NCBI RefSeq assembly: GCF_000265205.3
Contig: NC_018000.1
Coordinates: 1,302,001-1,366,000, forward strand
Reading direction: 5' to 3'
DNA: 64,000 bases
Source: Sinorhizobium fredii USDA 257
GTDB lineage: Bacteria > Pseudomonadota > Alphaproteobacteria > Rhizobiales > Rhizobiaceae
Within the stretch, counting starts at the first letter, position 1. The number at the start of each line of letters is the position of its first letter. The notes below the pieces were generated by a model. It was not told the origin of the DNA. It did not search any database and saw nothing but the letters and a program-made list of their open reading frames with translations. Below are positions 1 to 64,000 of this stretch, one piece after another. The position numbers and the translations under genes were made by a program.

Positions 1-896
1 AGGTCGTATGGTCGCCGGGCCTCGAGGCGCTTCATCATCTCGAACCGGGAACTTTCGGTGGTACGCTTGACGATTTCAAACGGGACATACATCCCGATGA
101 CCTTTGCCTCGTCGAACTGGAGATCGCCAGGGCGATGGAGTCCCGCCAGGATTATCATGTCGTCTACCGGATCAGGCTCCCTGACAGAAAGATCCGCTGG
201 ATGGAGGCGTTCGGGCAGTTTTCGCCTCACGGTGCCGCGAAGCCAAGCAAGCTGGCCGGCGTCTGCATGGATATCACCGAGCGCAAGGAAGCCGAGTCGC
301 AGCGCAACCTCCTGGTCGCCGAGCTCAGCCATCGCGTCAAGAACACACTTGCAATCGTAAGCTCGATCGCGCGCCAGTCCTTCTCCACCAATCCGGATGT
401 GCATGACGCGCATCGGTCGTTCGATGCCCGCATCAGGGCCCTGGCGCAAACGCATACGCGTCTCGCCGAAGCAAGCTGGTCAGGCGTCTCGTTGGAAACC
501 GTGCTTTTCGACGAGTTGGCTCCCTATCATGATGACGGCAAGAACAACGTGATGCTCTCGGGCCCGCAAACGATGCTGCCGCCGAAATACGCCCTGACCC
601 TCGGCATGGCGGCCCACGAACTAGCCACCAACGCCGCGAAGCATGGTGCGCTTTCCGCGAAGGCTGGCAGCGTCCGCATAGAATGGTCGGCGGACCGGGA
701 ATCCGATCGGCTCAAAATCCGCTGGAGCGAATCGGGCGGCCCGGTCGTCGTCGCCCCGAAACGCAACGGTTTTGGCCGCCTGCTGCTGGAACGCGTGCTG
801 GCCTCCGACCTTGGCGGCGAAGTCCAACTCGAATTCGCGCCGCAAGGCCTGGTCTGCATGATCGATGTCCCCTACCCTCGCGAACCCTTCCCATGA
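1..896 (+). CDS. PAS-domain HWE-family sensor histidine kinase (5' end outside window)
   Basis: The reading frame is open to the left edge, so the N-terminus is missing. The visible part starts inside a PAS fold (FKRDIHPDD, then a PAC-like stretch ending MDITERKEAE) and continues into an HWE/HisKA_2 kinase. The H-box is ELSHRVKNTLA, with the phospho-accepting His at bases 330-332. The family-defining His is in HELATNAAKHGA (bases 615-617) and the WxE of the G1 region is WSE at 723-731. Such kinases autophosphorylate and pass phosphate to a response regulator. The next gene, overlapping the stop by ATGA, is a stand-alone receiver and the likely partner. No transmembrane segment is visible in this part; the signal sensed is unknown. 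Confidence 0.9.
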   Translation, partial: VVWSPGLEALHHLEPGTFGGTLDDFKRDIHPDDLCLVELEIARAMESRQDYHVVYRIRLPDRKIRWMEAFGQFSPHGAAKPSKLAGVCMDITERKEAESQRNLLVAELSHRVKNTLAIVSSIARQSFSTNPDVHDAHRSFDARIRALAQTHTRLAEASWSGVSLETVLFDELAPYHDDGKNNVMLSGPQTMLPPKYALTLGMAAHELATNAAKHGALSAKAGSVRIEWSADRESDRLKIRWSESGGPVVVAPKRNGFGRLLLERVLASDLGGEVQLEFAPQGLVCMIDVPYPREPFP

Positions 897-1258
897 CAGC
901 CACGCAGCCATGTCGGGTCTTCGTCGTCGAAGACGAATTTCTGGTGGCACTGCAAATCGAGGACGATCTGATTGCCGCCGGATATTTGGTGGTCGGCCCG
1001 TTCACCAGCCTCAGCACATCGATCGCTGCCTCGCGCGCCGAGAGGTTTGACGTGGCGACACTGGACCTCAACCTGCGCGGCGAGTTGGTCTACCCGCTCG
1101 TCGACGAGCTGCTCGAACGCCGGGTACCAGTCCTGCTTTTGACCGGCTATGCCGTGTCGGATCTGCCGGAGCGCTTTCGCTCCCTGCCGCGCCTGACCAA
1201 GCCATTCGACGGCAGCGAGCTCATCAGCAGAGTCAGAAGCCTTGTTCCCGCTGCATGA
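893..1258 (+). CDS. Single-domain response regulator (receiver only)
   Basis: A 121-residue CheY-like receiver with no output domain. It has the acidic pair E13-D14 in VVEDEF, the phospho-acceptor D58 in TLDLN, T84 in LLLTGY and K103 in LTKPF. The start ATG overlaps the kinase stop (ATGA), pointing to translational coupling and a kinase-receiver pair. Receiver-only partners of HWE kinases commonly act as phosphate relays or protein-interaction switches; the target here cannot be read from sequence. The last 26 bases overlap tail-to-tail with the ABC ATPase gene on the other strand. Confidence 0.88.
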   Translation: MTATQPCRVFVVEDEFLVALQIEDDLIAAGYLVVGPFTSLSTSIAASRAERFDVATLDLNLRGELVYPLVDELLERRVPVLLLTGYAVSDLPERFRSLPRLTKPFDGSELISRVRSLVPAA

Positions 1259-2000
1259 GCCCCGGTAGGAAGCTTGCGTCGAACAGTTCGCGCGCATAGC
1301 TGTCATGGGCGACGCCGTGCTGCAGGTCGTTCTTCGTCAGTTCGTCAACGAATATCCCGTCCTTCATCACAAGCACCCGATCGCACATGTGGGCAACGAC
1401 GGCGAGATCGTGACTGACCAGCACGAATGTCAGGCTCCGCTCCTCGCGCTGGTCCGCCAACAGGTTGAGGACTTCGGCCTGGATCGAAACGTCGAGCGCG
1501 GAGGTTGGCTCGTCGAGCAGCAGGATCGGCGGGGAGAGGATCAGGGCTCGGGCGATCGCCACGCGCTGCCGCTGGCCGCCGGAGAGCTCGTGCGGGAAAC
1601 GATTGGCGAAGTCGGCCGGTAGACCCACCTGCCGCAAGGCCTGCAGCACCCTCTGCCGATCGTCGCGATATCCCATCGCCTTCAAGGGCTCGGCAAGCGC
1701 CATGCCGATGCGGTGGCGCGGATGGAGCGAACCGTAAGGGTCCTGAAACACCATCTGCGCCAGTTTGAGCTCTTCGCGTCCGCGGACCTTTTCGACTTCG
1801 CGCCCTTCGAACCAGATGCGCCCTGTCCAGCCGCGTTCAAGCCCGGCCAGGGAACGCAGGAGCGTGGACTTGCCGCAGCCGGACTCCCCGACGATGCCGA
1901 GGGTCTCGCCCCGCGCCACCGAAAGACTGACCTCCCTCACGACGTGATGGCGGTTCTCGCCGTGGCCGAAGGCGACATCGAGCTTCTCGACCCTGATCAC
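1233..2000 (-). CDS. Oligopeptide/dipeptide-type ABC transporter ATP-binding protein (DppF-like)
   Basis: ATPase subunit of a peptide-type importer, 255 residues. Walker [10 protein letters not shown] is at about 38-46, the Q-loop MVFQDP at 83-88, signature LSGGQ at 139-143, and Walker B LLLDEP at 160-165 followed by the D-loop SALD. It is shorter than a canonical DppF (about 330 residues) because the C-terminal oligopeptide/dipeptide extension is absent, as in many rhizobial paralogues. It is the last gene of a five-gene minus-strand operon; its start overlaps the preceding ATPase gene by 4 bases. The substrate is inferred only from context. Confidence 0.9.
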   Translation of the reverse strand: MIRVEKLDVAFGHGENRHHVVREVSLSVARGETLGIVGESGCGKSTLLRSLAGLERGWTGRIWFEGREVEKVRGREELKLAQMVFQDPYGSLHPRHRIGMALAEPLKAMGYRDDRQRVLQALRQVGLPADFANRFPHELSGGQRQRVAIARALILSPPILLLDEPTSALDVSIQAEVLNLLADQREERSLTFVLVSHDLAVVAHMCDRVLVMKDGIFVDELTKNDLQHGVAHDSYARELFDASFLPGLMQREQGF

Positions 2001-2848
2001 GCTATCTTCTCCCCGATGCTGTCGAGCGCCTGGCGGTCCATAATGGCGAGCCGCCGCACGGGATGCCGCGCGTCCGGCATGGCCGCGATGAGGGCCTGGG
2101 TGTAAGGATGCTGCGCCTTGTCCAGGCTGGTCAGTTCCTCGACGATCCGGCCGCGATACATGACGATGATCCTGTCGCAGAAGCTCGCGACCATCCGGAT
2201 GTCGTGGCTGATGAGGATAAGGCCGGAATTGTTCTCGCGCACCAGTTCGTCGAGCAGAAGGAGGACGTCCTTGCGCACGCTGACGTCCAGTGCGGAGGTC
2301 GGTTCGTCGGCGATAACGAGTTTCGGCCGCGCGATCAGCATCATCGCGATCATGACGCGTTGGCCCATGCCGCCCGAGATCTGGTGCGGATATTGCCGCA
2401 TCACCCGGTCGGGATCGCCGATCCGCACCCGGATCAGCATGTCGCGCGCCGCCTTGAGCGCGGCCTTGCCCTTGAGACCGAGATGCAGCCGGGCCGACTC
2501 GGCGATCTGCTTGCCGATCGGCACCACAGGGTTCAGCGAATAGCGCGGATCCTGCATGATCAGCGCCATGTCCTGCCCGCGCAGCCGGTCCATCTGCCGC
2601 TCCGTCTTGCGGAGGATCTCCTCGCCGCAGAAGGCCATCTTCCCGGCGGTCACCCCGGCCTTGGGCGGCAGGAGCCGCATGATTGCCCGGCCGGTCGTCG
2701 ACTTGCCGGAGCCGGATTCGCCGACGATGCCGACGCGCTCGCGACCAACGTCGAAGCTGACATCGGTGACGGCTGCAATCGCGTCTCGGCCGAAGCGAAC
2801 GTTCAGGTCGCGGATGGAAAGGATCGGCGAAGCGTCACGATCGGGCAT
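1997..2848 (-). CDS. Oligopeptide/dipeptide-type ABC transporter ATP-binding protein (DppD-like)
   Basis: Second ATPase of the same importer, 283 residues. It carries Walker A GESGSGKST, the Q-loop LIMQDPRYSLNP, signature ISGGMGQRV and Walker B LVIADEPTSALD; the GG-M form of the signature is typical of DppD/OppD. I chose the ATG at 2848 (MPDRDASP) because the domain begins a few residues later and it overlaps the permease by only 14 bases. An upstream ATG at 2884 would add 12 residues and a 50-base overlap. It acts with the partner ATPase as the cytoplasmic motor. Confidence 0.88.
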   Translation of the reverse strand: MPDRDASPILSIRDLNVRFGRDAIAAVTDVSFDVGRERVGIVGESGSGKSTTGRAIMRLLPPKAGVTAGKMAFCGEEILRKTERQMDRLRGQDMALIMQDPRYSLNPVVPIGKQIAESARLHLGLKGKAALKAARDMLIRVRIGDPDRVMRQYPHQISGGMGQRVMIAMMLIARPKLVIADEPTSALDVSVRKDVLLLLDELVRENNSGLILISHDIRMVASFCDRIIVMYRGRIVEELTSLDKAQHPYTQALIAAMPDARHPVRRLAIMDRQALDSIGEKIA

Positions 2849-3740
2849 GGCGTGGGTCCATGATGTCGCGGAGCGTATCTCCAACGACGTTGAAGGCGAG
2901 GCTCGTCAGCAGGATGGCAATGCCCGGCATCACCGCCACCCACCAGAAATCGAGCATGAACTTGCGGCCGCTCGAGATCATGGCACCCCATTCCGGCGCC
3001 GGTGGCTGGGCTCCAAGGCCGAGGAAGCCGAGCGACGCCGCCGTCAGGATGATGCCGGCCATGTTGAGCGTGAGGCGCACGATGACGGAGGGCACGCACA
3101 TCGGAGCGATGTAAACGAAGAGGATCCTGAGCGGGCTCGCTCCATAGAGACGCGCGGCCGCGACGTAATCGGCGTTGCGGACCACCAGCGCCTCGGCTCG
3201 GGCAAGACGGGCGATCGGCGGCCAGGCGGTGAGCGATATCGCGATGATCGCCGTCGAAAGGCTGGCACCGAGCGCCGCTGCGAAGGCAAGTGCCAGGATC
3301 AGCGACGGGAAGGACAGCACGATATCGGTGGCGCGCATCAGAATCGCGTCGGTCCGCCCGCCGAAGAAGCCGGAGACGATGCCGATGACCAGCCCGATCG
3401 GCCCGACAATGATCGAGACGAAGAAGATCGTCTGGATAGTGATGCGGGAGCCGTAGAGAAGACGGCTAAAGATGTCGCGCCCGAACTCGTCGGTTCCTGC
3501 GAGATGCGCGAGGCTCGGCGGCTGCAGCGCGTTCGACAGCGCTTGGGCGGTTGGATCATAGGGGGCGATCAGCGGCGCGAAGGCGGCCACCACCAGGAGC
3601 AAGCCGATAGTTGCGAAACCGACAAGACCGAGCGGCTCTTCGGCAAGCTTGCCGACGGCGCGACGGAGAGCGGAAAGCATGCGCGCCATAATGCCCGGCG
3701 AACGCAGCATCTCGGCATCGGTCTGGATCGCGTCACTCAT
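2835..3740 (-). CDS. Peptide-type ABC transporter permease (DppC-like)
   Basis: Inner-membrane subunit, 301 residues, with the N-terminal OppC-type segment (one membrane helix followed by LIAPYDP) and then a BPD_transp_1 domain of about five helices. The LFGTDE-type motif of DppC proteins appears here as LAGTDEFGRDIFSRL. The ATPase-coupling (EAA-like) loop is near EALVVRNADYVAAARLYGAS. The start overlaps the stop of the DppB-like permease by 4 bases, indicating coupled translation within the operon. Confidence 0.92.
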   Translation of the reverse strand: MSDAIQTDAEMLRSPGIMARMLSALRRAVGKLAEEPLGLVGFATIGLLLVVAAFAPLIAPYDPTAQALSNALQPPSLAHLAGTDEFGRDIFSRLLYGSRITIQTIFFVSIIVGPIGLVIGIVSGFFGGRTDAILMRATDIVLSFPSLILALAFAAALGASLSTAIIAISLTAWPPIARLARAEALVVRNADYVAAARLYGASPLRILFVYIAPMCVPSVIVRLTLNMAGIILTAASLGFLGLGAQPPAPEWGAMISSGRKFMLDFWWVAVMPGIAILLTSLAFNVVGDTLRDIMDPRHARS

Positions 3741-4765
3741 CGCGCCACCTCCCGGGTCCGCGGATCAAGAACTGCATAGGAGATGTCCGCAATGAAGTTG
3801 AGCAGCATGAAGACGAATCCGACGATGATGGTTGCCGCCAGCACGGCGTTCATATCCCCGATCATCAGCGCGTTCGTCATGTATTGGCCGATCCCCGGCC
3901 AGGAGAAGACGATCTCCGTCACCACCGCTCCCTCGAGAAGATTGCCATAGGAAATAGCGAGCACGGTGATGAGCTGGACCGCTATGTTCGGCAGCACATG
4001 GTGCGCGACCGTGCGGGCCGGTCCCGCACCCTTGGCACGCGCGGCGATGACGTAGTCCTGGCTCAACTGCTCCAGCGTGAAGCTGCGGGTCATGCGGGTG
4101 ATGTAGGCCATCGCCATGTAGGCGAGGATGGCGGCCGGCAGGATGATGTGCGAAAGGGCGTTCCAGAAAATCTCGGTTTCGCCGACCAGAAGACTGTCGA
4201 CCAGGAGCATGCCGGTGACCGGTTCGACCATGCCTTCGTAGAAGACGTCGATCCGGCCCGGGCCGCCGACCCAGTTGAGCGTCGCATAGAAGATCACCAG
4301 TCCGACAATCCCGAACCAGAAGACAGGAATGGAATGGCCAACCAGAGCCACTACGCGGGCGAACTTGTCGATGAAGCTGTCCCGGAACAGCGCGGCCGCC
4401 AGTCCCAAGGGCACGCCGACGACAGCCGAGATGATGATCGCCAGCGTCGCCAGCTCGAAGGTTGCCGGAAAAGCCTGCAGCATGTCGCTGGCGACCGAGT
4501 TGCCAGTGAGAATGGCCTGACCGAAGTCGCCCTGGAACAGGCCCTTAAGATAGATGAAGAACTGCTGGTAGAGCGGCAGGTCGAGGCCGAGCCGCACGCG
4601 CATCGCCTCGTAGGCGGCCGGATCCGCCAGCTCGCCGACGATCGCGCCGACCGGATCGGCCGGCAGGACACGGCCGATGACGAAGGTGACGCAGAGCAGG
4701 ATGAACAGGCTGACGATGAGGTGCAGGACGCGCCGTGCCAGCTCGATTGCGGTGAGTTCCTTCAT
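3737..4765 (-). CDS. Peptide-type ABC transporter permease (DppB-like)
   Basis: Inner-membrane subunit, 342 residues, with the DppB pattern: N-terminal helix, then the conserved LGLDLPLYQQF segment, a periplasmic loop, and a six-helix BPD_transp_1 domain with the coupling loop around DYVIAARAKGAG. It lies 18 bases downstream of the binding-protein gene and overlaps the next permease by 4 bases. Together with the following three genes it forms a complete importer. Confidence 0.92.
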   Translation of the reverse strand: MKELTAIELARRVLHLIVSLFILLCVTFVIGRVLPADPVGAIVGELADPAAYEAMRVRLGLDLPLYQQFFIYLKGLFQGDFGQAILTGNSVASDMLQAFPATFELATLAIIISAVVGVPLGLAAALFRDSFIDKFARVVALVGHSIPVFWFGIVGLVIFYATLNWVGGPGRIDVFYEGMVEPVTGMLLVDSLLVGETEIFWNALSHIILPAAILAYMAMAYITRMTRSFTLEQLSQDYVIAARAKGAGPARTVAHHVLPNIAVQLITVLAISYGNLLEGAVVTEIVFSWPGIGQYMTNALMIGDMNAVLAATIIVGFVFMLLNFIADISYAVLDPRTREVAR

Positions 4766-4783
4766 GGCCGTGCCCCGACGCCG

Positions 4784-6376
4784 TTAGTCGGACGTCTTGG
4801 TGACGCCTTCGAGGCGCGTCAGCTGGTTCGGATGGCCGACGTAGTCCTTGACCCGCGCATTGACGACGATCGGCTCGAAGCGCTCGAAGAGCGGCAGCAC
4901 CGCCGGCTTCAGCTCCACGAACTTTTGCTGCATCTCGACATAGAGTTCGCCGCGTTTTTTCGCGTCCGGCTCGAGCGACGCCTTGGCCGTCAGCGCTGTC
5001 AGCTCCGGAATGTCCCAGGCCGAGCGCCAGACGAAATTGCCGGCGTTGTTCGCTTCCTTCGAATTGTCCGGATTGCTGGAGAACTGTTCCATGGAGCCGA
5101 GCACGTTGGGCATGTAGGCGCCCGTCTGAGGAATGAGCAGGTCGAAATTGCGGGCCCGGTGATCGGCGATGATGTCCGAGCCGTTGCCCTGCTGGATGTC
5201 GATCTTGATCCCGACCTGGCCGAGCGAGCCCTGGATGGCGGTCGCAAGGTCGATGCGCGGCGTTTGCGCAATCGTCTTCAGCGTCAGCGAAAAGCCGTCC
5301 GGATAGCCCGCCTCCGCCAGCAGCGCCTTGGCCTTCGCTGCATCGAAGTGCCAGTCTGGATTGGGGACGGCATATTCGTAATCTTCCGGCACCGGCACGT
5401 TACGGACCCGGCCATAGGGCCCCATGATCGTCTGCTCTATGCCCTTGTAGTCGATGCTGTAGGCGATCGCCTCGCGCACCTTGGGATTGGCCAGATATTC
5501 GTTGCCGGCATTCATCGACAGAACGTAGAAACCGCCGGTCGGCACCCGCTGGACCTCGAAGCCCTGCTGGCTTTCGAAGGTCTTCAGGTCCGCCGCGCTG
5601 AGGGCGCTGGCGACATCGATGTCGCCGCGCTCGAGCATGAGGCGCTCCACCTGGCTCTCCGGCACGTGACGCACGATGACGCGACGCATATGCGGAGCGC
5701 CGCCCACATAATCCGCGTTCGCCTCGAGAATGACCATTTCATTGGGCGTCCAGCGCTTCAGCGTGAAGGGGCCGGAGCCTGCCGAATTGGTACGCAGCCA
5801 GGCGTTGCCGTAGTCGTTGTTTTCGACGTGGTTCTTGACCTCGATGCTGTCGACAACGCTCGCGACATTCATCGCCAGCCGGTAGAGCAGCAGTTCCGCG
5901 GTGGTTTCACCGGAAAGGTCGATGCGCACCGTCTTCGGGTCCACCGCTCTGACGAGCTTGTCAACATTGTCGGCCTTGTAGCCGATGCGCTTGAAATTGG
6001 CCGCCGCCGCCTGATCCATCTTGAGCAGTCGCGCCAGCGAATAGACCACATCGTCGGCCGTAACCGGGTTGCCGGAGGCGAAAGTCGCCTCGCGTAGATG
6101 GAAGGTGATGCCCTTGTCATCGATCTCCCAGCTCTCGGCGAGTTGCGGCAGGATCTTGCGGGACCTGTCCGTCTTCACCAGCCGGTCATAGAGATTGGAC
6201 ATGATCTCGATGGCCTTCGCTTCGGTCGCCTGCTGCGGATCGAGCGACAGAACCTGGGCAAGCGACGTGCCGATGACCAATTGGTCGTCGGGAGTTGCAG
6301 CGTTTACGCTCGGCGCAGCGAAGCCCAGGACGATTGCCGCGGCCCCTGCAATGAGGCCCTTCGAAAAATGCTTCAT
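4784..6376 (-). CDS. ABC transporter substrate-binding protein, SBP_bac_5 family
   Basis: Periplasmic solute receptor of the importer, 530 residues. A Sec signal peptide covers about residues 1-27 (KHFSK, hydrophobic core, cleavage near VNAA). The mature part has the family features of a peptide/nickel binding protein, including LAESWEIDDKGITFHLRE near the N-terminus and VREAIAYSIDY in the middle. This family binds peptides, opines, nickel complexes or oligosaccharides. The linked mannonate dehydratase and shared operator-like sites favour a uronate- or sugar-acid-containing ligand, which is inference. Confidence 0.92.
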   Translation of the reverse strand: MKHFSKGLIAGAAAIVLGFAAPSVNAATPDDQLVIGTSLAQVLSLDPQQATEAKAIEIMSNLYDRLVKTDRSRKILPQLAESWEIDDKGITFHLREATFASGNPVTADDVVYSLARLLKMDQAAAANFKRIGYKADNVDKLVRAVDPKTVRIDLSGETTAELLLYRLAMNVASVVDSIEVKNHVENNDYGNAWLRTNSAGSGPFTLKRWTPNEMVILEANADYVGGAPHMRRVIVRHVPESQVERLMLERGDIDVASALSAADLKTFESQQGFEVQRVPTGGFYVLSMNAGNEYLANPKVREAIAYSIDYKGIEQTIMGPYGRVRNVPVPEDYEYAVPNPDWHFDAAKAKALLAEAGYPDGFSLTLKTIAQTPRIDLATAIQGSLGQVGIKIDIQQGNGSDIIADHRARNFDLLIPQTGAYMPNVLGSMEQFSSNPDNSKEANNAGNFVWRSAWDIPELTALTAKASLEPDAKKRGELYVEMQQKFVELKPAVLPLFERFEPIVVNARVKDYVGHPNQLTRLEGVTKTSD

Positions 6377-6422
6377 TGAATCTCCTCCCTGACTTAATAT
6401 AGAAGACGTATTATGTCGCTCC

Positions 6423-6438
6423 TATGTCATATGATGAC
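6423..6438. promoter_or_regulatory. Operator-like palindrome in the divergent SBP/GntR promoter region
   Basis: The core TATGTCATATGA at 6423-6434 contains the perfect palindrome TCATATGA and is repeated exactly at 7243-7254, upstream of the mannonate dehydratase gene. A half-site ATTATGTC lies at 6410-6417. The site sits between the binding-protein gene and the GntR gene, so that regulator is the obvious candidate ligand-responsive repressor. Binding has not been shown. Confidence 0.6.
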
Positions 6439-6514
6439 TTAGCGAAATTCGGCGGCATTGGCAAGCGCCTTACGACTGCGGGTGTGAAAAAGCAGGGTAC
6501 ATGACGAGGGGACG

Positions 6515-7213
6515 ATGACGGGCGGAAGACAGCGACTGGCGCAGCAGGTGATCGACGAGTTGCGCCGGCAGATCGAAGCCGGCCGATTGAAGGAGGGCGA
6601 CCAGCTGCCGACCGAGCCGCAATTGGAGGCGAACTTCGGCGTGAGCCGCACGGTGGTGCGCGAAGCGATCGCCGACCTGCGCGCCGCCGGCTATGTCCGC
6701 CCCATCCAGGGCAAGGGCGTCTTTGTCAGCGATCCCAAAGCGAACCAGCGCTTTACGCTGACCCCCGTGGAGATAAGAAGCATCCCGGAAACCCTTGAAC
6801 TCCTCGAGTTCAGGCTGGCCACCGAGAGCGAGGCCGCGGCGATTGCCGCCTATCGCCGGACTGCCGAACAGGAAGCGGCCATCGCCGCCGCCAACAGAAA
6901 GATGGCTCAATTGATCGACGAGGGGAAGCCAACTGTCGAGGCCGATTTCGAATTCCACATGGCAATCGCCGCTGCCACCAACAACCGATTCTACCTGGAT
7001 GTCATGCGGCAATTCGGGCCGCGCGCCATTCCCCGTAGCCAGGTCACGACGCTGCCCGAAGCCGCAGACAAGGCCTATCTGCTTAGTGTCCACGCGGAGC
7101 ACGGCGAAATTCTCTCGGCCATTGAGGACCAGAATCCCGAACGTGCCAGGCAAGCGATGCGCAACCATATCATCGGCAGCCAGCGCCGCTATCGGCGTCT
7201 CGCCGAGCAATAA
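6515..7213 (+). CDS. GntR/FadR-family transcriptional regulator (FCD domain)
   Basis: Regulator of 232 residues. The N-terminal winged helix covers about residues 5-70, with LPTEPQLEANFGVSRTVVREAIADLRAAGYV and a wing ending GKGVFVSD. The C-terminal all-helical FCD ligand domain covers about 85-225, with the usual metal/ligand histidines in DFEFHMAIA and the HAEHGEIL segment. It is divergent from the ABC operon and precedes uxuA, and both promoter regions carry the same palindrome. The likely inducer is the transported compound or a breakdown product such as a hexuronate. Confidence 0.92.
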   Translation: MTGGRQRLAQQVIDELRRQIEAGRLKEGDQLPTEPQLEANFGVSRTVVREAIADLRAAGYVRPIQGKGVFVSDPKANQRFTLTPVEIRSIPETLELLEFRLATESEAAAIAAYRRTAEQEAAIAAANRKMAQLIDEGKPTVEADFEFHMAIAAATNNRFYLDVMRQFGPRAIPRSQVTTLPEAADKAYLLSVHAEHGEILSAIEDQNPERARQAMRNHIIGSQRRYRRLAEQ

Positions 7214-7242
7214 TCCGCTCGACAGCTCTAGCAAATTCATAT

Positions 7243-7257
7243 TATGTCATATGACAT
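7243..7257. promoter_or_regulatory. Operator-like palindrome upstream of the mannonate dehydratase gene
   Basis: A perfect 14-bp palindrome ATGTCATATGAC-AT occupies 7244-7257, about 30 bases before the GTG start. The 12-base core TATGTCATATGA matches the site at 6423-6434 exactly. This places uxuA and the ABC operon under one predicted regulator, the GntR protein encoded between the two sites. Confidence 0.62.
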
Positions 7258-7287
7258 CTTGGAATTGGCATGGAAGGAGGTCTGTCC

Positions 7288-8262
7288 GTGTATGTAGGAA
7301 CGCAGGTCGCTGCCCGCGACGACGAGGATTACCGGGTCTACGCCCAGCTTGGCGTCAAGAACATCTGCGCCGATCCGCCGGGTCCACCGGCAAGCTGGAC
7401 CCTGGAAGACCTTGAAAGGCACCGCGACCATGTCGAGAGCTTCGGCCTGGTGCTCGACATGGTTCAGCTTCCCCTGCCCTCGAAACCCATCGAGAAAGCC
7501 TCCTATCCCGACATCCTGCTGGCAGGACCGGAGCGCGACCGCCAGATCGACGCCGTCTGCCGCATGATCGAGAACTGCGCCCGGGCCGGCATTCCGTCGG
7601 CAAAGTACAATCTGAACCTGATCGGCATTCCCCGCAGCGAAATGGAGCGCGGCCGCGGCGGCTCGATGAACGAAGCCTTTCGCTGGGAGCGAGTCGACCA
7701 GAGCGCCGCGCCGGGACTTGCCGGCGTGCTGTCGGAGGACGAGAACTGGGAGCGCATCGACTATTTCCTGGAACGGGTCGTGCCGGTTGCGACAAGCAAC
7801 CGGGTGCGCATCGCCTGCCATCCGCACGATCCCTACACGCCGCCCGGCTATCGCGGCGTGACGCGCGTTCTAGGGACGGTCGAAGGTCTGAAGAAGTTCG
7901 TACAGATGCACGAGAGCCCCTATCATGGCCTGAATTTCTGCCAGGGCTCGATCGGCGAGATGCTGGACAATCCGCGTGAGGAGATCGACGAGATCATCCG
8001 CTGGTTCGGCACGCGCGGCAAGATCTTCAACGTGCACTTCCGCAACATCAGTGGCGGCAAGCTATCCTTCATGGAAACCTTCCCCGAGGAAGGCGACATG
8101 GATATGGTGCGCTCGCTGAAGATCTATCGCGAGGTCGGATACCAATATATGGTGATGCCCGACCACGTCCCGACGATCAGCGGCCGCGACCCGACCGGCG
8201 TCGCCTTCGCCTTTTGCTACGGTTATATCGCGGCGCTCATCCAATCGCTTTCCGCCTCATAA
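7288..8262 (+). CDS. uxuA: Mannonate dehydratase (UxuA family)
   Basis: Predicted to dehydrate D-mannonate to 2-keto-3-deoxygluconate in hexuronate breakdown. It is a TIM-barrel enzyme whose metal ligands are recognisable: His in CHPHDP (about 178-180), Cys218 in NFCQGSIGEM, His250 in NVHFRNI and Asp292 in MPDHVP. It has 324 residues against about 394 for E. coli UxuA, matching the shorter rhizobial/Gram-positive type. I chose the GTG at 7288 because a strong AAGGAGG lies at 7274-7280, seven bases before it; the in-frame ATG at 7270 lies on top of that site. The upstream palindrome suggests control by the preceding GntR gene. Some family members act on other sugar acids. Confidence 0.88.
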   Translation: MYVGTQVAARDDEDYRVYAQLGVKNICADPPGPPASWTLEDLERHRDHVESFGLVLDMVQLPLPSKPIEKASYPDILLAGPERDRQIDAVCRMIENCARAGIPSAKYNLNLIGIPRSEMERGRGGSMNEAFRWERVDQSAAPGLAGVLSEDENWERIDYFLERVVPVATSNRVRIACHPHDPYTPPGYRGVTRVLGTVEGLKKFVQMHESPYHGLNFCQGSIGEMLDNPREEIDEIIRWFGTRGKIFNVHFRNISGGKLSFMETFPEEGDMDMVRSLKIYREVGYQYMVMPDHVPTISGRDPTGVAFAFCYGYIAALIQSLSAS

Positions 8263-8369
8263 GTTGCAAGCCGTCCCAAGCTCATTCCCAAGCGGCATTC
8301 TCGGGAACGGCTCTTCCGACCGGCAGATAGCGTCCCCTATTTTGGAGATGCACGATGCGGCGTTCCCTG

Positions 8370-8413
8370 CTGACACAAGCGTTCCTTCGTGATAATATGG
8401 TATCCCATAATAC
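8370..8413 (+). promoter_or_regulatory. Promoter with overlapping GntR operator
   Basis: A sigma70-like promoter is visible: CTGACA at 8370-8375, a 17-bp spacer, and TAATAT at 8393-8398. The -10 box runs into the palindrome TATGG-N4-CCATA (8396-8409). The extended stretch 8395-8413 matches 17 of 19 bases of 18582-18600, upstream of the long minus-strand operon. The position, on the -10 and likely start point, suits repression and autoregulation by the GntR protein encoded just downstream. Confidence 0.7.
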
Positions 8414-8438
8414 GTCGCGAGCGGAAAGGGAACGTCCC

Positions 8439-9134
8439 ATGAGCGTGTCTGATCAGCCGATGCGGGTTCTTCGTCCGGAGAAGACACTTCGCGAGCTTGC
8501 GCTGGAAAAGATGCGCGACGCTATCGTCAACATGCATTTCAGGGCGGGCGAACGGCTTGTCGAGCGCGACCTGTGCGATCAGCTCGGCGTAAGCCGGACG
8601 ATCGTCCGCGAAGTGCTGCGCCATCTGGAATCGGAAGGCCTTGTCGCCATCCAACCGAATCGCGGCCCGATCGTCGCCGAGACCACCCCGGAAGAAGCCC
8701 GGCAGATCTACGAAATCCGCGGCGTGCTCGAAGGCATCGCTGCCAAGGCCTGTGCCACGCAAAAGGACCCGCGCGTGGTGGCCGAGCTCGAGCGCATCCT
8801 TGCGCGCATCCGGGCAGCCTATGCCGCAAATGAGCTGCCCGCGGTCCTCACCGCCACGACGGATTTCTACCGCACGCTGTTCGAAAATTCCGGACGCCAT
8901 GTCGCCTGGGGTATCGTCAATTCGATCACGGCAAGGATCAATCATTTGCGGTCGATGACGATCAAGACACCCGACCGCAACAAGCAAGGGCCGGCCCAGA
9001 TGCAGAAGATCATCGACGCGATCAAGGCCGGCGATGGCGCGGCGGCCTACGAGGCGGCCAACGTGCATGTCACAAATGCCGCGGCGATTGCCGAGGCGCT
9101 TCTGGCCGAGCAGCAAGGCGGGAACAGAGGATAG
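8439..9134 (+). CDS. GntR/FadR-family transcriptional regulator (FCD domain), predicted regulator of the 9429-18554 operon
   Basis: Regulator of 231 residues with a winged helix (about 20-85; RLVERDLCDQLGVSRTIVRE, wing PNRGPIVAE) and an FCD domain (about 90-220). The ATG at 8439 is preceded by GGAAAGGGAA; an upstream in-frame ATG at 8355 would lie before the promoter -10 and is rejected. Its own promoter carries TATGGTATCCCATA, and almost the same site lies upstream of the AA_synth gene at 18554, so it probably controls itself and that catabolic operon. It is separated from the operon's last gene by a structured repeat. Confidence 0.92.
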   Translation: MSVSDQPMRVLRPEKTLRELALEKMRDAIVNMHFRAGERLVERDLCDQLGVSRTIVREVLRHLESEGLVAIQPNRGPIVAETTPEEARQIYEIRGVLEGIAAKACATQKDPRVVAELERILARIRAAYAANELPAVLTATTDFYRTLFENSGRHVAWGIVNSITARINHLRSMTIKTPDRNKQGPAQMQKIIDAIKAGDGAAAYEAANVHVTNAAAIAEALLAEQQGGNRG

Positions 9135-9214
9135 AGCGATAACTGAGCTGATTGGGTTGTTGCTGAGACCACCGGCTATTACGGCAGTAACATCTCGGCC
9201 CACCCGGGTTGCAC

Positions 9215-9392
9215 CCCTCTGCCTGCCGGGCATCTCCCCCACAAGGGGGGAGATCAGCGAGCGGCGAGCTCCCCCATCCCTTTTTCTCGAAGGAGTTAAC
9301 CTCATCGCAGCAATGGGCCCTGGCGCACAGCGGTCCCACCTCCGCAATCCCCCCTGTGAGCCCACAAGGGGAATGGCCGGCAAGGCAGAGGG
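9215..9392. repeat. Structured intergenic repeat element with inverted ends
   Basis: Two near-complementary arms, CCCTCTGCCTGCCGG at 9215-9229 and its reverse complement with one inserted base at 9377-9392, enclose about 150 bases. Inside are two further hairpins: ATCTCCCCC/GGGGGGAGAT around 9232-9254 and a second C4/G4 stem at about 9350-9371. The layout resembles the small non-coding palindromic repeats common between rhizobial genes. It lies between convergent genes and may double as a transcription barrier. No open reading frame is supported here. Confidence 0.65.
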
Positions 9393-9428
9393 AGGTGTTA
9401 ACACCCGCTTTCCGGAATTTCCGCCTTT

Positions 9429-10511
9429 TTAGCAGAAGACGTGCGCCGTCGCCGGATCGAAGCCAAGCCAGACGCTATCACCGCGGTTGAGGCTGGAAAT
9501 CGCCTCATGACCGAACGGAAGGCGGACCGCCAGAGCGTCACCCTTCGCAGTCTGAGTCGCGACATGAATGTTGTTGCCGAGAAAGGTGATGTCGCTCACC
9601 GTGACGGGAACCGCGGTCGAGCCGCCCGGCGCCGATCTCGTCAGGCTCAGGCGTTCCGGTCGCAGCATCAGCGCCGCCTTGCCTCCGGGGACCGGCCGGC
9701 CATGAACCGGTACGTTTGGAATGACCGTCGCTCCGGCCAGCGCGATATCCGCCTTGCCATTTGCGGCCGTCACCAGATCGCAGGGCAGGAAATCGCTATC
9801 GCCGATGAATTCGGCGACGAAGCGGGTCGTCGGATTAGCATAGAGTTCCGGCCCCGTGCCGATCTGGTCGATGATACCCTTCGAAAAGACGGCGATCCGA
9901 TCGGAGAGCCGCAACGCCTCCTCCTGGTCATGCGTGACATAGAGGACCGTCACTTCCGTCTGCTGGTGGATGCGGCGGATCTCGTGCTGGATCTCCTCGC
10001 GCAGTTTCTTGTCGAGGGCGGAAAGCGGCTCGTCCATCAACAGCAGCGGCGGGTCGTAGGCAAGCGCGCGCGCCAGCGCGACGCGCTGCTGCTGTCCGCC
10101 GGACATCTGCGCCGGCTTGCGGTCCTCGAAGCCTTCGAGCCGCACGAGCTTCAGCATGTCGCGCACCTTGGCGTCGACCTCCGCCTTTGGAAGCCGCCTG
10201 ACCTTCAGCGGGAAGGCAATGTTCTCGCCGACGGAGAGATGCGGAAAAAGCGTATAACGCTGGAAAACCATGCCGATATTGCGCTTGTGCGACGGCGTCG
10301 ACAGCAGTGACTGGCCGTTCAGCACGATGTCGCCGCGGGTCGGATCCTCGAAACCGGCGAGAATATAGAGCGTCGTGCTCTTTCCCGATCCGGATGGCCC
10401 GAGAAAGGTCAGGAATTCACCCTGCGCCACGTCGAGATTGACGTCGTGGACGGCGGTAACGGGTCCGTATTCCTTGCGGATGCCGCGGATTTGCAGGAAG
10501 GGTTTGCTCAT
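9429..10511 (-). CDS. Polyamine-type ABC transporter ATP-binding protein (PotA-like)
   Basis: ATPase of 360 residues and last gene of the minus-strand operon. The ABC domain covers about 4-240, with Walker A GPSGSGKST, signature MSGGQQQRVALARAL and Walker B LLLMDEPLSALD. A C-terminal TOBE_2 domain (about 280-355) is typical of polyamine/iron/opine importers. The ATG at 10511 overlaps the end of the permease gene. A longer open frame extends upstream but has no ABC homology. It energises import by the two permeases and binding protein encoded upstream. Confidence 0.92.
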   Translation of the reverse strand: MSKPFLQIRGIRKEYGPVTAVHDVNLDVAQGEFLTFLGPSGSGKSTTLYILAGFEDPTRGDIVLNGQSLLSTPSHKRNIGMVFQRYTLFPHLSVGENIAFPLKVRRLPKAEVDAKVRDMLKLVRLEGFEDRKPAQMSGGQQQRVALARALAYDPPLLLMDEPLSALDKKLREEIQHEIRRIHQQTEVTVLYVTHDQEEALRLSDRIAVFSKGIIDQIGTGPELYANPTTRFVAEFIGDSDFLPCDLVTAANGKADIALAGATVIPNVPVHGRPVPGGKAALMLRPERLSLTRSAPGGSTAVPVTVSDITFLGNNIHVATQTAKGDALAVRLPFGHEAISSLNRGDSVWLGFDPATAHVFC

Positions 10512-11308
10512 GATTTCAATCCTTTGCGAACGAGGGCGACAAGCACCATCAAGAGCACGGTGAGCAGGATGAGAAGGGTGGAGGCGGCGGCGACGACAGG
10601 CGTCAGGTCCTGCCGCAAGGTCGCCCAGACCTTGACGGGAAGCGTCTGCAGCGTCGGGCTCGCCATGAAGATTGCGACGACCACTTCGTCCCATGAGGTG
10701 AGAAACGAGAAGATCGCCGCCGAGAAGATGCCGTGGCTGATGGCCGGCAGCGTCACGCGGATTTTCGCCTCGAATGGGGACGCACCGCACAGCACGGCGG
10801 CGTCCTCGATCGATTTGTCGAATCCCTCGAGCGCATTGGTGATCGACAGGATCGAGAAGGGCAGTGCCAGCACCAGATGGGAAATGACGAAGCCCGACAG
10901 CGTGCCGTTGAGGCCGATTTGCAGGAAAAAGGCGTAGAGCGCCACGGCGAGAACGACGACGGGCAGGATCATCGGCGTCAGGAACAGGGCTTTCAGCGCC
11001 TCGCGAAACATGAAGCGCGCGCGCGTCAGCCCAAAGGAAGTGACGAGCCCGAGGAGGACCGAAAGAACCGTGACGATGATTGCGATCTGGAAGCTCGTCC
11101 AGGCGGACTCCAGCCAGCGCGGATCGGCGAGAAGCTCCCGGTACCATTGGAGCGTCCAGCCGGGCGGCGGAAAAATCAGCCATTGCGACGAGCCGAAGGA
11201 CAGCGCCGCGATGAACAGGATGGGCAGGAGCAGGAAGGCGGCTGTCAGCACCGTGATGCCGATCAGAACCAGCTTCCACCAGCCGAGACGATCGAAATTC
11301 AGGAGCAT
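10508..11308 (-). CDS. Polyamine-type ABC transporter permease (PotC-like)
   Basis: Inner-membrane subunit, 266 residues and about six helices, with a BPD_transp_1 domain and coupling loop near EDAAVLCGASPFEAKIRVTLP. I chose the ATG at 11308 (MLLNFDRLGWW) because it follows the stop of the previous permease by one base and is preceded by a purine-rich stretch. The longer frame starting at 11404 lies entirely inside the upstream permease gene. It pairs with the PotB-like subunit. Confidence 0.9.
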   Translation of the reverse strand: MLLNFDRLGWWKLVLIGITVLTAAFLLLPILFIAALSFGSSQWLIFPPPGWTLQWYRELLADPRWLESAWTSFQIAIIVTVLSVLLGLVTSFGLTRARFMFREALKALFLTPMILPVVVLAVALYAFFLQIGLNGTLSGFVISHLVLALPFSILSITNALEGFDKSIEDAAVLCGASPFEAKIRVTLPAISHGIFSAAIFSFLTSWDEVVVAIFMASPTLQTLPVKVWATLRQDLTPVVAAASTLLILLTVLLMVLVALVRKGLKS

Positions 11309-11309
11309 G

Positions 11310-12182
11310 TCAGCGTCCTCCCATCCGGTCTGTGCCGAAGAAGCGGAGCTGCACCGCATAGAGCGCCAGGGTGACGACCAGCAGCACCAGGGCCGCAGCA
11401 CCACCCATGCCCCAGTTGACGAGCGACTGGACGAATTGCGCGATGAGTTCGGCCAGCATCATGTTCGCCGTGCCGCCGAGCAGCGCCGGGGTGACAAAGT
11501 AGCCGAGCGACATGACGAAGACCATCAGCGCGCCGGCCGCCATTCCGGGCATCGCCAGCGGCAGGAGAACGCGCACGAGCGCCTGCCAGCGGTTGGCGCC
11601 GCAGAGCGCCGCCGCCTGCAGGATAGCCGGATCGATCTTCCTGATGACGCCATAGAGGGGCAGGATGACGAAGGGCAGCATGATGTAGGTCATGCCGATC
11701 GTCACGCCCGTCAGATTGTTGACGAGCGGAAGCGGTGTGTCGATGAGGCCCAGACCGACCAGCAGCTTGTTGACGACGCCGGTGCGCTGCAACAGCACCA
11801 TCCAGGCATAGGTGCGCGCCAGCAGGTTGGTCCACATCGACAGAAGCAGGATGGCGAAGATCACCGAAGCGAAGCGGCTCGGCATCACCGCTAGCGCCCA
11901 AGCGACGGGAAAGCCGATGACCAGCGAGACGAAGGTGACCAGGCCGGAAACCAGGAACGTGTTCGCGAATATCTTGAGATAGGTGGAGGAGCCCAGCAGT
12001 TCGGCATAGTTTCCGAAGCCCGGCACGGGCTCCGAGACGCTGCGCGCCAACAGAATGGCGACCGGCACGACGAAAAAAAGGACCAGCAGGCCGAGCGCCG
12101 GCAAGGTCAGATCGAAGTCCGTGAGCGTCAGGCGTGCAGGGACGTTCGATCCTGCCGCCTTCGCGTCGGTGCGCGACAACAT
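11310..12182 (-). CDS. Polyamine-type ABC transporter permease (PotB-like)
   Basis: Inner-membrane subunit, 290 residues. A cytoplasmic N-terminus is followed by about six helices (first around LTLPALGLLVLFFVVPVAI), and the coupling loop is near LQAAALCGANRWQALVRVLLP. The ATG at 12182 is preceded by GGGAGAG at a good distance; an in-frame ATG at 12197 overlaps that ribosome binding site and is less likely. It is followed within one base by the PotC-like gene. Confidence 0.9.
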   Translation of the reverse strand: MLSRTDAKAAGSNVPARLTLTDFDLTLPALGLLVLFFVVPVAILLARSVSEPVPGFGNYAELLGSSTYLKIFANTFLVSGLVTFVSLVIGFPVAWALAVMPSRFASVIFAILLLSMWTNLLARTYAWMVLLQRTGVVNKLLVGLGLIDTPLPLVNNLTGVTIGMTYIMLPFVILPLYGVIRKIDPAILQAAALCGANRWQALVRVLLPLAMPGMAAGALMVFVMSLGYFVTPALLGGTANMMLAELIAQFVQSLVNWGMGGAAALVLLVVTLALYAVQLRFFGTDRMGGR

Positions 12183-12201
12183 GGCTGTCTCTCCCATTAG
12201 C

Positions 12202-12227
12202 GGGCACGAGGGACGCTCCTCGCGCCC
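12202..12227 (-). other. Intercistronic stem-loop between binding protein and permease genes
   Basis: GGGC plus CGAGG on one side pairs with CCTCG plus GCCC on the other across one mismatch and a six-base loop. No T-run follows, so it is unlikely to be a full terminator. Hairpins at this place commonly stabilise the 3' end of the binding-protein message so that it outnumbers the permease message; that role is inferred. Confidence 0.45.
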
Positions 12228-12278
12228 TCACGCCAGATCGGCGGCAAGGACGCCTGGCGCCCTCCCCGCCTTTTCTGT

Positions 12279-13289
12279 TTATTTCGCTTGCCAGGCGTAC
12301 CAGCGCTCGCCGATCGCGTCGCGGTTCTCCGCCCAATAGTTCATGTCGGCATTGACCTGACTCGCCGTCTGCGCATCCGGCAGCGATTTCGCCAGTTCCG
12401 CGTCCATCAGCTTCGGGGATTCGAGATTGATGGGCGCGTAGCCGGTGGCCTTGGCGAGATCGGCTTGCGCCTGGGCAGACGTGGCGAGCGCGATGAACTG
12501 CATCGCTGCTTCCTTATTCTTCGCGCCCTTGGGCACGACGAGCGAGTCGGCGGCGGTGATGTTCTGCTCCCAGGAGGTCTCGACATTGATGCCGCTCTGC
12601 GCCAGCGCCGTCATGCGGCCGTTCCAGACACTGCCGAAGGGCGCCTCAGCGGAAGCGAGCAGCTGCTGCGACTGCGCTCCGCCAGACCACCAGATGATGT
12701 CCGGCTTGATCGTGTCGAGCTTTTTGAAAGCGCGGTCGAGATCGAGCGGATAGAGCTTGTCGGCAGGCACGCCGTCGGCAAGCAGGGCCGCCTCGATGAC
12801 ACCCGGCGCCGACCACTTGTAGAAGGCGCGCTTGCCAGGGAACTTCTCCGTGTCGAAGAGATCCGCCCAAGTCTTCGGGCAGGCGTCGACCGCATCCTTG
12901 TTGCAGCCGATCACGAAGGAATAATAGAAGCTGCCGACCGAATAGTCGGTGACGAAGCGCGGGTCGAGCTTAGACTTGTCGATCACCGAGAAATCCAGCT
13001 TCTCCAGCAGGCCGTTCTTGCCGGCCTGAGCGGCGTAGTCGCCCTCGACATCGACGACGTCCCAGGTGACGGCGGCCGCCTCGACCATGGCCTTGAGCTT
13101 GCCGTAGTCGGTCGGTCCGTCCTGAAGCACGTTGATGCCGGTCTTTTCGGTGAATTTCTCGGCCCAGGCGATCTTCTGCGCGTCCTGCGTCGTGCCGCCC
13201 CAGCTCGAAAAGACAAGATCCGCGGCCGTCGCCGGCATTGCTGTTGCAATTGTCGCGGCAGTGGCCGCCAAAACGAATATCTTCTTCAT
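12279..13289 (-). CDS. Polyamine-type ABC transporter substrate-binding protein (PotD-like)
   Basis: Periplasmic receptor of 336 residues with a signal peptide of about 22 residues (MKKIFVLAA, cleavage near ATAADL). The mature part opens with LVFSSWGGTTQDAQ, typical of cluster-D binding proteins for polyamines, opines and quaternary amines. It sits between the NIPSNAP gene and the two permeases in one operon, so the ligand is probably the compound degraded by the upstream enzymes. If the operon is for trigonelline, this is the uptake receptor. Confidence 0.9.
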   Translation of the reverse strand: MKKIFVLAATAATIATAMPATAADLVFSSWGGTTQDAQKIAWAEKFTEKTGINVLQDGPTDYGKLKAMVEAAAVTWDVVDVEGDYAAQAGKNGLLEKLDFSVIDKSKLDPRFVTDYSVGSFYYSFVIGCNKDAVDACPKTWADLFDTEKFPGKRAFYKWSAPGVIEAALLADGVPADKLYPLDLDRAFKKLDTIKPDIIWWSGGAQSQQLLASAEAPFGSVWNGRMTALAQSGINVETSWEQNITAADSLVVPKGAKNKEAAMQFIALATSAQAQADLAKATGYAPINLESPKLMDAELAKSLPDAQTASQVNADMNYWAENRDAIGERWYAWQAK

Positions 13290-13326
13290 GTTCCCTTGCT
13301 CCGTGGTCCGGTTTTGCTTGGTTGTT

Positions 13327-13653
13327 CTATGACGCGCTGCCGCCTGTCGGCGAAAAGCGCGCCGCCTTCATGATCTTGTTCTCCGCGACTTCTATGAGGT
13401 CGCGTATCTTGGGGAGGAACGCCCGCCAATCCGGGTCTCCCATGAGTGCAGCGCGACGCCTCTCGCGATCGTCGAGGCTCACATAGGCCCAGATGTGGAC
13501 GATCTCGTTGATCGGCCCGATCTCGGAGAAGAAGTAGGCGACGAGTTCGCCGAGATGCTTCGTCTGGATGGCGATGCCCTCTTCCTCGACCACCTTCAGG
13601 TAGGCGGGAATCGCGCCGTTCTTCAGCCGATAGGTGCGGATCTCGTAGAACAT
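13327..13653 (-). CDS. NIPSNAP family protein
   Basis: A small dimeric alpha+beta barrel (ferredoxin-like) protein of 108 residues, beginning FYEIRTYRLKNGAI, the hallmark of NIPSNAP domains. The ATG at 13653 matches the family's normal start; a GTG at 13662 overlapping the aldehyde dehydrogenase stop is the alternative. NIPSNAP proteins are often encoded in catabolic operons without a defined reaction. Here it lies between the dehydrogenase and the binding protein. A role as accessory enzyme or ring-opening helper is possible but unproven. Confidence 0.85.
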   Translation of the reverse strand: MFYEIRTYRLKNGAIPAYLKVVEEEGIAIQTKHLGELVAYFFSEIGPINEIVHIWAYVSLDDRERRRAALMGDPDWRAFLPKIRDLIEVAENKIMKAARFSPTGGSAS

Positions 13654-13658
13654 CGCCG

Positions 13659-15122
13659 TCACCGCATCACGAAGGGATCGGGGATGGGCTCGTCCGACGT
13701 CCTGAGCCAGACGGTCTTCGTCCTTGTGTAGTCGAGGGCGGCGGCCATGCCGCCCTCGCGGCCGTGACCGGAAAGCCCGAACCCGCCGAAGGGCGCGATC
13801 GGCGACACTGCCCGGTAAGTGTTGACCCAGACGATCCCGGCGCGGATCCCCTTCATCAGGCGGTGCGCCCTGGTGAGATTCTGCGTGAAGACCCCCGCCG
13901 CTAGGCCGTAGCTGCTATTGTTGGCGAGGGCGAGCGCCTCCGCTTCCGTTTCGAAGGACAGCACCGAAAGGACGGGTCCGAAAAATTCCTCCTCGAGCGA
14001 GGGCGAGGCGCTGCCGTCGCAATCGAGAATGCTCGGCCGATAATAGTAACCGGCACCTTCGGGTGCGTTGCCGCCCGTGATCAATTTGGCGCCGGCGGCG
14101 AGCGAGCGCGCGACCAGCGCCTCGATATGGTCGCGTTGACGCCGTGTCGCGAGTGGCCCGACTTCCGTCGCCATGTCGAGCGGGCTGCCGATGCGGACCG
14201 CTTCCGCCTTTGCTTTGAGGATTTCCAGGAAGTGATCCTTGACGCTTTTCTCGACGATCAGCCGCGAACCGGCGACGCAGCTCTGGCCGGTCGCGGCAAA
14301 GATGCCTGCGACCTGGGCATTGGCCGCACTCTCGAGATCGGCGTCCGCGAAGACGATGAAGGGGGACTTTCCGCCGAGCTCGAGCGAGGTCGAGGCGAGG
14401 TTCTCTGCCGAATTGCGCACCACATGACGCGCCGTTTCCGGCCCCCCGGTAAAGGCGATATGATCCACCTTGGGGTGACGGCTGAGCGCGGCGCCGCAGG
14501 AGGGGCCGAAACCGGTGATGATGTTGACGACGCCGGCCGGAAAGCCCGCCTGGTCGATGAGCCGGGCAAATTCGAGGAGCGGCGCCGGCCCGTCCTCCGA
14601 GGCCTTCACCACCATGGTGCAGCCGGCAGCCAGGGCCGGGCCGATCTTCACCGCCGACAGGAACAGCTGGCTGTTCCAGGGCACGACCATGGCGACGATG
14701 CCGATCGGTTCGCGGCGCAGCCAGACATCCATGTCCGGCTTGTCGATCGGCAGATAGGAACCCTCGATCTTGTCGGCGATCCCGGCATAATAGCGATAAT
14801 ACTCGGCGACATAAGCGATCTGCGCCGAAGTCTCGCGGATGATCTTGCCCGTGTCCCGCGTCTCCAGTTCAGCAAGTTTCTGGGCGTTCTCGGCGACGAG
14901 ATCGCCGAGCTTGTAGAGAAGCTTGCCTCGCTGCGTGGCGGTCAGTTTGGACCACGGCCCTTCGTAAAGAGCGTTATGCGCGGCCTCGACGGCGCGATCG
15001 ACATCGGCTTCCCGCGCCTCCGGCATCTCCGCCCAGGCGGCGCCGGTCGCCGGGTCGATGCTTTCGAACCGGGCTTCGCCATCTGAAAATTCGCCACCGA
15101 TGTAAGACTGGAACCGCTGCAT
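13659..15122 (-). CDS. NAD(P)-dependent aldehyde dehydrogenase
   Basis: A complete 487-residue aldehyde dehydrogenase. It carries the oxyanion Asn in VPWNS (N150), the Rossmann motif FTGGPET (about 224-230), the general base E248 in LELGGKSPF and the nucleophile C282 in GQSCVAG. It oxidises an aldehyde or lactol to the acid. In trigonelline degradation of Acinetobacter an enzyme of this family oxidises the hydroxylactone formed by ring opening, and another oxidises succinate semialdehyde. Either step would fit. It lies directly after the monooxygenase gene (5 bases) in the same operon. Confidence 0.92.
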   Translation of the reverse strand: MQRFQSYIGGEFSDGEARFESIDPATGAAWAEMPEAREADVDRAVEAAHNALYEGPWSKLTATQRGKLLYKLGDLVAENAQKLAELETRDTGKIIRETSAQIAYVAEYYRYYAGIADKIEGSYLPIDKPDMDVWLRREPIGIVAMVVPWNSQLFLSAVKIGPALAAGCTMVVKASEDGPAPLLEFARLIDQAGFPAGVVNIITGFGPSCGAALSRHPKVDHIAFTGGPETARHVVRNSAENLASTSLELGGKSPFIVFADADLESAANAQVAGIFAATGQSCVAGSRLIVEKSVKDHFLEILKAKAEAVRIGSPLDMATEVGPLATRRQRDHIEALVARSLAAGAKLITGGNAPEGAGYYYRPSILDCDGSASPSLEEEFFGPVLSVLSFETEAEALALANNSSYGLAAGVFTQNLTRAHRLMKGIRAGIVWVNTYRAVSPIAPFGGFGLSGHGREGGMAAALDYTRTKTVWLRTSDEPIPDPFVMR

Positions 15123-15127
15123 GTGCC

Positions 15128-16168
15128 CTACTCCGCAAATGCCGGCATGACCTCGGCGATGAAGCGCTCGAGCGAGGCCTTCTTGCGCTCGAAGCTCATG
15201 CCCGTATCGATCCAGAAGGAATATTCGTCGTAGCCCAACGCCTCGTAGGCCTTCAGCCGAGCGATCACCTGATCGGCAGTTCCGACGGCGAGGTTCTTGC
15301 GCATCACCTCCGGTGAGACGATGGCGTTTTCCGCCATCTCCTCTTCGGTGATGGTTTCGATGAGGCCCTGTCGGATCGGCCTTTCGTTTTTGAACCAGGC
15401 AAAGAAGTAGTTGTAATAGACGCTGAGCTCCTTGGCCGCCTGCTCGAGATCGGCTTCGTCGGTGCCTACATAGGCATGCTGCAGCAGCATGATCTTCGGG
15501 CGCTCGATCTCCGGCTTCTTGGCGCAGGCCGCCTCGAAGCGCTCCATCAGGCTGGCGATCTCGCCGTCGCCGTTCCAGAGCGGCGTGACCTGCACGTTGC
15601 AGCCGTTGGCGACCGCGAATTCATGGCTGTTGGGGTCGCGCGCCGCAACCCAGATCGGCGGATGCGGCTCCTGCACGGGCTTCGGCGCCGAGGTCGTCGA
15701 CGGAAACGTCCAGAACTCGCTCTCATGCGCGTAGTCGCCTTCCCAAAGCCCCTTTATGGCAGGAATGAGCTCGCGCATCCGCTGGCCGGCGCCCCAGGCG
15801 TCGAGCCCGGGGGCGAGCCGATCGTACTCGAAACTGTAGGCGCCACGGGCGATGCCGATATCGAGCCTGCCCTCGGTGATAATGTCGGTCATCGCTGCTT
15901 CGCCGGCGAGCTTGATCGGATGCCAGAATGGCGCAATCACCGTGCCGGTACCGAGCCGGACATTCTTCGTGCGGCGGGCGAGATCGGCGAGGCTGAGGAA
16001 CGGATTGGGCGCGATGGTGAAACTCATGCCGTGATGCTCGCCGGTCCAGATGGCCGAGAAGCCGCCACGGTCGGCGATCTCGCAGAGCTGGATGAACTCG
16101 CGGTAGAGGCTCTCGTCCGTCTGCCCGGGGTTGAGGCGCTCGAGATGCACAAAAAGCGAGAATTTCAT
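15128..16168 (-). CDS. Luciferase-like (LLM) flavin-dependent monooxygenase
   Basis: TIM-barrel flavin monooxygenase of 346 residues with typical family stretches: AIWTGEHH near the N-terminus, VRLGTGTVIAP, and RLDIGIARGAYSFEYDR. Such enzymes use reduced flavin made by a separate reductase, and the next gene upstream (4 bases away) is a flavin reductase. The pair matches the two-component layout of TgnB/TgnA, RutA/RutF and pyridine oxygenases, which open N-heterocyclic rings. The substrate is inferred from the gene set, not from residues. Confidence 0.9.
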   Translation of the reverse strand: MKFSLFVHLERLNPGQTDESLYREFIQLCEIADRGGFSAIWTGEHHGMSFTIAPNPFLSLADLARRTKNVRLGTGTVIAPFWHPIKLAGEAAMTDIITEGRLDIGIARGAYSFEYDRLAPGLDAWGAGQRMRELIPAIKGLWEGDYAHESEFWTFPSTTSAPKPVQEPHPPIWVAARDPNSHEFAVANGCNVQVTPLWNGDGEIASLMERFEAACAKKPEIERPKIMLLQHAYVGTDEADLEQAAKELSVYYNYFFAWFKNERPIRQGLIETITEEEMAENAIVSPEVMRKNLAVGTADQVIARLKAYEALGYDEYSFWIDTGMSFERKKASLERFIAEVMPAFAE

Positions 16169-16171
16169 GGG

Positions 16172-17104
16172 TCAGGCCTTTCTGGCGAAGGGGTGAACCT
16201 TGCCCTGTTTCTCATCGCCGACATAAACGCCGAAATTGCCCAGCGCGCTCTCGGCTGCAAAGCGCCTCAAGAGATCGGCGGTGGCCGGATTGTCCATGTT
16301 GTCGAGCGGCAATTCCGCAAGGGGAACAAAGCGTCCGGCCTGGGTTTCGCCGGGTTCGGCGCCGGCGCGATAGACGATGTGCTGGTGACCGGTCGTCTTG
16401 TTGTCGTAGACCGAATAGAGAAAGCCGACCTCGATCGCCAATCCCGTCGTGGCCGTCAGATAGTCCTGCAGCACCGCCAGTGCCTCACCGCCCTTGAGGG
16501 CCATTTGCGGCAGGCGCCAGCGGCCGTCGGCCTCCGGGATCAGCAGGACCGCGCCGTCGCGCTCGACGACGGCGGCAATCAGCGGGGCGCCCTCGGCGGC
16601 GGCCGAGACCGCCTTGCCGGACAGGCCCGGCGTGATGTAGCTGCCGCGCGCAAAGCCGAGCCCGGCCATGGCGCCGTTCTCGAAGGCCTCCACGCGGCCG
16701 ATCAGGATGGCGTGGTCGCCTGCGTCGACAATCTCGTTCAGCGAACAATCGAACCAGGCGCTGACGCCGGCCAGGATCGGCGCACCATGCGGACCGCGCT
16801 TCCATTCGACCGCCGCGAACCGATCCTCCACCGGTTTGGCAAAGGTGTTGGACACGGCTATCTGCTTTTCCGAAAGAACGTTGACCGCAAAACCATTGGC
16901 TGATGTCATCGTCGCGAAATTGCGTGAGGTCTTGGCGATGCAGACGAGCAGAAGCGGCGGGTCGATCGACACCGATGCGAAGGAGTTCGCGGTAAAACCG
17001 ATCGGATTTCCGGACGCGTCGTTCGCCGTGACGACCGTCACCCCGGTCATGAATGACCCGAAAGCGTCGCGCAGTGTGCGCGGGTCACAAGAAGCTGCTG
17101 TCAT
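16172..17104 (-). CDS. Flavin reductase with degenerate Nudix-like C-terminal domain
   Basis: Two parts in 310 residues. Residues about 8-165 form a flavin-reductase split barrel (FMTGVTVVTA, GFTANSFASVS, RGPHGAPILAG). Residues about 172-285 look like a Nudix fold (AAVVERDGAVLLIPE, RWRLPQ, GGEALAVLQDYL, HQHIVYRA), but the catalytic REXXEE helix is not kept, so hydrolysis is unlikely. It supplies reduced flavin to the LLM enzyme encoded next. The ATG at 17104 overlaps the hydrolase stop by 4 bases; the longer upstream frame is spurious. The size and layout fit the reductase half of trigonelline monooxygenase (TgnA) better than the short RutF type. Confidence 0.87.
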   Translation of the reverse strand: MTAASCDPRTLRDAFGSFMTGVTVVTANDASGNPIGFTANSFASVSIDPPLLLVCIAKTSRNFATMTSANGFAVNVLSEKQIAVSNTFAKPVEDRFAAVEWKRGPHGAPILAGVSAWFDCSLNEIVDAGDHAILIGRVEAFENGAMAGLGFARGSYITPGLSGKAVSAAAEGAPLIAAVVERDGAVLLIPEADGRWRLPQMALKGGEALAVLQDYLTATTGLAIEVGFLYSVYDNKTTGHQHIVYRAGAEPGETQAGRFVPLAELPLDNMDNPATADLLRRFAAESALGNFGVYVGDEKQGKVHPFARKA

Positions 17105-17928
17105 GACTTCTCCCCTTCCCTTGAGAGCCAGTCCGCGAGAATCGCATTGACCGTATCCGGCGCCGTCAGATTGACCATGTGGCGGTGCCCTTCGATGATA
17201 TGCGCCCGGCCGCACGGCGCCGCGACGGCCATGGCAAGCGCCATTTCCGGCGTCGAGTTCGGGTCCTCCGAACCGGTCAGGAACAAGGCCGGACAACGCA
17301 CCTGGGGCCAGCGCGCAGCGTAAACATTGTCGCCATGCGCAAAGGCATTATAGGCGGTCGCATAGCCTTCAGGGTCGACCGTCTGCAGCCAGCTTCGCGT
17401 CAACTCATAGAACGGCGCAGTTTCGCTGCCCTCGCCGAACCAGCGCTTCAGCGGCCCATCGACATCGGCCGCACGCTCGCCGATCGTCAGGGCCCGGGCG
17501 ATGACGGCTGCCTTGGCATCAGCGTCGCGTAGGTAGACGCCATTGAGAAGCGCCACGCGGCGGATGCGTGCACCAAATGTGGCCGCCGCACCGCCAGCGA
17601 TCAGCGCGCCCATCGAATGGCCGGCGAGATTGACGCGGTCCAGCTTCAGATCGTCAAGAAGGACGCCCAGCCAGGCGACGAAATCCTCGAGCTTCGCGTC
17701 AGCATCCAGCCTGTCGCTCTCACCATGTCCGGGCATGTCGACGGCAATGACGCGGTGCCGGGCGGACAGGGCGACAACCTGCGGCGTCCAGGCTTCGAGC
17801 CGCATGCCGACCCCGTGGATGAGGACAAGCGGTTCGCCATGACCGATCTCCACATAGGCGGTACCATGCGCCGTTCGAGCTCGCCTGGCACCGAGACCCG
17901 TGAATTCTGTTCGCTCAGATTGAAGCAT
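17101..17928 (-). CDS. Alpha/beta-fold hydrolase
   Basis: A 275-residue hydrolase with the nucleophile elbow GHSMG (S105), the oxyanion region LIHGVGMR, acid D222 in TGSEDPNS and catalytic His in EGHRHMVN (248 or 250). It probably cleaves an amide, ester or enamide intermediate in the cytoplasm. In the trigonelline route a hydrolase of this fold splits the N-methylformamido-methylene succinate intermediate; RutD of the pyrimidine route has the same fold. It overlaps the flavin reductase by 4 bases. Confidence 0.9.
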   Translation of the reverse strand: MLQSERTEFTGLGARRARTAHGTAYVEIGHGEPLVLIHGVGMRLEAWTPQVVALSARHRVIAVDMPGHGESDRLDADAKLEDFVAWLGVLLDDLKLDRVNLAGHSMGALIAGGAAATFGARIRRVALLNGVYLRDADAKAAVIARALTIGERAADVDGPLKRWFGEGSETAPFYELTRSWLQTVDPEGYATAYNAFAHGDNVYAARWPQVRCPALFLTGSEDPNSTPEMALAMAVAAPCGRAHIIEGHRHMVNLTAPDTVNAILADWLSREGEKS

Positions 17929-17951
17929 CGTCGTGGTCCAGGACTACGGCG

Positions 17952-18554
17952 TCAAACGCCGGCCGGGTTGGCGACATCCTGCCCGAGATCCTTAAGATCC
18001 TGGTAGCGGTCGCCAATGCGGTGATGCGGACGTCCGCCCACCGAGGCGCCAAGCGCAACGACGATCTCGTTTGCCGCCGGCGCATCGGCGACGGAGGTCT
18101 GGATGGTCAGGTAGTGCGAGCGACGCCCTTCATCATTCTTGTCCATGAGCGGGATCATCAAGGCGGCGTTTGCCGGACCGCGTGTATTGCAGAAGGCGAG
18201 GTAGGATTTGGCGCCGACGGCTTGGCGGTAATGATTGCCGAAGCGCAGCGTGTGGATCAGCGCCGATGCATGCTCGACCTCGCCGTCGAGACCGACGATC
18301 GCCGATTTTCCATAAGCCTCGACCGCCTCGCCCGACCCGACCGCGTCGATGATCATCCTCGTCAGTAGTTCACCAAGAACCGGCGCAGCGGCATGAATTT
18401 CCGGCTTCAGGTTCTCGACATAGCCGGCGCCGGCCCAGGGGTTCTTCACCACGGCTATGGCCGAATAGAGCTTCAGCGGCACGGGCGCAGTCTTTCCGCC
18501 TTCGATCAGCGTCGTCTCCACCTGCAGCAGCGTCTTACGGATTTCGATGGGCAT
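17952..18554 (-). CDS. PF06684 'amino acid synthesis' family protein, first gene of the operon
   Basis: A 200-residue protein of the AA_synth family (PF06684); its biochemical role is not established despite the name. It contains the typical AVVKNPWAGAGY, a GKSAIVGLDGEVEH segment, and a late VALGASVGGRPHHRIGDR segment. The ATG at 18554 has a clear GAGGAG seven bases upstream; a longer frame runs through the promoter and operator and is rejected. As the promoter-proximal gene, next to a hydrolase, flavin reductase and LLM oxygenase, it probably acts on an early intermediate or protects against a reactive one. Confidence 0.88.
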   Translation of the reverse strand: MPIEIRKTLLQVETTLIEGGKTAPVPLKLYSAIAVVKNPWAGAGYVENLKPEIHAAAPVLGELLTRMIIDAVGSGEAVEAYGKSAIVGLDGEVEHASALIHTLRFGNHYRQAVGAKSYLAFCNTRGPANAALMIPLMDKNDEGRRSHYLTIQTSVADAPAANEIVVALGASVGGRPHHRIGDRYQDLKDLGQDVANPAGV

Positions 18555-18581
18555 CGCCGTCTCCTCAATCTCTATTACATA

Positions 18582-18611
18582 GTATGGTATGCCATAATAC
18601 TGCCAAGTCAA
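18582..18611 (-). promoter_or_regulatory. Operator and -35 region of the AA_synth-to-transporter operon
   Basis: On the minus strand TTGACT (18606-18611) can act as a -35 box, followed by the palindrome TATGG-N4-CCATA (18583-18596). Bases 18582-18600 match 17 of 19 of 8395-8413, the operator in front of the GntR gene. The site lies about 30 bases before the start codon, where bound repressor would block transcription. Confidence 0.68.
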
Positions 18612-18657
18612 GGGGCGTTTTGAGGATGCAGAAGGCGAGGAAATTCAGCGTCATGAA

Positions 18658-18689
18658 ATGAAAAACCCCGCTCGGGGGCCGAGCAGGGG
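18658..18689 (-). terminator. Rho-independent terminator after purU
   Basis: On the minus strand a stem of CCCC-N2-CTCGG against CCGAG-N-GGGG (18666-18689) is followed by TTTTT (18661-18665). It lies about 30 bases after the purU stop and before the operator of the next operon, so it separates the two transcription units. Confidence 0.8.
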
Positions 18690-18720
18690 CTGTCGATTGG
18701 TGGAATTTTTTTTTGAAGCT

Positions 18721-19605
18721 TCAGCCCATCCGTTCCGAAGCGTAGGATCCCGGGCTCGGCGGGAAGACCACGACGCGGTTGCCGTTGATGAAGCAGCGGT
18801 GGTGGATATGGGCATGGACGGCGCGGGCCAGCACCTGGCTTTCGACGTCGCGGCCGATCGACACGTAGTCCTCGGCCGACTGCGCATGGGTGATGCGGGC
18901 GATGTCCTGCTCGATGATCGGCCCCTCGTCGAGGTCGGCGGTGACGTAATGCGCCGTCGCGCCGATCAGCTTGACGCCGCGCTCATAGGCCTGCTTGTAG
19001 GGGTTGGCGCCCTTGAACGACGGCAGGAACGAGTGGTGGATGTTGATGATCCGCCCCGACATCTTCTTGCAGAGCGCATCCGACAGGACCTGCATGTAGC
19101 GGGCCAGCACGATCAGCTCGGCACCGGTCTGCTCGACGAGCTCCAGCAGCTGGGCTTCGGCCTTCGGCTTGTTCTCCTTCGTCACCTTGATGCAGTGGAA
19201 GGGGATGTCGTGGTTGACGACGACCTTCTGGTAGTCGAAGTGGTTGGAGACGACGCCGACGATGTCGATCGGCAGAGCGCCGATCTTCCAGCGGTAGAGC
19301 AGGTCGTTCAAGCAATGGCCGAAACGCGACACCATCAGCAGCACCTTGGTGCGCTCTGACTGGTCATGGAGCGCCGTTTCCATCGCGAATTTCGCGGCAA
19401 TCGGCTTCAGCCCTTCCTCGATAGCGGCGCGACCGACGCCTTCCTCCGAGATGAAGCTGATGCGCATGAAGAACAGGCCGGTTTGGAGATCGTCGAACTG
19501 CGAGCTGTCGATGATGTTGCAGCTCTGTTCAGCGAGATAGCCGGAAAGCGCCGCAACGATGCCGCGGGTGGATTTGCAGGTGACCGTCAAAACGTAAGTG
19601 TGCAT
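18721..19605 (-). CDS. purU: Formyltetrahydrofolate deformylase
   Basis: Hydrolyses 10-formyl-THF to THF and formate, balancing one-carbon pools. It has 294 residues: an N-terminal ACT domain (about 1-85, TYVLTVTCKSTRGIVAALSG) and a C-terminal formyltransferase-like domain with the active-site Asn/His/Asp context INIHHSFLPSFKG, GATAHYV and LDEGPII. The second of two adjacent ATGs (19605) sits at a good distance from AAGGA. Its nearness to oxidative enzymes suggests it recycles folate loaded with carbon from demethylation; this is inference. A terminator follows directly. Confidence 0.95.
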   Translation of the reverse strand: MHTYVLTVTCKSTRGIVAALSGYLAEQSCNIIDSSQFDDLQTGLFFMRISFISEEGVGRAAIEEGLKPIAAKFAMETALHDQSERTKVLLMVSRFGHCLNDLLYRWKIGALPIDIVGVVSNHFDYQKVVVNHDIPFHCIKVTKENKPKAEAQLLELVEQTGAELIVLARYMQVLSDALCKKMSGRIINIHHSFLPSFKGANPYKQAYERGVKLIGATAHYVTADLDEGPIIEQDIARITHAQSAEDYVSIGRDVESQVLARAVHAHIHHRCFINGNRVVVFPPSPGSYASERMG

Positions 19606-19749
19606 CATTCGTCCTTGCTGTCGCGTCTGTAGGCGCTCGGCCCATTGCATGTTCCCTAGATCGCAGCCAATCTAAGGATAAAACATGCAGCAATTCAAAG
19701 TCCAACAGCGACCTTTATGCGCCTGATAAGACGCGCGGCGCTGTAACTA

Positions 19750-20571
19750 TCACCTTGCAGGAAGCGCCGTCTGCTCCTGTGCGTCGATCTCCTTGAGAAA
19801 ATCCTCCAACTCGCCCGGCGCTATGCCGACCAGATGCGCCTTTTCCGGATAGGCGCGGGATCGTACATCCTCGGCATATTCGCGGAAAGCGACGATGCGC
19901 TCCTGCTGCAGCCGTTCGAATTCGGCGGCAAAGTCGCGGTAGACCTTGGCATGGCGCGGATAGTGGCCGCGATTCTGCCCGAGCACGTCTTCGGCAAATA
20001 GATATTGCGCATCACATCCGGTACCCGCGCCCATGGAGAGCATCAGCAGCGACGTGCGCTGCGAGATCGCGGTTGCGACTTCGGCGGGCACGACCTCGAT
20101 CTCGGCCGCGAAGGCGCCTGCCTCTTCGAGCGCCTTGACCTGGCGCCAGATCTCGAGCGCGCTTTGCGCCGTCTTGCCGACGGCCCTGAAGCCGCCGGTC
20201 CAGGTCGCCTTGGACGGGATCAGCCCGACATGACCGCAGACCGGAATGCCTTCCTCGCGAAGCCGCCTGACCGTCGAAAGACCGGCGGCACAATAGACGG
20301 CATCGCCGCCGGCCCGCATCGCCTGGAACGCGCCGCGCAGATAGTCCTCGGCGGTGACGAAGTCGCCATATTCCAGGCCCGGAAAGGCGAAGACCGTAGG
20401 CGCCGCCTCGCGGAATTGCGGCCCGAGCAGCGCCGGCGGAACGGATACGAGGTCGATACCGGCCTTCTCGGCGGCTTCTGCCTCCTCCAGCGTCACGACG
20501 CGCAGCATGGTGAGTTGCCTCTTGCCCTTGATCGACAAGAGATCGGCAACGGTCGGTCGACGGTGTTTCAT
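19750..20571 (-). CDS. PanB-family (ketopantoate hydroxymethyltransferase-like) protein, divergent
   Basis: The 273 residues align with PanB along their length (TVADLLSIKGKRQLTMLRV, GIPVCGHVGLIPSK, EVVPAEVATAIS, SMGAGTGCDAQYLF, VLGQNRGHYPRHAKVY). True PanB makes ketopantoate from 2-oxoisovalerate and methylene-THF. Here the usual metal-binding Asp in VGDS is replaced (SVPPALL), the second Asp and the Lys-x-Glu region are not found (DAVYCAAGLSTV), while the catalytic Glu of the EVVP strand remains. It is therefore probably a functional relative in the PEP-mutase/isocitrate-lyase superfamily acting on another substrate. No panC is adjacent. It follows the ferredoxin reductase gene by 46 bases. 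Confidence 0.82.
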   Translation of the reverse strand: MKHRRPTVADLLSIKGKRQLTMLRVVTLEEAEAAEKAGIDLVSVPPALLGPQFREAAPTVFAFPGLEYGDFVTAEDYLRGAFQAMRAGGDAVYCAAGLSTVRRLREEGIPVCGHVGLIPSKATWTGGFRAVGKTAQSALEIWRQVKALEEAGAFAAEIEVVPAEVATAISQRTSLLMLSMGAGTGCDAQYLFAEDVLGQNRGHYPRHAKVYRDFAAEFERLQQERIVAFREYAEDVRSRAYPEKAHLVGIAPGELEDFLKEIDAQEQTALPAR

Positions 20572-20617
20572 GGAAATCTCCGGATGAATGCTTGAAAAGC
20601 GCGAACTCGGGCGGGTT

Positions 20618-21844
20618 TCAGGCCGCCAGCAGCTTCTTGAGCTTGGTTTCAGGCGAGGACAGCGCCGCCGGGTCGGGCCTGCTGCCCGCGGCGATCAGCA
20701 TTTCCGCAAGGCGAATGTCGCGGGCGACCGCATTGCCTGGCCCGATGCCGCTCGCGGCGATCAGCCGGCCCTCGCCGTCGAGGTGGAACAGAATGAAAGC
20801 GTCGTCGGTGAGCTGGCGCCGGACGGTCGTCGCGGCGCCATCGGCGAGGCCGGCGATCTGCAGGGTCAGTTCGTATTGATCCGACCAGAACCACGGTACG
20901 CTTGCGAGAGGCTCGGCCGCGCCCATCAGATTGGCCGCAGCGAGCGCTCCCTGCTCCTGTGCATTGCGCCAAGCTTCGAGCCGCACCCGCCGACCGTCAT
21001 AGTGCGAGAGGGGAAAGGAACAGCAGTCGCCGGCTGCATAGATGTCGGGGTCCGATGTCCGGAGCGTCTCGTCGACAGCAATGCCGTTTTCGATCAAAAT
21101 CCCGGCAGCCTCTGCAAGTTCCGTATTCGGGATCGCTCCGATGCCGACGACAATGAGATCGGCGGGCATACAGGCGCCCTCGGCGAAGACGACGCGCGCG
21201 CCATCATCATCCGCCTCGAGCGTCGCGATGCGGGCGCCGCAAACGATCTCGACGCCTTCCTGCCGGTGCCGCTCGGCAACGACGGCTGCGATCTCCTCCG
21301 GAACGCTGCGAGAAAGGACGCGCGGCAAGCCCTCGATGAGCACGACATCGGCGCCGAGCTTGCGGGCCGTCGCAGCAAGTTCGAGACCGACAAAGCCTCC
21401 GCCGATGATGGCGAGCTTTCGCCCGGGCCAAAGGGCGGCCCGGATCGCCAGAGCGTCGGCGTGGGTCCGGAGCATCCGGATGCGCTCGGCGTTCCCGCAC
21501 ACGCCTGGAAGGGCGCGTGGCCGGGCGCCGGTCGCAAGCAGCAGCCGATCGTAGTCAATCGTGCGACCCTCCGCGAGCCTGACAACCTTCTGCTCACGGT
21601 CGATCGCCTCAACCGGGACGCTCGTCAGTACGGCAATTCGAGCCTCCTCGTAGCGCGGGGCGTCGGCCACCAATTTCGGCGGCTCGGCGCCGACGAGCCC
21701 GTGCTTGGAAAGCGGCGGCCGCTCATAGGGGAGATGCGGCTCGGCGCCAATCAGCGTGATTTCGCCCTGGAAACCTTTCTCCCTGAGGGCAAAGGCCGCC
21801 CTCGCGCCGCATTCGCCGGCGCCGACGATAACGATATGGCTCAT
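20618..21844 (-). CDS. FAD-dependent ferredoxin reductase (pyridine nucleotide-disulfide type)
   Basis: A 408-residue flavoprotein with the FAD motif IVGAGECGARAAFALRE at the N-terminus, a second Rossmann motif AIIGGGFVGLELA for NAD(P)H, and the FAD-closing IYAAGDCCSF. The RPPLSK signature is typical of reductases serving Rieske oxygenases and ferredoxins. It should pass electrons from NAD(P)H to the Rieske ferredoxin encoded 39 bases upstream, and from there to the membrane diiron enzyme. Confidence 0.92.
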   Translation of the reverse strand: MSHIVIVGAGECGARAAFALREKGFQGEITLIGAEPHLPYERPPLSKHGLVGAEPPKLVADAPRYEEARIAVLTSVPVEAIDREQKVVRLAEGRTIDYDRLLLATGARPRALPGVCGNAERIRMLRTHADALAIRAALWPGRKLAIIGGGFVGLELAATARKLGADVVLIEGLPRVLSRSVPEEIAAVVAERHRQEGVEIVCGARIATLEADDDGARVVFAEGACMPADLIVVGIGAIPNTELAEAAGILIENGIAVDETLRTSDPDIYAAGDCCSFPLSHYDGRRVRLEAWRNAQEQGALAAANLMGAAEPLASVPWFWSDQYELTLQIAGLADGAATTVRRQLTDDAFILFHLDGEGRLIAASGIGPGNAVARDIRLAEMLIAAGSRPDPAALSSPETKLKKLLAA

Positions 21845-21883
21845 GTTCTCCTCCCCTCGCGGCTGAAGCGTCGGGCCGCGTGC

Positions 21884-22201
21884 TCAGGAAATCGCAATGA
21901 AGACGCTGCCGGCCTCGAGCTTGACCGGATAGGTCTTCAGATTGACGCAGACGGGAGCACCTTTGGCCTGGCCGGTCTTGTAATTGAAGCGGCCGTTGTG
22001 CTTCGGACATTCGATGATGTCGTCCATCACCAGGCCGTCGGCAAGGTGGATGTGCTCATGCGTGCAGAGACCGTCGGTGGCGAAATATTCGTCATCGGGA
22101 CTGCGGTAGACGGCAAACGTACGGCCTTCGTGATCGAAGCGGATGACGTCTTCTTCATCGATATCGTCGGCGGCGCAGACCTCGACCCAGTTCGAGCTCA
22201 T
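21884..22201 (-). CDS. Rieske-type [2Fe-2S] ferredoxin
   Basis: A small soluble electron carrier of 105 residues. The cluster ligands are C46 and H48 in CTHEH and C65 and H68 in CPKHNG, the standard spacing. It lacks a catalytic domain, so it is a carrier rather than an oxygenase. Its gene lies between the diiron desaturase-type gene and the reductase gene, making a three-part electron chain. Confidence 0.93.
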   Translation of the reverse strand: MSSNWVEVCAADDIDEEDVIRFDHEGRTFAVYRSPDDEYFATDGLCTHEHIHLADGLVMDDIIECPKHNGRFNYKTGQAKGAPVCVNLKTYPVKLEAGSVFIAIS

Positions 22202-22252
22202 TGGTTTCCTCCATTCGATGCAGTGAATGCGATTTCCGGCTTTTCGTCGCGC

Positions 22253-23338
22253 CTACTCGGCGGCGACCGGCTCGCTGTGGAACTCTTCGCGATAGGGCTT
22301 CGCCGTCGGCGGAAGTTCGCGCTTCAGGAAATAGTCCTCGTTGCACAATTGCCGAAGAAAGGCCGGGATCATCTCGCGATAGCCGTCGAGGATCGACGGA
22401 TTGGCCGCGGGCAGGTCGTGCTTGATCATCGCGTGCAGCTTCGGCAGCGCGTGATAGGGCACCATCGGGAACATGTGATGTTCGACGTGATAGTTCATGT
22501 TCCAGTAGATGAAGCGGCTCACCGGATTCATATGGACCGTGCGGCTGTTCAGCCGGTGGTCGGTGACGTTGTCGGCGAGGCCGCCATGCTGCAGAAGGCC
22601 CGTCAGCACGTGATGCCAGGCGCCGTAAAGCCGCGGCAGGCCGATCAGCATCAGGGGCACGATGGAGCCGAGATAGATCGACAGACCGATGGTCGCGACA
22701 TGGATGGCGAGCCAGATGCGGGCGACGAGGATCGCCTTCGGCCGCTCCATCTCCGGAATGAAGGTCTTTTCCGCGGCGCTGATGACGCCTAAGGCGTTCC
22801 GCACCATGTCGATGACGGCATACCAGACATCGATGATACCGAAGAAATTGAGAACGAGACGGAGAAGATCCGGCGGCCGCATGACGGCGATTTCCGGATC
22901 GCGGCCGACGATGACAGTGTCCGTGTGGTGGCGGGTGTGACTCCAGCGCCAGGTCACCGGGTTGCGCATGATCATGAAGCAGGCGATCTGATAGACGGCG
23001 TCGTTCATCCACATCGTCTTGAAGGCCGTGCCGTGGCCGCATTCATGCCAGCGGCTATCGGAGGCCGAGCCGTAGAGGACGCCATAGGCGAGGAAAAACG
23101 GCACGGCGAACCAAGTGCCCCAGAAATAGATGCCGAGGCCGCCGAAGAGAACCATGCTGCCGAGCCAGATCGAAGTATCGCGGATGGCGGGACCATCCTC
23201 GCGCTTCATCAGTTCCTTCATCTGCTTGCGCGGAACCTCGGTATGGTACCACTCGGCCGCGGCAAGGCCGTTCGCCACTGCCGCCTGGGCATCGCGGCCC
23301 AGCAGGCTGTAATCCCGTTTCGTCGGAACCGTCGTCAT
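22253..23338 (-). CDS. Membrane fatty-acid-desaturase-family diiron oxygenase
   Basis: An integral membrane protein of 361 residues with the three histidine boxes that bind the diiron centre: HECGH (98-102), HTRHH (134-138) and HVEHH (284-288), plus an extra HH at 242-243. Four or so hydrophobic segments lie between them. Family members desaturate or hydroxylate lipids, but related AlkB/XylM-type enzymes hydroxylate small molecules. The co-encoded Rieske ferredoxin, reductase and PurU favour a small-molecule oxygenase releasing a one-carbon unit, which is inference. The ATG at 23338 follows GGGAGG; the longer upstream frame runs through the promoter. Confidence 0.88.
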   Translation of the reverse strand: MTTVPTKRDYSLLGRDAQAAVANGLAAAEWYHTEVPRKQMKELMKREDGPAIRDTSIWLGSMVLFGGLGIYFWGTWFAVPFFLAYGVLYGSASDSRWHECGHGTAFKTMWMNDAVYQIACFMIMRNPVTWRWSHTRHHTDTVIVGRDPEIAVMRPPDLLRLVLNFFGIIDVWYAVIDMVRNALGVISAAEKTFIPEMERPKAILVARIWLAIHVATIGLSIYLGSIVPLMLIGLPRLYGAWHHVLTGLLQHGGLADNVTDHRLNSRTVHMNPVSRFIYWNMNYHVEHHMFPMVPYHALPKLHAMIKHDLPAANPSILDGYREMIPAFLRQLCNEDYFLKRELPPTAKPYREEFHSEPVAAE

Positions 23339-23401
23339 CCCTGCCTCCCGAGGCGCGCTCCGTTTGCGCTTCCATCTGATGCGAAGAGAATAAGTTGACT
23401 T

Positions 23402-23432
23402 TTGACAGCTCTCAAGGCAGTCATGATATATT
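23402..23432. promoter_or_regulatory. Divergent promoter region with LacI-type operator
   Basis: TTGACAGCTCTCAA (23402-23415) is a near-perfect inverted repeat (12 of 14 positions), as expected for a LacI-family operator. TTGACA inside it, with TATATT at 23427-23432, could form the plus-strand promoter of the regulator, although the spacer of 19 is long. The site lies between the regulator and the divergent oxygenase operon. Confidence 0.5.
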
Positions 23433-23494
23433 CTCTCAAAACACATCAGAAAGACGACCTCATCAATGAGGTAATGCTGTCAGGGAGGCGCCAA

Positions 23495-24526
23495 ATGAGC
23501 AGCAGGCCAACGATCGCGGATCTGGCGCGCGCCGCGGGGGTTAGCGTTGCGACGGTGGACCGCGTCCTGAACGGGCGTCACCCGGTGCGCGAGGAAACGG
23601 CACGGCGCGTCTATGACGCGGCAAAGGCGATCGGCTATCACGCCGTCGGCCTGCTGCGGCAGCGCGTCTTCGAGGACCTGCCGCAATACCGGCTTGGCTT
23701 TCTCTTGCAGAAGCCGCAGCAAGCGTTCTATCAGGCGGTCGCGAAGGAAATGGAGAATGCGGCGTTGACGCTGACCAACGTCCGTGTCGTTCCGCAGGTC
23801 GACTTCGTTGCCAATTCCACCCCCGCAGGGATTACCGAGAAACTCAAGGCAATGGCAGCGCGCAATCAGGCGATCGCCTTCGTCGCCCCTGACTATCCGG
23901 CCGTGACGGCCGCGGTCGAGGATCTGAAGCAGCGCGGCGTTCCGACTTTCTCGTTACTCTCCGATTTCGCGTCCGGCGTACGCGAAGGCTATATCGGCCT
24001 GAACAATCAAAAGGTCGGGCGAACCGCCGCCTGGATGATCGCCAGGGCGGCGGGCCGGCCGGGCAAGGTTGCTGCCTTTATCGGCAGCCACCGCTTCCTC
24101 GGCCACGAACTGCGCGAGATCGCCTTTCGCTCCTATTTTCGCGAGAAGGCGCCCGAGTTCGAGGTGTTGGACACGATGGTGAACCTCGACACCGCCGAAA
24201 TCACCCATGAGGCGACGCTCGACCTCCTGAAGCGTCACCCGGACCTTCTCGGCTTCTACGTCTGCGGCGGCGGCATGGAGGGAGCGATTTCGGCGATCCG
24301 CGAGGAGAAGCTCGTGGGCAAGCTGCTCGTCGTCGTCAACGAGCTGACGCCGGAGTCACGCGCAGCCCTTGCCGACGAGGCGGTGATCATGGCGGTGGCC
24401 ACGCCGGTCCAGTCCCTGGCGCGAGAGACGATCAAACTGATGATCGGCGCCATCGACCGGGGCACCGCCGGCGTACCCGGACAGACCATCCTGCCCTTCG
24501 ACATCTTCACGCCGGAGAATATCTAG
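23495..24526 (+). CDS. LacI-family transcriptional regulator
   Basis: A 343-residue regulator with a LacI helix-turn-helix (TIADLARAAGVSVATVDRVLNGRHPV) and hinge, then a periplasmic-binding-protein-like domain (about 60-335). The TVDRVLNGR variant, together with the ligand domain, is typical of LacI members that sense sugars or related small molecules. The ATG at 23495 is preceded by GGGAGG. It is divergent from the oxygenase/ferredoxin operon and is its likely regulator; the ligand is unknown. Confidence 0.92.
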   Translation: MSSRPTIADLARAAGVSVATVDRVLNGRHPVREETARRVYDAAKAIGYHAVGLLRQRVFEDLPQYRLGFLLQKPQQAFYQAVAKEMENAALTLTNVRVVPQVDFVANSTPAGITEKLKAMAARNQAIAFVAPDYPAVTAAVEDLKQRGVPTFSLLSDFASGVREGYIGLNNQKVGRTAAWMIARAAGRPGKVAAFIGSHRFLGHELREIAFRSYFREKAPEFEVLDTMVNLDTAEITHEATLDLLKRHPDLLGFYVCGGGMEGAISAIREEKLVGKLLVVVNELTPESRAALADEAVIMAVATPVQSLARETIKLMIGAIDRGTAGVPGQTILPFDIFTPENI

Positions 24527-24716
24527 CGCCCCATGGCATCCTGCTTTTCCTACCGAAATTTTCCGGTCAAATGATCTCAGGGTGACTGTTCTCTCCCTCG
24601 GCAAAAAGCTAAGACATCACAACCGATAGGCGAGTCAAACGCCAAGACTCGGAAACTATCATGCTGGGTCCACCGGAAGCATCACACGGCGGAGCGGCGC
24701 ATAGGAGAGGGTAAGA

Positions 24717-26027
24717 ATGGCAACCTTGAATTTCTTTTTTCCGGGAGGGAAGTATCCGCAGAGCTATACGCCGGCGATACCGGGGTTCGTGGGCTTCAAT
24801 CCGCAATTTGGCGACCTGGCCGATCTCACGACCGCCACGCTCATAAGCAAATCCTCGACACAGATCCGTTTTCAGCTCGACAACGGCCTCAAACTGGCGA
24901 TCACAGGCTCCGGCTTCACCTTCAACGCAGCCGGCCAGGCTACCGGCGGAACGATCACAAAGTTCGACCTGTTCCAGAACAATGGCACCACGCTCGTCCA
25001 ATCGCTGACCGGGCTCAGCCTGTCTCTGGTTCTCTTCGAAGACGCGGCCGACGCTTACGACCCCTTGGGCTTGGAGCAATGGCTGCTGAGCCGCAACGAC
25101 ACCATCAACGGCTCCGCCGGCAATGAGGACATGTACGGCTTCGGCGGCAATGACGTACTCAAGGGAAACGGCGGCGATGATTATATGGAAGGTGGAGCGG
25201 GCAAGGACACCTATGACGGCGGCAGCGGATTTGACGAGGTGAGTTTTGACGATGCCTACTGGAATGCCAATGCGTTCAAAGGAATCGTGCTCGACGCAGC
25301 GGCCAAGACAGTCACTGATCCATATGGGAACAGCGAAACCTTCGCGAATATCGAAGCTTTCAGAGGAACGCAGTTTGCCGACAGCATGAAGGGTTCGTCC
25401 CTCGGCGAGGCGTTCATCGGTCTCGGCGGACGCGACACGATTGATGGAGGCGGTGGCTTCGATTTCGTGGGCTATCAGCGCGATGCGGACTTCGGCGGCA
25501 CGGCCGGCGTAACCGTCAATCTCTCCACCGGCGTAGCCACCGACGGCTTTCGCAAGCAGGACAAGCTTATCAGTATCGAGGGTGTGCGCGGCACGAACTT
25601 TGCCGACAGCCTGACGGGCAGCTCGGTCGCCAACATCCTAAGAGGAGAAGGAGGCAACGATCTCCTCGCCGGCGCTCTTGGAAACGACACCTTGCTCGGC
25701 GGCGGCGGAAAGGACGCGTTCCTTTTCAACTCAACGCTGAGCGCCTCCAATGTCGACTTGATAGACGATTACAGCGTCGCCGATGATACGATCCGTCTAG
25801 AGAATGCGATCTTCACCGCAATCACCGGAACCGGAACACTGACCGCGGCGCAGTTCGTGAAGAACACCGGTGGAACGGCGGCGGACTCCAGCGACCGGAT
25901 CATCTACGAGACGGATACCGGGATGCTGTACTACGACAGCAACGGCAGCGCGTCCGGGGGGCGGATACATTTCGCCACCATCGACCCGAATCTTGCGCTG
26001 ACATTCGCGGATTTCTTCGTTGTTTGA
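24717..26027 (+). CDS. RTX-type calcium-binding protein, probable type I secretion substrate
   Basis: A 436-residue acidic, Gly/Asp-rich protein without a Sec signal. Nonapeptide repeats of the GGxGxDxLx type lie around residues 142-176, 236-250 and 308-335. Between them are two related segments with the pattern IEAFRGTQFADSMKGSS and IEGVRGTNFADSLTGSS. The C-terminus ends in a hydrophobic ADFFVV tail, common in rhizobial type I substrates. Calcium would fold the repeats outside the cell. No protease, lipase or lyase motif is visible in the N-terminal 130 residues, and no secretion ATPase lies nearby, so the exporter must be encoded elsewhere. Confidence 0.88.
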   Translation: MATLNFFFPGGKYPQSYTPAIPGFVGFNPQFGDLADLTTATLISKSSTQIRFQLDNGLKLAITGSGFTFNAAGQATGGTITKFDLFQNNGTTLVQSLTGLSLSLVLFEDAADAYDPLGLEQWLLSRNDTINGSAGNEDMYGFGGNDVLKGNGGDDYMEGGAGKDTYDGGSGFDEVSFDDAYWNANAFKGIVLDAAAKTVTDPYGNSETFANIEAFRGTQFADSMKGSSLGEAFIGLGGRDTIDGGGGFDFVGYQRDADFGGTAGVTVNLSTGVATDGFRKQDKLISIEGVRGTNFADSLTGSSVANILRGEGGNDLLAGALGNDTLLGGGGKDAFLFNSTLSASNVDLIDDYSVADDTIRLENAIFTAITGTGTLTAAQFVKNTGGTAADSSDRIIYETDTGMLYYDSNGSASGGRIHFATIDPNLALTFADFFVV

Positions 26028-26206
26028 CCCCAATGGGCGGCGTTCCTACGGCCGCCCCATAGTTCGCCTCGATCAGCAGTTTTTCGGATCGCCCGCAGCC
26101 GAACAGCGAGGCCCGTCCTTCGGCTTGGGAACATCGCCCTGCCCCCTCACGTTGTAAGTCACGCCGCCAGCGGACAAATGCAGGCGAGGCTTCATGAGGA
26201 GGTTGC

Positions 26207-27289
26207 GTGGGCAGATCCGTGAACGAAAAACGAAATGGTGCCCCGCTCATCCATGGTGCCGACGATCTGCCGTCGGTCACGGTCGACGATTACAATATGG
26301 GACTTCGTTCCGGCGACGGCTTCCTAGGCGACAGGGCCAACAAATTCGCCTTTCAGGAAAAGCTCGGTGCCTGGCGCAAGCGCGTGCGCAAGGGCGGTGA
26401 AGACCCGCTCGGCAAGACGCCGACCGGCGACCTGTCGAAAAAGCAGATCGATGCATTCCTGCTCGGCGACGACAAGGAGGCGGCCGCCCTGGTCATGGGA
26501 GCTGTCGACGAATTTGCAGGCGAACTCGCCGTCGTTCTCGGGAAATTCCTGCAGCAGAAGAGCTGGAAGAATACCGAGCGGGTGGTGATCGGCGGCGGCT
26601 TCCGTGGGAGCGCCGTCGGTGAACTGGCAATCGCCCGGGCGATGGTGCTCTTGAAGGCCGACGGTCTCAAGATAGAGCTCGCTCCGATTGTCCATCATCC
26701 GGATGACGCGGGACTTATCGGCGCCGCCCACCTCATGCCGAGTTGGATGCTGAAGGGACACAAGGCCATGCTCGCCATCGATATCGGCGGCACCAATGTT
26801 CGAGTGGGCATCGTCGAACTGCGCTTGAAGGAAGAAACGGACCTCTCAAGGGCCAAGGTCTGGAAGTCGGCCATCTGGCGCCATGCGGATGACAAGCCTA
26901 ATCGGAGCGCGACGATCGATCGTCTCATCACCATGATCGATAAGCTGGTTGCCAAGGCGGACAAGGCGGGGCTGGCGCCGGCACCGGTGATAGGCGTGGC
27001 CTGCCCCGGCGTCATCAATGCCGACGGATCGATCCTGCGCGGCGGACAGAACTTGCCGGGCGGCAACTGGGAAAGCGAGCACTTCAACCTGCCCGTCGTC
27101 CTCAAGAAGGCCATTCCTCAAATCGGCGAAGAGGAAACCTTCGTGATCATGCACAACGACGCCGTCGTTCAGGGGCTCTCGCAGATACCCTTCATGCAGG
27201 ACGTCTCGGGCTGGGGAATTCTGACGATCGGCACGGGCCTCGGCAACGCTCACTTCAGCAACAAACCGGAAAATCGCAATGCCACCTGA
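26207..27289 (+). CDS. ROK-family protein with apparently swapped (circularly permuted) halves
   Basis: In normal ROK sugar kinases the DxGGT phosphate motif opens the protein and the VIGGG motif lies near the end. In these 360 residues the order is reversed: ERVVIGGGFRGS and DAGLIGAAHL lie in the first half, then AIDIGGTNVRVGIVE, CPGVINADGSI, the catalytic-type NDAVVQG and the TIGTGLGNA motif follow. The HxxGxxCxCGxxGC zinc motif is not visible. A GTG start at 26207 follows AGGAGG. The protein could be a kinase whose ends have been relocated, or a degenerate regulator. A GC-rich stem-loop spans the stop codon (about 27288-27322). Confidence 0.78.
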   Translation: MGRSVNEKRNGAPLIHGADDLPSVTVDDYNMGLRSGDGFLGDRANKFAFQEKLGAWRKRVRKGGEDPLGKTPTGDLSKKQIDAFLLGDDKEAAALVMGAVDEFAGELAVVLGKFLQQKSWKNTERVVIGGGFRGSAVGELAIARAMVLLKADGLKIELAPIVHHPDDAGLIGAAHLMPSWMLKGHKAMLAIDIGGTNVRVGIVELRLKEETDLSRAKVWKSAIWRHADDKPNRSATIDRLITMIDKLVAKADKAGLAPAPVIGVACPGVINADGSILRGGQNLPGGNWESEHFNLPVVLKKAIPQIGEEETFVIMHNDAVVQGLSQIPFMQDVSGWGILTIGTGLGNAHFSNKPENRNAT

Positions 27290-27363
27290 GCCGCGCTGCC
27301 GTTGCCTTTCCGGCAGGGGCTCCTAGCTACCGAAATGACAACTTCTTGAAGGGATCGCACTGG

Positions 27364-27507
27364 ATGAACCGGAATGGCCTCTATCTCATCATCGCTGTTC
27401 TTGCCGTGGTTGCGATTGGACTGGGCATCTATGTCTACCGCGAGGAAAACAAGCCAGGCGTGGAGATCAAGATCGGCGAGCAAGGTCTTTCGGTAGAGGA
27501 GAATTGA
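27364..27507 (+). CDS. Small membrane protein, 47 residues
   Basis: A short gene, MNRNGLYLII..., with one hydrophobic helix (about residues 6-25), a basic/acidic turn REENK, and a polar tail ending GLSVEEN. A GAAGGG stretch lies upstream of the ATG. The single-helix-plus-charged-tail layout is that of a genuine inner-membrane small protein, and I believe similar ones are common in rhizobia; a search should confirm. It follows the ROK gene on the same strand. Function unknown. Confidence 0.7.
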   Translation: MNRNGLYLIIAVLAVVAIGLGIYVYREENKPGVEIKIGEQGLSVEEN

Positions 27508-27670
27508 GGACACTCGTTGCCGTGTGAACTTTGGCAAGTCGTCGCTTGCCGCGCGGCCCTCCTTTCCCGCGAAGCTATTTTGAGGGGAAGAACTCCCAAC
27601 GCCGTACCGTCTCTGGCACTCTCTGCCCGTGCTCTTACTGCGGATTAGCTTGTGGGCGATGCTTCGGCGT

Positions 27671-28120
27671 TCAGTTGAACGTATGCAGCTTTATTTTCAA
27701 ACTGCCGTCGCTTTGCCGCTCGAAGACATGTGTGGCAACTCCGCCCCATGGTTGATCTTTGCCCTCGGCATCCTTGCCCTTGGCTGACCACTTTGCTGCC
27801 CCGTAGATCAATTTGTCGTCACCATCAGCCCTTATCACCTCGAGCTTGTGACCGGTCGCGCCGCTGCCGAAGATGCCGCTGAAGAACTTTTCAACCCCAG
27901 CAGGTCCTTCGATCACATCATGACTCGGGGGAAGGAGAAGTGCGTCCTCAGTATAGAAGGTGGCAACTGCCTTGGCGTCTCCCTTTCCGAATGCCTCGTC
28001 CCAAGCTGTGTAGGCGGCCCTGACATCGTCTTCGAGAGGACCGCCCTGAACCTCCATTGACGAAATCAGAATGGAGCATGCTGCAAGCGCAACTCGCCAA
28101 CCAACGCGTGTCGTTGACAT
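27671..28120 (-). CDS. Exported SnoaL/DUF4440-like protein
   Basis: A 149-residue protein with an N-terminal signal-like segment (VGWRVALAACSILISS; cleavage near residue 26) and a SnoaL/ketosteroid-isomerase-like fold. It has the typical AYTAWDEAFGKGDAKAVATFYTEDALLLPP opening followed by a beta-sheet half ending in KIKLHTFN. Proteins of this kind (SgcJ/EcaC group) bind small hydrophobic ligands or act as isomerases; no catalytic assignment can be made. It stands alone, convergent with the 47-residue gene. Confidence 0.82.
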   Translation of the reverse strand: MSTTRVGWRVALAACSILISSMEVQGGPLEDDVRAAYTAWDEAFGKGDAKAVATFYTEDALLLPPSHDVIEGPAGVEKFFSGIFGSGATGHKLEVIRADGDDKLIYGAAKWSAKGKDAEGKDQPWGGVATHVFERQSDGSLKIKLHTFN

Positions 28121-28497
28121 GGCCTTCCTCCTTTACTTGTTGTTATGCTCCTGCTGCCTAAGTATATCACGGCTAGTGTAGTACATATATCTTCTTGCTA
28201 TTCGAACTCGGAGCGAGGCGATGAAGGCTGATAGTCGACAGGCGATCTTCAGCCATTGGACTATCCAATCCCGGCGCGGTTATCCCCGTAGGGGAAGTCG
28301 ACTCGGGGCGAGCCGCTGAGTGTGCCCTCACCACCCATGCCAAATATCTGATTTACCGATACCGCCTTTCAGGTTGTTGGCGGTCATCACCGCTGGGACT
28401 TCGCCAGCGCCTGTTGTGGTAGTGTCGCGGTGTTCGATGCTGCGCGACTCGCGACGCTAGAGCCTCTTGCATTTTTATCTCATGCGCTGGAGCCGCC
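28121..28497. other. Intergenic region between divergent genes, no supported gene
   Basis: These 377 bases separate the start of the SnoaL-like gene (minus) from the start of the deaminase gene (plus) and must hold both promoters. The AT-rich part lies near 28155-28200. I see no clear -35/-10 pair or palindrome. A 32-codon frame at 28221-28319 has a purine-rich stretch upstream but no recognisable protein features. Confidence 0.4.
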
Positions 28498-29790
28498 ATG
28501 TTCGACCTGATCATTCGAAACGCCAATCTTCCGGACGGTCGCAACGGCATCGACATCGGCATCAGAGATGACAGGATCGCCGAGGTGACGACAAGGATCG
28601 GAGCGACGGCCAAGGAGGAAATCGACTCGACCGGCCGGCTCGTCACGCCGCCCTTTGTCGATCCGCACTTTCACATGGATGCGACGCTGTCGCTGGGGCT
28701 GCCGCGCATGAACCGCTCCGGCACGCTGCTCGAAGGCATCGCGCTTTGGGGCGAACTGCGTCCGACCTTGACGCGCGAGGCGCTGGTCGAGCGGGCGCTG
28801 CGCTATTGCGATCTCGCAGTCTCGCAGGGACTTCTCCACATTCGCAGCCATGTGGATGTCAGCGATCCGCGGCTGGTGACCGTCGAAGCGCTGCTCGAGG
28901 TCCGCGACAGCGTGGCGTCCTATATCGACCTGCAGCTCGTTGCGTTTCCGCAGGACGGCTATTACCGCTCGCCGGGTGCCGTCGAGGCCCTGAACCGGGC
29001 GCTCGACATGGGCGTCGACATCGTCGGCGGCATTCCGCATTTCGAGCGCACCATGAGCGACGGGGCGGCGTCGGTGGAAGCGCTCTGCCGGATCGCCGCC
29101 GAACGCGGATTGCCCGTCGACATGCACTGCGACGAGACGGACGATCCGATGTCGCGCCATATCGAGACGCTGGCCGCGCAGACGATCCGTTTCGGCCTTC
29201 AAGGGCGGGTTGCGGGATCGCATCTCACCTCGATGCATTCGATGGACAATTACTACGTCTCGAAGCTCATCCCGCTGATGGCCGAGGCTCGGATCAACGT
29301 CATTCCCAACCCGCTGATCAACATCATGCTGCAGGGCCGGCACGATACCTACCCGAAGCGTCGCGGCCTGACGCGTGTGCGCGAACTGATGGACGCCGGC
29401 CTCAACGTCTCCTTTGGCCATGACTGCGTGATGGATCCCTGGTACTCGATGGGCTCGGGCGACATGCTCGAAGTCGGGCACATGGCGATCCACGTCGCCC
29501 AGATGGCCGGCATCGAGGACAAGCGGAAGGTCTTCGATGCGTTGACCGTCAATTCGGCGAAGACGATGGGTCTGGCGGGCTATGGTCTCGAGAAGGGCTG
29601 CAATGCCGATCTCGTCATCCTTCAGGCGTGCGATCCGCAGGAAGCCCTGCGGCTGAAGCCGAACCGTCTTGCCGTGATCCGCCGCGGCAAGGTCATCGCC
29701 CGCACGCCGCCGCGCGTCAGCGAGTTGCGGATCGACGGCCGACCCTCAAGCGTGGACGGCTCCGAATACGCACCGAACTTCGGGGGCTGA
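28498..29790 (+). CDS. Cytosine-deaminase (CodA)-family amidohydrolase
   Basis: A 430-residue metal-dependent amidohydrolase. The metal site is clear: HFHMD after strand 1, HCDETDD in the middle (His ligand and catalytic Glu), GSHLTSMHS, and FGHDCVMDPW (Asp ligand). The DPWYSMGSGDMLEV stretch and length match E. coli CodA (427). CodA converts cytosine to uracil and ammonia; relatives deaminate isoguanine or creatinine-like rings, so the substrate is not certain. It stands alone, with a convergent pdxA-type gene downstream. Confidence 0.88.
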   Translation: MFDLIIRNANLPDGRNGIDIGIRDDRIAEVTTRIGATAKEEIDSTGRLVTPPFVDPHFHMDATLSLGLPRMNRSGTLLEGIALWGELRPTLTREALVERALRYCDLAVSQGLLHIRSHVDVSDPRLVTVEALLEVRDSVASYIDLQLVAFPQDGYYRSPGAVEALNRALDMGVDIVGGIPHFERTMSDGAASVEALCRIAAERGLPVDMHCDETDDPMSRHIETLAAQTIRFGLQGRVAGSHLTSMHSMDNYYVSKLIPLMAEARINVIPNPLINIMLQGRHDTYPKRRGLTRVRELMDAGLNVSFGHDCVMDPWYSMGSGDMLEVGHMAIHVAQMAGIEDKRKVFDALTVNSAKTMGLAGYGLEKGCNADLVILQACDPQEALRLKPNRLAVIRRGKVIARTPPRVSELRIDGRPSSVDGSEYAPNFGG

Positions 29791-29840
29791 CCTTCTCTTC
29801 CATCGGTGTTGCCCATCGCGAGGCTGCGGGGGCGCGCTGT

Positions 29841-30827
29841 CTACTGCGCGGCCGCCCGTCTCGGCGAACCTGCCACCAGCCGCGCATAGGCGATCGCCGA
29901 AAGCATGTTGACGTGGTTTGCCTTGCCGGTTCCGGCGATATCGAAGGCCGTTCCATGATCCACGGATACGCGGTCGATCGGCAGTCCCAGCGACACGTTC
30001 ACCGCCGTGTCGAAGGCGACGAGTTTGATCGGAATGTGGCCCTGATCGTGATACTGCGCCACGACGAGATCGAAAGCGCCGTTATAGGCACGCGCGAAGA
30101 CCGTATCGGCGGAGATCGGGCCGGTGACGTCGATGCCCTTGGCCCTCGCCTGCTCGACGGCGGGCGCCAGGAAGCGCGTATCCTCGTCGCCGAAAAGGCC
30201 GTTTTCGCCGCAATGCGGATTGAGACCGGCAACGGCAATGCGCGGCTTGCGGCCGATCCGCATGAAATGGTTGTGGCCGGCCTCGATCGTCGCCAGCACC
30301 CGCTCGACCGTCGCCCGCTCGATGGCGCCGCGGAGCGACACATGGGTGGAGACGTGGATGGTGTTGAGCCGCTCGGACGCAAGCAGCATGAACGAGCTCT
30401 TCGAGCCGGTCAGGTGCGCAAGAAGGCCGGTGTGGCCATCGAAATGATGCCCGGCGAGGTTCATCGCCTCCTTGTTGATCGGCGCGGTGACGATGCAATC
30501 GGCCTCGCCCACCTGCGCCATCTCGACAGCGCGACGGATATAGCGCACCGAGGCCTCGCCGGCCGTGGCGCTCACCTTGCCGATCTCCGGCAAGGAAACG
30601 TCGATCGACACCTCCTCGACCAGAACGGCACCGTCCATCGGTCGCGTTGCGAAGTCTACAGCCGCCGATGTCGCACGCTTGGCCCGCTCCAGCGCCTCGA
30701 TATTGCCTACGACGGTGAAGTTCGCGAGCTCCTTGCGCGGCAGTGACGCTAGCGCCTTGGCGATCACCTCCGGCCCGACGCCGGCCGGATCGCCGAGCGT
30801 GATTGCGACGCGGGTGTCCTTGCCCAT
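29841..30827 (-). CDS. pdxA2: 4-hydroxythreonine-4-phosphate / 4-phosphoerythronate-type dehydrogenase (PdxA2 family)
   Basis: A 328-residue PdxA-fold enzyme with [13 protein letters not shown] at the N-terminus, metal-site histidines in [17 protein letters not shown] and [11 protein letters not shown]. PdxA makes a pyridoxal precursor, but the PdxA2 branch oxidises 4-phospho-threonate or -erythronate to DHAP. A four-carbon acid sugar kinase is encoded in the same island (40518-41594), which favours the PdxA2 role; true biosynthetic pdxA usually sits beside ksgA. The ATG at 30827 follows GGGGAGGAAAG. It is 22 bases after the alcohol dehydrogenase gene. Confidence 0.85.
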
Positions 30828-30849
30828 GCTTTCCTCCCCGTTCGGCGTG

Positions 30850-31983
30850 CTAGTAGGCCGCCTCGTAGATTGCGAGAATATCGGCGCGCGACAGATCGCG
30901 CGGATTGTTGTCGAGCAGTCGCCGGATGGCGAAGGCATCGTCGGCCATCGTGCCAAGGTCGTTGGCGAGCACGCCGAGCTGGCGCAGCTTCATTTCTATG
31001 CCGAGCGAGGCGCAGAACCCATGCGCCGCATCGAACACCGAGTCGACGTCCTCAGAGGCCGGCAGGCCCAGCGCCTCGAGCACCGCCCTCGTCTTTTCAG
31101 GCACGGCGGGGGTGTTGAAGGCAAGCACATGCGGAAAGATCAGCGCATTGGCGGCACCATGGGCGACATGCCAGCGCGTGCCGAGCGGATAGGCGAGCGC
31201 ATGGCCACCGGCCGTATTCACCGGCCCGAGGCAATAGCCGCCGTAGAGCGAGGCGAGCGACAGCCCGGCACGGGCCTCCGCATCGTTGCCATCACGGACG
31301 GTGCGCGCCAAATAGCGGCCGACGAGCCGCACGCCTTCAATCGCATAGATATCAATGGCTGGATGCGCCTTCCGGTTGGTGAAGGCTTCGACGCAATGCG
31401 CGAGCGCGTCCACGCCCGTCGCGGCCGTGACCTTCGGCGGCACGGTGAAAGTGAGCGCCGGGTCGATGACGGCGATGTCGGCGAGCATGTGGATGCTTTC
31501 GACGGCGAGCTTGGCCTTCGTTTCCGGGTCGGTGACGAGAGCCCGAATACCGGCTTCGCTGCCGGTTCCAGAGGTCGTCGGCACCTGGGCAAGCGCGACT
31601 TCCCGCTGCCCGACAACTTTGCCTGCGCCGACGACATCGGTGAGCCGCTGCGATGAGCCGGACAGGACGGCCGCGAGCTTGGCAAGATCCATGGCGCTAC
31701 CGCCACCCAAGCCGACGATCAGATCGGCCTTGGCACCTTCCGCGGCCGAAAGCACGCGATCGAGGTCGGTCGTATCCGGCTCGGCCTTGACGTCGCCATA
31801 GACGGTCACCTCGCCGGTAAGCCCGAGAACTTCGCTGCGCGTCGCATTGAAAGCGTCGGAAATCACCAGAACGCGCCGGTATCCCTTGCTCTCGGCCCAG
31901 GCGCCGAGCCTCGGCGCAACGCCGGTGCCGAACTCGATCAGAGCCGGCCTCACCATGGAAATGGGCCTATCCAGATTGCTCAT
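30850..31983 (-). CDS. Iron-containing alcohol dehydrogenase
   Basis: A 377-residue group III (Fe-ADH) enzyme. It has the NAD-binding [21 protein letters not shown], and the metal ligands in [10 protein letters not shown] and [18 protein letters not shown]. It oxidises an alcohol or reduces a carbonyl with NAD(H). In this island it could oxidise a sugar alcohol or hydroxy-acid leading to the four-carbon acid sugar pathway. It forms a two-gene unit with the PdxA2-type gene, with its own 306-base promoter region. Confidence 0.9.
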
Positions 31984-32289
31984 CCGATCGATCCTCCCTG
32001 AACTCGACGACGCGAAGCGCGCTAAGATGTAAAGTTGTTATACTTCATGTTATCAAATGGCAAGAGCAGCGACGGAGATTTTGTCCCATGATACGTCATA
32101 TCCTGCACCTTCGAATTCAACGGAGACGCGAAGGCGATTGTGATTATATCGTTGTAAACAATGATCATATTGGCGACGGTATCGCTGCGGCCGGCGACGA
32201 TTCAACGGTTAACTGAACCAAACTCCGGCGGACGCGGCTGACGCCGTTACACTTGTCAAGTCGCGCCGTCGGGCTGCGGCCAACCGGGG
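31984..32289. other. Intergenic region, promoter of the alcohol dehydrogenase-pdxA2 unit
   Basis: About 306 bases between the sialidase-like gene stop and the alcohol dehydrogenase start, both on the minus strand. No open frame with protein features is seen. AT-rich stretches at 32030-32060 and 32140-32175 are likely promoter/operator DNA; the latter contains an 18-bp palindrome listed separately. Confidence 0.5.
32148..32165. promoter_or_regulatory. Palindrome ATC-N-TTGT-N2-ACAA-N-GAT
   Basis: Fourteen of 18 positions are symmetric around 32156/32157. The TTGT-N2-ACAA core resembles GntR/FadR-type operators. It lies about 165 bases upstream of the alcohol dehydrogenase start. The GntR regulator at 41591 is the nearest candidate to bind it. 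Confidence 0.45.
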
Positions 32290-33483
32290 TCAGCTAGCTC
32301 TTTCGAGAAAGTCCGGATCCAATCGGACGTATTTGATCGCCCGTCGGAAATAGGTGTAAGCGACGTGCAGCCGGCCTTCCGCGTCTTCGACAATGGACGG
32401 ATAGGAGAATTCGCGATTGAGCGAATCCTTCGAGTTGTTGCTGAGGCAATAGCCATCGCCGGTATCGAGGTCGATGCGGCGCGGGAATGTCCGGCCGCCG
32501 TCGGTCGAAAACGCAAGACTGAGCGGCGCACGGGGCACCCCCCAGACGGCCGGGCGGGCGGAGGCGACTGCTTCAGCGGAACCGCTGTCCCCCTCGCCCT
32601 CGATCTCGTCATAAAGCGAGTGACGGCGCGCATCCGACATCGACGCATTGCTGTGGTTGTAAACCATAGCAATGGCGCCATTTTTCATGCGGATCGCCTG
32701 GATCGACGAATTGTTGTTCGGCAGGTCCACCGGCTCCGGGGCTGTCCAGTGCGTCCCCGCATCGCTCGATTGACTTCTGAGCACATGGGTGGCGAAGCGG
32801 TTGCGGTAGAAAGCGACCAGCGCGCCGTTCTCGACCGGGACGATACTCATATGGACCGCGCCGGTGCTGTCCGGCACCTCCGCCATCGTCCAGGCCTTGC
32901 CCTGGTCGCGCGAGATCAGCACGGCGGCGCGATCAATGGCACCGGTCCAGCGTCGGCCCGCCTCGCCCATACAGCGAAAGATCGGCAGCAGCCAGTCGCC
33001 TGCACCATTCACGATGATCGGCTGGCGTACGAAAGTGCCTGGAATGTCGCAAAGCACTTCGGTCGGACCGAAGGACTTGCCGCCATCCTCGGAAATGCGG
33101 CGCTTGACCACCGCGCCGTCCTGGTGTCCCGAGGTCTGCGAGGTAAAGAGCAGCCAGACGCGGCCGTCCGGCGCCGTAAAGATCAACGGGTTTTGCTCGG
33201 ACTTCTGCGGGTCGTCCGACATCTTCTCCGGGTTGGTCCAGCGGCGCGCGCCGGGTTCCAGCCGCGACATGTAAACCGAGATATCACCCATGCCTTCCAT
33301 CGTTCCGCCGAACCAGACGCATGTCAGCGTGCCATCCGGTAGGAAAGAGAGGTTGGCGGCGTGGTTTTGCACGCAGGGTGATGGAAGGTAGGCGTCGTAA
33401 CGGCCAGGCTCGGTCGGGCTCGGGACCATCTCGCCCGTCATCCGGGACGGAACCTCGTGCGGTTCCAGTGCGGTATAGGCCAT
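32290..33483 (-). CDS. Exo-alpha-sialidase-like (BNR/Asp-box) protein
   Basis: A 397-residue six-bladed propeller protein of the sialidase superfamily. Four Asp-box motifs are visible (SEDGGKSF, SRDQGKAW, SSDAGTHW, STDGGRTF). There is no signal peptide, so it is probably cytoplasmic, unlike secreted sialidases. With the DapA-family gene 11 bases upstream, the pair recalls sialidase plus N-acetylneuraminate lyase, but the remaining sialic-acid genes are absent. Such cytoplasmic relatives may act on other acidic sugars. The ATG at 33483 begins MAYTALEPHE; a longer upstream frame has no propeller homology. Confidence 0.83.
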   Translation of the reverse strand: MAYTALEPHEVPSRMTGEMVPSPTEPGRYDAYLPSPCVQNHAANLSFLPDGTLTCVWFGGTMEGMGDISVYMSRLEPGARRWTNPEKMSDDPQKSEQNPLIFTAPDGRVWLLFTSQTSGHQDGAVVKRRISEDGGKSFGPTEVLCDIPGTFVRQPIIVNGAGDWLLPIFRCMGEAGRRWTGAIDRAAVLISRDQGKAWTMAEVPDSTGAVHMSIVPVENGALVAFYRNRFATHVLRSQSSDAGTHWTAPEPVDLPNNNSSIQAIRMKNGAIAMVYNHSNASMSDARRHSLYDEIEGEGDSGSAEAVASARPAVWGVPRAPLSLAFSTDGGRTFPRRIDLDTGDGYCLSNNSKDSLNREFSYPSIVEDAEGRLHVAYTYFRRAIKYVRLDPDFLERAS

Positions 33484-33494
33484 CCGATCCTCCC

Positions 33495-34403
33495 TTAATC
33501 CAATGCCGCAAATTTCGCGGCAAGATCGGCGCGCTCGCTGTCGTTCAGCGGCATGAGCGGCGCGCGCGTCCGAAACCATGCGTCCTCGCCGCGCTTCAAG
33601 GCAACCATCGCCTTGACCGTCGGGATCTGCACATAGGAATTCGACAGCGTGCGATAGGCGTTGATACGCGCCTGCGCCGCTTCGACCTCGGCCGCCCTTG
33701 CCGCGTCCGAGACGTGATCGAAGATCAGCCGGAGGCAATCGGCGACGAGATTGGACGTTGCGGTGATGCAGCCCGCGCCTCCGGCCTTCAGCAGCGGCAG
33801 AAGCAGGGGATCGGCGCCGGCGAGTACGGAAAAATTCGGCAGTTCCGCAACAAGCGCCTGCATGTTGGCGAAGTCGCCGGAGGAATCCTTGATGCCGACG
33901 ATCGTCTCGGGAAAGGCCGACGCAAGCCGCTTGATGAGGGGGAACGACAGCGGAATGCCGGAGACCTGCGGGATGTGATAGAGGATCACCTTCAACCGAC
34001 TATCCGAGATCTTTTCAACGATTTGCGAATAGGCTGCATAGACGCCCTCGTCGCTGACCTCCTTGTAGTAGAAGGGCGGAAGCATCACGACTTTCGTCAC
34101 CCCGAGCGATAGCGCATGTTTCGTCAGCGCCACCGTTTCCGGTATGGCGGCAACGCCGGTGCCGGGCATCAGCCGATCGGCGGCAATGCCGGCCGCAAGG
34201 GCGCTCTCCAATATCGCTCTGCGCTCGTCCTGCGAAAACGAATTGGCCTCCCCGGTCGTGCCGAGCAGGGCAATTCCGTGGCAGCCATCGTCAAGCAGCT
34301 TGCCGCAATGATCCGCAAAAAGCGCGAGATCCGGATCGCCGTTCTCCTTGAGCGGCGTCGCCGCCGCGCAGTAGACACCGGCCACCACATGTTTTCCGTG
34401 CAT
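33495..34403 (-). CDS. Dihydrodipicolinate synthase (DapA/NanA) family aldolase
   Basis: A class I aldolase/lyase of 302 residues with the TIM-barrel signature LLGTTGEANSFS, catalytic Tyr142 in LYHIPQ and the Schiff-base Lys172 in GIKDSSGD. Substrates of the family include pyruvate with aspartate semialdehyde, N-acetylneuraminate and keto-deoxy sugar acids. The setting (sialidase-like protein, sugar-acid kinase, ABC importer) favours a sugar-acid aldolase. The ATG at 34403 is preceded by a strong GGAGGAGG. It starts the minus-strand unit opposite the ABC operon. Confidence 0.9.
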   Translation of the reverse strand: MHGKHVVAGVYCAAATPLKENGDPDLALFADHCGKLLDDGCHGIALLGTTGEANSFSQDERRAILESALAAGIAADRLMPGTGVAAIPETVALTKHALSLGVTKVVMLPPFYYKEVSDEGVYAAYSQIVEKISDSRLKVILYHIPQVSGIPLSFPLIKRLASAFPETIVGIKDSSGDFANMQALVAELPNFSVLAGADPLLLPLLKAGGAGCITATSNLVADCLRLIFDHVSDAARAAEVEAAQARINAYRTLSNSYVQIPTVKAMVALKRGEDAWFRTRAPLMPLNDSERADLAAKFAALD

Positions 34404-34738
34404 CTCTACCTCCTCCGCTGTCGCGGGATGCGCTGCCGGCCTCCCAAATTTGTCAGCCGCCGTCCTCGGGACCGCATTTGGCGGTCCCATGGCGCCCTAT
34501 ATCGCCGCCTTTTGTGTTTGACATTGGCCTTGTTGTCAATATTGAATTCCGAATACCAATTTTTACCTCGCAACAAATGTTTGATTTACTTGCACTATTT
34601 TTCAGGACCGATCTCGACGGCGAAAGCCGATGCAATTTTTGTTGACATATTTACAATACGGGTGAAGTCTAAGGCCAATCAGAGCGCTACATATCCGGGG
34701 AGAGCGGAGGCGCTCGGTTTCACGCACGGGAGGAAGAA
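34404..34738. other. Divergent promoter region between aldolase and ABC operons
   Basis: About 335 bases, markedly AT-rich at 34510-34600 and 34630-34665. Several TTGT/ACAA-type half-sites are present (for example TTGTTGACAT at 34639-34648), but I cannot define a clear operator or promoter. It contains no supported gene. Confidence 0.45.
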
Positions 34739-36388
34739 ATGAACAAACGGAACGATCTCGACTCCGCAATGACGGGCATCTCGCGGCGCGATGCCCTCAA
34801 GCTCGGCCTCGGTGCCACCGTGGCCCTGACGATCGCCGGCATGAATGCGCGCATTGTCCTGGCGCAGGAAGGCCAGGTGCTGAAGGTTGCCAACCCCGCC
34901 TTCAATCAGGACTGGTCGCCGCTGCGTGGCGGCGGTGTTCCCTATCGCTGGAATTCGATCTGGTGGGCCTCGCCGATGTTCTTCGACAGCGAGGGCAAGA
35001 TCCACCCCTATGTCTTTACCAGCTGGGAAGGCTCCGAAGGCGACAAGGTCTGGACCTTCAAGATCGATCCGAAGGCAACTTTCTCCGATGGCAGCAAGAT
35101 CACCGCCGAGGACGTCAAGGGTTCCTGGAACGTCTCGGCTATGCCGAACACCAAGAGCCAGCGCGCCGATCAGGTGTTGAGCAAGGTCGCGGGCTTTGCG
35201 GAAGTGAGCGGCGGCACCGCCAAAGAAATTTCCGGCATCGCGACGCCCGATGAAGGGACCGTCGTCGTGACGCTCAGCGAAGCGGACCCGATCTTCTTCA
35301 TGCGTCTCGCCAACCACATCGCGCCGATCACCAAGGCCGAGCAGTCGCGTGGCGAAGATGGCGAGGAGATCGCCGACTGGTACACGCCGGACAGTGGCGC
35401 CGTCTATTCCGGGCCGTTCAAGCTGACCGCGATCGACATCGACGCCGGCACCCTGACCTTCGAACCCAACGAGAATTTCTTCGGCCCGAAGCCGAAGCTG
35501 GCCCGCATCGAGATCAGTTCGATCGAGGACAACGTCACGGCGACGTCGCTGTTGAAATCCGGGGAGTTCAACGCGCATACGGAGCTCGTCACCTCGACGA
35601 TCATCCAGGACCTCGGGCCGGAATTCGCCTCCGGCCCGATCATCCCGACGAGCCAGCATTTCTGGTTTAACACGGCGCGCAAGCCGATGGACGATCCGAA
35701 GGTCCGCGAGGCGCTGATCCGCGCCGTCGATCGCGACGGCCTGATGAAGGCCTCCTTCCCCGATGGCCCGCACAAGAAGACCGACCAGATCCTGAACTCC
35801 GTGCCCGGCGCCGACAATTCCGGCTTCGAGCCATATCCCTACGATCCGGAAGGCGCCAAGAAGCTGCTTGCCGAGTCGAGCTATGGCGGACCGGAGAAAC
35901 TGCCGAAGCTGCTCTTTGTCGGTGTCTCCGGCCCGGCGATCGAAGCGGCTGCACAGTTCATCGCCGAGCAATGGCGCCAGAACCTCGGCATTTCCGCCGT
36001 CGACATGAAGCCGCAACAGGACGCCTATGCCGGTCCCGACCAGAATGCGGTGCAGATTTTCCGCGACGACGTCGGCACCCGCGTGCCGGATGCCGCCTCC
36101 TACCTGCAGGGCTCGATCGCCTCGACGTCCTCGAACGCCCAGAACAAGCTCGGCGGCTACAAGAACGACAAGGTCGACAGCCTTCTGAAGGAAGCATCGA
36201 CCAAGGCGGCCGATGATCCGCAACGTGTGGCACTCGCCCAGGAAGCCCAGAAGGCGTTCCGCGACGACTGGGCCTTCATCCCCTGGTATGCTCAGGCGAT
36301 GTCGCGCTGGGCCACCGCCGAGGTCAAGGGCATCGACAAGAACCTCGACTGGCAAGTGGCAAAGCCGTGGGAGATTTCGGTCGGCTGA
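34739..36388 (+). CDS. ABC transporter substrate-binding protein, SBP_bac_5 family, Tat-exported
   Basis: A solute receptor of 549 residues. The N-terminus has a twin-arginine signal (ISRRDALKLG, R16-R17, hydrophobic stretch, cleavage near LAQ at about 43), so it is exported folded, possibly with a cofactor or tight ligand. Domain features include VREALIRAVDRDG and a peptide/oligosaccharide-binding fold. It heads a plus-strand operon with two permeases and two ATPases. A strong stem-loop follows the stop. Confidence 0.92.
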   Translation: MNKRNDLDSAMTGISRRDALKLGLGATVALTIAGMNARIVLAQEGQVLKVANPAFNQDWSPLRGGGVPYRWNSIWWASPMFFDSEGKIHPYVFTSWEGSEGDKVWTFKIDPKATFSDGSKITAEDVKGSWNVSAMPNTKSQRADQVLSKVAGFAEVSGGTAKEISGIATPDEGTVVVTLSEADPIFFMRLANHIAPITKAEQSRGEDGEEIADWYTPDSGAVYSGPFKLTAIDIDAGTLTFEPNENFFGPKPKLARIEISSIEDNVTATSLLKSGEFNAHTELVTSTIIQDLGPEFASGPIIPTSQHFWFNTARKPMDDPKVREALIRAVDRDGLMKASFPDGPHKKTDQILNSVPGADNSGFEPYPYDPEGAKKLLAESSYGGPEKLPKLLFVGVSGPAIEAAAQFIAEQWRQNLGISAVDMKPQQDAYAGPDQNAVQIFRDDVGTRVPDAASYLQGSIASTSSNAQNKLGGYKNDKVDSLLKEASTKAADDPQRVALAQEAQKAFRDDWAFIPWYAQAMSRWATAEVKGIDKNLDWQVAKPWEISVG

Positions 36389-36425
36389 AATGGCCGGCTG
36401 CTGTCGAACTTAACCGGGAAACCTC

Positions 36426-36451
36426 GCGCGAAGGCCCTGGGGCCTTCGCGC
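36426..36451 (+). other. Strong intercistronic stem-loop after the binding-protein gene
   Basis: GCGCGAAGGCC pairs perfectly with GGCCTTCGCGC around a short C/T/G loop. No T-run follows, so it is probably a partial barrier or mRNA-stabilising hairpin, giving more binding protein than permease. It lies about 40 bases after the binding-protein stop and 158 before the permease start. Confidence 0.6.
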
Positions 36452-36608
36452 TCGAGTAAGCGCATAGGCCGCGAGCTTCGTCTTCCGTAGCGATCCTCGC
36501 GTTAAACGGCCGGCACAATGACGCCCTTGGGGCCGGCTCAGGCAAAGCATGACGTCCGGCAGCCACCATGGCGGGGCTGACCGGCACCATGCGGGAGGAA
36601 CAAGCGAC

Positions 36609-37565
36609 ATGCTGCGTTACGTCGCGACACGGTTTGCCATCTGGATACCATCCGTTCTGCTGGTGATGATGGCCGTCTATGCACTAGCCTTTTATGGCGC
36701 CGGCGACCCGATCAAGCTGATCTTCCTGCGTGCCCCGGGCGACGTCGCCTATAACCCGGAACGCATCGAGGCGATCCGCGAAAGCGCCGGCCTCAACAAA
36801 CCTTTCATCGAGCAGTTCGGCTACTACGTCTGGAACCTGATCCAGGGTGATTTCGGGAATTCGCTCAGCTCCGGGCGCTCCGTCTGGGCGATGATCAAGG
36901 CCGCAGCGCCGGTCTCCTTCAAGCTGGCGCTCTGTGCCATCGTGCTCACCGCACTCGTTGCAATTCCGCTCGGCATGATCGCGGCGCTCAATCAGAACCG
37001 CCGCCTCGACTACATCATTCTCGGCTCGGCCCTCTTCCTCTGGGCCATCCCCGCCTATGTCGCAGGGCCGCTGCTGATGGTCGGCCTCATCGTTCTGCTC
37101 CCCGACGCCAAGATCCCCTATGGCTGGGGCGGCGCCTTCGACATCCGCATCATCCTGCCCTTGATCGTGCTTTCCTTCCAGCCGATCGCCCTCATCATCC
37201 GCCAGACGCGCGCCGCGGTCATCGAGGTACTTTCCGAAGATTTCGTCCGCACCGCGCGGGCAAAGGGCGTGCCGGAGATCGTCGTCGCGATCAAGCATAT
37301 CCTCAGGCCGGTGCTGACGCCGGTCGTCACCCAGCTCGGTCTCATCATGATCACCATCGTCAACGGCGCGATCTTCGTGGAACTCGTCTTCGGCCTTCCG
37401 GGCCTCGGCCGCCTGACCGTCAAGGCGCTGACCAATTCCGATTATCCGGTGATCCTGGCGATCACCCTCATCGGCTCGTTCCTGGTGATGATCTCCAACC
37501 TGCTGGTCGACATCCTCTATCCGCTGCTCGACCCGCGCGCCGTCGATGCCCGGAGGAGCCGCTGA
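36609..37565 (+). CDS. Peptide-type ABC transporter permease (DppB-like)
   Basis: Inner-membrane subunit, 318 residues. It has an N-terminal helix, the LNKPFIEQFGYYVWN segment characteristic of DppB types, and about six helices in all, with the coupling loop near EDFVRTARAKGVPEIV. The ATG at 36609 follows GGGAGGAA; an upstream ATG at 36549 lacks such support. It ends one base before the next permease start. Confidence 0.92.
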   Translation: MLRYVATRFAIWIPSVLLVMMAVYALAFYGAGDPIKLIFLRAPGDVAYNPERIEAIRESAGLNKPFIEQFGYYVWNLIQGDFGNSLSSGRSVWAMIKAAAPVSFKLALCAIVLTALVAIPLGMIAALNQNRRLDYIILGSALFLWAIPAYVAGPLLMVGLIVLLPDAKIPYGWGGAFDIRIILPLIVLSFQPIALIIRQTRAAVIEVLSEDFVRTARAKGVPEIVVAIKHILRPVLTPVVTQLGLIMITIVNGAIFVELVFGLPGLGRLTVKALTNSDYPVILAITLIGSFLVMISNLLVDILYPLLDPRAVDARRSR

Positions 37566-37566
37566 C

Positions 37567-38526
37567 ATGTCCGTCGTTCAAGCCCCGCCCGCCCCTCTCC
37601 TCGACGAAACGCCGGTCAGCCTGTGGCGCGATGCCTGGTACCGGCTGAAGCGAAACCGTCTGGCGATCTTCGGCCTCTGCGTCATCGTGCTGCTCGCCTT
37701 CGTCGCCCTGTTCGGCCCGTACCTGACGCCCTACGACTTCCTCGGGCAGGATCTCGAGGCGCGCAATCAGGCGCCGTCGCTCGCCCACCTCTTCGGTACC
37801 GACGATCTCGGCCGCGACGTCTTCAGCCGCGTCGTCTACGGTACGAGAACCGCCTTTCTCGTTGCTGTGGTGGTAACGACCATCGCGGTTGTGCTGGGGA
37901 CGGTGCTCGGCGCGGTCGCCGGTTTCTTCGGCAATCCGTTCGACCGGGTGATTATGTGGCTGACCGACGTGACCATGTCGGTGCCGAACCTGCTCCTCGT
38001 GGTCGTGATCAACGCGTCGCTGAAGACGCCGATCGCCCAGTGGATGGAGGCGCGCTATCTCGAAACCCTCAATCCCTTCTATCGCGAGACGGTGTGGATC
38101 GATTTCCTTCTGGTCTTCGGCTCCATGGCGCTGATTTCCTGGCCGCCCTATGCGCGCCTGGTGCGCGCCCAGGTGCTGTCGATCCGCAGCCGCCCCTATA
38201 TCACCGCCGCCCAGGCACTCGGCCTTTCCAACCGCATCATCCTGACGCGTTATGTGATCCCCAACGCGCTCGGGCCGCTGATCGTCGCCGTCAGCGCCGG
38301 CCTCGGTACTGCAATGGTGCTCGAAAGCGCCTTCTCGTTCCTCGGCGTCGGCGTCAATCCGCCGACCCCGAGTTGGGGCAACATGATTTCGGATGGCTTG
38401 CGCGTCTGGCAGCACTACCCGCATCTGCTTGCGGCACCCGCGGCCGTTCTCGGTCTCGCATCCGTCGCCTTCTCTTTCCTCGGCGACGGCCTCAACGATG
38501 CTCTGAACCCGCGAGGCAGCAAATGA
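37567..38526 (+). CDS. Peptide-type ABC transporter permease (DppC-like)
   Basis: Inner-membrane subunit of 319 residues with the OppC-type N-terminal helix followed by LTPYDF, then LFGTDDLGRDVFSR and a BPD_transp_1 domain with coupling loop SRPYITAAQALGLS. It is slightly longer than usual because of an insertion around ETLNPFYRETVWIDFLLVF, between two helices. The ATG at 37567 is preceded by GGAGGAG inside the end of the previous gene. Confidence 0.92.
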   Translation: MSVVQAPPAPLLDETPVSLWRDAWYRLKRNRLAIFGLCVIVLLAFVALFGPYLTPYDFLGQDLEARNQAPSLAHLFGTDDLGRDVFSRVVYGTRTAFLVAVVVTTIAVVLGTVLGAVAGFFGNPFDRVIMWLTDVTMSVPNLLLVVVINASLKTPIAQWMEARYLETLNPFYRETVWIDFLLVFGSMALISWPPYARLVRAQVLSIRSRPYITAAQALGLSNRIILTRYVIPNALGPLIVAVSAGLGTAMVLESAFSFLGVGVNPPTPSWGNMISDGLRVWQHYPHLLAAPAAVLGLASVAFSFLGDGLNDALNPRGSK

Positions 38527-39530
38527 TGAGTGCGAAAACGGAAAATCGCCTGCTCGACATCAAAGGGCTGACGATCGAAATCGAGACGCGGAGCGGCCCC
38601 GCGGTCATCGTCGACGGTATCGACCTTCACGTCGACAAGGGCGAGACGCTCGGCGTCGTCGGCGAGTCCGGCTGCGGCAAGAGCCTCACCATGCTGAGCC
38701 TGATGCGGCTGTTGCCCAACAAGATCCGGGTCGCCAAGGGCGAAGCGCAGTTCGACGGTCGTGACTTGCAGACGATGTCGAATCGGGAGCTCAGGAAGGT
38801 GCGTGGCGGCGACATCGGCTTCGTCTTCCAGGACCCGATGACCTCGCTCAATCCGGTGATGCGGATCGGCGACCAGCTTGCCGAACCGCTGATTTATCAT
38901 CGTGGCATGAGCAGACGAGACGCGCGCAAAAGAGCGATCGAACTGCTGCGCCTGGTCGGCATTCCCGGGCCCGAAGAGCGCATCCAGGCCTATCCGCACG
39001 AATTATCCGGCGGCATGCGCCAGCGGGTGATGATCGCCATCGGTCTTGCCTGCGAGCCGAAGCTCTTGATCGCCGACGAACCGACAACGGCGCTCGACGT
39101 GACCATCCAGGCGCAGATCGTCGATCTGGTGAAGGGCCTGCGCGAAAAGCTCGGCATGTCGGTGGTCTGGATCACCCACGACCTGGCGCTGATTGCCGGC
39201 CTCGTCGATCGCGTCGTCGTACTTTACGCTGGCACCGTCGTCGAGGATGCACCGGTCGACGAGCTCTATGCCAATCCGCGTCACCCCTATACGCGCGGGC
39301 TGCTCGCCTCTATCCCGAAGCTCTCCGATCAGCCGGCATCGCGTCTGAACTCGATCGGCGGGACACCGCCGGAACCTGGCCGCAGGCCCGAGGGCTGTCC
39401 CTTCGCGCCGCGCTGTCCGCTGGCCATGGATGTCTGTCGCACGCATGTGCCGAAGCTCGAGCCCATCTCAGCCGCGGGCAGCCACCGGGCCGCCTGCTTT
39501 GCCGTCGAAAAAGCCCGGGAGGCCGCCTGA
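38523..39530 (+). CDS. Peptide-type ABC transporter ATP-binding protein (DppD-like)
   Basis: ATPase of 335 residues with Walker A GESGCGKS, the Q-loop [12 protein letters not shown], signature LSGGMRQRV and Walker [15 protein letters not shown]-terminal oligopeptide/dipeptide domain (about 235-325) contains the Cys-rich [15 protein letters not shown] stretch that can bind an iron-sulfur centre. Two ATGs lie in tandem (38523, 38526); the first overlaps the previous stop (ATGA). A longer open frame upstream is a shadow of the permease. Confidence 0.92.
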
Positions 39531-40513
39531 TGGGTGCTCAGCCACTTCTGAAGATCGAAAACCTGGTGAAGCACTTCCACGTCCGGCTCGGCGCCTTCGG
39601 TGAACGGTCGGCGACCGTGCACGCCCTCGACGACATCAGCCTCGATATTCTCGAGGGCGAGACCTTGAGCCTCGTCGGCGAATCCGGCTGTGGCAAGTCC
39701 ACCACCGGCTTCACCATCCTCAACCTGCACCGGGCGACGTCCGGCAAGGTTCTCTACAAGGGCCAGGACCTGACCGCACTCGACGAGAAGCGGATGCGGC
39801 CATTCCGGCGCGATCTGCAGATCGTCTTCCAGGATCCCTATTCGACGCTCAATCCGCGCATGACGGTCGGCGAAGCGATCGGCGAGCCGATCCTCTTCCA
39901 CAAACTCGCGACCAAGGCCGAACTCGAGAAAAAGGTCGCGGCACTGCTCACCGATGTCGGCCTGCCGCCGCGCTTTGCCTCGCGCTATCCGCACGAGCTT
40001 TCCGGCGGTCAGCGCCAGCGCGTGGTGATCGCCCGGGCGCTAGCCTGCCAGCCGAAATTCATCGTCTGCGACGAGGCGATCTCGGCCCTTGATGTGTCGA
40101 TCCAGGCCCAGATCATCAACCTGCTCCTCGATCTGCAGGAGAAATACGGGCTCACCTACCTATTCATCGCCCACGACCTGGCTGTCGTGCGGCACATCTC
40201 GACACGCGTCGGCGTCATGTATCTCGGGCGCTTAGCAGAGCTTGCCAGCCGCGACGAGCTCTTCGAGACGCCTCTCCACCCCTATACGAAGGCGCTGCTT
40301 TCGGCCGTGCCGGAGACCGATCCGGAGCATGAGCGCAGCCGCAAGCGGCAGATCCTCGAAGGCGACGTGCCGAGCCCGCTCGCGCCGCCCTTGGGTTGTC
40401 GCTTCCATACGCGTTGCCCGATCGCCATGGAGGTCTGCAGCCGGGTGGTTCCGAAGTGGAAGGAGGCGCGTCCGGGGCATCTCGTCGCCTGCCACGCCGT
40501 GAACGGCGAATAG
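39530..40513 (+). CDS. Peptide-type ABC transporter ATP-binding protein (DppF-like)
   Basis: ATPase of 327 residues with Walker [12 protein letters not shown], signature LSGGQRQRV and Walker [12 protein letters not shown]. The glutamate after Walker B Asp is retained, but the usual Pro is Ala (DEA rather than DEP). The C-terminal oligopeptide domain with [14 protein letters not shown] is intact. It overlaps the previous gene (TGATG) and is followed after 4 bases by the sugar-acid kinase, so transporter and enzyme are co-transcribed. Confidence 0.92.
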
Positions 40514-40517
40514 AGCC

Positions 40518-41594
40518 ATGGCCATTCGCGTCGCCATCGTTGCCGATGACCTGACGGGCGCCCTCGATACCGGAACGCCCTTCGTCGAGGCGGGGCTGAG
40601 CGTGGCCGTAGCGCTCGACGTCGGTGCGATTGAGGCAACGATTGCGACGGGCGCGGAGGTGGTCGTCGTCAATACGGTGTCACGCGCGCTCGATCCCCTC
40701 CAGGCTGCAGACCGCGTCAGGCAGGCAACGGCCGCCCTTTGCCGCCCCTCGCCCGAATTCGTCCTGAAGAAGATCGACTCGCGGCTCAAGGGCAATGTCG
40801 CGGCCGAGAGCGCAGCGCTCGCCCTTGCTTTCGGCCGCCACCGCTTGGCTGTCGCTCCTGCCGTGCCCGACCAGCGACGCTACACCCGCGAAGCCCACGT
40901 CGTCGGCTTCGGCATCGCCGAACCGCTGCCGATAGCGCCGCTCTTCTCCGGTCCCGCATTGGACGTTGAGATCGCCGACGCGGCCTCTGACGAAGACCTT
41001 GATGGCATAGTCGAAAGCCTTGACTGGTCTTTGACGATCGCGGTCGGGGCACGCGGCCTCGGGCGCGCGCTTGCCCGGCGGCTCGCCCGGCACGCGTCGC
41101 CGACACCTTTCGAACCTTCGGAGCGGACGCTCTTTGCCTTTGGATCGCGCGACCCGATCACCGAAGCGCAGATGGCGGTGCTTCTCGAGAGCGACCTGAT
41201 TGCCAGTCACTGCAATGCACCGGCAGGCGACGTGCCGGCCGACGGCGATCCGGCACGGCTGCCAATGCTTCTGAGATGTACGGGCGCGTTGACCGACCCA
41301 TCGGAGATTGTGGCGAAACGCTTTGCCAAGGGCGTTTCGCGCATCGTCGCCGCCACCATGCCAGACATGCTGATGATGGGCGGCGGCGACACGGCCTATG
41401 CTATCCTGCGGTCGCTGGGTGCTGGCGTCCTTTTGCCGAAGAGCGAGATCGAGGCCGGCATCCCCTGGTTCGAGACAGTGCGCCCGAACGGCGGCCGGAT
41501 GCGCTGCGCGGTAAAGTCGGGGGGCTTCGGCAATGCGCAATCTCTGCTAAAGGTTTTGCAGGATGCGCCGGATTTGCGGTACGTCGGGCGATGA
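40518..41594 (+). CDS. Four-carbon acid sugar kinase (DUF1537 family; OtnK/DtnK type)
   Basis: A 358-residue kinase of the DUF1537 family, which phosphorylates D-erythronate, D- or L-threonate. Motifs seen are VADDLTGALDTG at the N-terminus, LKKIDSRLKGN, and the C-terminal ATP-binding MMGGGDTAYAIL and KSGGFG. It is shorter than the typical 420 residues, with a compact linker in the middle. It is co-operonic with the ABC importer and shares the island with a PdxA2-type dehydrogenase; together they would turn a threonate/erythronate-like acid into DHAP. This functional pairing is known for the families; the exact substrate here is not. Confidence 0.87.
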   Translation: MAIRVAIVADDLTGALDTGTPFVEAGLSVAVALDVGAIEATIATGAEVVVVNTVSRALDPLQAADRVRQATAALCRPSPEFVLKKIDSRLKGNVAAESAALALAFGRHRLAVAPAVPDQRRYTREAHVVGFGIAEPLPIAPLFSGPALDVEIADAASDEDLDGIVESLDWSLTIAVGARGLGRALARRLARHASPTPFEPSERTLFAFGSRDPITEAQMAVLLESDLIASHCNAPAGDVPADGDPARLPMLLRCTGALTDPSEIVAKRFAKGVSRIVAATMPDMLMMGGGDTAYAILRSLGAGVLLPKSEIEAGIPWFETVRPNGGRMRCAVKSGGFGNAQSLLKVLQDAPDLRYVGR

Positions 41595-42370
41595 ACAGGA
41601 TGGATAAGAGAATGGCGGAGAATGTCGGCGTTGGCCAGGAGGCGGCAGCCGAAGCGAAAACCGAACGCGGCAAGTCGGTGAAACTCGTCGACCGCGTCTT
41701 CGACCAGTTGCACGAGCGGATTCGCACCGGCAACTACGCGCCGGACTCGCGGCTTCCGGGCGAACACGAACTCGCATCGATGCTGGGCGTTTCCCGCCCC
41801 GTCGTGCGCGATGCGCTCGGCCGCCTGCGCGAACAGGGCATGATCTATTCGCGTCAGGGCGCCGGCACCTTCGTCAGCGCCCAGGTCTCGGCCGCCGCCC
41901 AGCTTGCCTATTCACCCGTCAAATCGATCGCCGATATCCAGCGTTGTTATGAATTCCGCCTGACGATCGAGCCCGCCGCCGCCTACTATGCCGCCCAGCG
42001 ACGCGACGAGGCGGCGATCGCAAGAATCGCGGCGGCGCTTGCCGAACTGCGCGAGGCGACCAGCCATCAGTTGCACCGCACGGACGCCGATTTCCTCTTT
42101 CACAAAGCGGTCGCCGAAGCGGCGAACAACCACTACTACACAGCCTCGCTCGAAGCCTTGAGAGCCCACATCGCCGTGGGCATGCACCTTCATGGCCTGT
42201 CGCTGATGGGTCCGCGGCCCGGCCTTGAGCAGGTCTACGAGGAACACCGCCAGATCTACCGCGCCGTTCAAGAGGGCCGCGCCGAAGACGCTCGCGAGCT
42301 GATGCGCAAACACCTCGAAGGTTCGCGCGATCGGCTCTTCGAGGGCAGGGTCCTCGATCTTTCCTTTTAG
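41591..42370 (+). CDS. GntR/FadR-family transcriptional regulator (FCD domain)
   Basis: A 259-residue regulator with a winged helix (about 35-100; LPGEHELASMLGVSRPVVRDALGRLREQGMI, wing QGAGTFVS) and an FCD domain (about 115-245). The start is uncertain: 41591 overlaps the kinase stop by 4 bases, while 41600 and 41612 are also possible and the first 30 residues are not conserved-looking. As the last gene of the ABC-kinase operon it is the natural regulator of the island, including the minus-strand aldolase and pdxA2 units. Confidence 0.9.
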   Translation: MNRMDKRMAENVGVGQEAAAEAKTERGKSVKLVDRVFDQLHERIRTGNYAPDSRLPGEHELASMLGVSRPVVRDALGRLREQGMIYSRQGAGTFVSAQVSAAAQLAYSPVKSIADIQRCYEFRLTIEPAAAYYAAQRRDEAAIARIAAALAELREATSHQLHRTDADFLFHKAVAEAANNHYYTASLEALRAHIAVGMHLHGLSLMGPRPGLEQVYEEHRQIYRAVQEGRAEDARELMRKHLEGSRDRLFEGRVLDLSF

Positions 42371-42392
42371 GCAAGAAGAAACTCAGCGAACG

Positions 42393-42419
42393 AAAAAGCC
42401 CGGCACAGAAGTGCCGGGC
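42393..42419 (-). terminator. Hairpin terminator, best oriented for the minus strand
   Basis: The perfect stem GCCCGGCAC/GTGCCGGGC (42398-42419) with loop AGAA is followed on the minus strand by TTTTT. It lies about 115 bases after the minus-strand MFS gene and 22 after the GntR stop, so it probably ends transcription from the right and may also slow transcription from the left. Confidence 0.72.
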
Positions 42420-42532
42420 AAGAAGCAGGGTTTTGGCAATCCCTGCGGGGAAGCTAGGTTTGGCGGAGTTCGCGGATGCCGGCGGCTGCGGTCGATCAGT
42501 CCTGATCCTCCAGCCGCCCCACCCTTCGGAGC

Positions 42533-43795
42533 CTATCGCCCATAGGCACCGGCCGGCGCACCCTCGACGGCGCGCCGCTTGAACTGGCGGATCGACGCGT
42601 TCATCCAAATCATCGAGATCGCGACGATCGCGAAGAGCAGCATGAAACAGCTCGACCAGAGGCCGGTCCAGTCCTTGAGGAAGCCGAAGGCGACCGGCAG
42701 GATGAAGCCGCCGAGGCCGCCCATCATGCCGACGACGCCGCCGACCGCGCCGACATGCTCCGGATAATAGGCGGGAATGTGCTTGTAGACGGCCGCCTTG
42801 CCGAGACTCATGACGAAGCCGAGCACGAAGGTGACGCCGACGAAGACGACCGGAGTGATCTGGAGCAAGGTGCCGCCCTCAGGCACGGAGAGAATGAGCG
42901 TTGCCACGGCGGACACGGCGAACATCGCATACATGATCTTGCGCGCGCCGATCCTGTCGGAAAGCGCGCCGCCATAAGCGCGGAAAATGCTGCCGGGAAT
43001 GGAGTAGGCCGCGGCGATCATGCCCGCCGTCTCGATGTTGAAACCGTAAACGCCAACCAGGTAACGCGGCAGCCAGAGCGCCAGGGCAACGAAGCCGCCG
43101 AAAGCGAAGAAGTAGTAAAGCGAGAAGCGCCAGACCTGGACATTCCTGAGCGGGGCGAATTCGCTGAGGAAGCTCCTGCGCGGCTGGTTCACCTCGCGGC
43201 GGGCGCGGAACTTCGGGTCGTCCTCGGTCGTGAACCAGAAGACGATTGCGGTGAGCAAGAGCACGGCCGCCCAAACCTCTGCAACCATTTGCCAGCCGAA
43301 TGCAACGAGAACGAACGGCGCCAGGAACTTGGTCACCGCCGCACCGACATTGCCGGCACCGAAGATGCCGAGTGCCGTACCCTGCTTTTCCGGCGGGAAG
43401 AACGGCGAGACATAGGCGACGCCGACGGCGAAGGAGCCGCCCGCAAGGCCGACGCCGAGGCCGGCGAGCAGCATCTCGGGAAAGGTCGTTGCATGGGCAA
43501 GGAGGAAGGTCGAGAGTGCGGCCGCCACCATGGTGACCGTATAGACTAGCCGACCGCCATAGCGGTTGGTCCAGATACCTAGCACGATGCGGATCAGCGA
43601 GCCGGTGAGGATTGGCATGCCGATCAGAAGACCGAACTGCGCTTCGCTGAGGCCAAGCTCCTGCTTGATGCGCACGCCGATGATCGAAAAAATCGTCCAC
43701 ACGGCAAAACAGATGGTGAAGGCGGTCGTCGAGACCCACAGGGCGCGCGCCTGTTGCTTTGCTGTAATCTTCTGTGTCTCGTGAACAGCGGACAT
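42533..43795 (-). CDS. NarK-type MFS transporter (nitrate/nitrite family)
   Basis: A 420-residue major facilitator with 12 helices. The NarK-type nitrate signature AGLGVGLAGGSFAVG is in helix 5 and the second glycine-rich motif GGVVGMMGGLGGFILP in helix 11. Arginines in SLIRI and GSIFRAYGG match the substrate-binding positions of nitrate carriers. It would exchange or import nitrate/nitrite. No nitrate reductase or nitrite reductase gene is in this window, so it is isolated. The ATG at 43795 follows GGGAGAA. Confidence 0.87.
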   Translation of the reverse strand: MSAVHETQKITAKQQARALWVSTTAFTICFAVWTIFSIIGVRIKQELGLSEAQFGLLIGMPILTGSLIRIVLGIWTNRYGGRLVYTVTMVAAALSTFLLAHATTFPEMLLAGLGVGLAGGSFAVGVAYVSPFFPPEKQGTALGIFGAGNVGAAVTKFLAPFVLVAFGWQMVAEVWAAVLLLTAIVFWFTTEDDPKFRARREVNQPRRSFLSEFAPLRNVQVWRFSLYYFFAFGGFVALALWLPRYLVGVYGFNIETAGMIAAAYSIPGSIFRAYGGALSDRIGARKIMYAMFAVSAVATLILSVPEGGTLLQITPVVFVGVTFVLGFVMSLGKAAVYKHIPAYYPEHVGAVGGVVGMMGGLGGFILPVAFGFLKDWTGLWSSCFMLLFAIVAISMIWMNASIRQFKRRAVEGAPAGAYGR

Positions 43796-44485
43796 AGCTT
43801 CTCCCGGCGCAACAGCGCCATTCGATCGTTGATCCTGGAAATGCCCCGAACAAAGCGCCTCGCTTGATCAGCGATTGGCGCTTCCACCGTGCTTAAGCAA
43901 CTTTGCTTCTGGTGCGCGACATTGGGCACCGCCGGCGACCTGCTCGGGCTTGGTTTTACGAACGCAAGTGACGTGCCAACTGAAGACTTCCCGGAAAATA
44001 AACGAATTCAAATAATTGCACTGCGAGGCAGCCAAGGCCCGCGGTTGATGTGCTCAAATATTAGTCCGCCACACCAGCCGTGATGAATTAATGGGCATGA
44101 ACTAGGAGCCCATCTGCATTTAGGTTCGGCGCAGCCAGTTTGCGCCTTGCAATGAGAGGCCGGACCGAAGTGCAGACCTTGTTCGGTCTGCCGGACGGGC
44201 AGGCGCTTATGGCGGTCTGCCCGGCAAAATCGGTACAAAATACGCGACGAATATCCAGGCTGCGCTGCAACACTCACCGTTCGAGCGCGGGAAAGTAATT
44301 TAGTAACCTTTATAATGGATTACGTGCATTTAAGTCATGTGCATGCTTTGGTTGCAAGACCTTGCAGGCATCGATGGCGAACGAACGCGACCACTGCCGC
44401 GCGAATGACTCGATCGGTACTTCTCACAGCTTTACCGGACAGGGGACATGACGACTTCCTGGATTTCGTTTGACAGGAGGATCGG
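43796..44485. other. Large intergenic region between divergent MFS and chemoreceptor genes
   Basis: About 690 bases with both promoters. I searched for FNR/NnrR-type boxes near the MFS gene and found none convincing. A GC-rich stretch at 44150-44230 carries repeated GGTCTGCC units. The 150 bases before the chemoreceptor gene are AT-rich. No supported gene; a minus-strand frame at 44008-44277 has no protein-like composition and no ribosome binding site. Confidence 0.45.
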
Positions 44486-46492
44486 ATGAACCGAATTTCA
44501 ATTTCTCTCAAAGCGTCGCTCGTCGGCGCCTTCGCCTTGCTGCTGCTGCTGCTTGTCGGGCAGGGCCTCTTTGCTCTGTCACTCGTCGGCGGGGTCTATC
44601 AGGACGTCGGGACTCTGGCGACCCGCTGGGTGCCCAGCGTCGACATCACCAACAAGATCAACACGGCCATTTCTGACCTTCGCGGCTCGCAAAACCGCCA
44701 TATTGTGAACCGCACCGACGCCGGCATGAAGCGCGCCGACGAGGCAATCGCCGCCGACCTCAAGAAGCTCGTCGAGAGAATGAAGATCTATGACGGGCTG
44801 GTTTCCGGATCGGAAGAGCGCGCGCTCTACGGCAAGTTCAAGGACGTGCTCGCCACCTATCTGAAGCAGCATGACGAGCTGATCGCGATGTCCCGCGCCG
44901 GCAAGAAAGACGAGGCCGGGGAGTTCCTGACAAGCGCCATGCGTCAGAGCTATAATGAACTGGATAAGCTCGCCGACGGCTTCCGCGATATCAATCTTGC
45001 CGGCGCGAAACAGAGCTACTTAGATAGTACGGCCGATTTCGCCAGCGCCCGCCTCACGACATTCGTGCTGCTCGGCATCGCCTGCCTTTCCGGACTCGGC
45101 GCCATGGCCTTTGCAATCGTTGGCATCTCGCGGCCGATCAATCGCACGACCGAGGTGATGCGCACGCTTTCTGACGGCGATCTCTCGGTCGAGATCCCCT
45201 TCACCGACCGGACCAACGAAATCGGCGAGATGGCGCGGGCCGTCGAGGTGTTCAAGCAGAACGGCATCAAGGTTCGCGAGCTGAACGCCCAGGAAGCGGC
45301 GCTGCAGGCGAAAAGCGCCGACCTGCAGTCGAGCATCGGTCAGGTCGTCTCGGCGGCGGTTGCCGGCGACTTCACCAAGCGCATCAGCAAGGCCTATGAA
45401 AACGCCGATCTCGACCGCTTCGCTGCCCAGGTCAACGAGCTCATCACCTCCGTCGACCGCGGCGTTGCGGAGACCCGCCGCGTCATCGCGGCGCTGGCCA
45501 AGGGTGATCTGACCGAAACGATGCGCGGCGAGTTCCAAGGCGCCTTCGGCGAGCTCAAGGACAACGTCAATCAGACGATGACGAATCTGCGCTCGGTGCT
45601 CGGTGAGGTACGCACCGCGATCGACACGATCAATGGCGGCGCCGGCGAGATGCGCATTGCCTCGGGCGACCTCTCGAAGCGCACCGAGCAGCAGGCCGCC
45701 TCCCTGGAAGAAACCTCCTCGGCGCTGGAGGAGATCACCGCCGCGGTGAAGAGCTCGACCGAGCGGGCGCTCGAGGCAAGCCACATGGTCGACGAGGCGC
45801 GGAAAAGCACCGAGCAGTCGAGCGCCGTCGTCAAGGATGCGGTCTCGGCGATGGGCAAGATCGAGCAGGCTTCCGGCGAAATCGGCCAGATCATCAACGT
45901 CATCGACGAGATCGCCTTCCAGACCAATCTCCTGGCGCTCAATGCCGGCGTCGAGGCGGCGCGCGCCGGCGAGGCCGGCAAGGGCTTCGCCGTCGTTGCC
46001 CAGGAGGTGCGCGAGCTGGCACAGCGCTCGGCCAATGCCGCGAAGGACATCAAGGCGCTAATCTCGCGTTCGGGCGAGCAAGTCGGCGCTGGGGTGAAGC
46101 TGGTGACGGCGACCGGCGCGGCGCTGACCCTCATCGAGAGCCATGTGATTAAGGTCAACGAGCACGTGCATTCGATCGCGACTGCCGCGCGCGAGCAGTC
46201 GACTGGACTGTCGGAGGTCAGCACGGCGGTCAACCAGATGGACCAGGTGACGCAGCAGAATGCGGCGATGGTGGAGGAATCGACGGCGGCGACTAACCGA
46301 CTGGCCGACGAGGCGGCGAACCTCGCCCGACTGATCGCCCGCTTCCAGCTCGAAATCGGCGCAGCACCGCGCGCTGCCGGCGCCGGCACGCGGCCAGTCG
46401 CCTCACCCGCTCGGGCCCTCACCCGTAAGCTCGCCGGCGCCTTCGGCGGCCGTGCGGCAACAGCCGCCGCCGCGGATTGGGAGGAGTTCTGA
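44486..46492 (+). CDS. Methyl-accepting chemotaxis protein with DWEEF tail
   Basis: A 668-residue chemoreceptor. TM1 is at about 8-33, a helical periplasmic sensor at about 34-186, TM2 at about 188-213, a HAMP at about 213-266, a second HAMP-like region at about 325-380, and the signalling domain at about 385-630 with the tip sequence [19 protein letters not shown]. The last five residues DWEEF match the CheR/CheB-binding tether (NWETF in E. coli), so it can be methylated and can assist other receptors. An ideal AGGAGG is six bases from the ATG. The ligand is not predictable. Confidence 0.94.
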
Positions 46493-46599
46493 CCGGGGGG
46501 CCGTCTCTTTCCGGAAGGCAGGGCAACCAGCAATTCTGCACGATAGTCGATCCACGGGTCCACGAAGGGGCAGCGGCAACGCCGTTGCCCCTTCGCCGA

Positions 46600-47040
46600 G
46601 AACCGGCTGTTGCCCTCGGGAATCGCAACGAAACCGCCAAGCGCCTGCAGCAGGCCGAAAACGATGCCGAAGGCGAGAAGTCTGCGTAGGAAAGACTCGC
46701 CGCGAGGGTATCGGCGCTCGCGCCAACGCTTCTAGATAAAAACGCCTTCTAGATAAAATGGAATTACCAGATGGACCGCTAAGGCGAAGGCGAGGCCGAG
46801 CGGAACCGCCGCCGCGAATACCGTGCTCGCAGCCGCCGAGGCGGCAGAGTGGCGGCCAGCGCCAAGGTGACGGGCCAGCAAGGTGGCGAGACCGAAACCC
46901 AGCCCCTGCCCCACGGCCGAGACCGTGAGGAAAAGCGGCATGACGAGGCTGACGCCTGCGAGCGCCTCCGGTCCGAGAGCGCCGACGAAGAGACCTTTGA
47001 TCGTATGGTGCCCGGCACTCGCGGTAAGTGGCTTTCCGAG
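46600..47040 (-). pseudogene. Remnant of a MATE-family efflux transporter
   Basis: The minus strand encodes a MATE-like piece (TIKGLFVGALGPEALAGVSLVMPLF and the following helices to VHLVIPFYLEG) that then hits a stop at 46732. Further on, in other frames, appear GASADTLAASLSYA and RRLLAFGIVFGLLQALGGFV, which fit the next MATE segments. So the gene is truncated at both ends and shifted at least once. About a quarter of a normal 450-residue MATE protein remains. Confidence 0.62.
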
Positions 47041-47169
47041 CGGAGGTGATGACGGTCGCACCCGACCTCGCGTGGAGGGGAGGACCAGGCATCGAACACT
47101 CAGCTGGCCCGGTCGGGAACCGCTCGCGCGCGATTTCGTTCTCCCTTGTGACAAACGGAGTGTTGTACG

Positions 47170-47352
47170 ATGTTCACCCGAAATGATCGCCAAACGCCTG
47201 AAAAGCGGGCCTCAGTCAGCTTCCCCATCGGGGTCCTGCTGCTCGCCATTTGCGCCATCTTCGTCTACCTGACGATCGGCGGCGGCCTCTTGGAGGACGG
47301 AACCGACGCGGTTGTCTACACGCCGCAGGTCGCAGACACGACCGGTAGGTGA
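47170..47352 (+). CDS. Small single-helix membrane protein, 60 residues
   Basis: It has a basic N-terminus (TRNDRQTPEKRAS), one hydrophobic helix (about 17-37, FPIGVLLLAICAIFVYLTI) and a short acidic tail. A weak GGAG is nine bases upstream of the ATG. The composition is that of a real membrane protein, but the length and absence of a known family leave this uncertain. It lies between the MATE remnant and a proline-rich small gene. Confidence 0.5.
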   Translation: MFTRNDRQTPEKRASVSFPIGVLLLAICAIFVYLTIGGGLLEDGTDAVVYTPQVADTTGR

Positions 47353-47467
47353 ATAGCCTGGGTGCGAAGGTCCGACAAACGGTCGCGCGTCACCATCAGG
47401 CAAATCATTTCTGTAGGAACAATCGCAAGAACAGTGGGTTGTGCCGTCATATCAGGAGTTCCAGACG

Positions 47468-47674
47468 ATGACACCCGACCCTCTTGGCCCCGGCCCCGGC
47501 CCCGGCCCCGGACCGGGAATAATCCCGCCCAATCCGGTCCCGCCGCTCGGCATTCCCGATCCGCCGACAAAAGAGCCGCAACCGGACAAGCTTCCCGACG
47601 AAGAGCCCGGTAAGCCTCCACGGGAAACGGAAGAACCTCCAAACGCGACCGAAAAAACCGGCGGTTTCCTGTAA
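47468..47674 (+). CDS. Small proline-rich protein with a GP repeat
   Basis: A 68-residue protein of low complexity: a (GP)5-like repeat near the start (LGPGPGPGPGPG), then PPNPVPPLGIPDPPTKEP and an acidic Pro/Glu/Lys tail. The ATG at 47468 has AGGAG nine bases upstream; an in-frame ATG at 47441 is less well supported. It is probably disordered. The repeat DNA (CCCCGGCCCCGGCC) could expand or contract. Function unknown. Confidence 0.5.
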   Translation: MTPDPLGPGPGPGPGPGIIPPNPVPPLGIPDPPTKEPQPDKLPDEEPGKPPRETEEPPNATEKTGGFL

Positions 47675-47812
47675 GTCATCCGCTGTTGCAAGCGTGCGCG
47701 CTGACAAGACACCAGCCCGTTCCGGGGTCGCATCAATACAAGCGGCGATAGACGCTTGGGAACGAAGAGCATCGGCGGCAGTTAGGTGCGCCAAAAGCCA
47801 AGGGACGCCGAC

Positions 47813-48058
47813 ATGTTCAAGGCATGGAACGAATGCGTCATCGTGGATTTACCCGCTCTCGACGGTGTCCAGATCGTCTGGACACCGGCTGAAGCGGCAA
47901 GATTGCTCAGCGAGCATTGGCCGGTTACCCACGGGCGCGCCTACAACACTGCCCTTAACGCCTGTACCGATGCCATGCTGGGAACGGCCTCAGACGATCA
48001 GGCGCGGCGGACCTTTATCGCCGCGGTCGAGGAGGCGAAAATCAGGATGATGCGGTGA
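47813..48058 (+). CDS. DUF982 family protein
   Basis: An 81-residue protein of the DUF982 family, a small domain abundant in rhizobia. The typical pattern is clear: a strand-rich start, the A-x-x-LLSEHWP motif, GRAYNTALNACTDAMLGT and a closing helix AARRTFIAAVEEAK-like stretch. AGGGA is seven bases before the ATG at 47813. No biochemical role is known. Confidence 0.8.
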   Translation: MFKAWNECVIVDLPALDGVQIVWTPAEAARLLSEHWPVTHGRAYNTALNACTDAMLGTASDDQARRTFIAAVEEAKIRMMR

Positions 48059-48095
48059 GCCCACCACGCGCGGGCCGCCGCCCGCGCCAGAACCA

Positions 48096-48356
48096 TCAAC
48101 GCTCGTCGTCCGTCACCTTCGGGGGAACGCGGCCGGTATGGTGGACAGGATTGTCCTTTCCGCCTGCTTCAGTCGGCTTCTCGCGCCGCTCCGCAGTTCC
48201 GCTTCTGGCCGGCGGCTCGTCAGCCTGCTTGGTGCCGGACTCCTGAGCCTGATCTGACAAGGGTTTCGGCTCCACGGGCATCTCCTTCAAATCCGGCTTC
48301 CACGTCGGAGACGGCATCGGTTGATTTGTGAGCTCGTCGCGCTTGGGATTGCTCAT
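48096..48356 (-). CDS. Small hydrophilic protein, 86 residues
   Basis: A polar, probably disordered protein beginning MSNPKRDELTNQP, rich in Pro, Lys, Glu and Gly and ending PKVTDDER. AGGAGG lies nine bases before the ATG at 48356; a longer upstream frame has no protein-like start. I do not recognise a family. It is convergent with the DUF982 gene and divergent from the AI-2E-type permease. Confidence 0.6.
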   Translation of the reverse strand: MSNPKRDELTNQPMPSPTWKPDLKEMPVEPKPLSDQAQESGTKQADEPPARSGTAERREKPTEAGGKDNPVHHTGRVPPKVTDDER

Positions 48357-48498
48357 CGTCGTGATCCTCCTGCTCAGAGATTGAACCCCCGGCCCGCCCG
48401 AAGGTTCCTTGGCGCCGTCGGGCGTCTCGCAGATGGAACCTATCTTTTGACAAGTCCGTTCGGGTGGCGCCAAACTGCTCACAAAGGAGCGATTTCAC

Positions 48499-49575
48499 GT
48501 GGCGAAGGACGTTTCGGCCGAGGTAAGAGAAGCTCCAGATCAATTGCTGACGGCGCGACGCTCGCGGGCATTCGTCATCCTTGTCGCGATCGCGGCCGGA
48601 ATCGTCGTCTGCTACCTGTTGGCCCTGCCCTTCCTGCCTGCCCTGACCTGGGCCTTGGTCCTTGCGATCATGTTCCACCCGCTTCACCGGCGGATCTCGA
48701 AGGACCTGCGCTATCCGGAAATCGCCGCCGCCGCGACCGTGGCAATCGCCGCTTTCATTGTCGCCGTGCCACTCACCTTGATTGCCGAGCGGCTGGTCAA
48801 TGAGGCTGCCAGAGGCGCGCAGATCGTCGCGGAAGCGCTGAGGACCGGGAGTTGGCGCGATACCATCGCGAGCTATCCGCGCCTCGGGCTGGTCCTGCTC
48901 TGGATCGAAACCCAGCTTGACCTTGCCGGCCTCGCAGGCAATGCCGCAACACTGCTTACCAATTTCAGTGCGTCCCTCGTCCGCCGCTCGGTGGCGCAGA
49001 TCGTCGATGTCGTCCTGACGTTCTACTTCCTGTTCTATTTCCTGCGCGACGGGCGCGAAGCCTTGAACATGCTCAAGAACTACTCTCCTCTGGCCTCCGC
49101 AGAGATGAACAAGCTGTTCCTTCGCGTCAGCGAAACGGTCCATGCGATCGTTTTCGGAACCTTCGCCGTGGCGGTCGTGCAGGGGATGTTGGGCGGTCTG
49201 ATGTTCTGGCTGCTTGGCCTGCCGTCGCCGCTGCTCTGGGGTCTGGCCATGGGCCTGCTGGCGATGGTGCCGGTTCTCGGCGCCTTCATCGTCTGGGTTC
49301 CGGCCGCGCTGTCGCTCGCCTTGACCGGTGAATGGGGCAAGGCGTTGATCCTGACAGTCTGGGGAGCCGGCGTGGTCGCGACGGTGGACAATCTGCTCTA
49401 TCCGATGTTCGTCGGAGATCGGCTGAAGCTGCACACGGTGTTGGCATTCATGAGCATGATCGGCGGTATCATCGTTTTCGGGCCGGCGGGATTGGTGATC
49501 GGGCCGGTGATCTTCACGATGACACTGCTGTTGCTCGACATCTGGCGCGCGCACAACAAAGAAACCGACATATAG
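48499..49575 (+). CDS. AI-2E family (PerM/YdiK-type) membrane transporter
   Basis: A 358-residue polytopic membrane protein with two hydrophobic pairs at the N-terminus, a central soluble stretch, and about four helices at the C-terminus. The conserved PLLWGLAMGLLAMVPVLGAFIVW and DNLLYP motifs identify the family. Members have been linked to autoinducer-2 export or sodium/proton exchange; the cargo here is unknown. Translation starts at a GTG with AAAGGAGC upstream. Confidence 0.88.
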   Translation: MAKDVSAEVREAPDQLLTARRSRAFVILVAIAAGIVVCYLLALPFLPALTWALVLAIMFHPLHRRISKDLRYPEIAAAATVAIAAFIVAVPLTLIAERLVNEAARGAQIVAEALRTGSWRDTIASYPRLGLVLLWIETQLDLAGLAGNAATLLTNFSASLVRRSVAQIVDVVLTFYFLFYFLRDGREALNMLKNYSPLASAEMNKLFLRVSETVHAIVFGTFAVAVVQGMLGGLMFWLLGLPSPLLWGLAMGLLAMVPVLGAFIVWVPAALSLALTGEWGKALILTVWGAGVVATVDNLLYPMFVGDRLKLHTVLAFMSMIGGIIVFGPAGLVIGPVIFTMTLLLLDIWRAHNKETDI

Positions 49576-49605
49576 TCAATCGCCGCATCGTCCATGTCAG
49601 CTTCG

Positions 49606-50400
49606 CTACCGCAGAACTGCGGTTGCGTCGTTGCCATGGAGTTGCTCCGCCCTCCGCGCGCCTCCTTTGGCAGGCGGCTCGATTTCCAGCTCCACCAGGA
49701 TCGGGAGATGATCGGATGCGACCCGCGCCAGCGCACTGCTGTGCACCTTGCACCCGCCCACGCCTATCCCTTTGCCGACGAAGACGTGATCGAGCCGCAG
49801 GAGCGGCAGTCGGGAGGGGAAGGTTGGGCGCGGCTTGGCATTCGACTGGAGTTGCACGTCCTTCATATGCGCGGCCAACAGCTTGTAGGCGGCCGAGCGT
49901 GCAATGGCGTTGAGGTCGCCCGCCAGGATCACCCGCGAGTCCGCCTGCGCAATTCCGCCGAGCCAGCCGGGGCCGAGCAAGGTCGTTGCCTGACGGACCC
50001 GTTCCGAACCGCGCAGCCCGAGATGCGTGACGATGACCTGAAGCGTGACGTCAGCGAGCTCGATCTCCACCCAGAGCGCACCGCGCGGCTCTCCGGACGA
50101 CGGCAGCACGCCCGCCTTGACCAGGCGCATCGGCAAGGCCGTCAGTACCGCATCGCCGTACCGCTCGTCTTTCAGGTGAAGGGCGGGATGAAAATGCGCC
50201 TCCATGTTGAGGTGCGTGGCGATCATATGCGCCTGGTCCACGCCGCCGCTGCGAGCACGGCCGACGTCCACCTCCTGCAGGGCGATGATGTCGGGCCGGC
50301 ATTCGCTGATGACCGCGGCGATGCGCGCCGGGTCGAGCTTTCGGTCGGTCCCGAAGCAGCTGTGGACGTTGTAAGTCAGGAAACGTAGCGGTCGAGGCAT
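49606..50400 (-). CDS. Endonuclease/exonuclease/phosphatase (EEP) family protein, YbhP-like
   Basis: A 264-residue Mg-dependent phosphodiesterase/phosphatase fold with the motifs TYNVHSC, ALQEVD, VTHLGLRGSER, ILAGDLNA, RLDHVF and SDHLPI. In E. coli ybhP, clsB and ybhN form one cluster; here an EEP gene lies next to YbhN-type and PLD-type genes. This supports a role linked to phospholipid or cardiolipin metabolism rather than DNA repair; the substrate is not known. Confidence 0.9.
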   Translation of the reverse strand: MPRPLRFLTYNVHSCFGTDRKLDPARIAAVISECRPDIIALQEVDVGRARSGGVDQAHMIATHLNMEAHFHPALHLKDERYGDAVLTALPMRLVKAGVLPSSGEPRGALWVEIELADVTLQVIVTHLGLRGSERVRQATTLLGPGWLGGIAQADSRVILAGDLNAIARSAAYKLLAAHMKDVQLQSNAKPRPTFPSRLPLLRLDHVFVGKGIGVGGCKVHSSALARVASDHLPILVELEIEPPAKGGARRAEQLHGNDATAVLR

Positions 50401-50484
50401 GATCCAGTTTCGGCCCTGTCTTGCCGTTCGGGAACACGCGAGACCTGCTTTTCGTTCCGATGGACGGGCACAGGAACGAGGCCG

Positions 50485-51423
50485 ATGCCGAAGAAAATCA
50501 TTGCCAGACTATTTATAGTCGCTGCCATTGGCGTCGCTGCCTGGCTGATCTACCGGACACTCCGCCAATATACGTTCGACGAAATCGTCCGCTCCGTCCT
50601 GCAGATCCCCCTTGCGCATCTGTTGGCGGGGATCGCCTTCGTGTTCCTCTCCTATTTCTGCCTGACGCTGTTCGACACGCTCGCGGTGCGCTATGTCCGT
50701 CAGAAGCTCCCCTATCGTCACGTGGCGCTCGCCTCCTTCACCAGCCTGTCGATCGGCCACAATGTCGGCGTCGCAGCCCTGAGCAGCGGGGCGGTGCGAT
50801 ACCGATTCTATTCACGCTGGGGATTGAGCGTCGAGCAGGTCGCGAAAATCATTCTCTTCTGCGGCGTCACCGTCGGCCTCGGGCTCATGACCCTTGCCGG
50901 TCTTTGTTGCCTGATCATGCCGGGGAGCGTCGCGCAAATCATCGGCTTATCGGAAAGCGGCGCTCTATTTCTCGGCATCACCTGCCTCGCCGGCGCGATC
51001 GGCTATGTGACGCTCTCCGGTTTCTTGCGCGGTTCGCTTCGCCTGTTCCGCTGGTCGTTCGAAATGCCGCCGCTCACGATTGCCGCCGGCCAGGTCATCG
51101 TCGGCACCGCCAACTTCCTTTGCGTCAGCGCCTGCCTGCACCAACTGGTGCTCGCGTTCGGAAACGCCGGCTTCTTCGAAACCGCGACGGCCTATGTCGG
51201 CGCCAATCTGACGGCGCTCGTCAGCCACGTCCCGGGCGGCATCGGTGTGCTAGAGGCAACGATTGCCTTTTTGCTCGGGCAGTCTGCGAGCATCGGCGCA
51301 CTGATCGCTTTCAGGGCGATCTATTTTTTCCTGCCGCTGCCGCTCGGCTTAATTTCGCTGTCGATCGCGGAGTTGCGTCGCTGGGACAATGCAAGGAGCC
51401 TGGAAAGCAAGGCGAAAAGCTGA
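50485..51423 (+). CDS. YbhN/UPF0104 (lysylphosphatidylglycerol synthase TM-like) membrane protein
   Basis: A 312-residue membrane protein with about eight helices. The conserved IGHNVGVAALSSGAVRYRFYS and the late SHVPGGIGVLEA motif are the signature of the UPF0104/LPG_synthase_TM family. It is the integral-membrane part of the YbhP-ClsB-YbhN-type set. Its 3' end overlaps the phospholipase D gene on the opposite strand by 103 bases. Confidence 0.88.
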   Translation: MPKKIIARLFIVAAIGVAAWLIYRTLRQYTFDEIVRSVLQIPLAHLLAGIAFVFLSYFCLTLFDTLAVRYVRQKLPYRHVALASFTSLSIGHNVGVAALSSGAVRYRFYSRWGLSVEQVAKIILFCGVTVGLGLMTLAGLCCLIMPGSVAQIIGLSESGALFLGITCLAGAIGYVTLSGFLRGSLRLFRWSFEMPPLTIAAGQVIVGTANFLCVSACLHQLVLAFGNAGFFETATAYVGANLTALVSHVPGGIGVLEATIAFLLGQSASIGALIAFRAIYFFLPLPLGLISLSIAELRRWDNARSLESKAKS

Positions 51424-53051
51424 GCGACCCAGCGCCTGAGCAGGGCGCGGGTACGATGGAAGGGCCTGACCGGACTGTGCGGATCGACGATGTCGGTGGC
51501 CCAGACAAGAGCCGTCGCACCCTGGTTTTCGATCCCGTCGAAAGCCCGCAGACCGCGCTGACCCGTGCTCAGCCCGTCGACGACGGCGACGAGAGAACCG
51601 GTTTCCTGCAACATCCGTTCGACCTTGCTCGGCTCGACGTCGAGATGCTCCGCCAGGAGCGCGTTGCGCATGCCTGCGATCGCGGCACTTTGCTCCTCGT
51701 TCGCCGCCTCCACGGCGACGTCGCACTCCGTGTCGAACCCTTCCGAGCGATGGTTGAAGTTCGATGAGCCGACACGGAGGAACCGCTGGTCGATAACGAC
51801 CACTTTGGAATGAATAATGACCTCCTGTTCCGAGCCGTCCGCTGCCGGGACGACAGGGTAGACGACCCGCAGCCTGCCATGGCGATCAGTCTGCTTCAGC
51901 CGCCGGATGAGGCGGTCGCGATTGCCGCCCATCACCACCCTTTCGAGAAAGCCATGCGAGCTGCGGGTGGTAACGACGATGATCTCCGGACCGTCGGGCT
52001 CCTGCAGTCGCTGGCCCAGCAGCTTACCGATCCGATGCGAGGCAAAATACTGGTTCTCGATGTAGATGTGGCGCCGGGCGCTGCGCAAAGCATCGAGACT
52101 GAGCCGCAGCGCCTCCTGTCGGCCCCGTCTTTTGCCGAATCCCGGCTCGGTGCGGGCGATGGCAATCCGGCAATCCGTCAGAACCGGCTCAATGCCGCGC
52201 GGCCATGCGACCGCCGTTGAACTTGGAGCGCTTATGGCTTCGCCGACCGAGGACTTCCAGCGGGAGCGGCAGAGATCTCCGATCGCTCGGCTCGCCTCCC
52301 CTTCCAGCAGCACCTGGATGTCATGCACCGGATCGTAGGCATTTCCGTCCGGATCGCGGCGCAGGTCATTCTCGGCCAGATGATCCGGCGTATCCCAGCG
52401 CCGCGCGGTCAGATCCATGCCGCCGGCGAAAGCGATGCGGTCGTCGATCGACACGAGCTTCTGGTGATGGGAGCCGCGCAGTGCACGGTGGCTGGCGAAC
52501 CGAAGCTCGATCTGGGAATGCGAAGCCCATTCCTGCCTGCGAAACAACCGCAGCGACTTTCCCGAATAGATCGGCCCCATCGCCCAAATCAGGATTTGAA
52601 TTCTAAGCTTCGGCTTTTGCGCCACCAACCGCTCCAGCTTCGTGCCGAGCGCCTCGGCGTCCGGATCGTCCGGACGCAGCTTGATGCGTGGATCGAAATC
52701 CCATCCGGTGATCCAGACCTGCTCTTCCGCCTGTTCGAGCACTCGATCGAGACAGGCATAATAGGCGGCCCCGTCGATGAGGAAGGACACCCGCTCGGCG
52801 GGCGCGCTGCGCCAGATATTCTTCGCTTCTCTGATGATCGGTCGGCGTGCCCGGCGCCATCGGTTGGGCGGGCTTCCGGTGAAAGCGGTCTTCCAGGCCA
52901 AGCTTTTTTTCCCATCGGTGGCGACTGCAAAAAGAATCCATTTCAACCGAGATTGTTCCCGTTGCACCTTCGCGGAACAAAGCTCGCGCGAATGGTGTTG
53001 TGCCGCAAGAGATGTCAAACCGACCCGCCATGCCTCTGCCCAACGCGACAT
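51321..53051 (-). CDS. Phospholipase D-like / cardiolipin synthase (ClsB-like) protein
   Basis: It has two HKD catalytic motifs: HHQKLVSIDD (H196, K198) and HSKVVVID (H414, K416, D421), each followed by the usual Asn/Ser-rich stretch (SSNFNHRS). It transfers phosphatidyl groups or hydrolyses phosphodiesters; the neighbourhood points to cardiolipin synthesis. A C-terminal extension of about 100 residues is not conserved-looking. The start is uncertain: the ATG at 53051 overlaps the treY start by 40 bases, and a TTG near 52946 is an alternative, since the domain begins only around residue 75. Confidence 0.88.
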   Translation of the reverse strand: MSRWAEAWRVGLTSLAAQHHSRELCSAKVQREQSRLKWILFAVATDGKKSLAWKTAFTGSPPNRWRRARRPIIREAKNIWRSAPAERVSFLIDGAAYYACLDRVLEQAEEQVWITGWDFDPRIKLRPDDPDAEALGTKLERLVAQKPKLRIQILIWAMGPIYSGKSLRLFRRQEWASHSQIELRFASHRALRGSHHQKLVSIDDRIAFAGGMDLTARRWDTPDHLAENDLRRDPDGNAYDPVHDIQVLLEGEASRAIGDLCRSRWKSSVGEAISAPSSTAVAWPRGIEPVLTDCRIAIARTEPGFGKRRGRQEALRLSLDALRSARRHIYIENQYFASHRIGKLLGQRLQEPDGPEIIVVTTRSSHGFLERVVMGGNRDRLIRRLKQTDRHGRLRVVYPVVPAADGSEQEVIIHSKVVVIDQRFLRVGSSNFNHRSEGFDTECDVAVEAANEEQSAAIAGMRNALLAEHLDVEPSKVERMLQETGSLVAVVDGLSTGQRGLRAFDGIENQGATALVWATDIVDPHSPVRPFHRTRALLRRWVAQLFALLSRLLALSQRRNSAIDSEIKPSGSGRKK

Positions 53052-55648
53052 ACCGGCTGCAATTTCGAAACGGGATGGACTTCGAGAAGGCCGTTGCGTT
53101 GATCCCGCATCTCGCCGGGCTCGGCATCTCTCATCTTTATGCCTCGCCGATATTTTCCGCGGTTCGCGGCTCGACGCACGGCTACGACATCGTTGACTTC
53201 GACGAGATCGATCCCGTTTTGGGCGGCCTCGACGGATTTCGCCGGCTCGCCAGCGAGCTGAAAGCCCATGGGCTTGGGGTCATCCTGGACATCGTGCCGA
53301 ACCACATGGCCGCGCATTTCGAGAACCGCTGGTGGCACAGCGTCGTCGAATGGGGCCGGTCGAGCGGCTTCGCCGGTCATTTCGACATCGACTGGCGGCA
53401 GCCGCTCACCCTGCCATTCCTGGGCGGGAGCTTCGAGGAGGAGCTCGCGGCTGGAAAGATACGGCCGGCATTCGACCGCGACCGGAACTGCCTGGCCTTC
53501 TCCTATCATGACGCGCTCTATCCTCTCAATCCGGGCTCCTATCCGGTCGTTCTTGAAAATTGCAGTCCCGCTCTCGACAGGCTTATCGCCGTCGCCAACA
53601 GAGCGGAACCGAGCGATGCGGCAGCCTTTCGCGCCGGGATAGCCTCGGCCGTGGAGATGCCCTCGGTCGCAGCCGCCCTGGACGAGCATCTCCAACGCGT
53701 CACCGCCGACAGGCCGTTCTTAGAGCGGCTGCACCAGATGCAATCCTGGCGGCTCACAAGCTGGATAACCGCACGGGACAATCTCAGCTACCGGAGGTTC
53801 TTCGAGATAGCCGGCCTAGTCGGGCTGCGCGTCGAAGATCCGGCCGTCTTCGAGGCCACCCATCGATGCGCCCTTGGTCTCGTCGAGGCCGGTATGGTCG
53901 ATGGGCTCCGGGTGGATCACATCGACGGGCTTGCCGATCCCGAGGATTATCTTCATCGGCTGCGTGAGCGCGCCGGCGAGCACACATATCTCATCGTTGA
54001 GAAGATATTGGAAGCCAGCGAGCTACTGCCGGAGAACTGGCCGGTCGATGGTACCACCGGCTACGAGTTCATTTCGACTCTCGCCGAGCTCCTCACCGAC
54101 GAGCCTTCCAAGCTTTGGAACGACGGCCACCGATCCGCGACGAAGATGGCCGTCACCGCATGCAAGCTCCAGGTGCTGCGCCACAATTTCAACACTGAAG
54201 TCAAAAGGCTCGCCGGACTTGCGGCTTGCCTGCCGGACGATGATGCTCCATCGACCGACGACAAACGGATGGCCGAGGCCATCCGTTTGTTGATCGCGGC
54301 GATGCCTGTCTACAGGACCTATCTCAGCGGTCGCGGCGCAAGCGAGCGCGACCGGCAGATACTCGGCGAGATCGCGTCCCAGGCGCGCGCTGCCGCACCG
54401 GAGGTCGGCGCTGAGATCGCTACGATCGTGGCTCGCCTGAAGTCGATTGACGGCTGCGCGGATCGACAACTGGCGGCCCAGTTCCGGACGCGCTTTCAAC
54501 AGTTGAGCGGCGCCGTCATGGCCAAGGCGGTCGAGGATACGTTCTTCTATCGCCGAGGCGACTATCTCGCCGCGAACGAGGTGGGGGCTGCGGCCGACTG
54601 GACACCGCGTGGCGTCGACCGCTTTCATGAGAGGATGCGGGAGCGCGCCAGCAAAAGCCCCAGCGGCTTGTCGGCGACATCGACCCATGATACGAAGCGT
54701 GGCGAGGACGCACGTGCCCGGCTCCATGTGATCAGCGAGGCGCCAGAGCTCTGGGCCGCCGCAGTTGCCCGCTGGCGCGACATGAACCGCGCTCGCCATC
54801 AGCAGGGAGCCGACGCGCCGGAAGCATCGGTCGAGCAGTTCCTGTACCAGAGCCTGCTCGGCACCTGGCCCCTCGAGCCGCTGAGTGACCCTAAGGATCT
54901 CGCCTTCTTGCAAGAGCGCATGTCGAACTTTGCCGTAAAGGCGCTCCGCGAGGCCAAACTGAGGACGAGCTGGGACTCGCCCGACGAGCAATATGAAGCG
55001 GCGGTCACCGCATTTCTGCGCGACATGCTCGATTGGCGGCACCGAGAGTTTCTCGACGACTTCGAGAAAACGGCCAAACCGTTTGTCCATGCCGGGCTGA
55101 TCAACAGCCTTTCGCAAACGCTGGTGAAACTGACTGCGCCGGGCATTCCGGACATTTATCAAGACAGCGAGCGCCTCGATCTCTCGCTGGTCGATCCCGA
55201 CAACCGCCGCGCTTTCTCACCGCGGCCCTCGCTGTCCGAACTGCCGCAACGGCCGACGATCCGCGACTTCGAAGACTGCAAGCAGGCCCTGATCGGGCTT
55301 TGCCTGAACTATCGCCGCGGCAGGGGTGCGGAGCTCCTGGCGAAGGGCGGATATCTCCCCCTGGACGTCCAAGGCCCCGCCGGCCGACACGCGGCTGCCT
55401 TCATGCGCTGCGCGCAGGATGGTCTTTCCGTCACCGTGGTCCCGCGGCTTGTCTTCCGCCACCTTGATGGGGACAGCCTGTTCCTGCCCGCCGGCCTTTG
55501 GCAAGACACCCATCTCCTCTGGCCCGAAGACCGTGCGCCCACACGATTGCGGAACCTCGCAACCGGTGAAACCGTCGAGCCTCGGCACAGCATCCCAATG
55601 AGGGAACTTCTCGGCAGCTTCCCCGTCGCGTTCCTCTTTCCGGAATGA
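53012..55648 (+). CDS. treY: Malto-oligosyltrehalose synthase
   Basis: Glycoside hydrolase 13 enzyme that turns the reducing end of malto-oligosaccharides into a trehalose linkage; 878 residues. It shows ATYRLQFRNGMDFEKA at the N-terminus, HGYDIVDFDEIDP, the catalytic GLRVDHIDGLADP (nucleophile Asp), EKILEASELLPENW (acid Glu) and PGIPDIYQDSE near the C-terminus. The partner treZ hydrolase is not in the window. The ATG at 53012 is preferred over a GTG at 53000; 53030 is also possible. It is divergent from, and slightly overlapping, the PLD gene. Confidence 0.93.
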   Translation: MSNRPAMPLPNATYRLQFRNGMDFEKAVALIPHLAGLGISHLYASPIFSAVRGSTHGYDIVDFDEIDPVLGGLDGFRRLASELKAHGLGVILDIVPNHMAAHFENRWWHSVVEWGRSSGFAGHFDIDWRQPLTLPFLGGSFEEELAAGKIRPAFDRDRNCLAFSYHDALYPLNPGSYPVVLENCSPALDRLIAVANRAEPSDAAAFRAGIASAVEMPSVAAALDEHLQRVTADRPFLERLHQMQSWRLTSWITARDNLSYRRFFEIAGLVGLRVEDPAVFEATHRCALGLVEAGMVDGLRVDHIDGLADPEDYLHRLRERAGEHTYLIVEKILEASELLPENWPVDGTTGYEFISTLAELLTDEPSKLWNDGHRSATKMAVTACKLQVLRHNFNTEVKRLAGLAACLPDDDAPSTDDKRMAEAIRLLIAAMPVYRTYLSGRGASERDRQILGEIASQARAAAPEVGAEIATIVARLKSIDGCADRQLAAQFRTRFQQLSGAVMAKAVEDTFFYRRGDYLAANEVGAAADWTPRGVDRFHERMRERASKSPSGLSATSTHDTKRGEDARARLHVISEAPELWAAAVARWRDMNRARHQQGADAPEASVEQFLYQSLLGTWPLEPLSDPKDLAFLQERMSNFAVKALREAKLRTSWDSPDEQYEAAVTAFLRDMLDWRHREFLDDFEKTAKPFVHAGLINSLSQTLVKLTAPGIPDIYQDSERLDLSLVDPDNRRAFSPRPSLSELPQRPTIRDFEDCKQALIGLCLNYRRGRGAELLAKGGYLPLDVQGPAGRHAAAFMRCAQDGLSVTVVPRLVFRHLDGDSLFLPAGLWQDTHLLWPEDRAPTRLRNLATGETVEPRHSIPMRELLGSFPVAFLFPE

Positions 55649-55662
55649 TCCTGGCCGGACTC

Positions 55663-56472
55663 TCAGCGAACCCGGCGGAACCAGTCCTGCTTCTGCAGGG
55701 CCTTGATCCGGTCCAGATCGAAGTCGGCGAGTACGAGCTCCGGCTGCGGTCCGCTCGTGGCGAGGACCTTGCCCAACGGATCGACGGCAAATGACCGCCC
55801 GTCATCCTTGGGCGCCGGATAGTTCGCTACGGCCACGCCAAGGACGGACTGGAAAGCTAACGCCCGCACCCCTGCGACGCGCACGTCCCCGATCGCCGGA
55901 TCGTCGACCAGCGGACAGCTGTTCGGAACGAGAATGAGCTCGGCGCCGTCTCGCACGAGGTCCGAAGCGACGTCCGGAAACTCCCGATCCATGCAGATCG
56001 TGATGCCGATAGCGACCTCTCCGGCAGCCGTACTAAGCCGGGCTACCCTCGAGCTCTCGCCGGCGGCGCAGGCCTCTTCCGGAATGTCGAAAAAGCAGAT
56101 GTGCCGCTTCCTCTGGTGGAGGAGCACGTCGCCATTGCTGTCGATCAGGACGGCCGAGTTGAAAGGCTTAGGGTCGCCGCACTCGAGAAAGGTCGCCACG
56201 ACCGCCAGGCCGTTGCTGCGCGCCGCCTGCCGGAAACGCTCCACATAGGAGCCGTCGATCGGCACCGCCGCTTCGATCCAAGCCCGCCGGGCGGCCTCGT
56301 CTTCCGGATCGAAGCGGCTGTACCCGTTGGAAAACATTTCCGGAAAGACGACGATGTCGGCGCCTCTTGCGGCTGCCGACGCGAAGAGTGCGTCGACATC
56401 CACATCATTCGTCACCTGCGCCATCGCGACACGAAGGGACTTGCCTGCCAACGGAATTCTCCCAGTGACCAT
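55663..56472 (-). CDS. Nitrilase-superfamily carbon-nitrogen hydrolase
   Basis: A 269-residue enzyme with the catalytic triad in order: Glu in VFPEMFSNGY, Lys in HQRKRHICFF and Cys in GITICMDREFPD. Such enzymes hydrolyse amides, carbamoyl groups or nitriles. The closest role cannot be given; the aliphatic amidase/N-carbamoyl branch is plausible from the ICMDREFPD form. It is convergent with treY and follows the MFS gene on the same strand after 44 bases. Confidence 0.9.
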   Translation of the reverse strand: MVTGRIPLAGKSLRVAMAQVTNDVDVDALFASAAARGADIVVFPEMFSNGYSRFDPEDEAARRAWIEAAVPIDGSYVERFRQAARSNGLAVVATFLECGDPKPFNSAVLIDSNGDVLLHQRKRHICFFDIPEEACAAGESSRVARLSTAAGEVAIGITICMDREFPDVASDLVRDGAELILVPNSCPLVDDPAIGDVRVAGVRALAFQSVLGVAVANYPAPKDDGRSFAVDPLGKVLATSGPQPELVLADFDLDRIKALQKQDWFRRVR

Positions 56473-56516
56473 TTAAACCAGCAGGCATCTAGGGGCTGTT
56501 CGGGCAGAATCAACGC

Positions 56517-57725
56517 TCAGACCCCTATGCTGCGCCTCGTGGCCAGAACAAAGAGCGCGCTGGCAAGCGTTGCGGCGGCACAATAGCTGATGGCGCCAAG
56601 CGGTCCGAGGCCGTCGACGAAGAGACCACCCAGAACGGCTCCGCCGGCAATCGCCACCTGAAAGGTCGCGACGATCAGACCGCCAGTGCTCTCCGCATGG
56701 TCCGGCGCGGCACGCACCATCCAGGTCTGGACGGCCACCGGCAAGGCCCCGAAGGCGAAACCCCAGAGGGTCACCGCGCCGGCCGAAACGAGGTCATTCG
56801 AACCGAAGACCACTAATGCCAGCGCCATGGCCGCGATGAGAAGGGTGCCGAGGCTGACGGCGGCCGTGATGCTGCGCTCGATGATCAGGCCGCCTGCAAG
56901 ATTGCCGAAGAAGCCGCCAACGCCGTAGGCGAGCAGGATCAGCGAGATCGCCTCGATGCCAAGGGCAGGCACTCTTTCCAGGAAAGGGCGCACATAGGTG
57001 AAGCCGGCGAAGTGACCGGAGACGAAGAGCAGGACGGTCACGATACCGATGCTGATGCTCGGCCGGCGCAAGAGGTCGAACAGGAGCTTGAGGCTCGGCG
57101 CCGATTGCGGCGGCAGCCGCGGCACGCTTGCCATCTGCACGAGCAGGGTGACGGCGCCAAGTGCTGCCGCTACCAGGAAGGTGACGCGCCAGCCCCAGAG
57201 GTCGCCGATATAGGCGCCGAGGGGCGCGGCGCAGACCGTCGCGAGCGAGACGCCGGTGAAGATGATCGACATGGCGCGCGGCACGAGACGCATCGGTACG
57301 AGGCGCAGCGCAATCGCCGCCATCATCGACCAGAAGCCGCCAAGCCCGATCCCGAGGATGACCCGAGCGGCAAGCAGCATGGTGAGATTGGTGGCGAATG
57401 CCGCCAGCAGGCTGGAGAGGATCAGGGCAAGGGTGAAGCCCCACAGAACAAGCCGGCGATCGAAGCCGCGGGTGACGATCGCGATGGTTGGTGCTGCGAT
57501 GGCGCCGACAACGGCGGTCGCCGTGACCGTCTGTCCCGCCGTGCCGTCGCTGATGCCGAGATCGGCCGCCATCGGGGTCAGGATGCTCGCAGGCAGGAAC
57601 TCTGCGGTCACGAGTCCGAACACGCCGAGCGCCAGTGAAATGACGCCGGCCCAGGCCGGCTCGCTGCGTTCGTCGGTCGCATCCGCCACAAGGGACGCAT
57701 CGATGCTTGTCGCTATGTCTGTCAT
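56517..57725 (-). CDS. DHA1-type MFS exporter
   Basis: A 402-residue 12-helix exporter of the AraJ/NepI group, with GLVTAEFLPASILTPMAADLGIS in helix 1, the GFDRRLVL motif between helices 2 and 3, and RVILGIGLGGFWSM in helix 4. It may export a nucleoside, sugar or drug. The ATG at 57725 follows GGAGATT. It is divergent from an AraC-type gene, 76 bases apart, which probably regulates it. Confidence 0.9.
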   Translation of the reverse strand: MTDIATSIDASLVADATDERSEPAWAGVISLALGVFGLVTAEFLPASILTPMAADLGISDGTAGQTVTATAVVGAIAAPTIAIVTRGFDRRLVLWGFTLALILSSLLAAFATNLTMLLAARVILGIGLGGFWSMMAAIALRLVPMRLVPRAMSIIFTGVSLATVCAAPLGAYIGDLWGWRVTFLVAAALGAVTLLVQMASVPRLPPQSAPSLKLLFDLLRRPSISIGIVTVLLFVSGHFAGFTYVRPFLERVPALGIEAISLILLAYGVGGFFGNLAGGLIIERSITAAVSLGTLLIAAMALALVVFGSNDLVSAGAVTLWGFAFGALPVAVQTWMVRAAPDHAESTGGLIVATFQVAIAGGAVLGGLFVDGLGPLGAISYCAAATLASALFVLATRRSIGV

Positions 57726-57801
57726 GGGGAATCTCCAACAATCCGGGTCCTTCGTTAGATAAGCCGTGACGTCATGGACATTCCATGTTAGAAATTCCGG
57801 A

Positions 57802-58782
57802 ATGCTTGATCATTCGTCCAAATTTCCGGCCGCAACCGCGGACGATTCCCTCACGGAGATGCTACGAGGCCTGCGCCTCGACGGCGTCGATTACGGCCGC
57901 TGCGAATTGGCGGCGCCCTGGGGAATCCGTTTCCCGCCACAGGAGGCGGCGCGGTTCCACTTCATCTGCGGCGCCTGCTGGCTGCGTGTTCCGGGTGGTG
58001 AGTGGATCGAATTGAAACGCGGCGACGCGGTGCTGCTGCCGCGCGGGATCGAACATGCGCTGGCGAGCGCGCCGGGTGAGCCTCTATCGCCGCTCGAAGC
58101 CTATTCCGTCCGCGAGGTCTGCCACTGCGTTTACGACGTCTGCGGAGGCGGGCGGGGCGAGACGACGATCCTGTTCTGCGGCAGCCTGACATTCAACGTC
58201 GATGCCATGCACCCCCTCTTGCGCATGATGCCCGACGTGATGCGCATCGATGCGCTGACCGCCAGCGAGCCGGCGATCCCGCACCTGCTCGACGCGATGG
58301 CGCGTGAAGTGGGTGCAAGCCGCGTCGGCTCGGGCGGCGTGCTGGCGCGCCTCGCCGATGTGCTCGCCGCCCTGATCATCCGCTCCTGGGTGGAGCACGG
58401 ATGCGGCGACACGAGCGGCTGGATGGCCGCGGTCCGCCATCCGGCCATCGGCCGCGTCATCGCCGCCATTCATCTCGATCCCGAAAAGAATTGGACGGTG
58501 GATTTGCTCGCCAAGGTGATGGGCGCCTCGCGATCCGGCTTTGCCCAGCAGTTCCATTCCGTGGTCGGCGAAACGCCGGCGCGCTACCTGACGCAGGTGC
58601 GCATGCATCAGGCGCGGCAGTGGCTCAGCCGCGATCGGATGCGGATCTCGGTGGCGGCGCGGCGCTTGGGCTATGACTCGGAGGCGGCTTTCAGCCGCGC
58701 TTTCAAGCGCGTCATCGGCGTTCCGCCCAGCCACTATCGCGGCGCCGAGGAGCCCAAGATCGGTATCGGAAGCGACCGGTAA
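57802..58782 (+). CDS. AraC-family transcriptional regulator with cupin_6 domain
   Basis: A 326-residue regulator. A cupin-like sensor (about 10-190; FICGACWLRV, GDAVLLPRGIEH) is followed by a double helix-turn-helix AraC domain (about 220-315; LLAKVMGASRSGFAQQF and ISVAARRLGYDSEAAFSRAFKR). The ATG at 57802 is chosen because the sensor starts soon after; a GTG at 57766 would overlap the promoter region. It probably controls the divergent exporter. Confidence 0.9.
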   Translation: MLDHSSKFPAATADDSLTEMLRGLRLDGVDYGRCELAAPWGIRFPPQEAARFHFICGACWLRVPGGEWIELKRGDAVLLPRGIEHALASAPGEPLSPLEAYSVREVCHCVYDVCGGGRGETTILFCGSLTFNVDAMHPLLRMMPDVMRIDALTASEPAIPHLLDAMAREVGASRVGSGGVLARLADVLAALIIRSWVEHGCGDTSGWMAAVRHPAIGRVIAAIHLDPEKNWTVDLLAKVMGASRSGFAQQFHSVVGETPARYLTQVRMHQARQWLSRDRMRISVAARRLGYDSEAAFSRAFKRVIGVPPSHYRGAEEPKIGIGSDR

Positions 58783-58870
58783 ATCCGTAAACGCAAACAC
58801 CCGGCATTGCTGCCGGGCGTCAACGCCGCACCGCACGAGGGAGGATCACGAGCGATGCGGAAACGGAGCT

Positions 58871-59308
58871 CTATTTACCGGCGTCGAGGCGATCGATTGC
58901 CTGGACATTGCCGGCCGAAGGGCCGTGCGGATCGAATTCGGAGGCGAGCCAGGTATCGACGATCGATTTCGCCAGCTCCGGGCCGATCACCCGCGCCCCC
59001 ATGGTGATGATCTGCGCGTTGTTGGACTTCGCCGCGCGCTCGGCCGAATAGGTGTCGTGGGTAAGTGCCGCTCGAATGCCGGGCACCTTGTTGGCGGAGA
59101 TGCAGACGCCGATGCCGGTGCCGCAGATCAGGATGCCGCGGTCGTTCTCGCCGGCCGTGATCGTCTTTGCGACTTGCTCCGACAGGTCCGCGTAGTAACC
59201 CGCCTGGCTCAGATCCTTGATCTCGACGTCACTCCGCGCGGCGAGATGCGCGGCGATGACGTCGAGCAACGGCTTGCCTGCACTATCGGCTCCGATCACG
59301 ATTTTCAT
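58871..59308 (-). CDS. rpiB: RpiB-family isomerase (EryI-type, D-erythrulose-4-phosphate isomerase)
   Basis: A 145-residue RpiB/LacAB isomerase. In Brucella the orthologous EryI turns D-erythrulose-4-phosphate into D-erythrose-4-phosphate, feeding the pentose phosphate pathway. It has the phosphate-binding GADSAGKPL at the N-terminus, the Cys/Thr pair [12 protein letters not shown] and the [11 protein letters not shown] region. The ATG at 59308 follows AAGGAAA. It is the last gene of the polyol operon, next to tpiB/eryH and close to eryC, which supports the erythritol assignment. Confidence 0.9.
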
Positions 59309-59347
59309 GGGGTTTCCTTTCCGCACTTGTTTTAATCCCTCAGCTGG

Positions 59348-60115
59348 TCAGATCGCGCCGGCGACACGCTTCAGAATGTCGAGATAGCCACCGACCTCCC
59401 AGGCGGAGCGGCCGATGAAGAGGCCGTCGATATAGGGCTGGGCCATCAGTTCCTCGCAGTTGCCGGGATTGACGCTGCCGCCGTAGAGCACCGGCACAGC
59501 GACGCCGAGCGCGGCCTCGGCCACCTCGGCAATCCGCCTGTGGCGGGCGTCGGCATAATCGGCGGTCGCCGGGATGCCGTTGACGCCGATCGCCCAGACG
59601 GGCTCGTAGGCCAGCAGGATCGACGCCCGCTTCGCGTCACCATCAAGGAAGGCGAACGCTCCTTCCACCTGACGCTTCAAGACCGCATCCGCCTCGCCCG
59701 CCTCCCGCTCAGTGAGCGTCTCGCCGATGCAGATCAGCGGAACGAGACCGTGCCTGACGGCCGCCGCCGTCTTGAGACCGACGGTGCGATCGGTCTCGCC
59801 GAAGTGTTCGCGGCGCTCGCTGTGACCGAGTTCGACGAGATCGAGGCCGCAATCCTTCAGCATTAAAGGAGAAATCTCGCCGGTCCAGGCGCCGGCATCC
59901 TCCCAATGCATGTTCTGCGCGCCGACCTTGACGCTCGTCGCCTTCAGTCGCTGCTTGACCTCGCGGACCGTGGTAAAGGGCGGAATAACGAAACGCTGGA
60001 TGCGCAGGTCGCGCTCCGCGTCGGCCGCCGCCAGGCCATCGGCGAAGGTCAGCGCCTCCGCAAGCGTCTTGTTCATCTTCCAACTGGTGCCGACCCAGAG
60101 CCGCGATTTGCTCAT
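59348..60115 (-). CDS. tpiB: Triosephosphate isomerase-family protein (EryH-type, L-erythrulose-1-phosphate isomerase)
   Basis: A 255-residue TIM-fold isomerase with the catalytic Lys in GTSWKMNK, His in LGHSERR, Glu in [10 protein letters not shown] and the phosphate loop YGGSVNPGN. In Brucella, EryH converts L-erythrulose-1-phosphate to D-erythrulose-4-phosphate. The variant [10 protein letters not shown] instead of GNWKMN is typical of this second, catabolic type. It overlaps the DeoR gene stop by 4 bases and precedes rpiB by 39 bases. Confidence 0.9.
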
Positions 60116-60903
60116 GCCTCTTCCACCATTTTCCGATTGCTGACTGTGATGAGCTTGACACCGGCATCGCCGAGCGCTGCAGCGTCGCCTTCCGAGACCT
60201 CGCTGCCGGTCAGCACCACATCGAAGACGTCGAGCCCGGTCAGGAAATGCCGGGCCGAGCGCCCGAACTTGCCGTGATCGACGAGCAGGTATTTGCGCGT
60301 CGCCGATTTCACCATCTGCCGCTTGGTCTGCACGACCTCCTGGTCCTGGTGGAAGGCGGTCGCGCCTTCGATTGCGGAGCTCGACAGGAAGGCGACGTCG
60401 GCGCGCAGCGAGCGCAGCGCCTCCTCGGTGACGATTCCAAAGAAGCCGTTGAATTTCTTGCTGTACTGGCCACCGAGCGCGATCAGGCTGATGCCCGGGG
60501 CGCCCGATAGTTCGGCAATGACGCCGAGATTGTTGGTGATGACGGTGAGCGGGCGGATGTCCTTGAGACAAGCGGCAATCGCACCGGCGGTGGAACTATC
60601 GTCGATGATGACGCTCTGGCCGGGTTCGATCAGCGTCGCCGCATGCTCGGCAATACGCCGCTTCTCGGCCGTGGCGATCTTCTCGCGATAGCGGAAATCG
60701 CTTTCGAACTGCGAGCTCGACTGGATCGACGCACCGCCATGGACCTTGCGCAACAAGCCGCCCTGCTCGAGATCGTCGAGATCGCGATGCACCGTCATCT
60801 TGCTGACGCCAAAACGAATGGCGAGGTCTTCGACGGAGGCCGTTCCCGCCTCCATCAAAACGTCCATGATCGCCTGTCGCCTGGCTTCCAGTTTCACTGC
60901 CAT
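60112..60903 (-). CDS. DeoR/GlpR-family transcriptional regulator of the polyol operon
   Basis: A 263-residue regulator with an N-terminal DeoR helix-turn-helix (SVEDLAIRFGVSKMTVHRDLDDLEQGGLLRKVHGGA) and a C-terminal sugar-phosphate-sensing domain (about 80-235; the TAGAIAACL and LLVDHGKFG regions). It lies between eryC and tpiB in the same orientation; in rhizobia and Brucella a DeoR gene at this place belongs to the erythritol set. Repeated sequences just upstream are candidate operators. Confidence 0.92.
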   Translation of the reverse strand: MAVKLEARRQAIMDVLMEAGTASVEDLAIRFGVSKMTVHRDLDDLEQGGLLRKVHGGASIQSSSQFESDFRYREKIATAEKRRIAEHAATLIEPGQSVIIDDSSTAGAIAACLKDIRPLTVITNNLGVIAELSGAPGISLIALGGQYSKKFNGFFGIVTEEALRSLRADVAFLSSSAIEGATAFHQDQEVVQTKRQMVKSATRKYLLVDHGKFGRSARHFLTGLDVFDVVLTGSEVSEGDAAALGDAGVKLITVSNRKMVEEA

Positions 60904-60957
60904 CGTCCTCTTCGGTACGGACCTGCCTCCGTAACCTAAGCAGGAAATAACATACCG

Positions 60958-61011
60958 ATGTGATTTTTCAACTCACGATTTGATATTTTGTTACATTTCA
61001 ATGTGATTTTT
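60958..61011. promoter_or_regulatory. Direct repeat ATGTGATTTTT, candidate DeoR-type operator
   Basis: An exact 11-base repeat ATGTGATTTTT is at 60958-60968 and 61001-61011, 43 bases apart (about four helical turns). The second copy partly overlaps a palindrome ACATT-TC-AATGT (60993-61004). The stretch is strikingly AT-rich and lies just upstream of the DeoR gene and at the eryC stop. It fits a binding region for that regulator. Confidence 0.55.
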
Positions 61012-61936
61012 ATCGCCGGGTTACCCCCGTATCGATGTAAGGTTCCCAGAATTCCACCGACTCGCGGATCATCTCGACCACCCGGTGATCCGTCGGTTCG
61101 CGTTCGCGAAACGAAAGTTCGAGGCAGATCTCGTTGTCCGTCCCGCCCCCCCTTCTGACGGCATCAAGCAGCCGCTCGGGCGTGATGCGGCCATCCTTGT
61201 TGTAGGCGGCTGTAAAGGGCCAATGGCCGCCCTTGTTCATCGACGACTGCTTGATGTGGATGATCGGCGATTGCCGCGGAAAGGCTTCCGCCCAGGCATA
61301 GGGATCGATGTCGGCCGGGTTGTTCGACGTCACGTCGCCATGGTCGATATCGACCATCATCTTCATCGGGATCGGCAGCTCGGCCCGCGCGAGACGGCGG
61401 TCGAGCTCACGGCAGGCCTCGATCGTATGGCCGAATTCGCGGCCGACCGACATCGGTTCCCAGAAGACATAGGAGAGGCCAGCCGCCTTGGCGTGCTCTG
61501 CCACCTCGCGCCAGCAGTCGATGGCGATCGCCATCAGGTCCTCGCGCCGCACCGGATCGTCGTAGTCCCTCAGGGTGAAGATCGCGAACTGCGTACCGAT
61601 GCCGGAAGCGCCGAGCTCGGCCGAGATGTCGGCGAAGGTCTTGAACCAGTCGACATAGTAGCGTCGCACATCCGGGTCGGGATGGCCAAAATGGTTGAGC
61701 CGGCCATAGGGGCCCGTCATCCCGGAGGTGATCTTAACGCCGGTGCGGGCGAGTGCGGCTCGGAATTGCCGGGTCACCTTGCTGACCGTCGCCGCCGGCC
61801 AGCCCGGATTGACGAATTCGTGAGTGAGTTGCACATAGCCGATTCGGATCTTCTCGGCGATGGTGTCGATCAGGTCGTCCGGCTCGGCGAAGCGGTTGAC
61901 GAGGGGATTGGTGTTGAGCGACAGCGTGAAGGCCAT
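61010..61936 (-). CDS. eryC: EryC-type sugar-phosphate epimerase (TIM barrel)
   Basis: A 308-residue xylose-isomerase-like TIM barrel. Brucella EryC (about the same length) interconverts D- and L-erythrulose-1-phosphate. Metal-binding acids are seen in LSYVFWEPMS, MMVDIDHGDVT and ICLELSFRERE, with a His in IIHIKQSS. It lies between the HAD phosphatase and the DeoR regulator in the order found in rhizobial erythritol loci. Without eryA and eryB in view, the polyol itself is inferred. Confidence 0.87.
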   Translation of the reverse strand: MAFTLSLNTNPLVNRFAEPDDLIDTIAEKIRIGYVQLTHEFVNPGWPAATVSKVTRQFRAALARTGVKITSGMTGPYGRLNHFGHPDPDVRRYYVDWFKTFADISAELGASGIGTQFAIFTLRDYDDPVRREDLMAIAIDCWREVAEHAKAAGLSYVFWEPMSVGREFGHTIEACRELDRRLARAELPIPMKMMVDIDHGDVTSNNPADIDPYAWAEAFPRQSPIIHIKQSSMNKGGHWPFTAAYNKDGRITPERLLDAVRRGGGTDNEICLELSFREREPTDHRVVEMIRESVEFWEPYIDTGVTRR

Positions 61937-61950
61937 GGCCGGTCTCCTGG

Positions 61951-62796
61951 CTACCAGAGAAATTGCGGGAGAATGAAATCGGGCATGGCAGCGTGCTCGG
62001 CGAAGAGCCGCCGGCGCTCATCCTCCGACTGGTGCTCGAGAATGCCGGTGGCGACCAGCACCGAACCGAACCCGGCGGCGGCCGCACCGGCGATGTCATG
62101 CTCGACGCTGTCGCCGATAGCGCAGACCCGCGCCGGATCGGGCCGACCGAGGAAATCGAGCGCGAAGTCGTAGATGTCGGGGAACGGCTTGCCGATCCAG
62201 CGGACCTTGCCGCCGAGCCCTTCATAGCGTTCGGCGATGCGCCCGGCGCCGAAGGCCAGACCGGTCCTCGTCAGCATCAGCTTGTCCGGGTTTGTGCAGA
62301 GGCAGGGGACACCGCGCCGCGCCGCGGGTCGAAGCAGGTCCTCGTAATGGACAAGCGGGTGGACGTCGCCCTCGCTTCCCGCAAGCAGCACGATATCGGC
62401 CTCCTCGCCGCTCTCGGTCCGGACGAGATCGAGGCCCTTCAGCGGCGACAAGTCGCCGTCGCGGCTGATCAGCAGGCATTTACGCGTCTTGCCCTCTGCG
62501 GCCGCCCCTTCCCACTTCAGGAGCTGCCAGGCGACCTCCCCCGACGTCAGGAACCAGTCCCAGCTGCCGGGCTCGAAGCCAAGTTCTGCCAGGCGGCGGT
62601 CGTTTTCCGCCGAGCGCTTGCCGGAATTCGATAGGATGATGACCCGCTTGCCAGCCTGCTTGAGGCGGACAAGCGTCTCGGCGGCACCCGGATAAGGTTC
62701 GCGTCCGTCTCTCAAGACGCCGAACTGGTCGACCAGGAAGGCATCATAGCTGTCGGCGATCGCCGACATGCCGGGGATTGTGCGGATGGCGCTCAT
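61951..62796 (-). CDS. HAD-superfamily class IIA phosphatase
   Basis: A 281-residue phosphatase of the NagD/TIGR01459 type. It has motif I DQFGVLRDG (nucleophile Asp with a Gln in place of the usual second-position residue), motif II ILSNSGKRS, motif III around GKPFPDIYDFAL and motif IV GDSVEHDIAGAAAAG. It may remove toxic or dead-end sugar phosphates of the polyol pathway. It overlaps the kinase gene by 4 bases and is 14 bases from eryC. Confidence 0.9.
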   Translation of the reverse strand: MSAIRTIPGMSAIADSYDAFLVDQFGVLRDGREPYPGAAETLVRLKQAGKRVIILSNSGKRSAENDRRLAELGFEPGSWDWFLTSGEVAWQLLKWEGAAAEGKTRKCLLISRDGDLSPLKGLDLVRTESGEEADIVLLAGSEGDVHPLVHYEDLLRPAARRGVPCLCTNPDKLMLTRTGLAFGAGRIAERYEGLGGKVRWIGKPFPDIYDFALDFLGRPDPARVCAIGDSVEHDIAGAAAAGFGSVLVATGILEHQSEDERRRLFAEHAAMPDFILPQFLW

Positions 62797-64000
62797 AGCA
62801 CGCCCGCCTCCCTTGCGCCGGAAAGCGCAAGCCGCGCCGTGCCGGTGGCCGCCTCCTCGGAGCGCGCCGGCGGGAACGGTACGCCGAGTTTGCGCGCGCG
62901 GATCGCCGTCCAGGCCGGGTTCCTGGCGCCGCCGCCGACGGTGCGGACTGAGCGAAGGCGGGGGCTGCCGAGCGATACGAGCCGCTCATAGGCGAGGCTC
63001 TCGACCCCGGCGATCCCCTCGAAGATCGCCTTCAAGAATTCCCCGTCGTCGGCCGGGCGCGGCGTCATGCGCGGCATAAGCTTGGGATCGGCGATCGGAA
63101 AGCGTTCACCGGGTTTCGTCAAGGGGTAGAAATCGAGCCCCGTCTCCGTATTGGGATCGATCGGCGCCGAAAGTTCGGCGATCCGCTCGGCGCTGAAATG
63201 CGCGGCAAGCACCGCGCCGCCCGTGTTGGAGGCACCGCCGGCAAGCCACATGTCGCCGATCCGGTGGCTGTAGAGCCCATAGTCCGGGGCAAACAGCGGC
63301 CTGTCCGACAGCATCTTCACCGTCAAGGTCGTGCCGAGCGCGCTGACGCCGTCGCCCGGCTTGTCGGCGCCGGTGGCCAGGAATGAGGCGCAGCCGTCCG
63401 TTGTCCCGGCAACGACAACCGTATCGCCCGGCAGTCCGAAGGCTTCCGCCGCCGCCGGCGAGATCGTCGCAACGGGCGCGCCGGCCGGCATGACGTCCGG
63501 CAGCAGTTCGGTCCTCGCACCGGTGTGGGCGAGCCAGTCAGGCCAGCATCGGCTGACCGGATCGTAGCCGCTCTTCAGCGCATTGTTCTCGTCGGTAACG
63601 TCGTAGAGGCCGGTAAAATGCCCGGCCAGCCAATCCGCCTGGTGGATCACACGGAAGATGCCGGGGAGCGGTTGAAACGCCAGCAGCTTCGCGAGGCCGG
63701 AGGTTGGGCCATGCGCGGCGCTTTCCTTTGGAGCATGCGCGGCAATGCTGTCGAGGATGGCAAGGTCGGCGATCGGATCGTTATACATCAGTGGCGTCGC
63801 GAGCGGCGCTCCGTCAACGCTGACCGGCAGCATCGTGCCGGAGGTGCCGTCAATGCTGATCGCACGCACGCGCGCCGGATCGATCGCCGCGAGCGTCTCC
63901 AGAAGGGCCGCCTGCAGAGCCTTCCACCAACCGAGCGGATCACGATGGTCGGAGGAGAAGGCGGCAAGTTTGGCGGTGCCCGACGCGACGATCTCGCTGA
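62793..64000 (-). CDS. FGGY-family carbohydrate kinase (5' end outside window)
   Basis: The frame is open to the right edge; about 400 C-terminal residues are visible. FGGY features include AISIDGTSGTMLPV, the metal/substrate Asp region TTDGCASFLATG, the ATP-binding SALGTTLTVKM and the late VGGGARNPAW. The N-terminal IDxGTS motif is missing from view. It phosphorylates a polyol or ketose feeding the pathway; at this place rhizobial loci carry a pentulose/pentitol kinase rather than the erythritol kinase EryA. It overlaps the HAD gene. Confidence 0.9.
   Translation of the reverse strand, partial: SEIVASGTAKLAAFSSDHRDPLGWWKALQAALLETLAAIDPARVRAISIDGTSGTMLPVSVDGAPLATPLMYNDPIADLAILDSIAAHAPKESAAHGPTSGLAKLLAFQPLPGIFRVIHQADWLAGHFTGLYDVTDENNALKSGYDPVSRCWPDWLAHTGARTELLPDVMPAGAPVATISPAAAEAFGLPGDTVVVAGTTDGCASFLATGADKPGDGVSALGTTLTVKMLSDRPLFAPDYGLYSHRIGDMWLAGGASNTGGAVLAAHFSAERIAELSAPIDPNTETGLDFYPLTKPGERFPIADPKLMPRMTPRPADDGEFLKAIFEGIAGVESLAYERLVSLGSPRLRSVRTVGGGARNPAWTAIRARKLGVPFPPARSEEAATGTARLALSGAREAGVL

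Follow-up and report, generated by a model that had tools for sequence, protein, structure and literature searches.

What is an operon of ten packed genes in Sinorhizobium fredii USDA 257 for, and what does its ABC importer carry? The window, that is, the whole 64,000-nucleotide stretch of DNA analysed here, holds these genes at 9429–18611, all on the minus strand with gaps of −4 to 81 bases (starts as corrected), and the strand and the domain matches confirmed both the ten-gene grouping and the protein families named in the first-pass annotation (Table 1). The extent proposed there held for the operon as such, except that the PF06684 gene begins not at 18611 but at 18554, the Met at which the alignment with the A. 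baylyi protein begins; the start of the flavin reductase gene was corrected to 17104. A single 14-gene transcript including the upstream purU module was rejected, as the operon is separated from that module by a terminator-like hairpin and a promoter/operator. The identical gene order is present in the SMa0793–0803 region of the S. meliloti symbiotic plasmid pSymA, where in strain ABS7 it lies between noeB and nifT with a GntR gene upstream, the luciferase-like monooxygenase (LLM) being 79% and the solute-binding protein (SBP) 93–94% identical; this recurrence indicates that the grouping is not due to chance. This region probably corresponds to the trc locus described by Boivin et al.

Table 1. 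Features of the operon and its regulatory region in the window (A. baylyi percentages are amino acid identities)
Feature	Position	Strand	Evidence
GntR/FCD regulator	8439..9134	+	PF00392+PF07729; 41% to GntR beside A. baylyi tgn
Second operator copy, 30 bases ahead of gntR start	8397..8408	-	exact ATGGNATACCAT
ABC importer ATPase	9429..10511	-	PF00005 + TOBE; start probably 10511, from comparison
ABC importer permease 2	10508..11308	-	PF00528; start probably 11308, from comparison
ABC importer permease 1	11310..12197	-	PF00528
SBP, Atu4243 orthologue	12279..13289	-	4eq7/4euo E=1e-185; 88% to 4eq7 chain
NIPSNAP protein (Atu4242 type)	13327..13662	-	PF07978; best solved homologues 1vqs, 2ap6 (2ap6 named Atu4242)
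tgnC-type aldehyde dehydrogenase	13659..15122	-	71% over 488 aligned positions to A. baylyi
tgnB, LLM	15128..16168	-	71% over 346 positions (516 bits) to A. baylyi cluster LLM
tgnA-type flavin reductase, C-terminal half extending past reductase domain	16172..17104	-	44% over 301 aligned positions, full length, to A. baylyi
tgnD-type alpha/beta hydrolase	17101..17928	-	52% over 251 aligned positions to A. baylyi cluster hydrolase
tgnF (PF06684/DUF1185)	17952..18554	-	PF06684 E=1e-66; 71% to sole A. baylyi PF06684 protein, first gene of its tgn cluster
tgn promoter-like stretch, operator TATGGCATACCATA (core 18584-18595) over second hexamer	18579..18611	-	motif
Intrinsic-terminator-like hairpin after purU, separating tgn operon	18664..18688	-	consensus match

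The degradation of trigonelline (N-methylnicotinate), on which the first-pass annotation had settled, has been worked out in A. baylyi, and PMC8269262 and PMC7913881 support that chemistry. Comparison with the A. baylyi tgn cluster bore this assignment out: the LLM, aldehyde dehydrogenase, hydrolase and flavin reductase matched TgnB, TgnC, TgnD and TgnA, respectively, at the identities given in Table 1, the reductase alignment was colinear, and the two clusters had in common the order tgnF-tgnD-tgnA-tgnB-tgnC as well as a nearby GntR/FCD regulator, although in the window gntR lies past the far end. The reductase (311 residues) also had a solved homologue, 3rh7 (E=5e-115). A 29-row clade of the tree (94/100) held both the LLM and A. 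baylyi TgnB, and LLMs at 41–50% identity fell outside it. With regard to other LLM types, the model that we take to be SsuD scored 26 bits, and of the 26 NCBIfam families that matched, the 25 listed included none that we would name RutA or NtaA, so that the LLM stands nearer to TgnB. Several database orthologues are named flavin-dependent trigonelline monooxygenase, whereas many others are called just SsuD-like or LLM class. The predicted match to TgnA–E was borne out for A to D; a succinate semialdehyde dehydrogenase (TgnE) was not found in the operon, the top three copies in the rest of the genome being at 55–58%, and a location inside the cluster is not needed for the pathway. Taken together, it is probable (about 0.85) that this is a GntR-controlled trigonelline catabolic operon of rhizobial type, a kind already known, with the reactions in S. 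fredii predicted from homology. In this pathway the ABC importer would carry trigonelline into the cell, TgnA would provide reduced flavin for TgnB, TgnB is predicted to open the pyridinium ring, TgnC would oxidise the ring-opening product, and hydrolysis by TgnD would yield succinate semialdehyde, methylamine, formate and CO2; a succinate semialdehyde dehydrogenase encoded elsewhere, with the help of TgnF, would then feed the TCA cycle.

The NCS1 permease, porin and DUF1330 gene of the A. baylyi cluster are replaced in the window by the ABC importer and the NIPSNAP gene. It had been suggested that the PF06684 and NIPSNAP proteins are two added enzymes marking a variant pathway, and this was not supported. 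The PF06684 protein is not an extra enzyme and was rejected as such, since it is TgnF, a known pathway protein (described as a PF06684 protein in PMC7913881); A. baylyi has one PF06684 protein, located in its tgn cluster, and the family was present in 115/115 tgn clusters compared (134 loci minus 14 near a contig end, the two sister-clade loci L013 and L014, and three repeat entries from a single genome). The NIPSNAP gene is usual in rhizobial tgn clusters, and in none of the 115 did it occur together with the DUF1330 gene found in other tgn clusters. From this mutual exclusion one might guess that NIPSNAP replaces DUF1330 functionally. The two families have a common dimeric-barrel fold; as recognisable homologues they were rejected, hhalign giving a probability of 0.2% from shallow profiles.

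What had been described as a polyamine-type importer is indeed an ABC importer, and its SBP can now be specified as of the Atu4243 type. Atu4243 (4eq7/4euo) and the NIPSNAP protein Atu4242 (2ap6) are orthologous to the window SBP and NIPSNAP, and the neighbouring genes are alike in a genome (G399) that carries an SBP identical to Atu4243 and that we infer to be strain C58. An atu4243 mutation reportedly has an effect on GABA transport. In contrast to the trigonelline reading of the window SBP, Atu4243 has been published as a GABA receptor, with a GABA-bound structure and a reported high specificity for GABA (PMC3907764 and PMC6829864). All eight GABA-contact residues, as listed in section 7 of PMC12999171, are kept in the window SBP (W, T, F, Y, W, R, D, Y), and in 88 distinct SBPs seven of the eight positions were invariant and the eighth was Y or F.

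Sampling of 394 genomes from the window's family, presumably Rhizobiaceae, revealed that TgnB adjoins the SBP in 48/48 SBP-bearing genomes, and in a second sample (39 genomes from the genus of G190, a genome counted in both sets) in 16/16, counts which, like all linkage, motif and locus counts given here, are non-independent owing to the relatedness of the genomes. The SBP was absent from 3/29 genomes having an LLM at 63% or more. Pf622, the binding-protein part of the GABA sensor iGABASnFR (6dgv), has its SBP family and pocket in common with the window SBP; SBPs up to 99% identical to Pf622 adjoin tgn-type genes and carry the operator described below. These Pf622-like SBPs are ~60% identical to the window SBP, and the LLMs of their loci are at 47–50%. 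In the family of G480, presumably Pseudomonadaceae, an LLM was found in just 11 of 20 SBP loci, hand-picked down the identity ranking from 80 genomes with a Pf622-like SBP, and two of the 20 had neither PF06684 nor an LLM within 20 kb.

A common operator, TGGNATACCA, was found in 134/143 tgnF upstream regions (147 found, 143 distinct ones counted) versus 0.02 in shuffles. It also lies ahead of 23/33 separately transcribed SBP genes, compared with 0/57 SBP genes within an operon and 125/4000 random stretches; none was found within 450 bases of seven Burkholderia/Paraburkholderia SBP genes. The exact sequence ATGGNATACCAT occurs three times in the 7.03 Mb genome, twice inside the window, and the copy ahead of gntR suggests autoregulation; the third copy (C1:3017579), near polysaccharide-type genes, looks like chance and was set aside. 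In G399, whose SBP is identical to Atu4243, a GntR encoded five genes ahead of tgnF is 66% identical to the window GntR, and, with the NIPSNAP protein being Atu4242, counting back ten genes there would make this G399 regulator Atu4232. According to PMC3907764, Atu4232 is the published repressor of atu4243, and how atu4243 is derepressed is stated to be an open question. GntR would bind TGGNATACCA at the operon promoter and ahead of its own gene, and trigonelline or an intermediate would release it.

The alternative that survives best, although we regard it as rather unlikely, is that the enzymes degrade trigonelline while the importer genuinely takes up GABA and has stayed in the operon since both compounds are broken down to succinate semialdehyde. 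The structure and reported specificity of Atu4243 and the conserved contact residues speak for it. Against trigonelline as the ligand stands the pocket Asp, which donates to a hydrogen bond with the amine of GABA that an N-methylpyridinium is unable to form. However, the SBP is strictly linked to TgnB and has its operator in common with the tgn genes, and just 1/154 cluster loci yielded a class III aminotransferase of the GABA transaminase type (as in the pocket-residue survey, these loci still include duplicates and two sister loci, and the search missed an annotated copy truncated at the border of sister locus L014). By family model, the nearest such gene is ~200 kb from the operon in the window's genome, ~250 kb away in G399 and ~100 kb away on S. 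meliloti pSymA. A search of PMC4207669 and PMC4961836 found nothing on growth of the pSymA-less strain on GABA. Trigonelline itself is, we think probably, a main ligand of the SBP, judging from genomic context.

That the substrate is not trigonelline but a closely related compound, such as another N-methylpyridinium or nicotinate derivative, is improbable: the reductase and hydrolase are just 44–52% identical to those of A. baylyi, and sister clusters at 41–50% LLM identity exist that may have other substrates, but TgnB, TgnC and TgnF are each at 71%, and the pSymA orthologue coincides with trigonelline growth, as S. meliloti wild type grows on trigonelline and a pSymA-less strain does not (PMC4207669). 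Still harder to sustain is a putrescine uptake system, the name given to S. meliloti SMa0799–803 (potABCD2) in PMC7268258 and in keeping with PotD-family similarity, since the PotD model scored 88 of the 582 bits required and the pocket is that of Atu4243 with an Arg. Pyrimidine or pyridine ring opening of RutA/RutF type, despite broadly similar enzyme families, can practically be dismissed given the lack of a RutA model among the NCBIfam families listed and a RutF score of 97 of the 255 bits required, over residues 10–145 of the reductase.

The interest lies not in the catabolic operon but in the link of a GABA-receptor-type SBP to trigonelline clusters, and no publication treating both Atu4243 and trigonelline was found in the literature searched. 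Given the orthology of the SBPs, we propose that Atu4243, the published "selective GABA receptor", would belong to a trigonelline regulon, and that trigonelline or an intermediate is the missing inducer of this regulon and probably also the cognate ligand of the SBP. Further, we lean towards a view in which the Atu4243/Pf622 receptors would be periplasmic trigonelline receptors whose aromatic pocket, containing a single Arg and a single Asp, was shaped by evolution to hold a zwitterionic pyridinium carboxylate, with GABA binding as a mimic; Atu4232 would be a trigonelline repressor, trigonelline or an intermediate would derepress atu4243, and trigonelline uptake would be the origin of some of the "GABA signalling" of Agrobacterium and of the sensor domain of iGABASnFR. 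Atu4243, potABCD2 (in PMC7268258 named as a putrescine uptake system and given as essential for symbiosis) and Pf622 are all members of gene clusters of trigonelline type, and receptors described as GABA-selective may really serve trigonelline. A trigonelline regulon offers a simple, testable answer to the derepression question raised in PMC3907764.

The ten genes lay where the first-pass annotation had placed them, on the minus strand and nearly gapless; their order and place stood, but several starts (tgnF, flavin reductase, ATPase and second permease) had to be shifted. Between the upstream purU and tgnF lie a terminator-like hairpin, just after purU, and promoter-like matches; therefore, the tgn operon is probably a separate transcription unit. 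Just upstream, on the minus strand at 18721-23446, were purU and ketopantoate hydroxymethyltransferase-like, ferredoxin-reductase-type and fatty-acid-desaturase-type genes, a set retained in S. fredii NGR234 that is possibly an oxidative demethylation/C1 module set apart from tgn by the hairpin. Reading the ORF list by eye also showed a protein with GGXGXD-type repeats at 24717-26027 (plus strand), unrelated to the operon. The region 1233-8262 holds ABC importer genes that look peptide-type by eye, together with genes for a UxuA (mannonate dehydratase)-like protein and a GntR-type regulator, and is possibly a hexuronate unit.

Features of the window and of genome G399 bearing on the operon
Feature	Position	Strand	Remark
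tgnF start	18554	-	
Flavin reductase start	17104	-	
ATPase start	about 10511	-	
Second permease start	about 11308	-	
Terminator-like hairpin	18664-18688		after upstream purU
Promoter-like matches	18579-18611		two, overlapping
GntR/FCD protein	8439-9134		41% identity to regulator adjoining A. baylyi tgn
ATGGNATACCAT, copy 1	before tgnF		
ATGGNATACCAT, copy 2	30 bases before gntR start at 8439		
ATGGNATACCAT, copy 3	by polysaccharide-type genes		
TGGTATGCCA	between GntR and next gene		operator-like site, G399
TGGCATACCA	directly before PF06684		operator-like site, G399

The A. baylyi type-strain locus (L020) comprises genes for DUF1330, GntR, PF06684, hydrolase, flavin reductase, luciferase-like monooxygenase (LLM), aldehyde dehydrogenase, NCS1 permease, a porin-like protein and succinate semialdehyde (SSA) dehydrogenase, the last two named by eye. 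Its central five genes were matched by the window in identical order, with identities of 71% (PF06684), 52% (hydrolase), 44% over the full length (flavin reductase), 71% (LLM) and 71% (aldehyde dehydrogenase). The steps by which trigonelline yields succinate semialdehyde, methylamine, formate and CO2 were reportedly described by Perchat in 2018. Ring opening is ascribed to TgnA/TgnB in a passage of PMC8269262. In a tree of 43 LLMs, those of the window and NGR234 formed a pair (100/100), and a 29-row clade holding the window LLM and A. baylyi TgnB received 94/100, slightly below the 95 that the tool sets as its mark. Outside this clade fell LLMs of 41-50% identity and also four sequences of about 60-64% whose clusters share the gene set; the deeper joins were unsure because of long branches. 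The SsuD model scored 26 bits against the window LLM, and no RutA or NtaA model appeared in the listed 25 of the 26 matching NCBIfam families, which, with the identity to the A. baylyi LLM, bears out its assignment to the TgnB type rather than to RutA, SsuD or NtaA. Several database orthologues were named flavin-dependent trigonelline monooxygenase, and many others just SsuD-like or LLM class.

The identical set of ten genes was present on S. meliloti pSymA, in strain ABS7 between noeB and nifT, and, according to a passage of PMC4207669, trigonelline supports growth of the wild type but not of a strain lacking pSymA. The orthologous importer of S. meliloti is SMa0799-803, named a putrescine system and listed by TnSeq among the transport genes essential for symbiosis (PMC7268258). 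Taken alone, the operon is an ordinary find; colinearity of the five core genes, the LLM tree and the pSymA counterpart all support the trigonelline operon first proposed. Behind the ATPase of ABS7 (L006, from 15851 on), a TgnE-like stretch without an annotated gene gave two separate matches, and in strain 1021 (L007) there was one match; the gene is apparently interrupted in ABS7. Sister clusters with an LLM at 41-43% were seen on A. fabrum pAt (L013, 6466-12255) and in L014 (2578-10277); they contain flavin reductase, aldehyde dehydrogenase, hydrolase, a carboxymuconolactone decarboxylase family protein, PF06684 and, in L013, NIPSNAP, adjoin betaine or amino-acid importers, and probably encode a related N-heterocycle pathway. 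The NIPSNAP structure 1vqy (AGR_pAT_315) may belong to a sister cluster.

PF06684 and NIPSNAP had been regarded as additions to the pathway, a view that is not supported: PF06684 is TgnF, found close to the LLM in all 115 counted clusters, and NIPSNAP is the rhizobial version. A passage of PMC7913881 gives the DUF1185 homologue the name TgnF and credits it, in A. baylyi, with a stimulation of TgnE-dependent SSA oxidation. The single PF06684 protein of A. baylyi was located at the tgn cluster. DUF1330 only was found in 57 of the 115 clusters, NIPSNAP only in 43, neither in 15 and both in none, which fits the two being mutual stand-ins, with kinship accounting for part of the pattern; profile comparison revealed no homology between them. 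Of 44 other loci, 19 had a TgnE-like gene (at least 55%) in the stretch fetched, often directly after the ATPase, and the three best copies in the window genome (55-58%) were away from the operon.

With E=1e-185 and 88% identity, the solute-binding protein (SBP) of the importer matched 4eq7, a solved chain of Atu4243; Atu4243 is described as a specific GABA-binding protein in passages of PMC6829864 and PMC3907764. SBPs of this type (at least 67% to 4eq7) occurred in 48 of 394 sampled genomes of the family to which the window belongs, presumed to be Rhizobiaceae, and the LLM stood beside all 48 (26 located by genome search; 22 of 22 fetched loci, with the four other core genes). Within the genus of genome G190, 16 of 39 genomes had the SBP, and PF06684, hydrolase, reductase, LLM and aldehyde dehydrogenase adjoined it in 16 of 16; the SBP of G399, 100% identical to the 4eq7 chain, lay within a tgn-type operon. 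The next-best SBPs reached at most 42% (first family sample, 199 genomes), with T13, F100, W202 and D228 of the pocket replaced in four of four checked. Across the phylum, the SBP (E<=1e-80) was found in 9 of 398 genomes, six outside the window's family, and these six loci all adjoined tgn-type genes, the LLM identity being 47-70%. Pf622, the binding-protein part of iGABASnFR (6dgv), was matched (E<=1e-80) in 80 of 298 genomes from the G480 family, presumed to be Pseudomonadaceae, at up to 99% identity; among 20 of these 80 loci fetched, 18 had PF06684 and/or LLM within 20 kb (LLM in 11), and L268 (cut at the edge) and L272 had other cluster parts only, without PF06684 or LLM in 20 kb. Clusters L195-L198 and L258-L276 of this family have an LLM at 47-50%, several reductase-like matches, DUF1330 and the SBP, and share the tgn operator; their substrate may be different from trigonelline.

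Of 143 distinct regions upstream of tgnF, each about 170 bases long, 134 contained TGGNATACCA, for which base shuffles expect 0.02, and A. baylyi had a variant with one base changed. In the G480-family clusters, whose importer is served by a separate promoter, the same motif was located 115-204 bases before the SBP gene. Over all clusters, it preceded 23 of 33 separately placed SBP genes, as against 0 of 57 SBP genes within the enzyme operon and 125 of 4000 stretches taken at random; of the ten genes without it, seven were from Burkholderia/Paraburkholderia and three were second SBP copies. The 7.03-Mb genome of the window held three copies of ATGGNATACCAT, and the reversed control gave 0. A GntR at least 38% identical to the window or A. 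baylyi regulator was found in 127 of 154 loci; it was missing from the fetched stretch of the other 27, including NGR234 and most Agrobacterium-genus loci, where it probably lies just beyond, as in G399.

The order in G399, which we infer to be strain C58 or near kin, was GntR, amino-acid-type SBP, permease, ATPase, alcohol dehydrogenase, PF06684, hydrolase, reductase, LLM, aldehyde dehydrogenase, NIPSNAP and SBP. Since the solved NIPSNAP homologue is named Atu4242 and the adjoining SBP is Atu4243, counting back along this order, with consecutive tags assumed, makes PF06684 Atu4237 and GntR Atu4232. A passage of PMC3907764, citing Planamente 2012, reports that the Atu4232 protein totally represses atu4243 and states the derepression mechanisms to be unknown. 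The amino-acid-type ABC importer and alcohol dehydrogenase between gntR and tgnF (L282, 3912-7559) have their own operator-like site ahead.

In the iGABASnFR2 complex, GABA is contacted by W, T, F, Y (F before engineering), W, R, D and Y, according to section 7 of PMC12999171. Seven of these eight positions were invariant in 88 distinct cluster SBPs and one was Y or F, a conservation that is supportive but not decisive, because 121 of 313 SBP positions were conserved at >=97%. With its cage of five aromatic side chains, one Arg and one Asp, the pocket would suit both a pyridinium carboxylate and GABA. GABA as the main ligand agrees with the structure and the reported binding; however, a class III aminotransferase was found in just 1 of 154 loci (A. 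venetianus), by a search that used one query protein and overlooked an annotated copy truncated at the border of sister locus L014. The nearest by family model were about 200 kb from the operon in the window genome, about 250 kb from it in G399 and, on S. meliloti pSymA, about 100 kb. In addition, the SBP is strictly accompanied by TgnB and has its control in common with it. We put the probability that trigonelline is a main ligand of the SBP at about two in three. The importer and the repressor tie the trigonelline operon to the well-known story of the GABA receptor.
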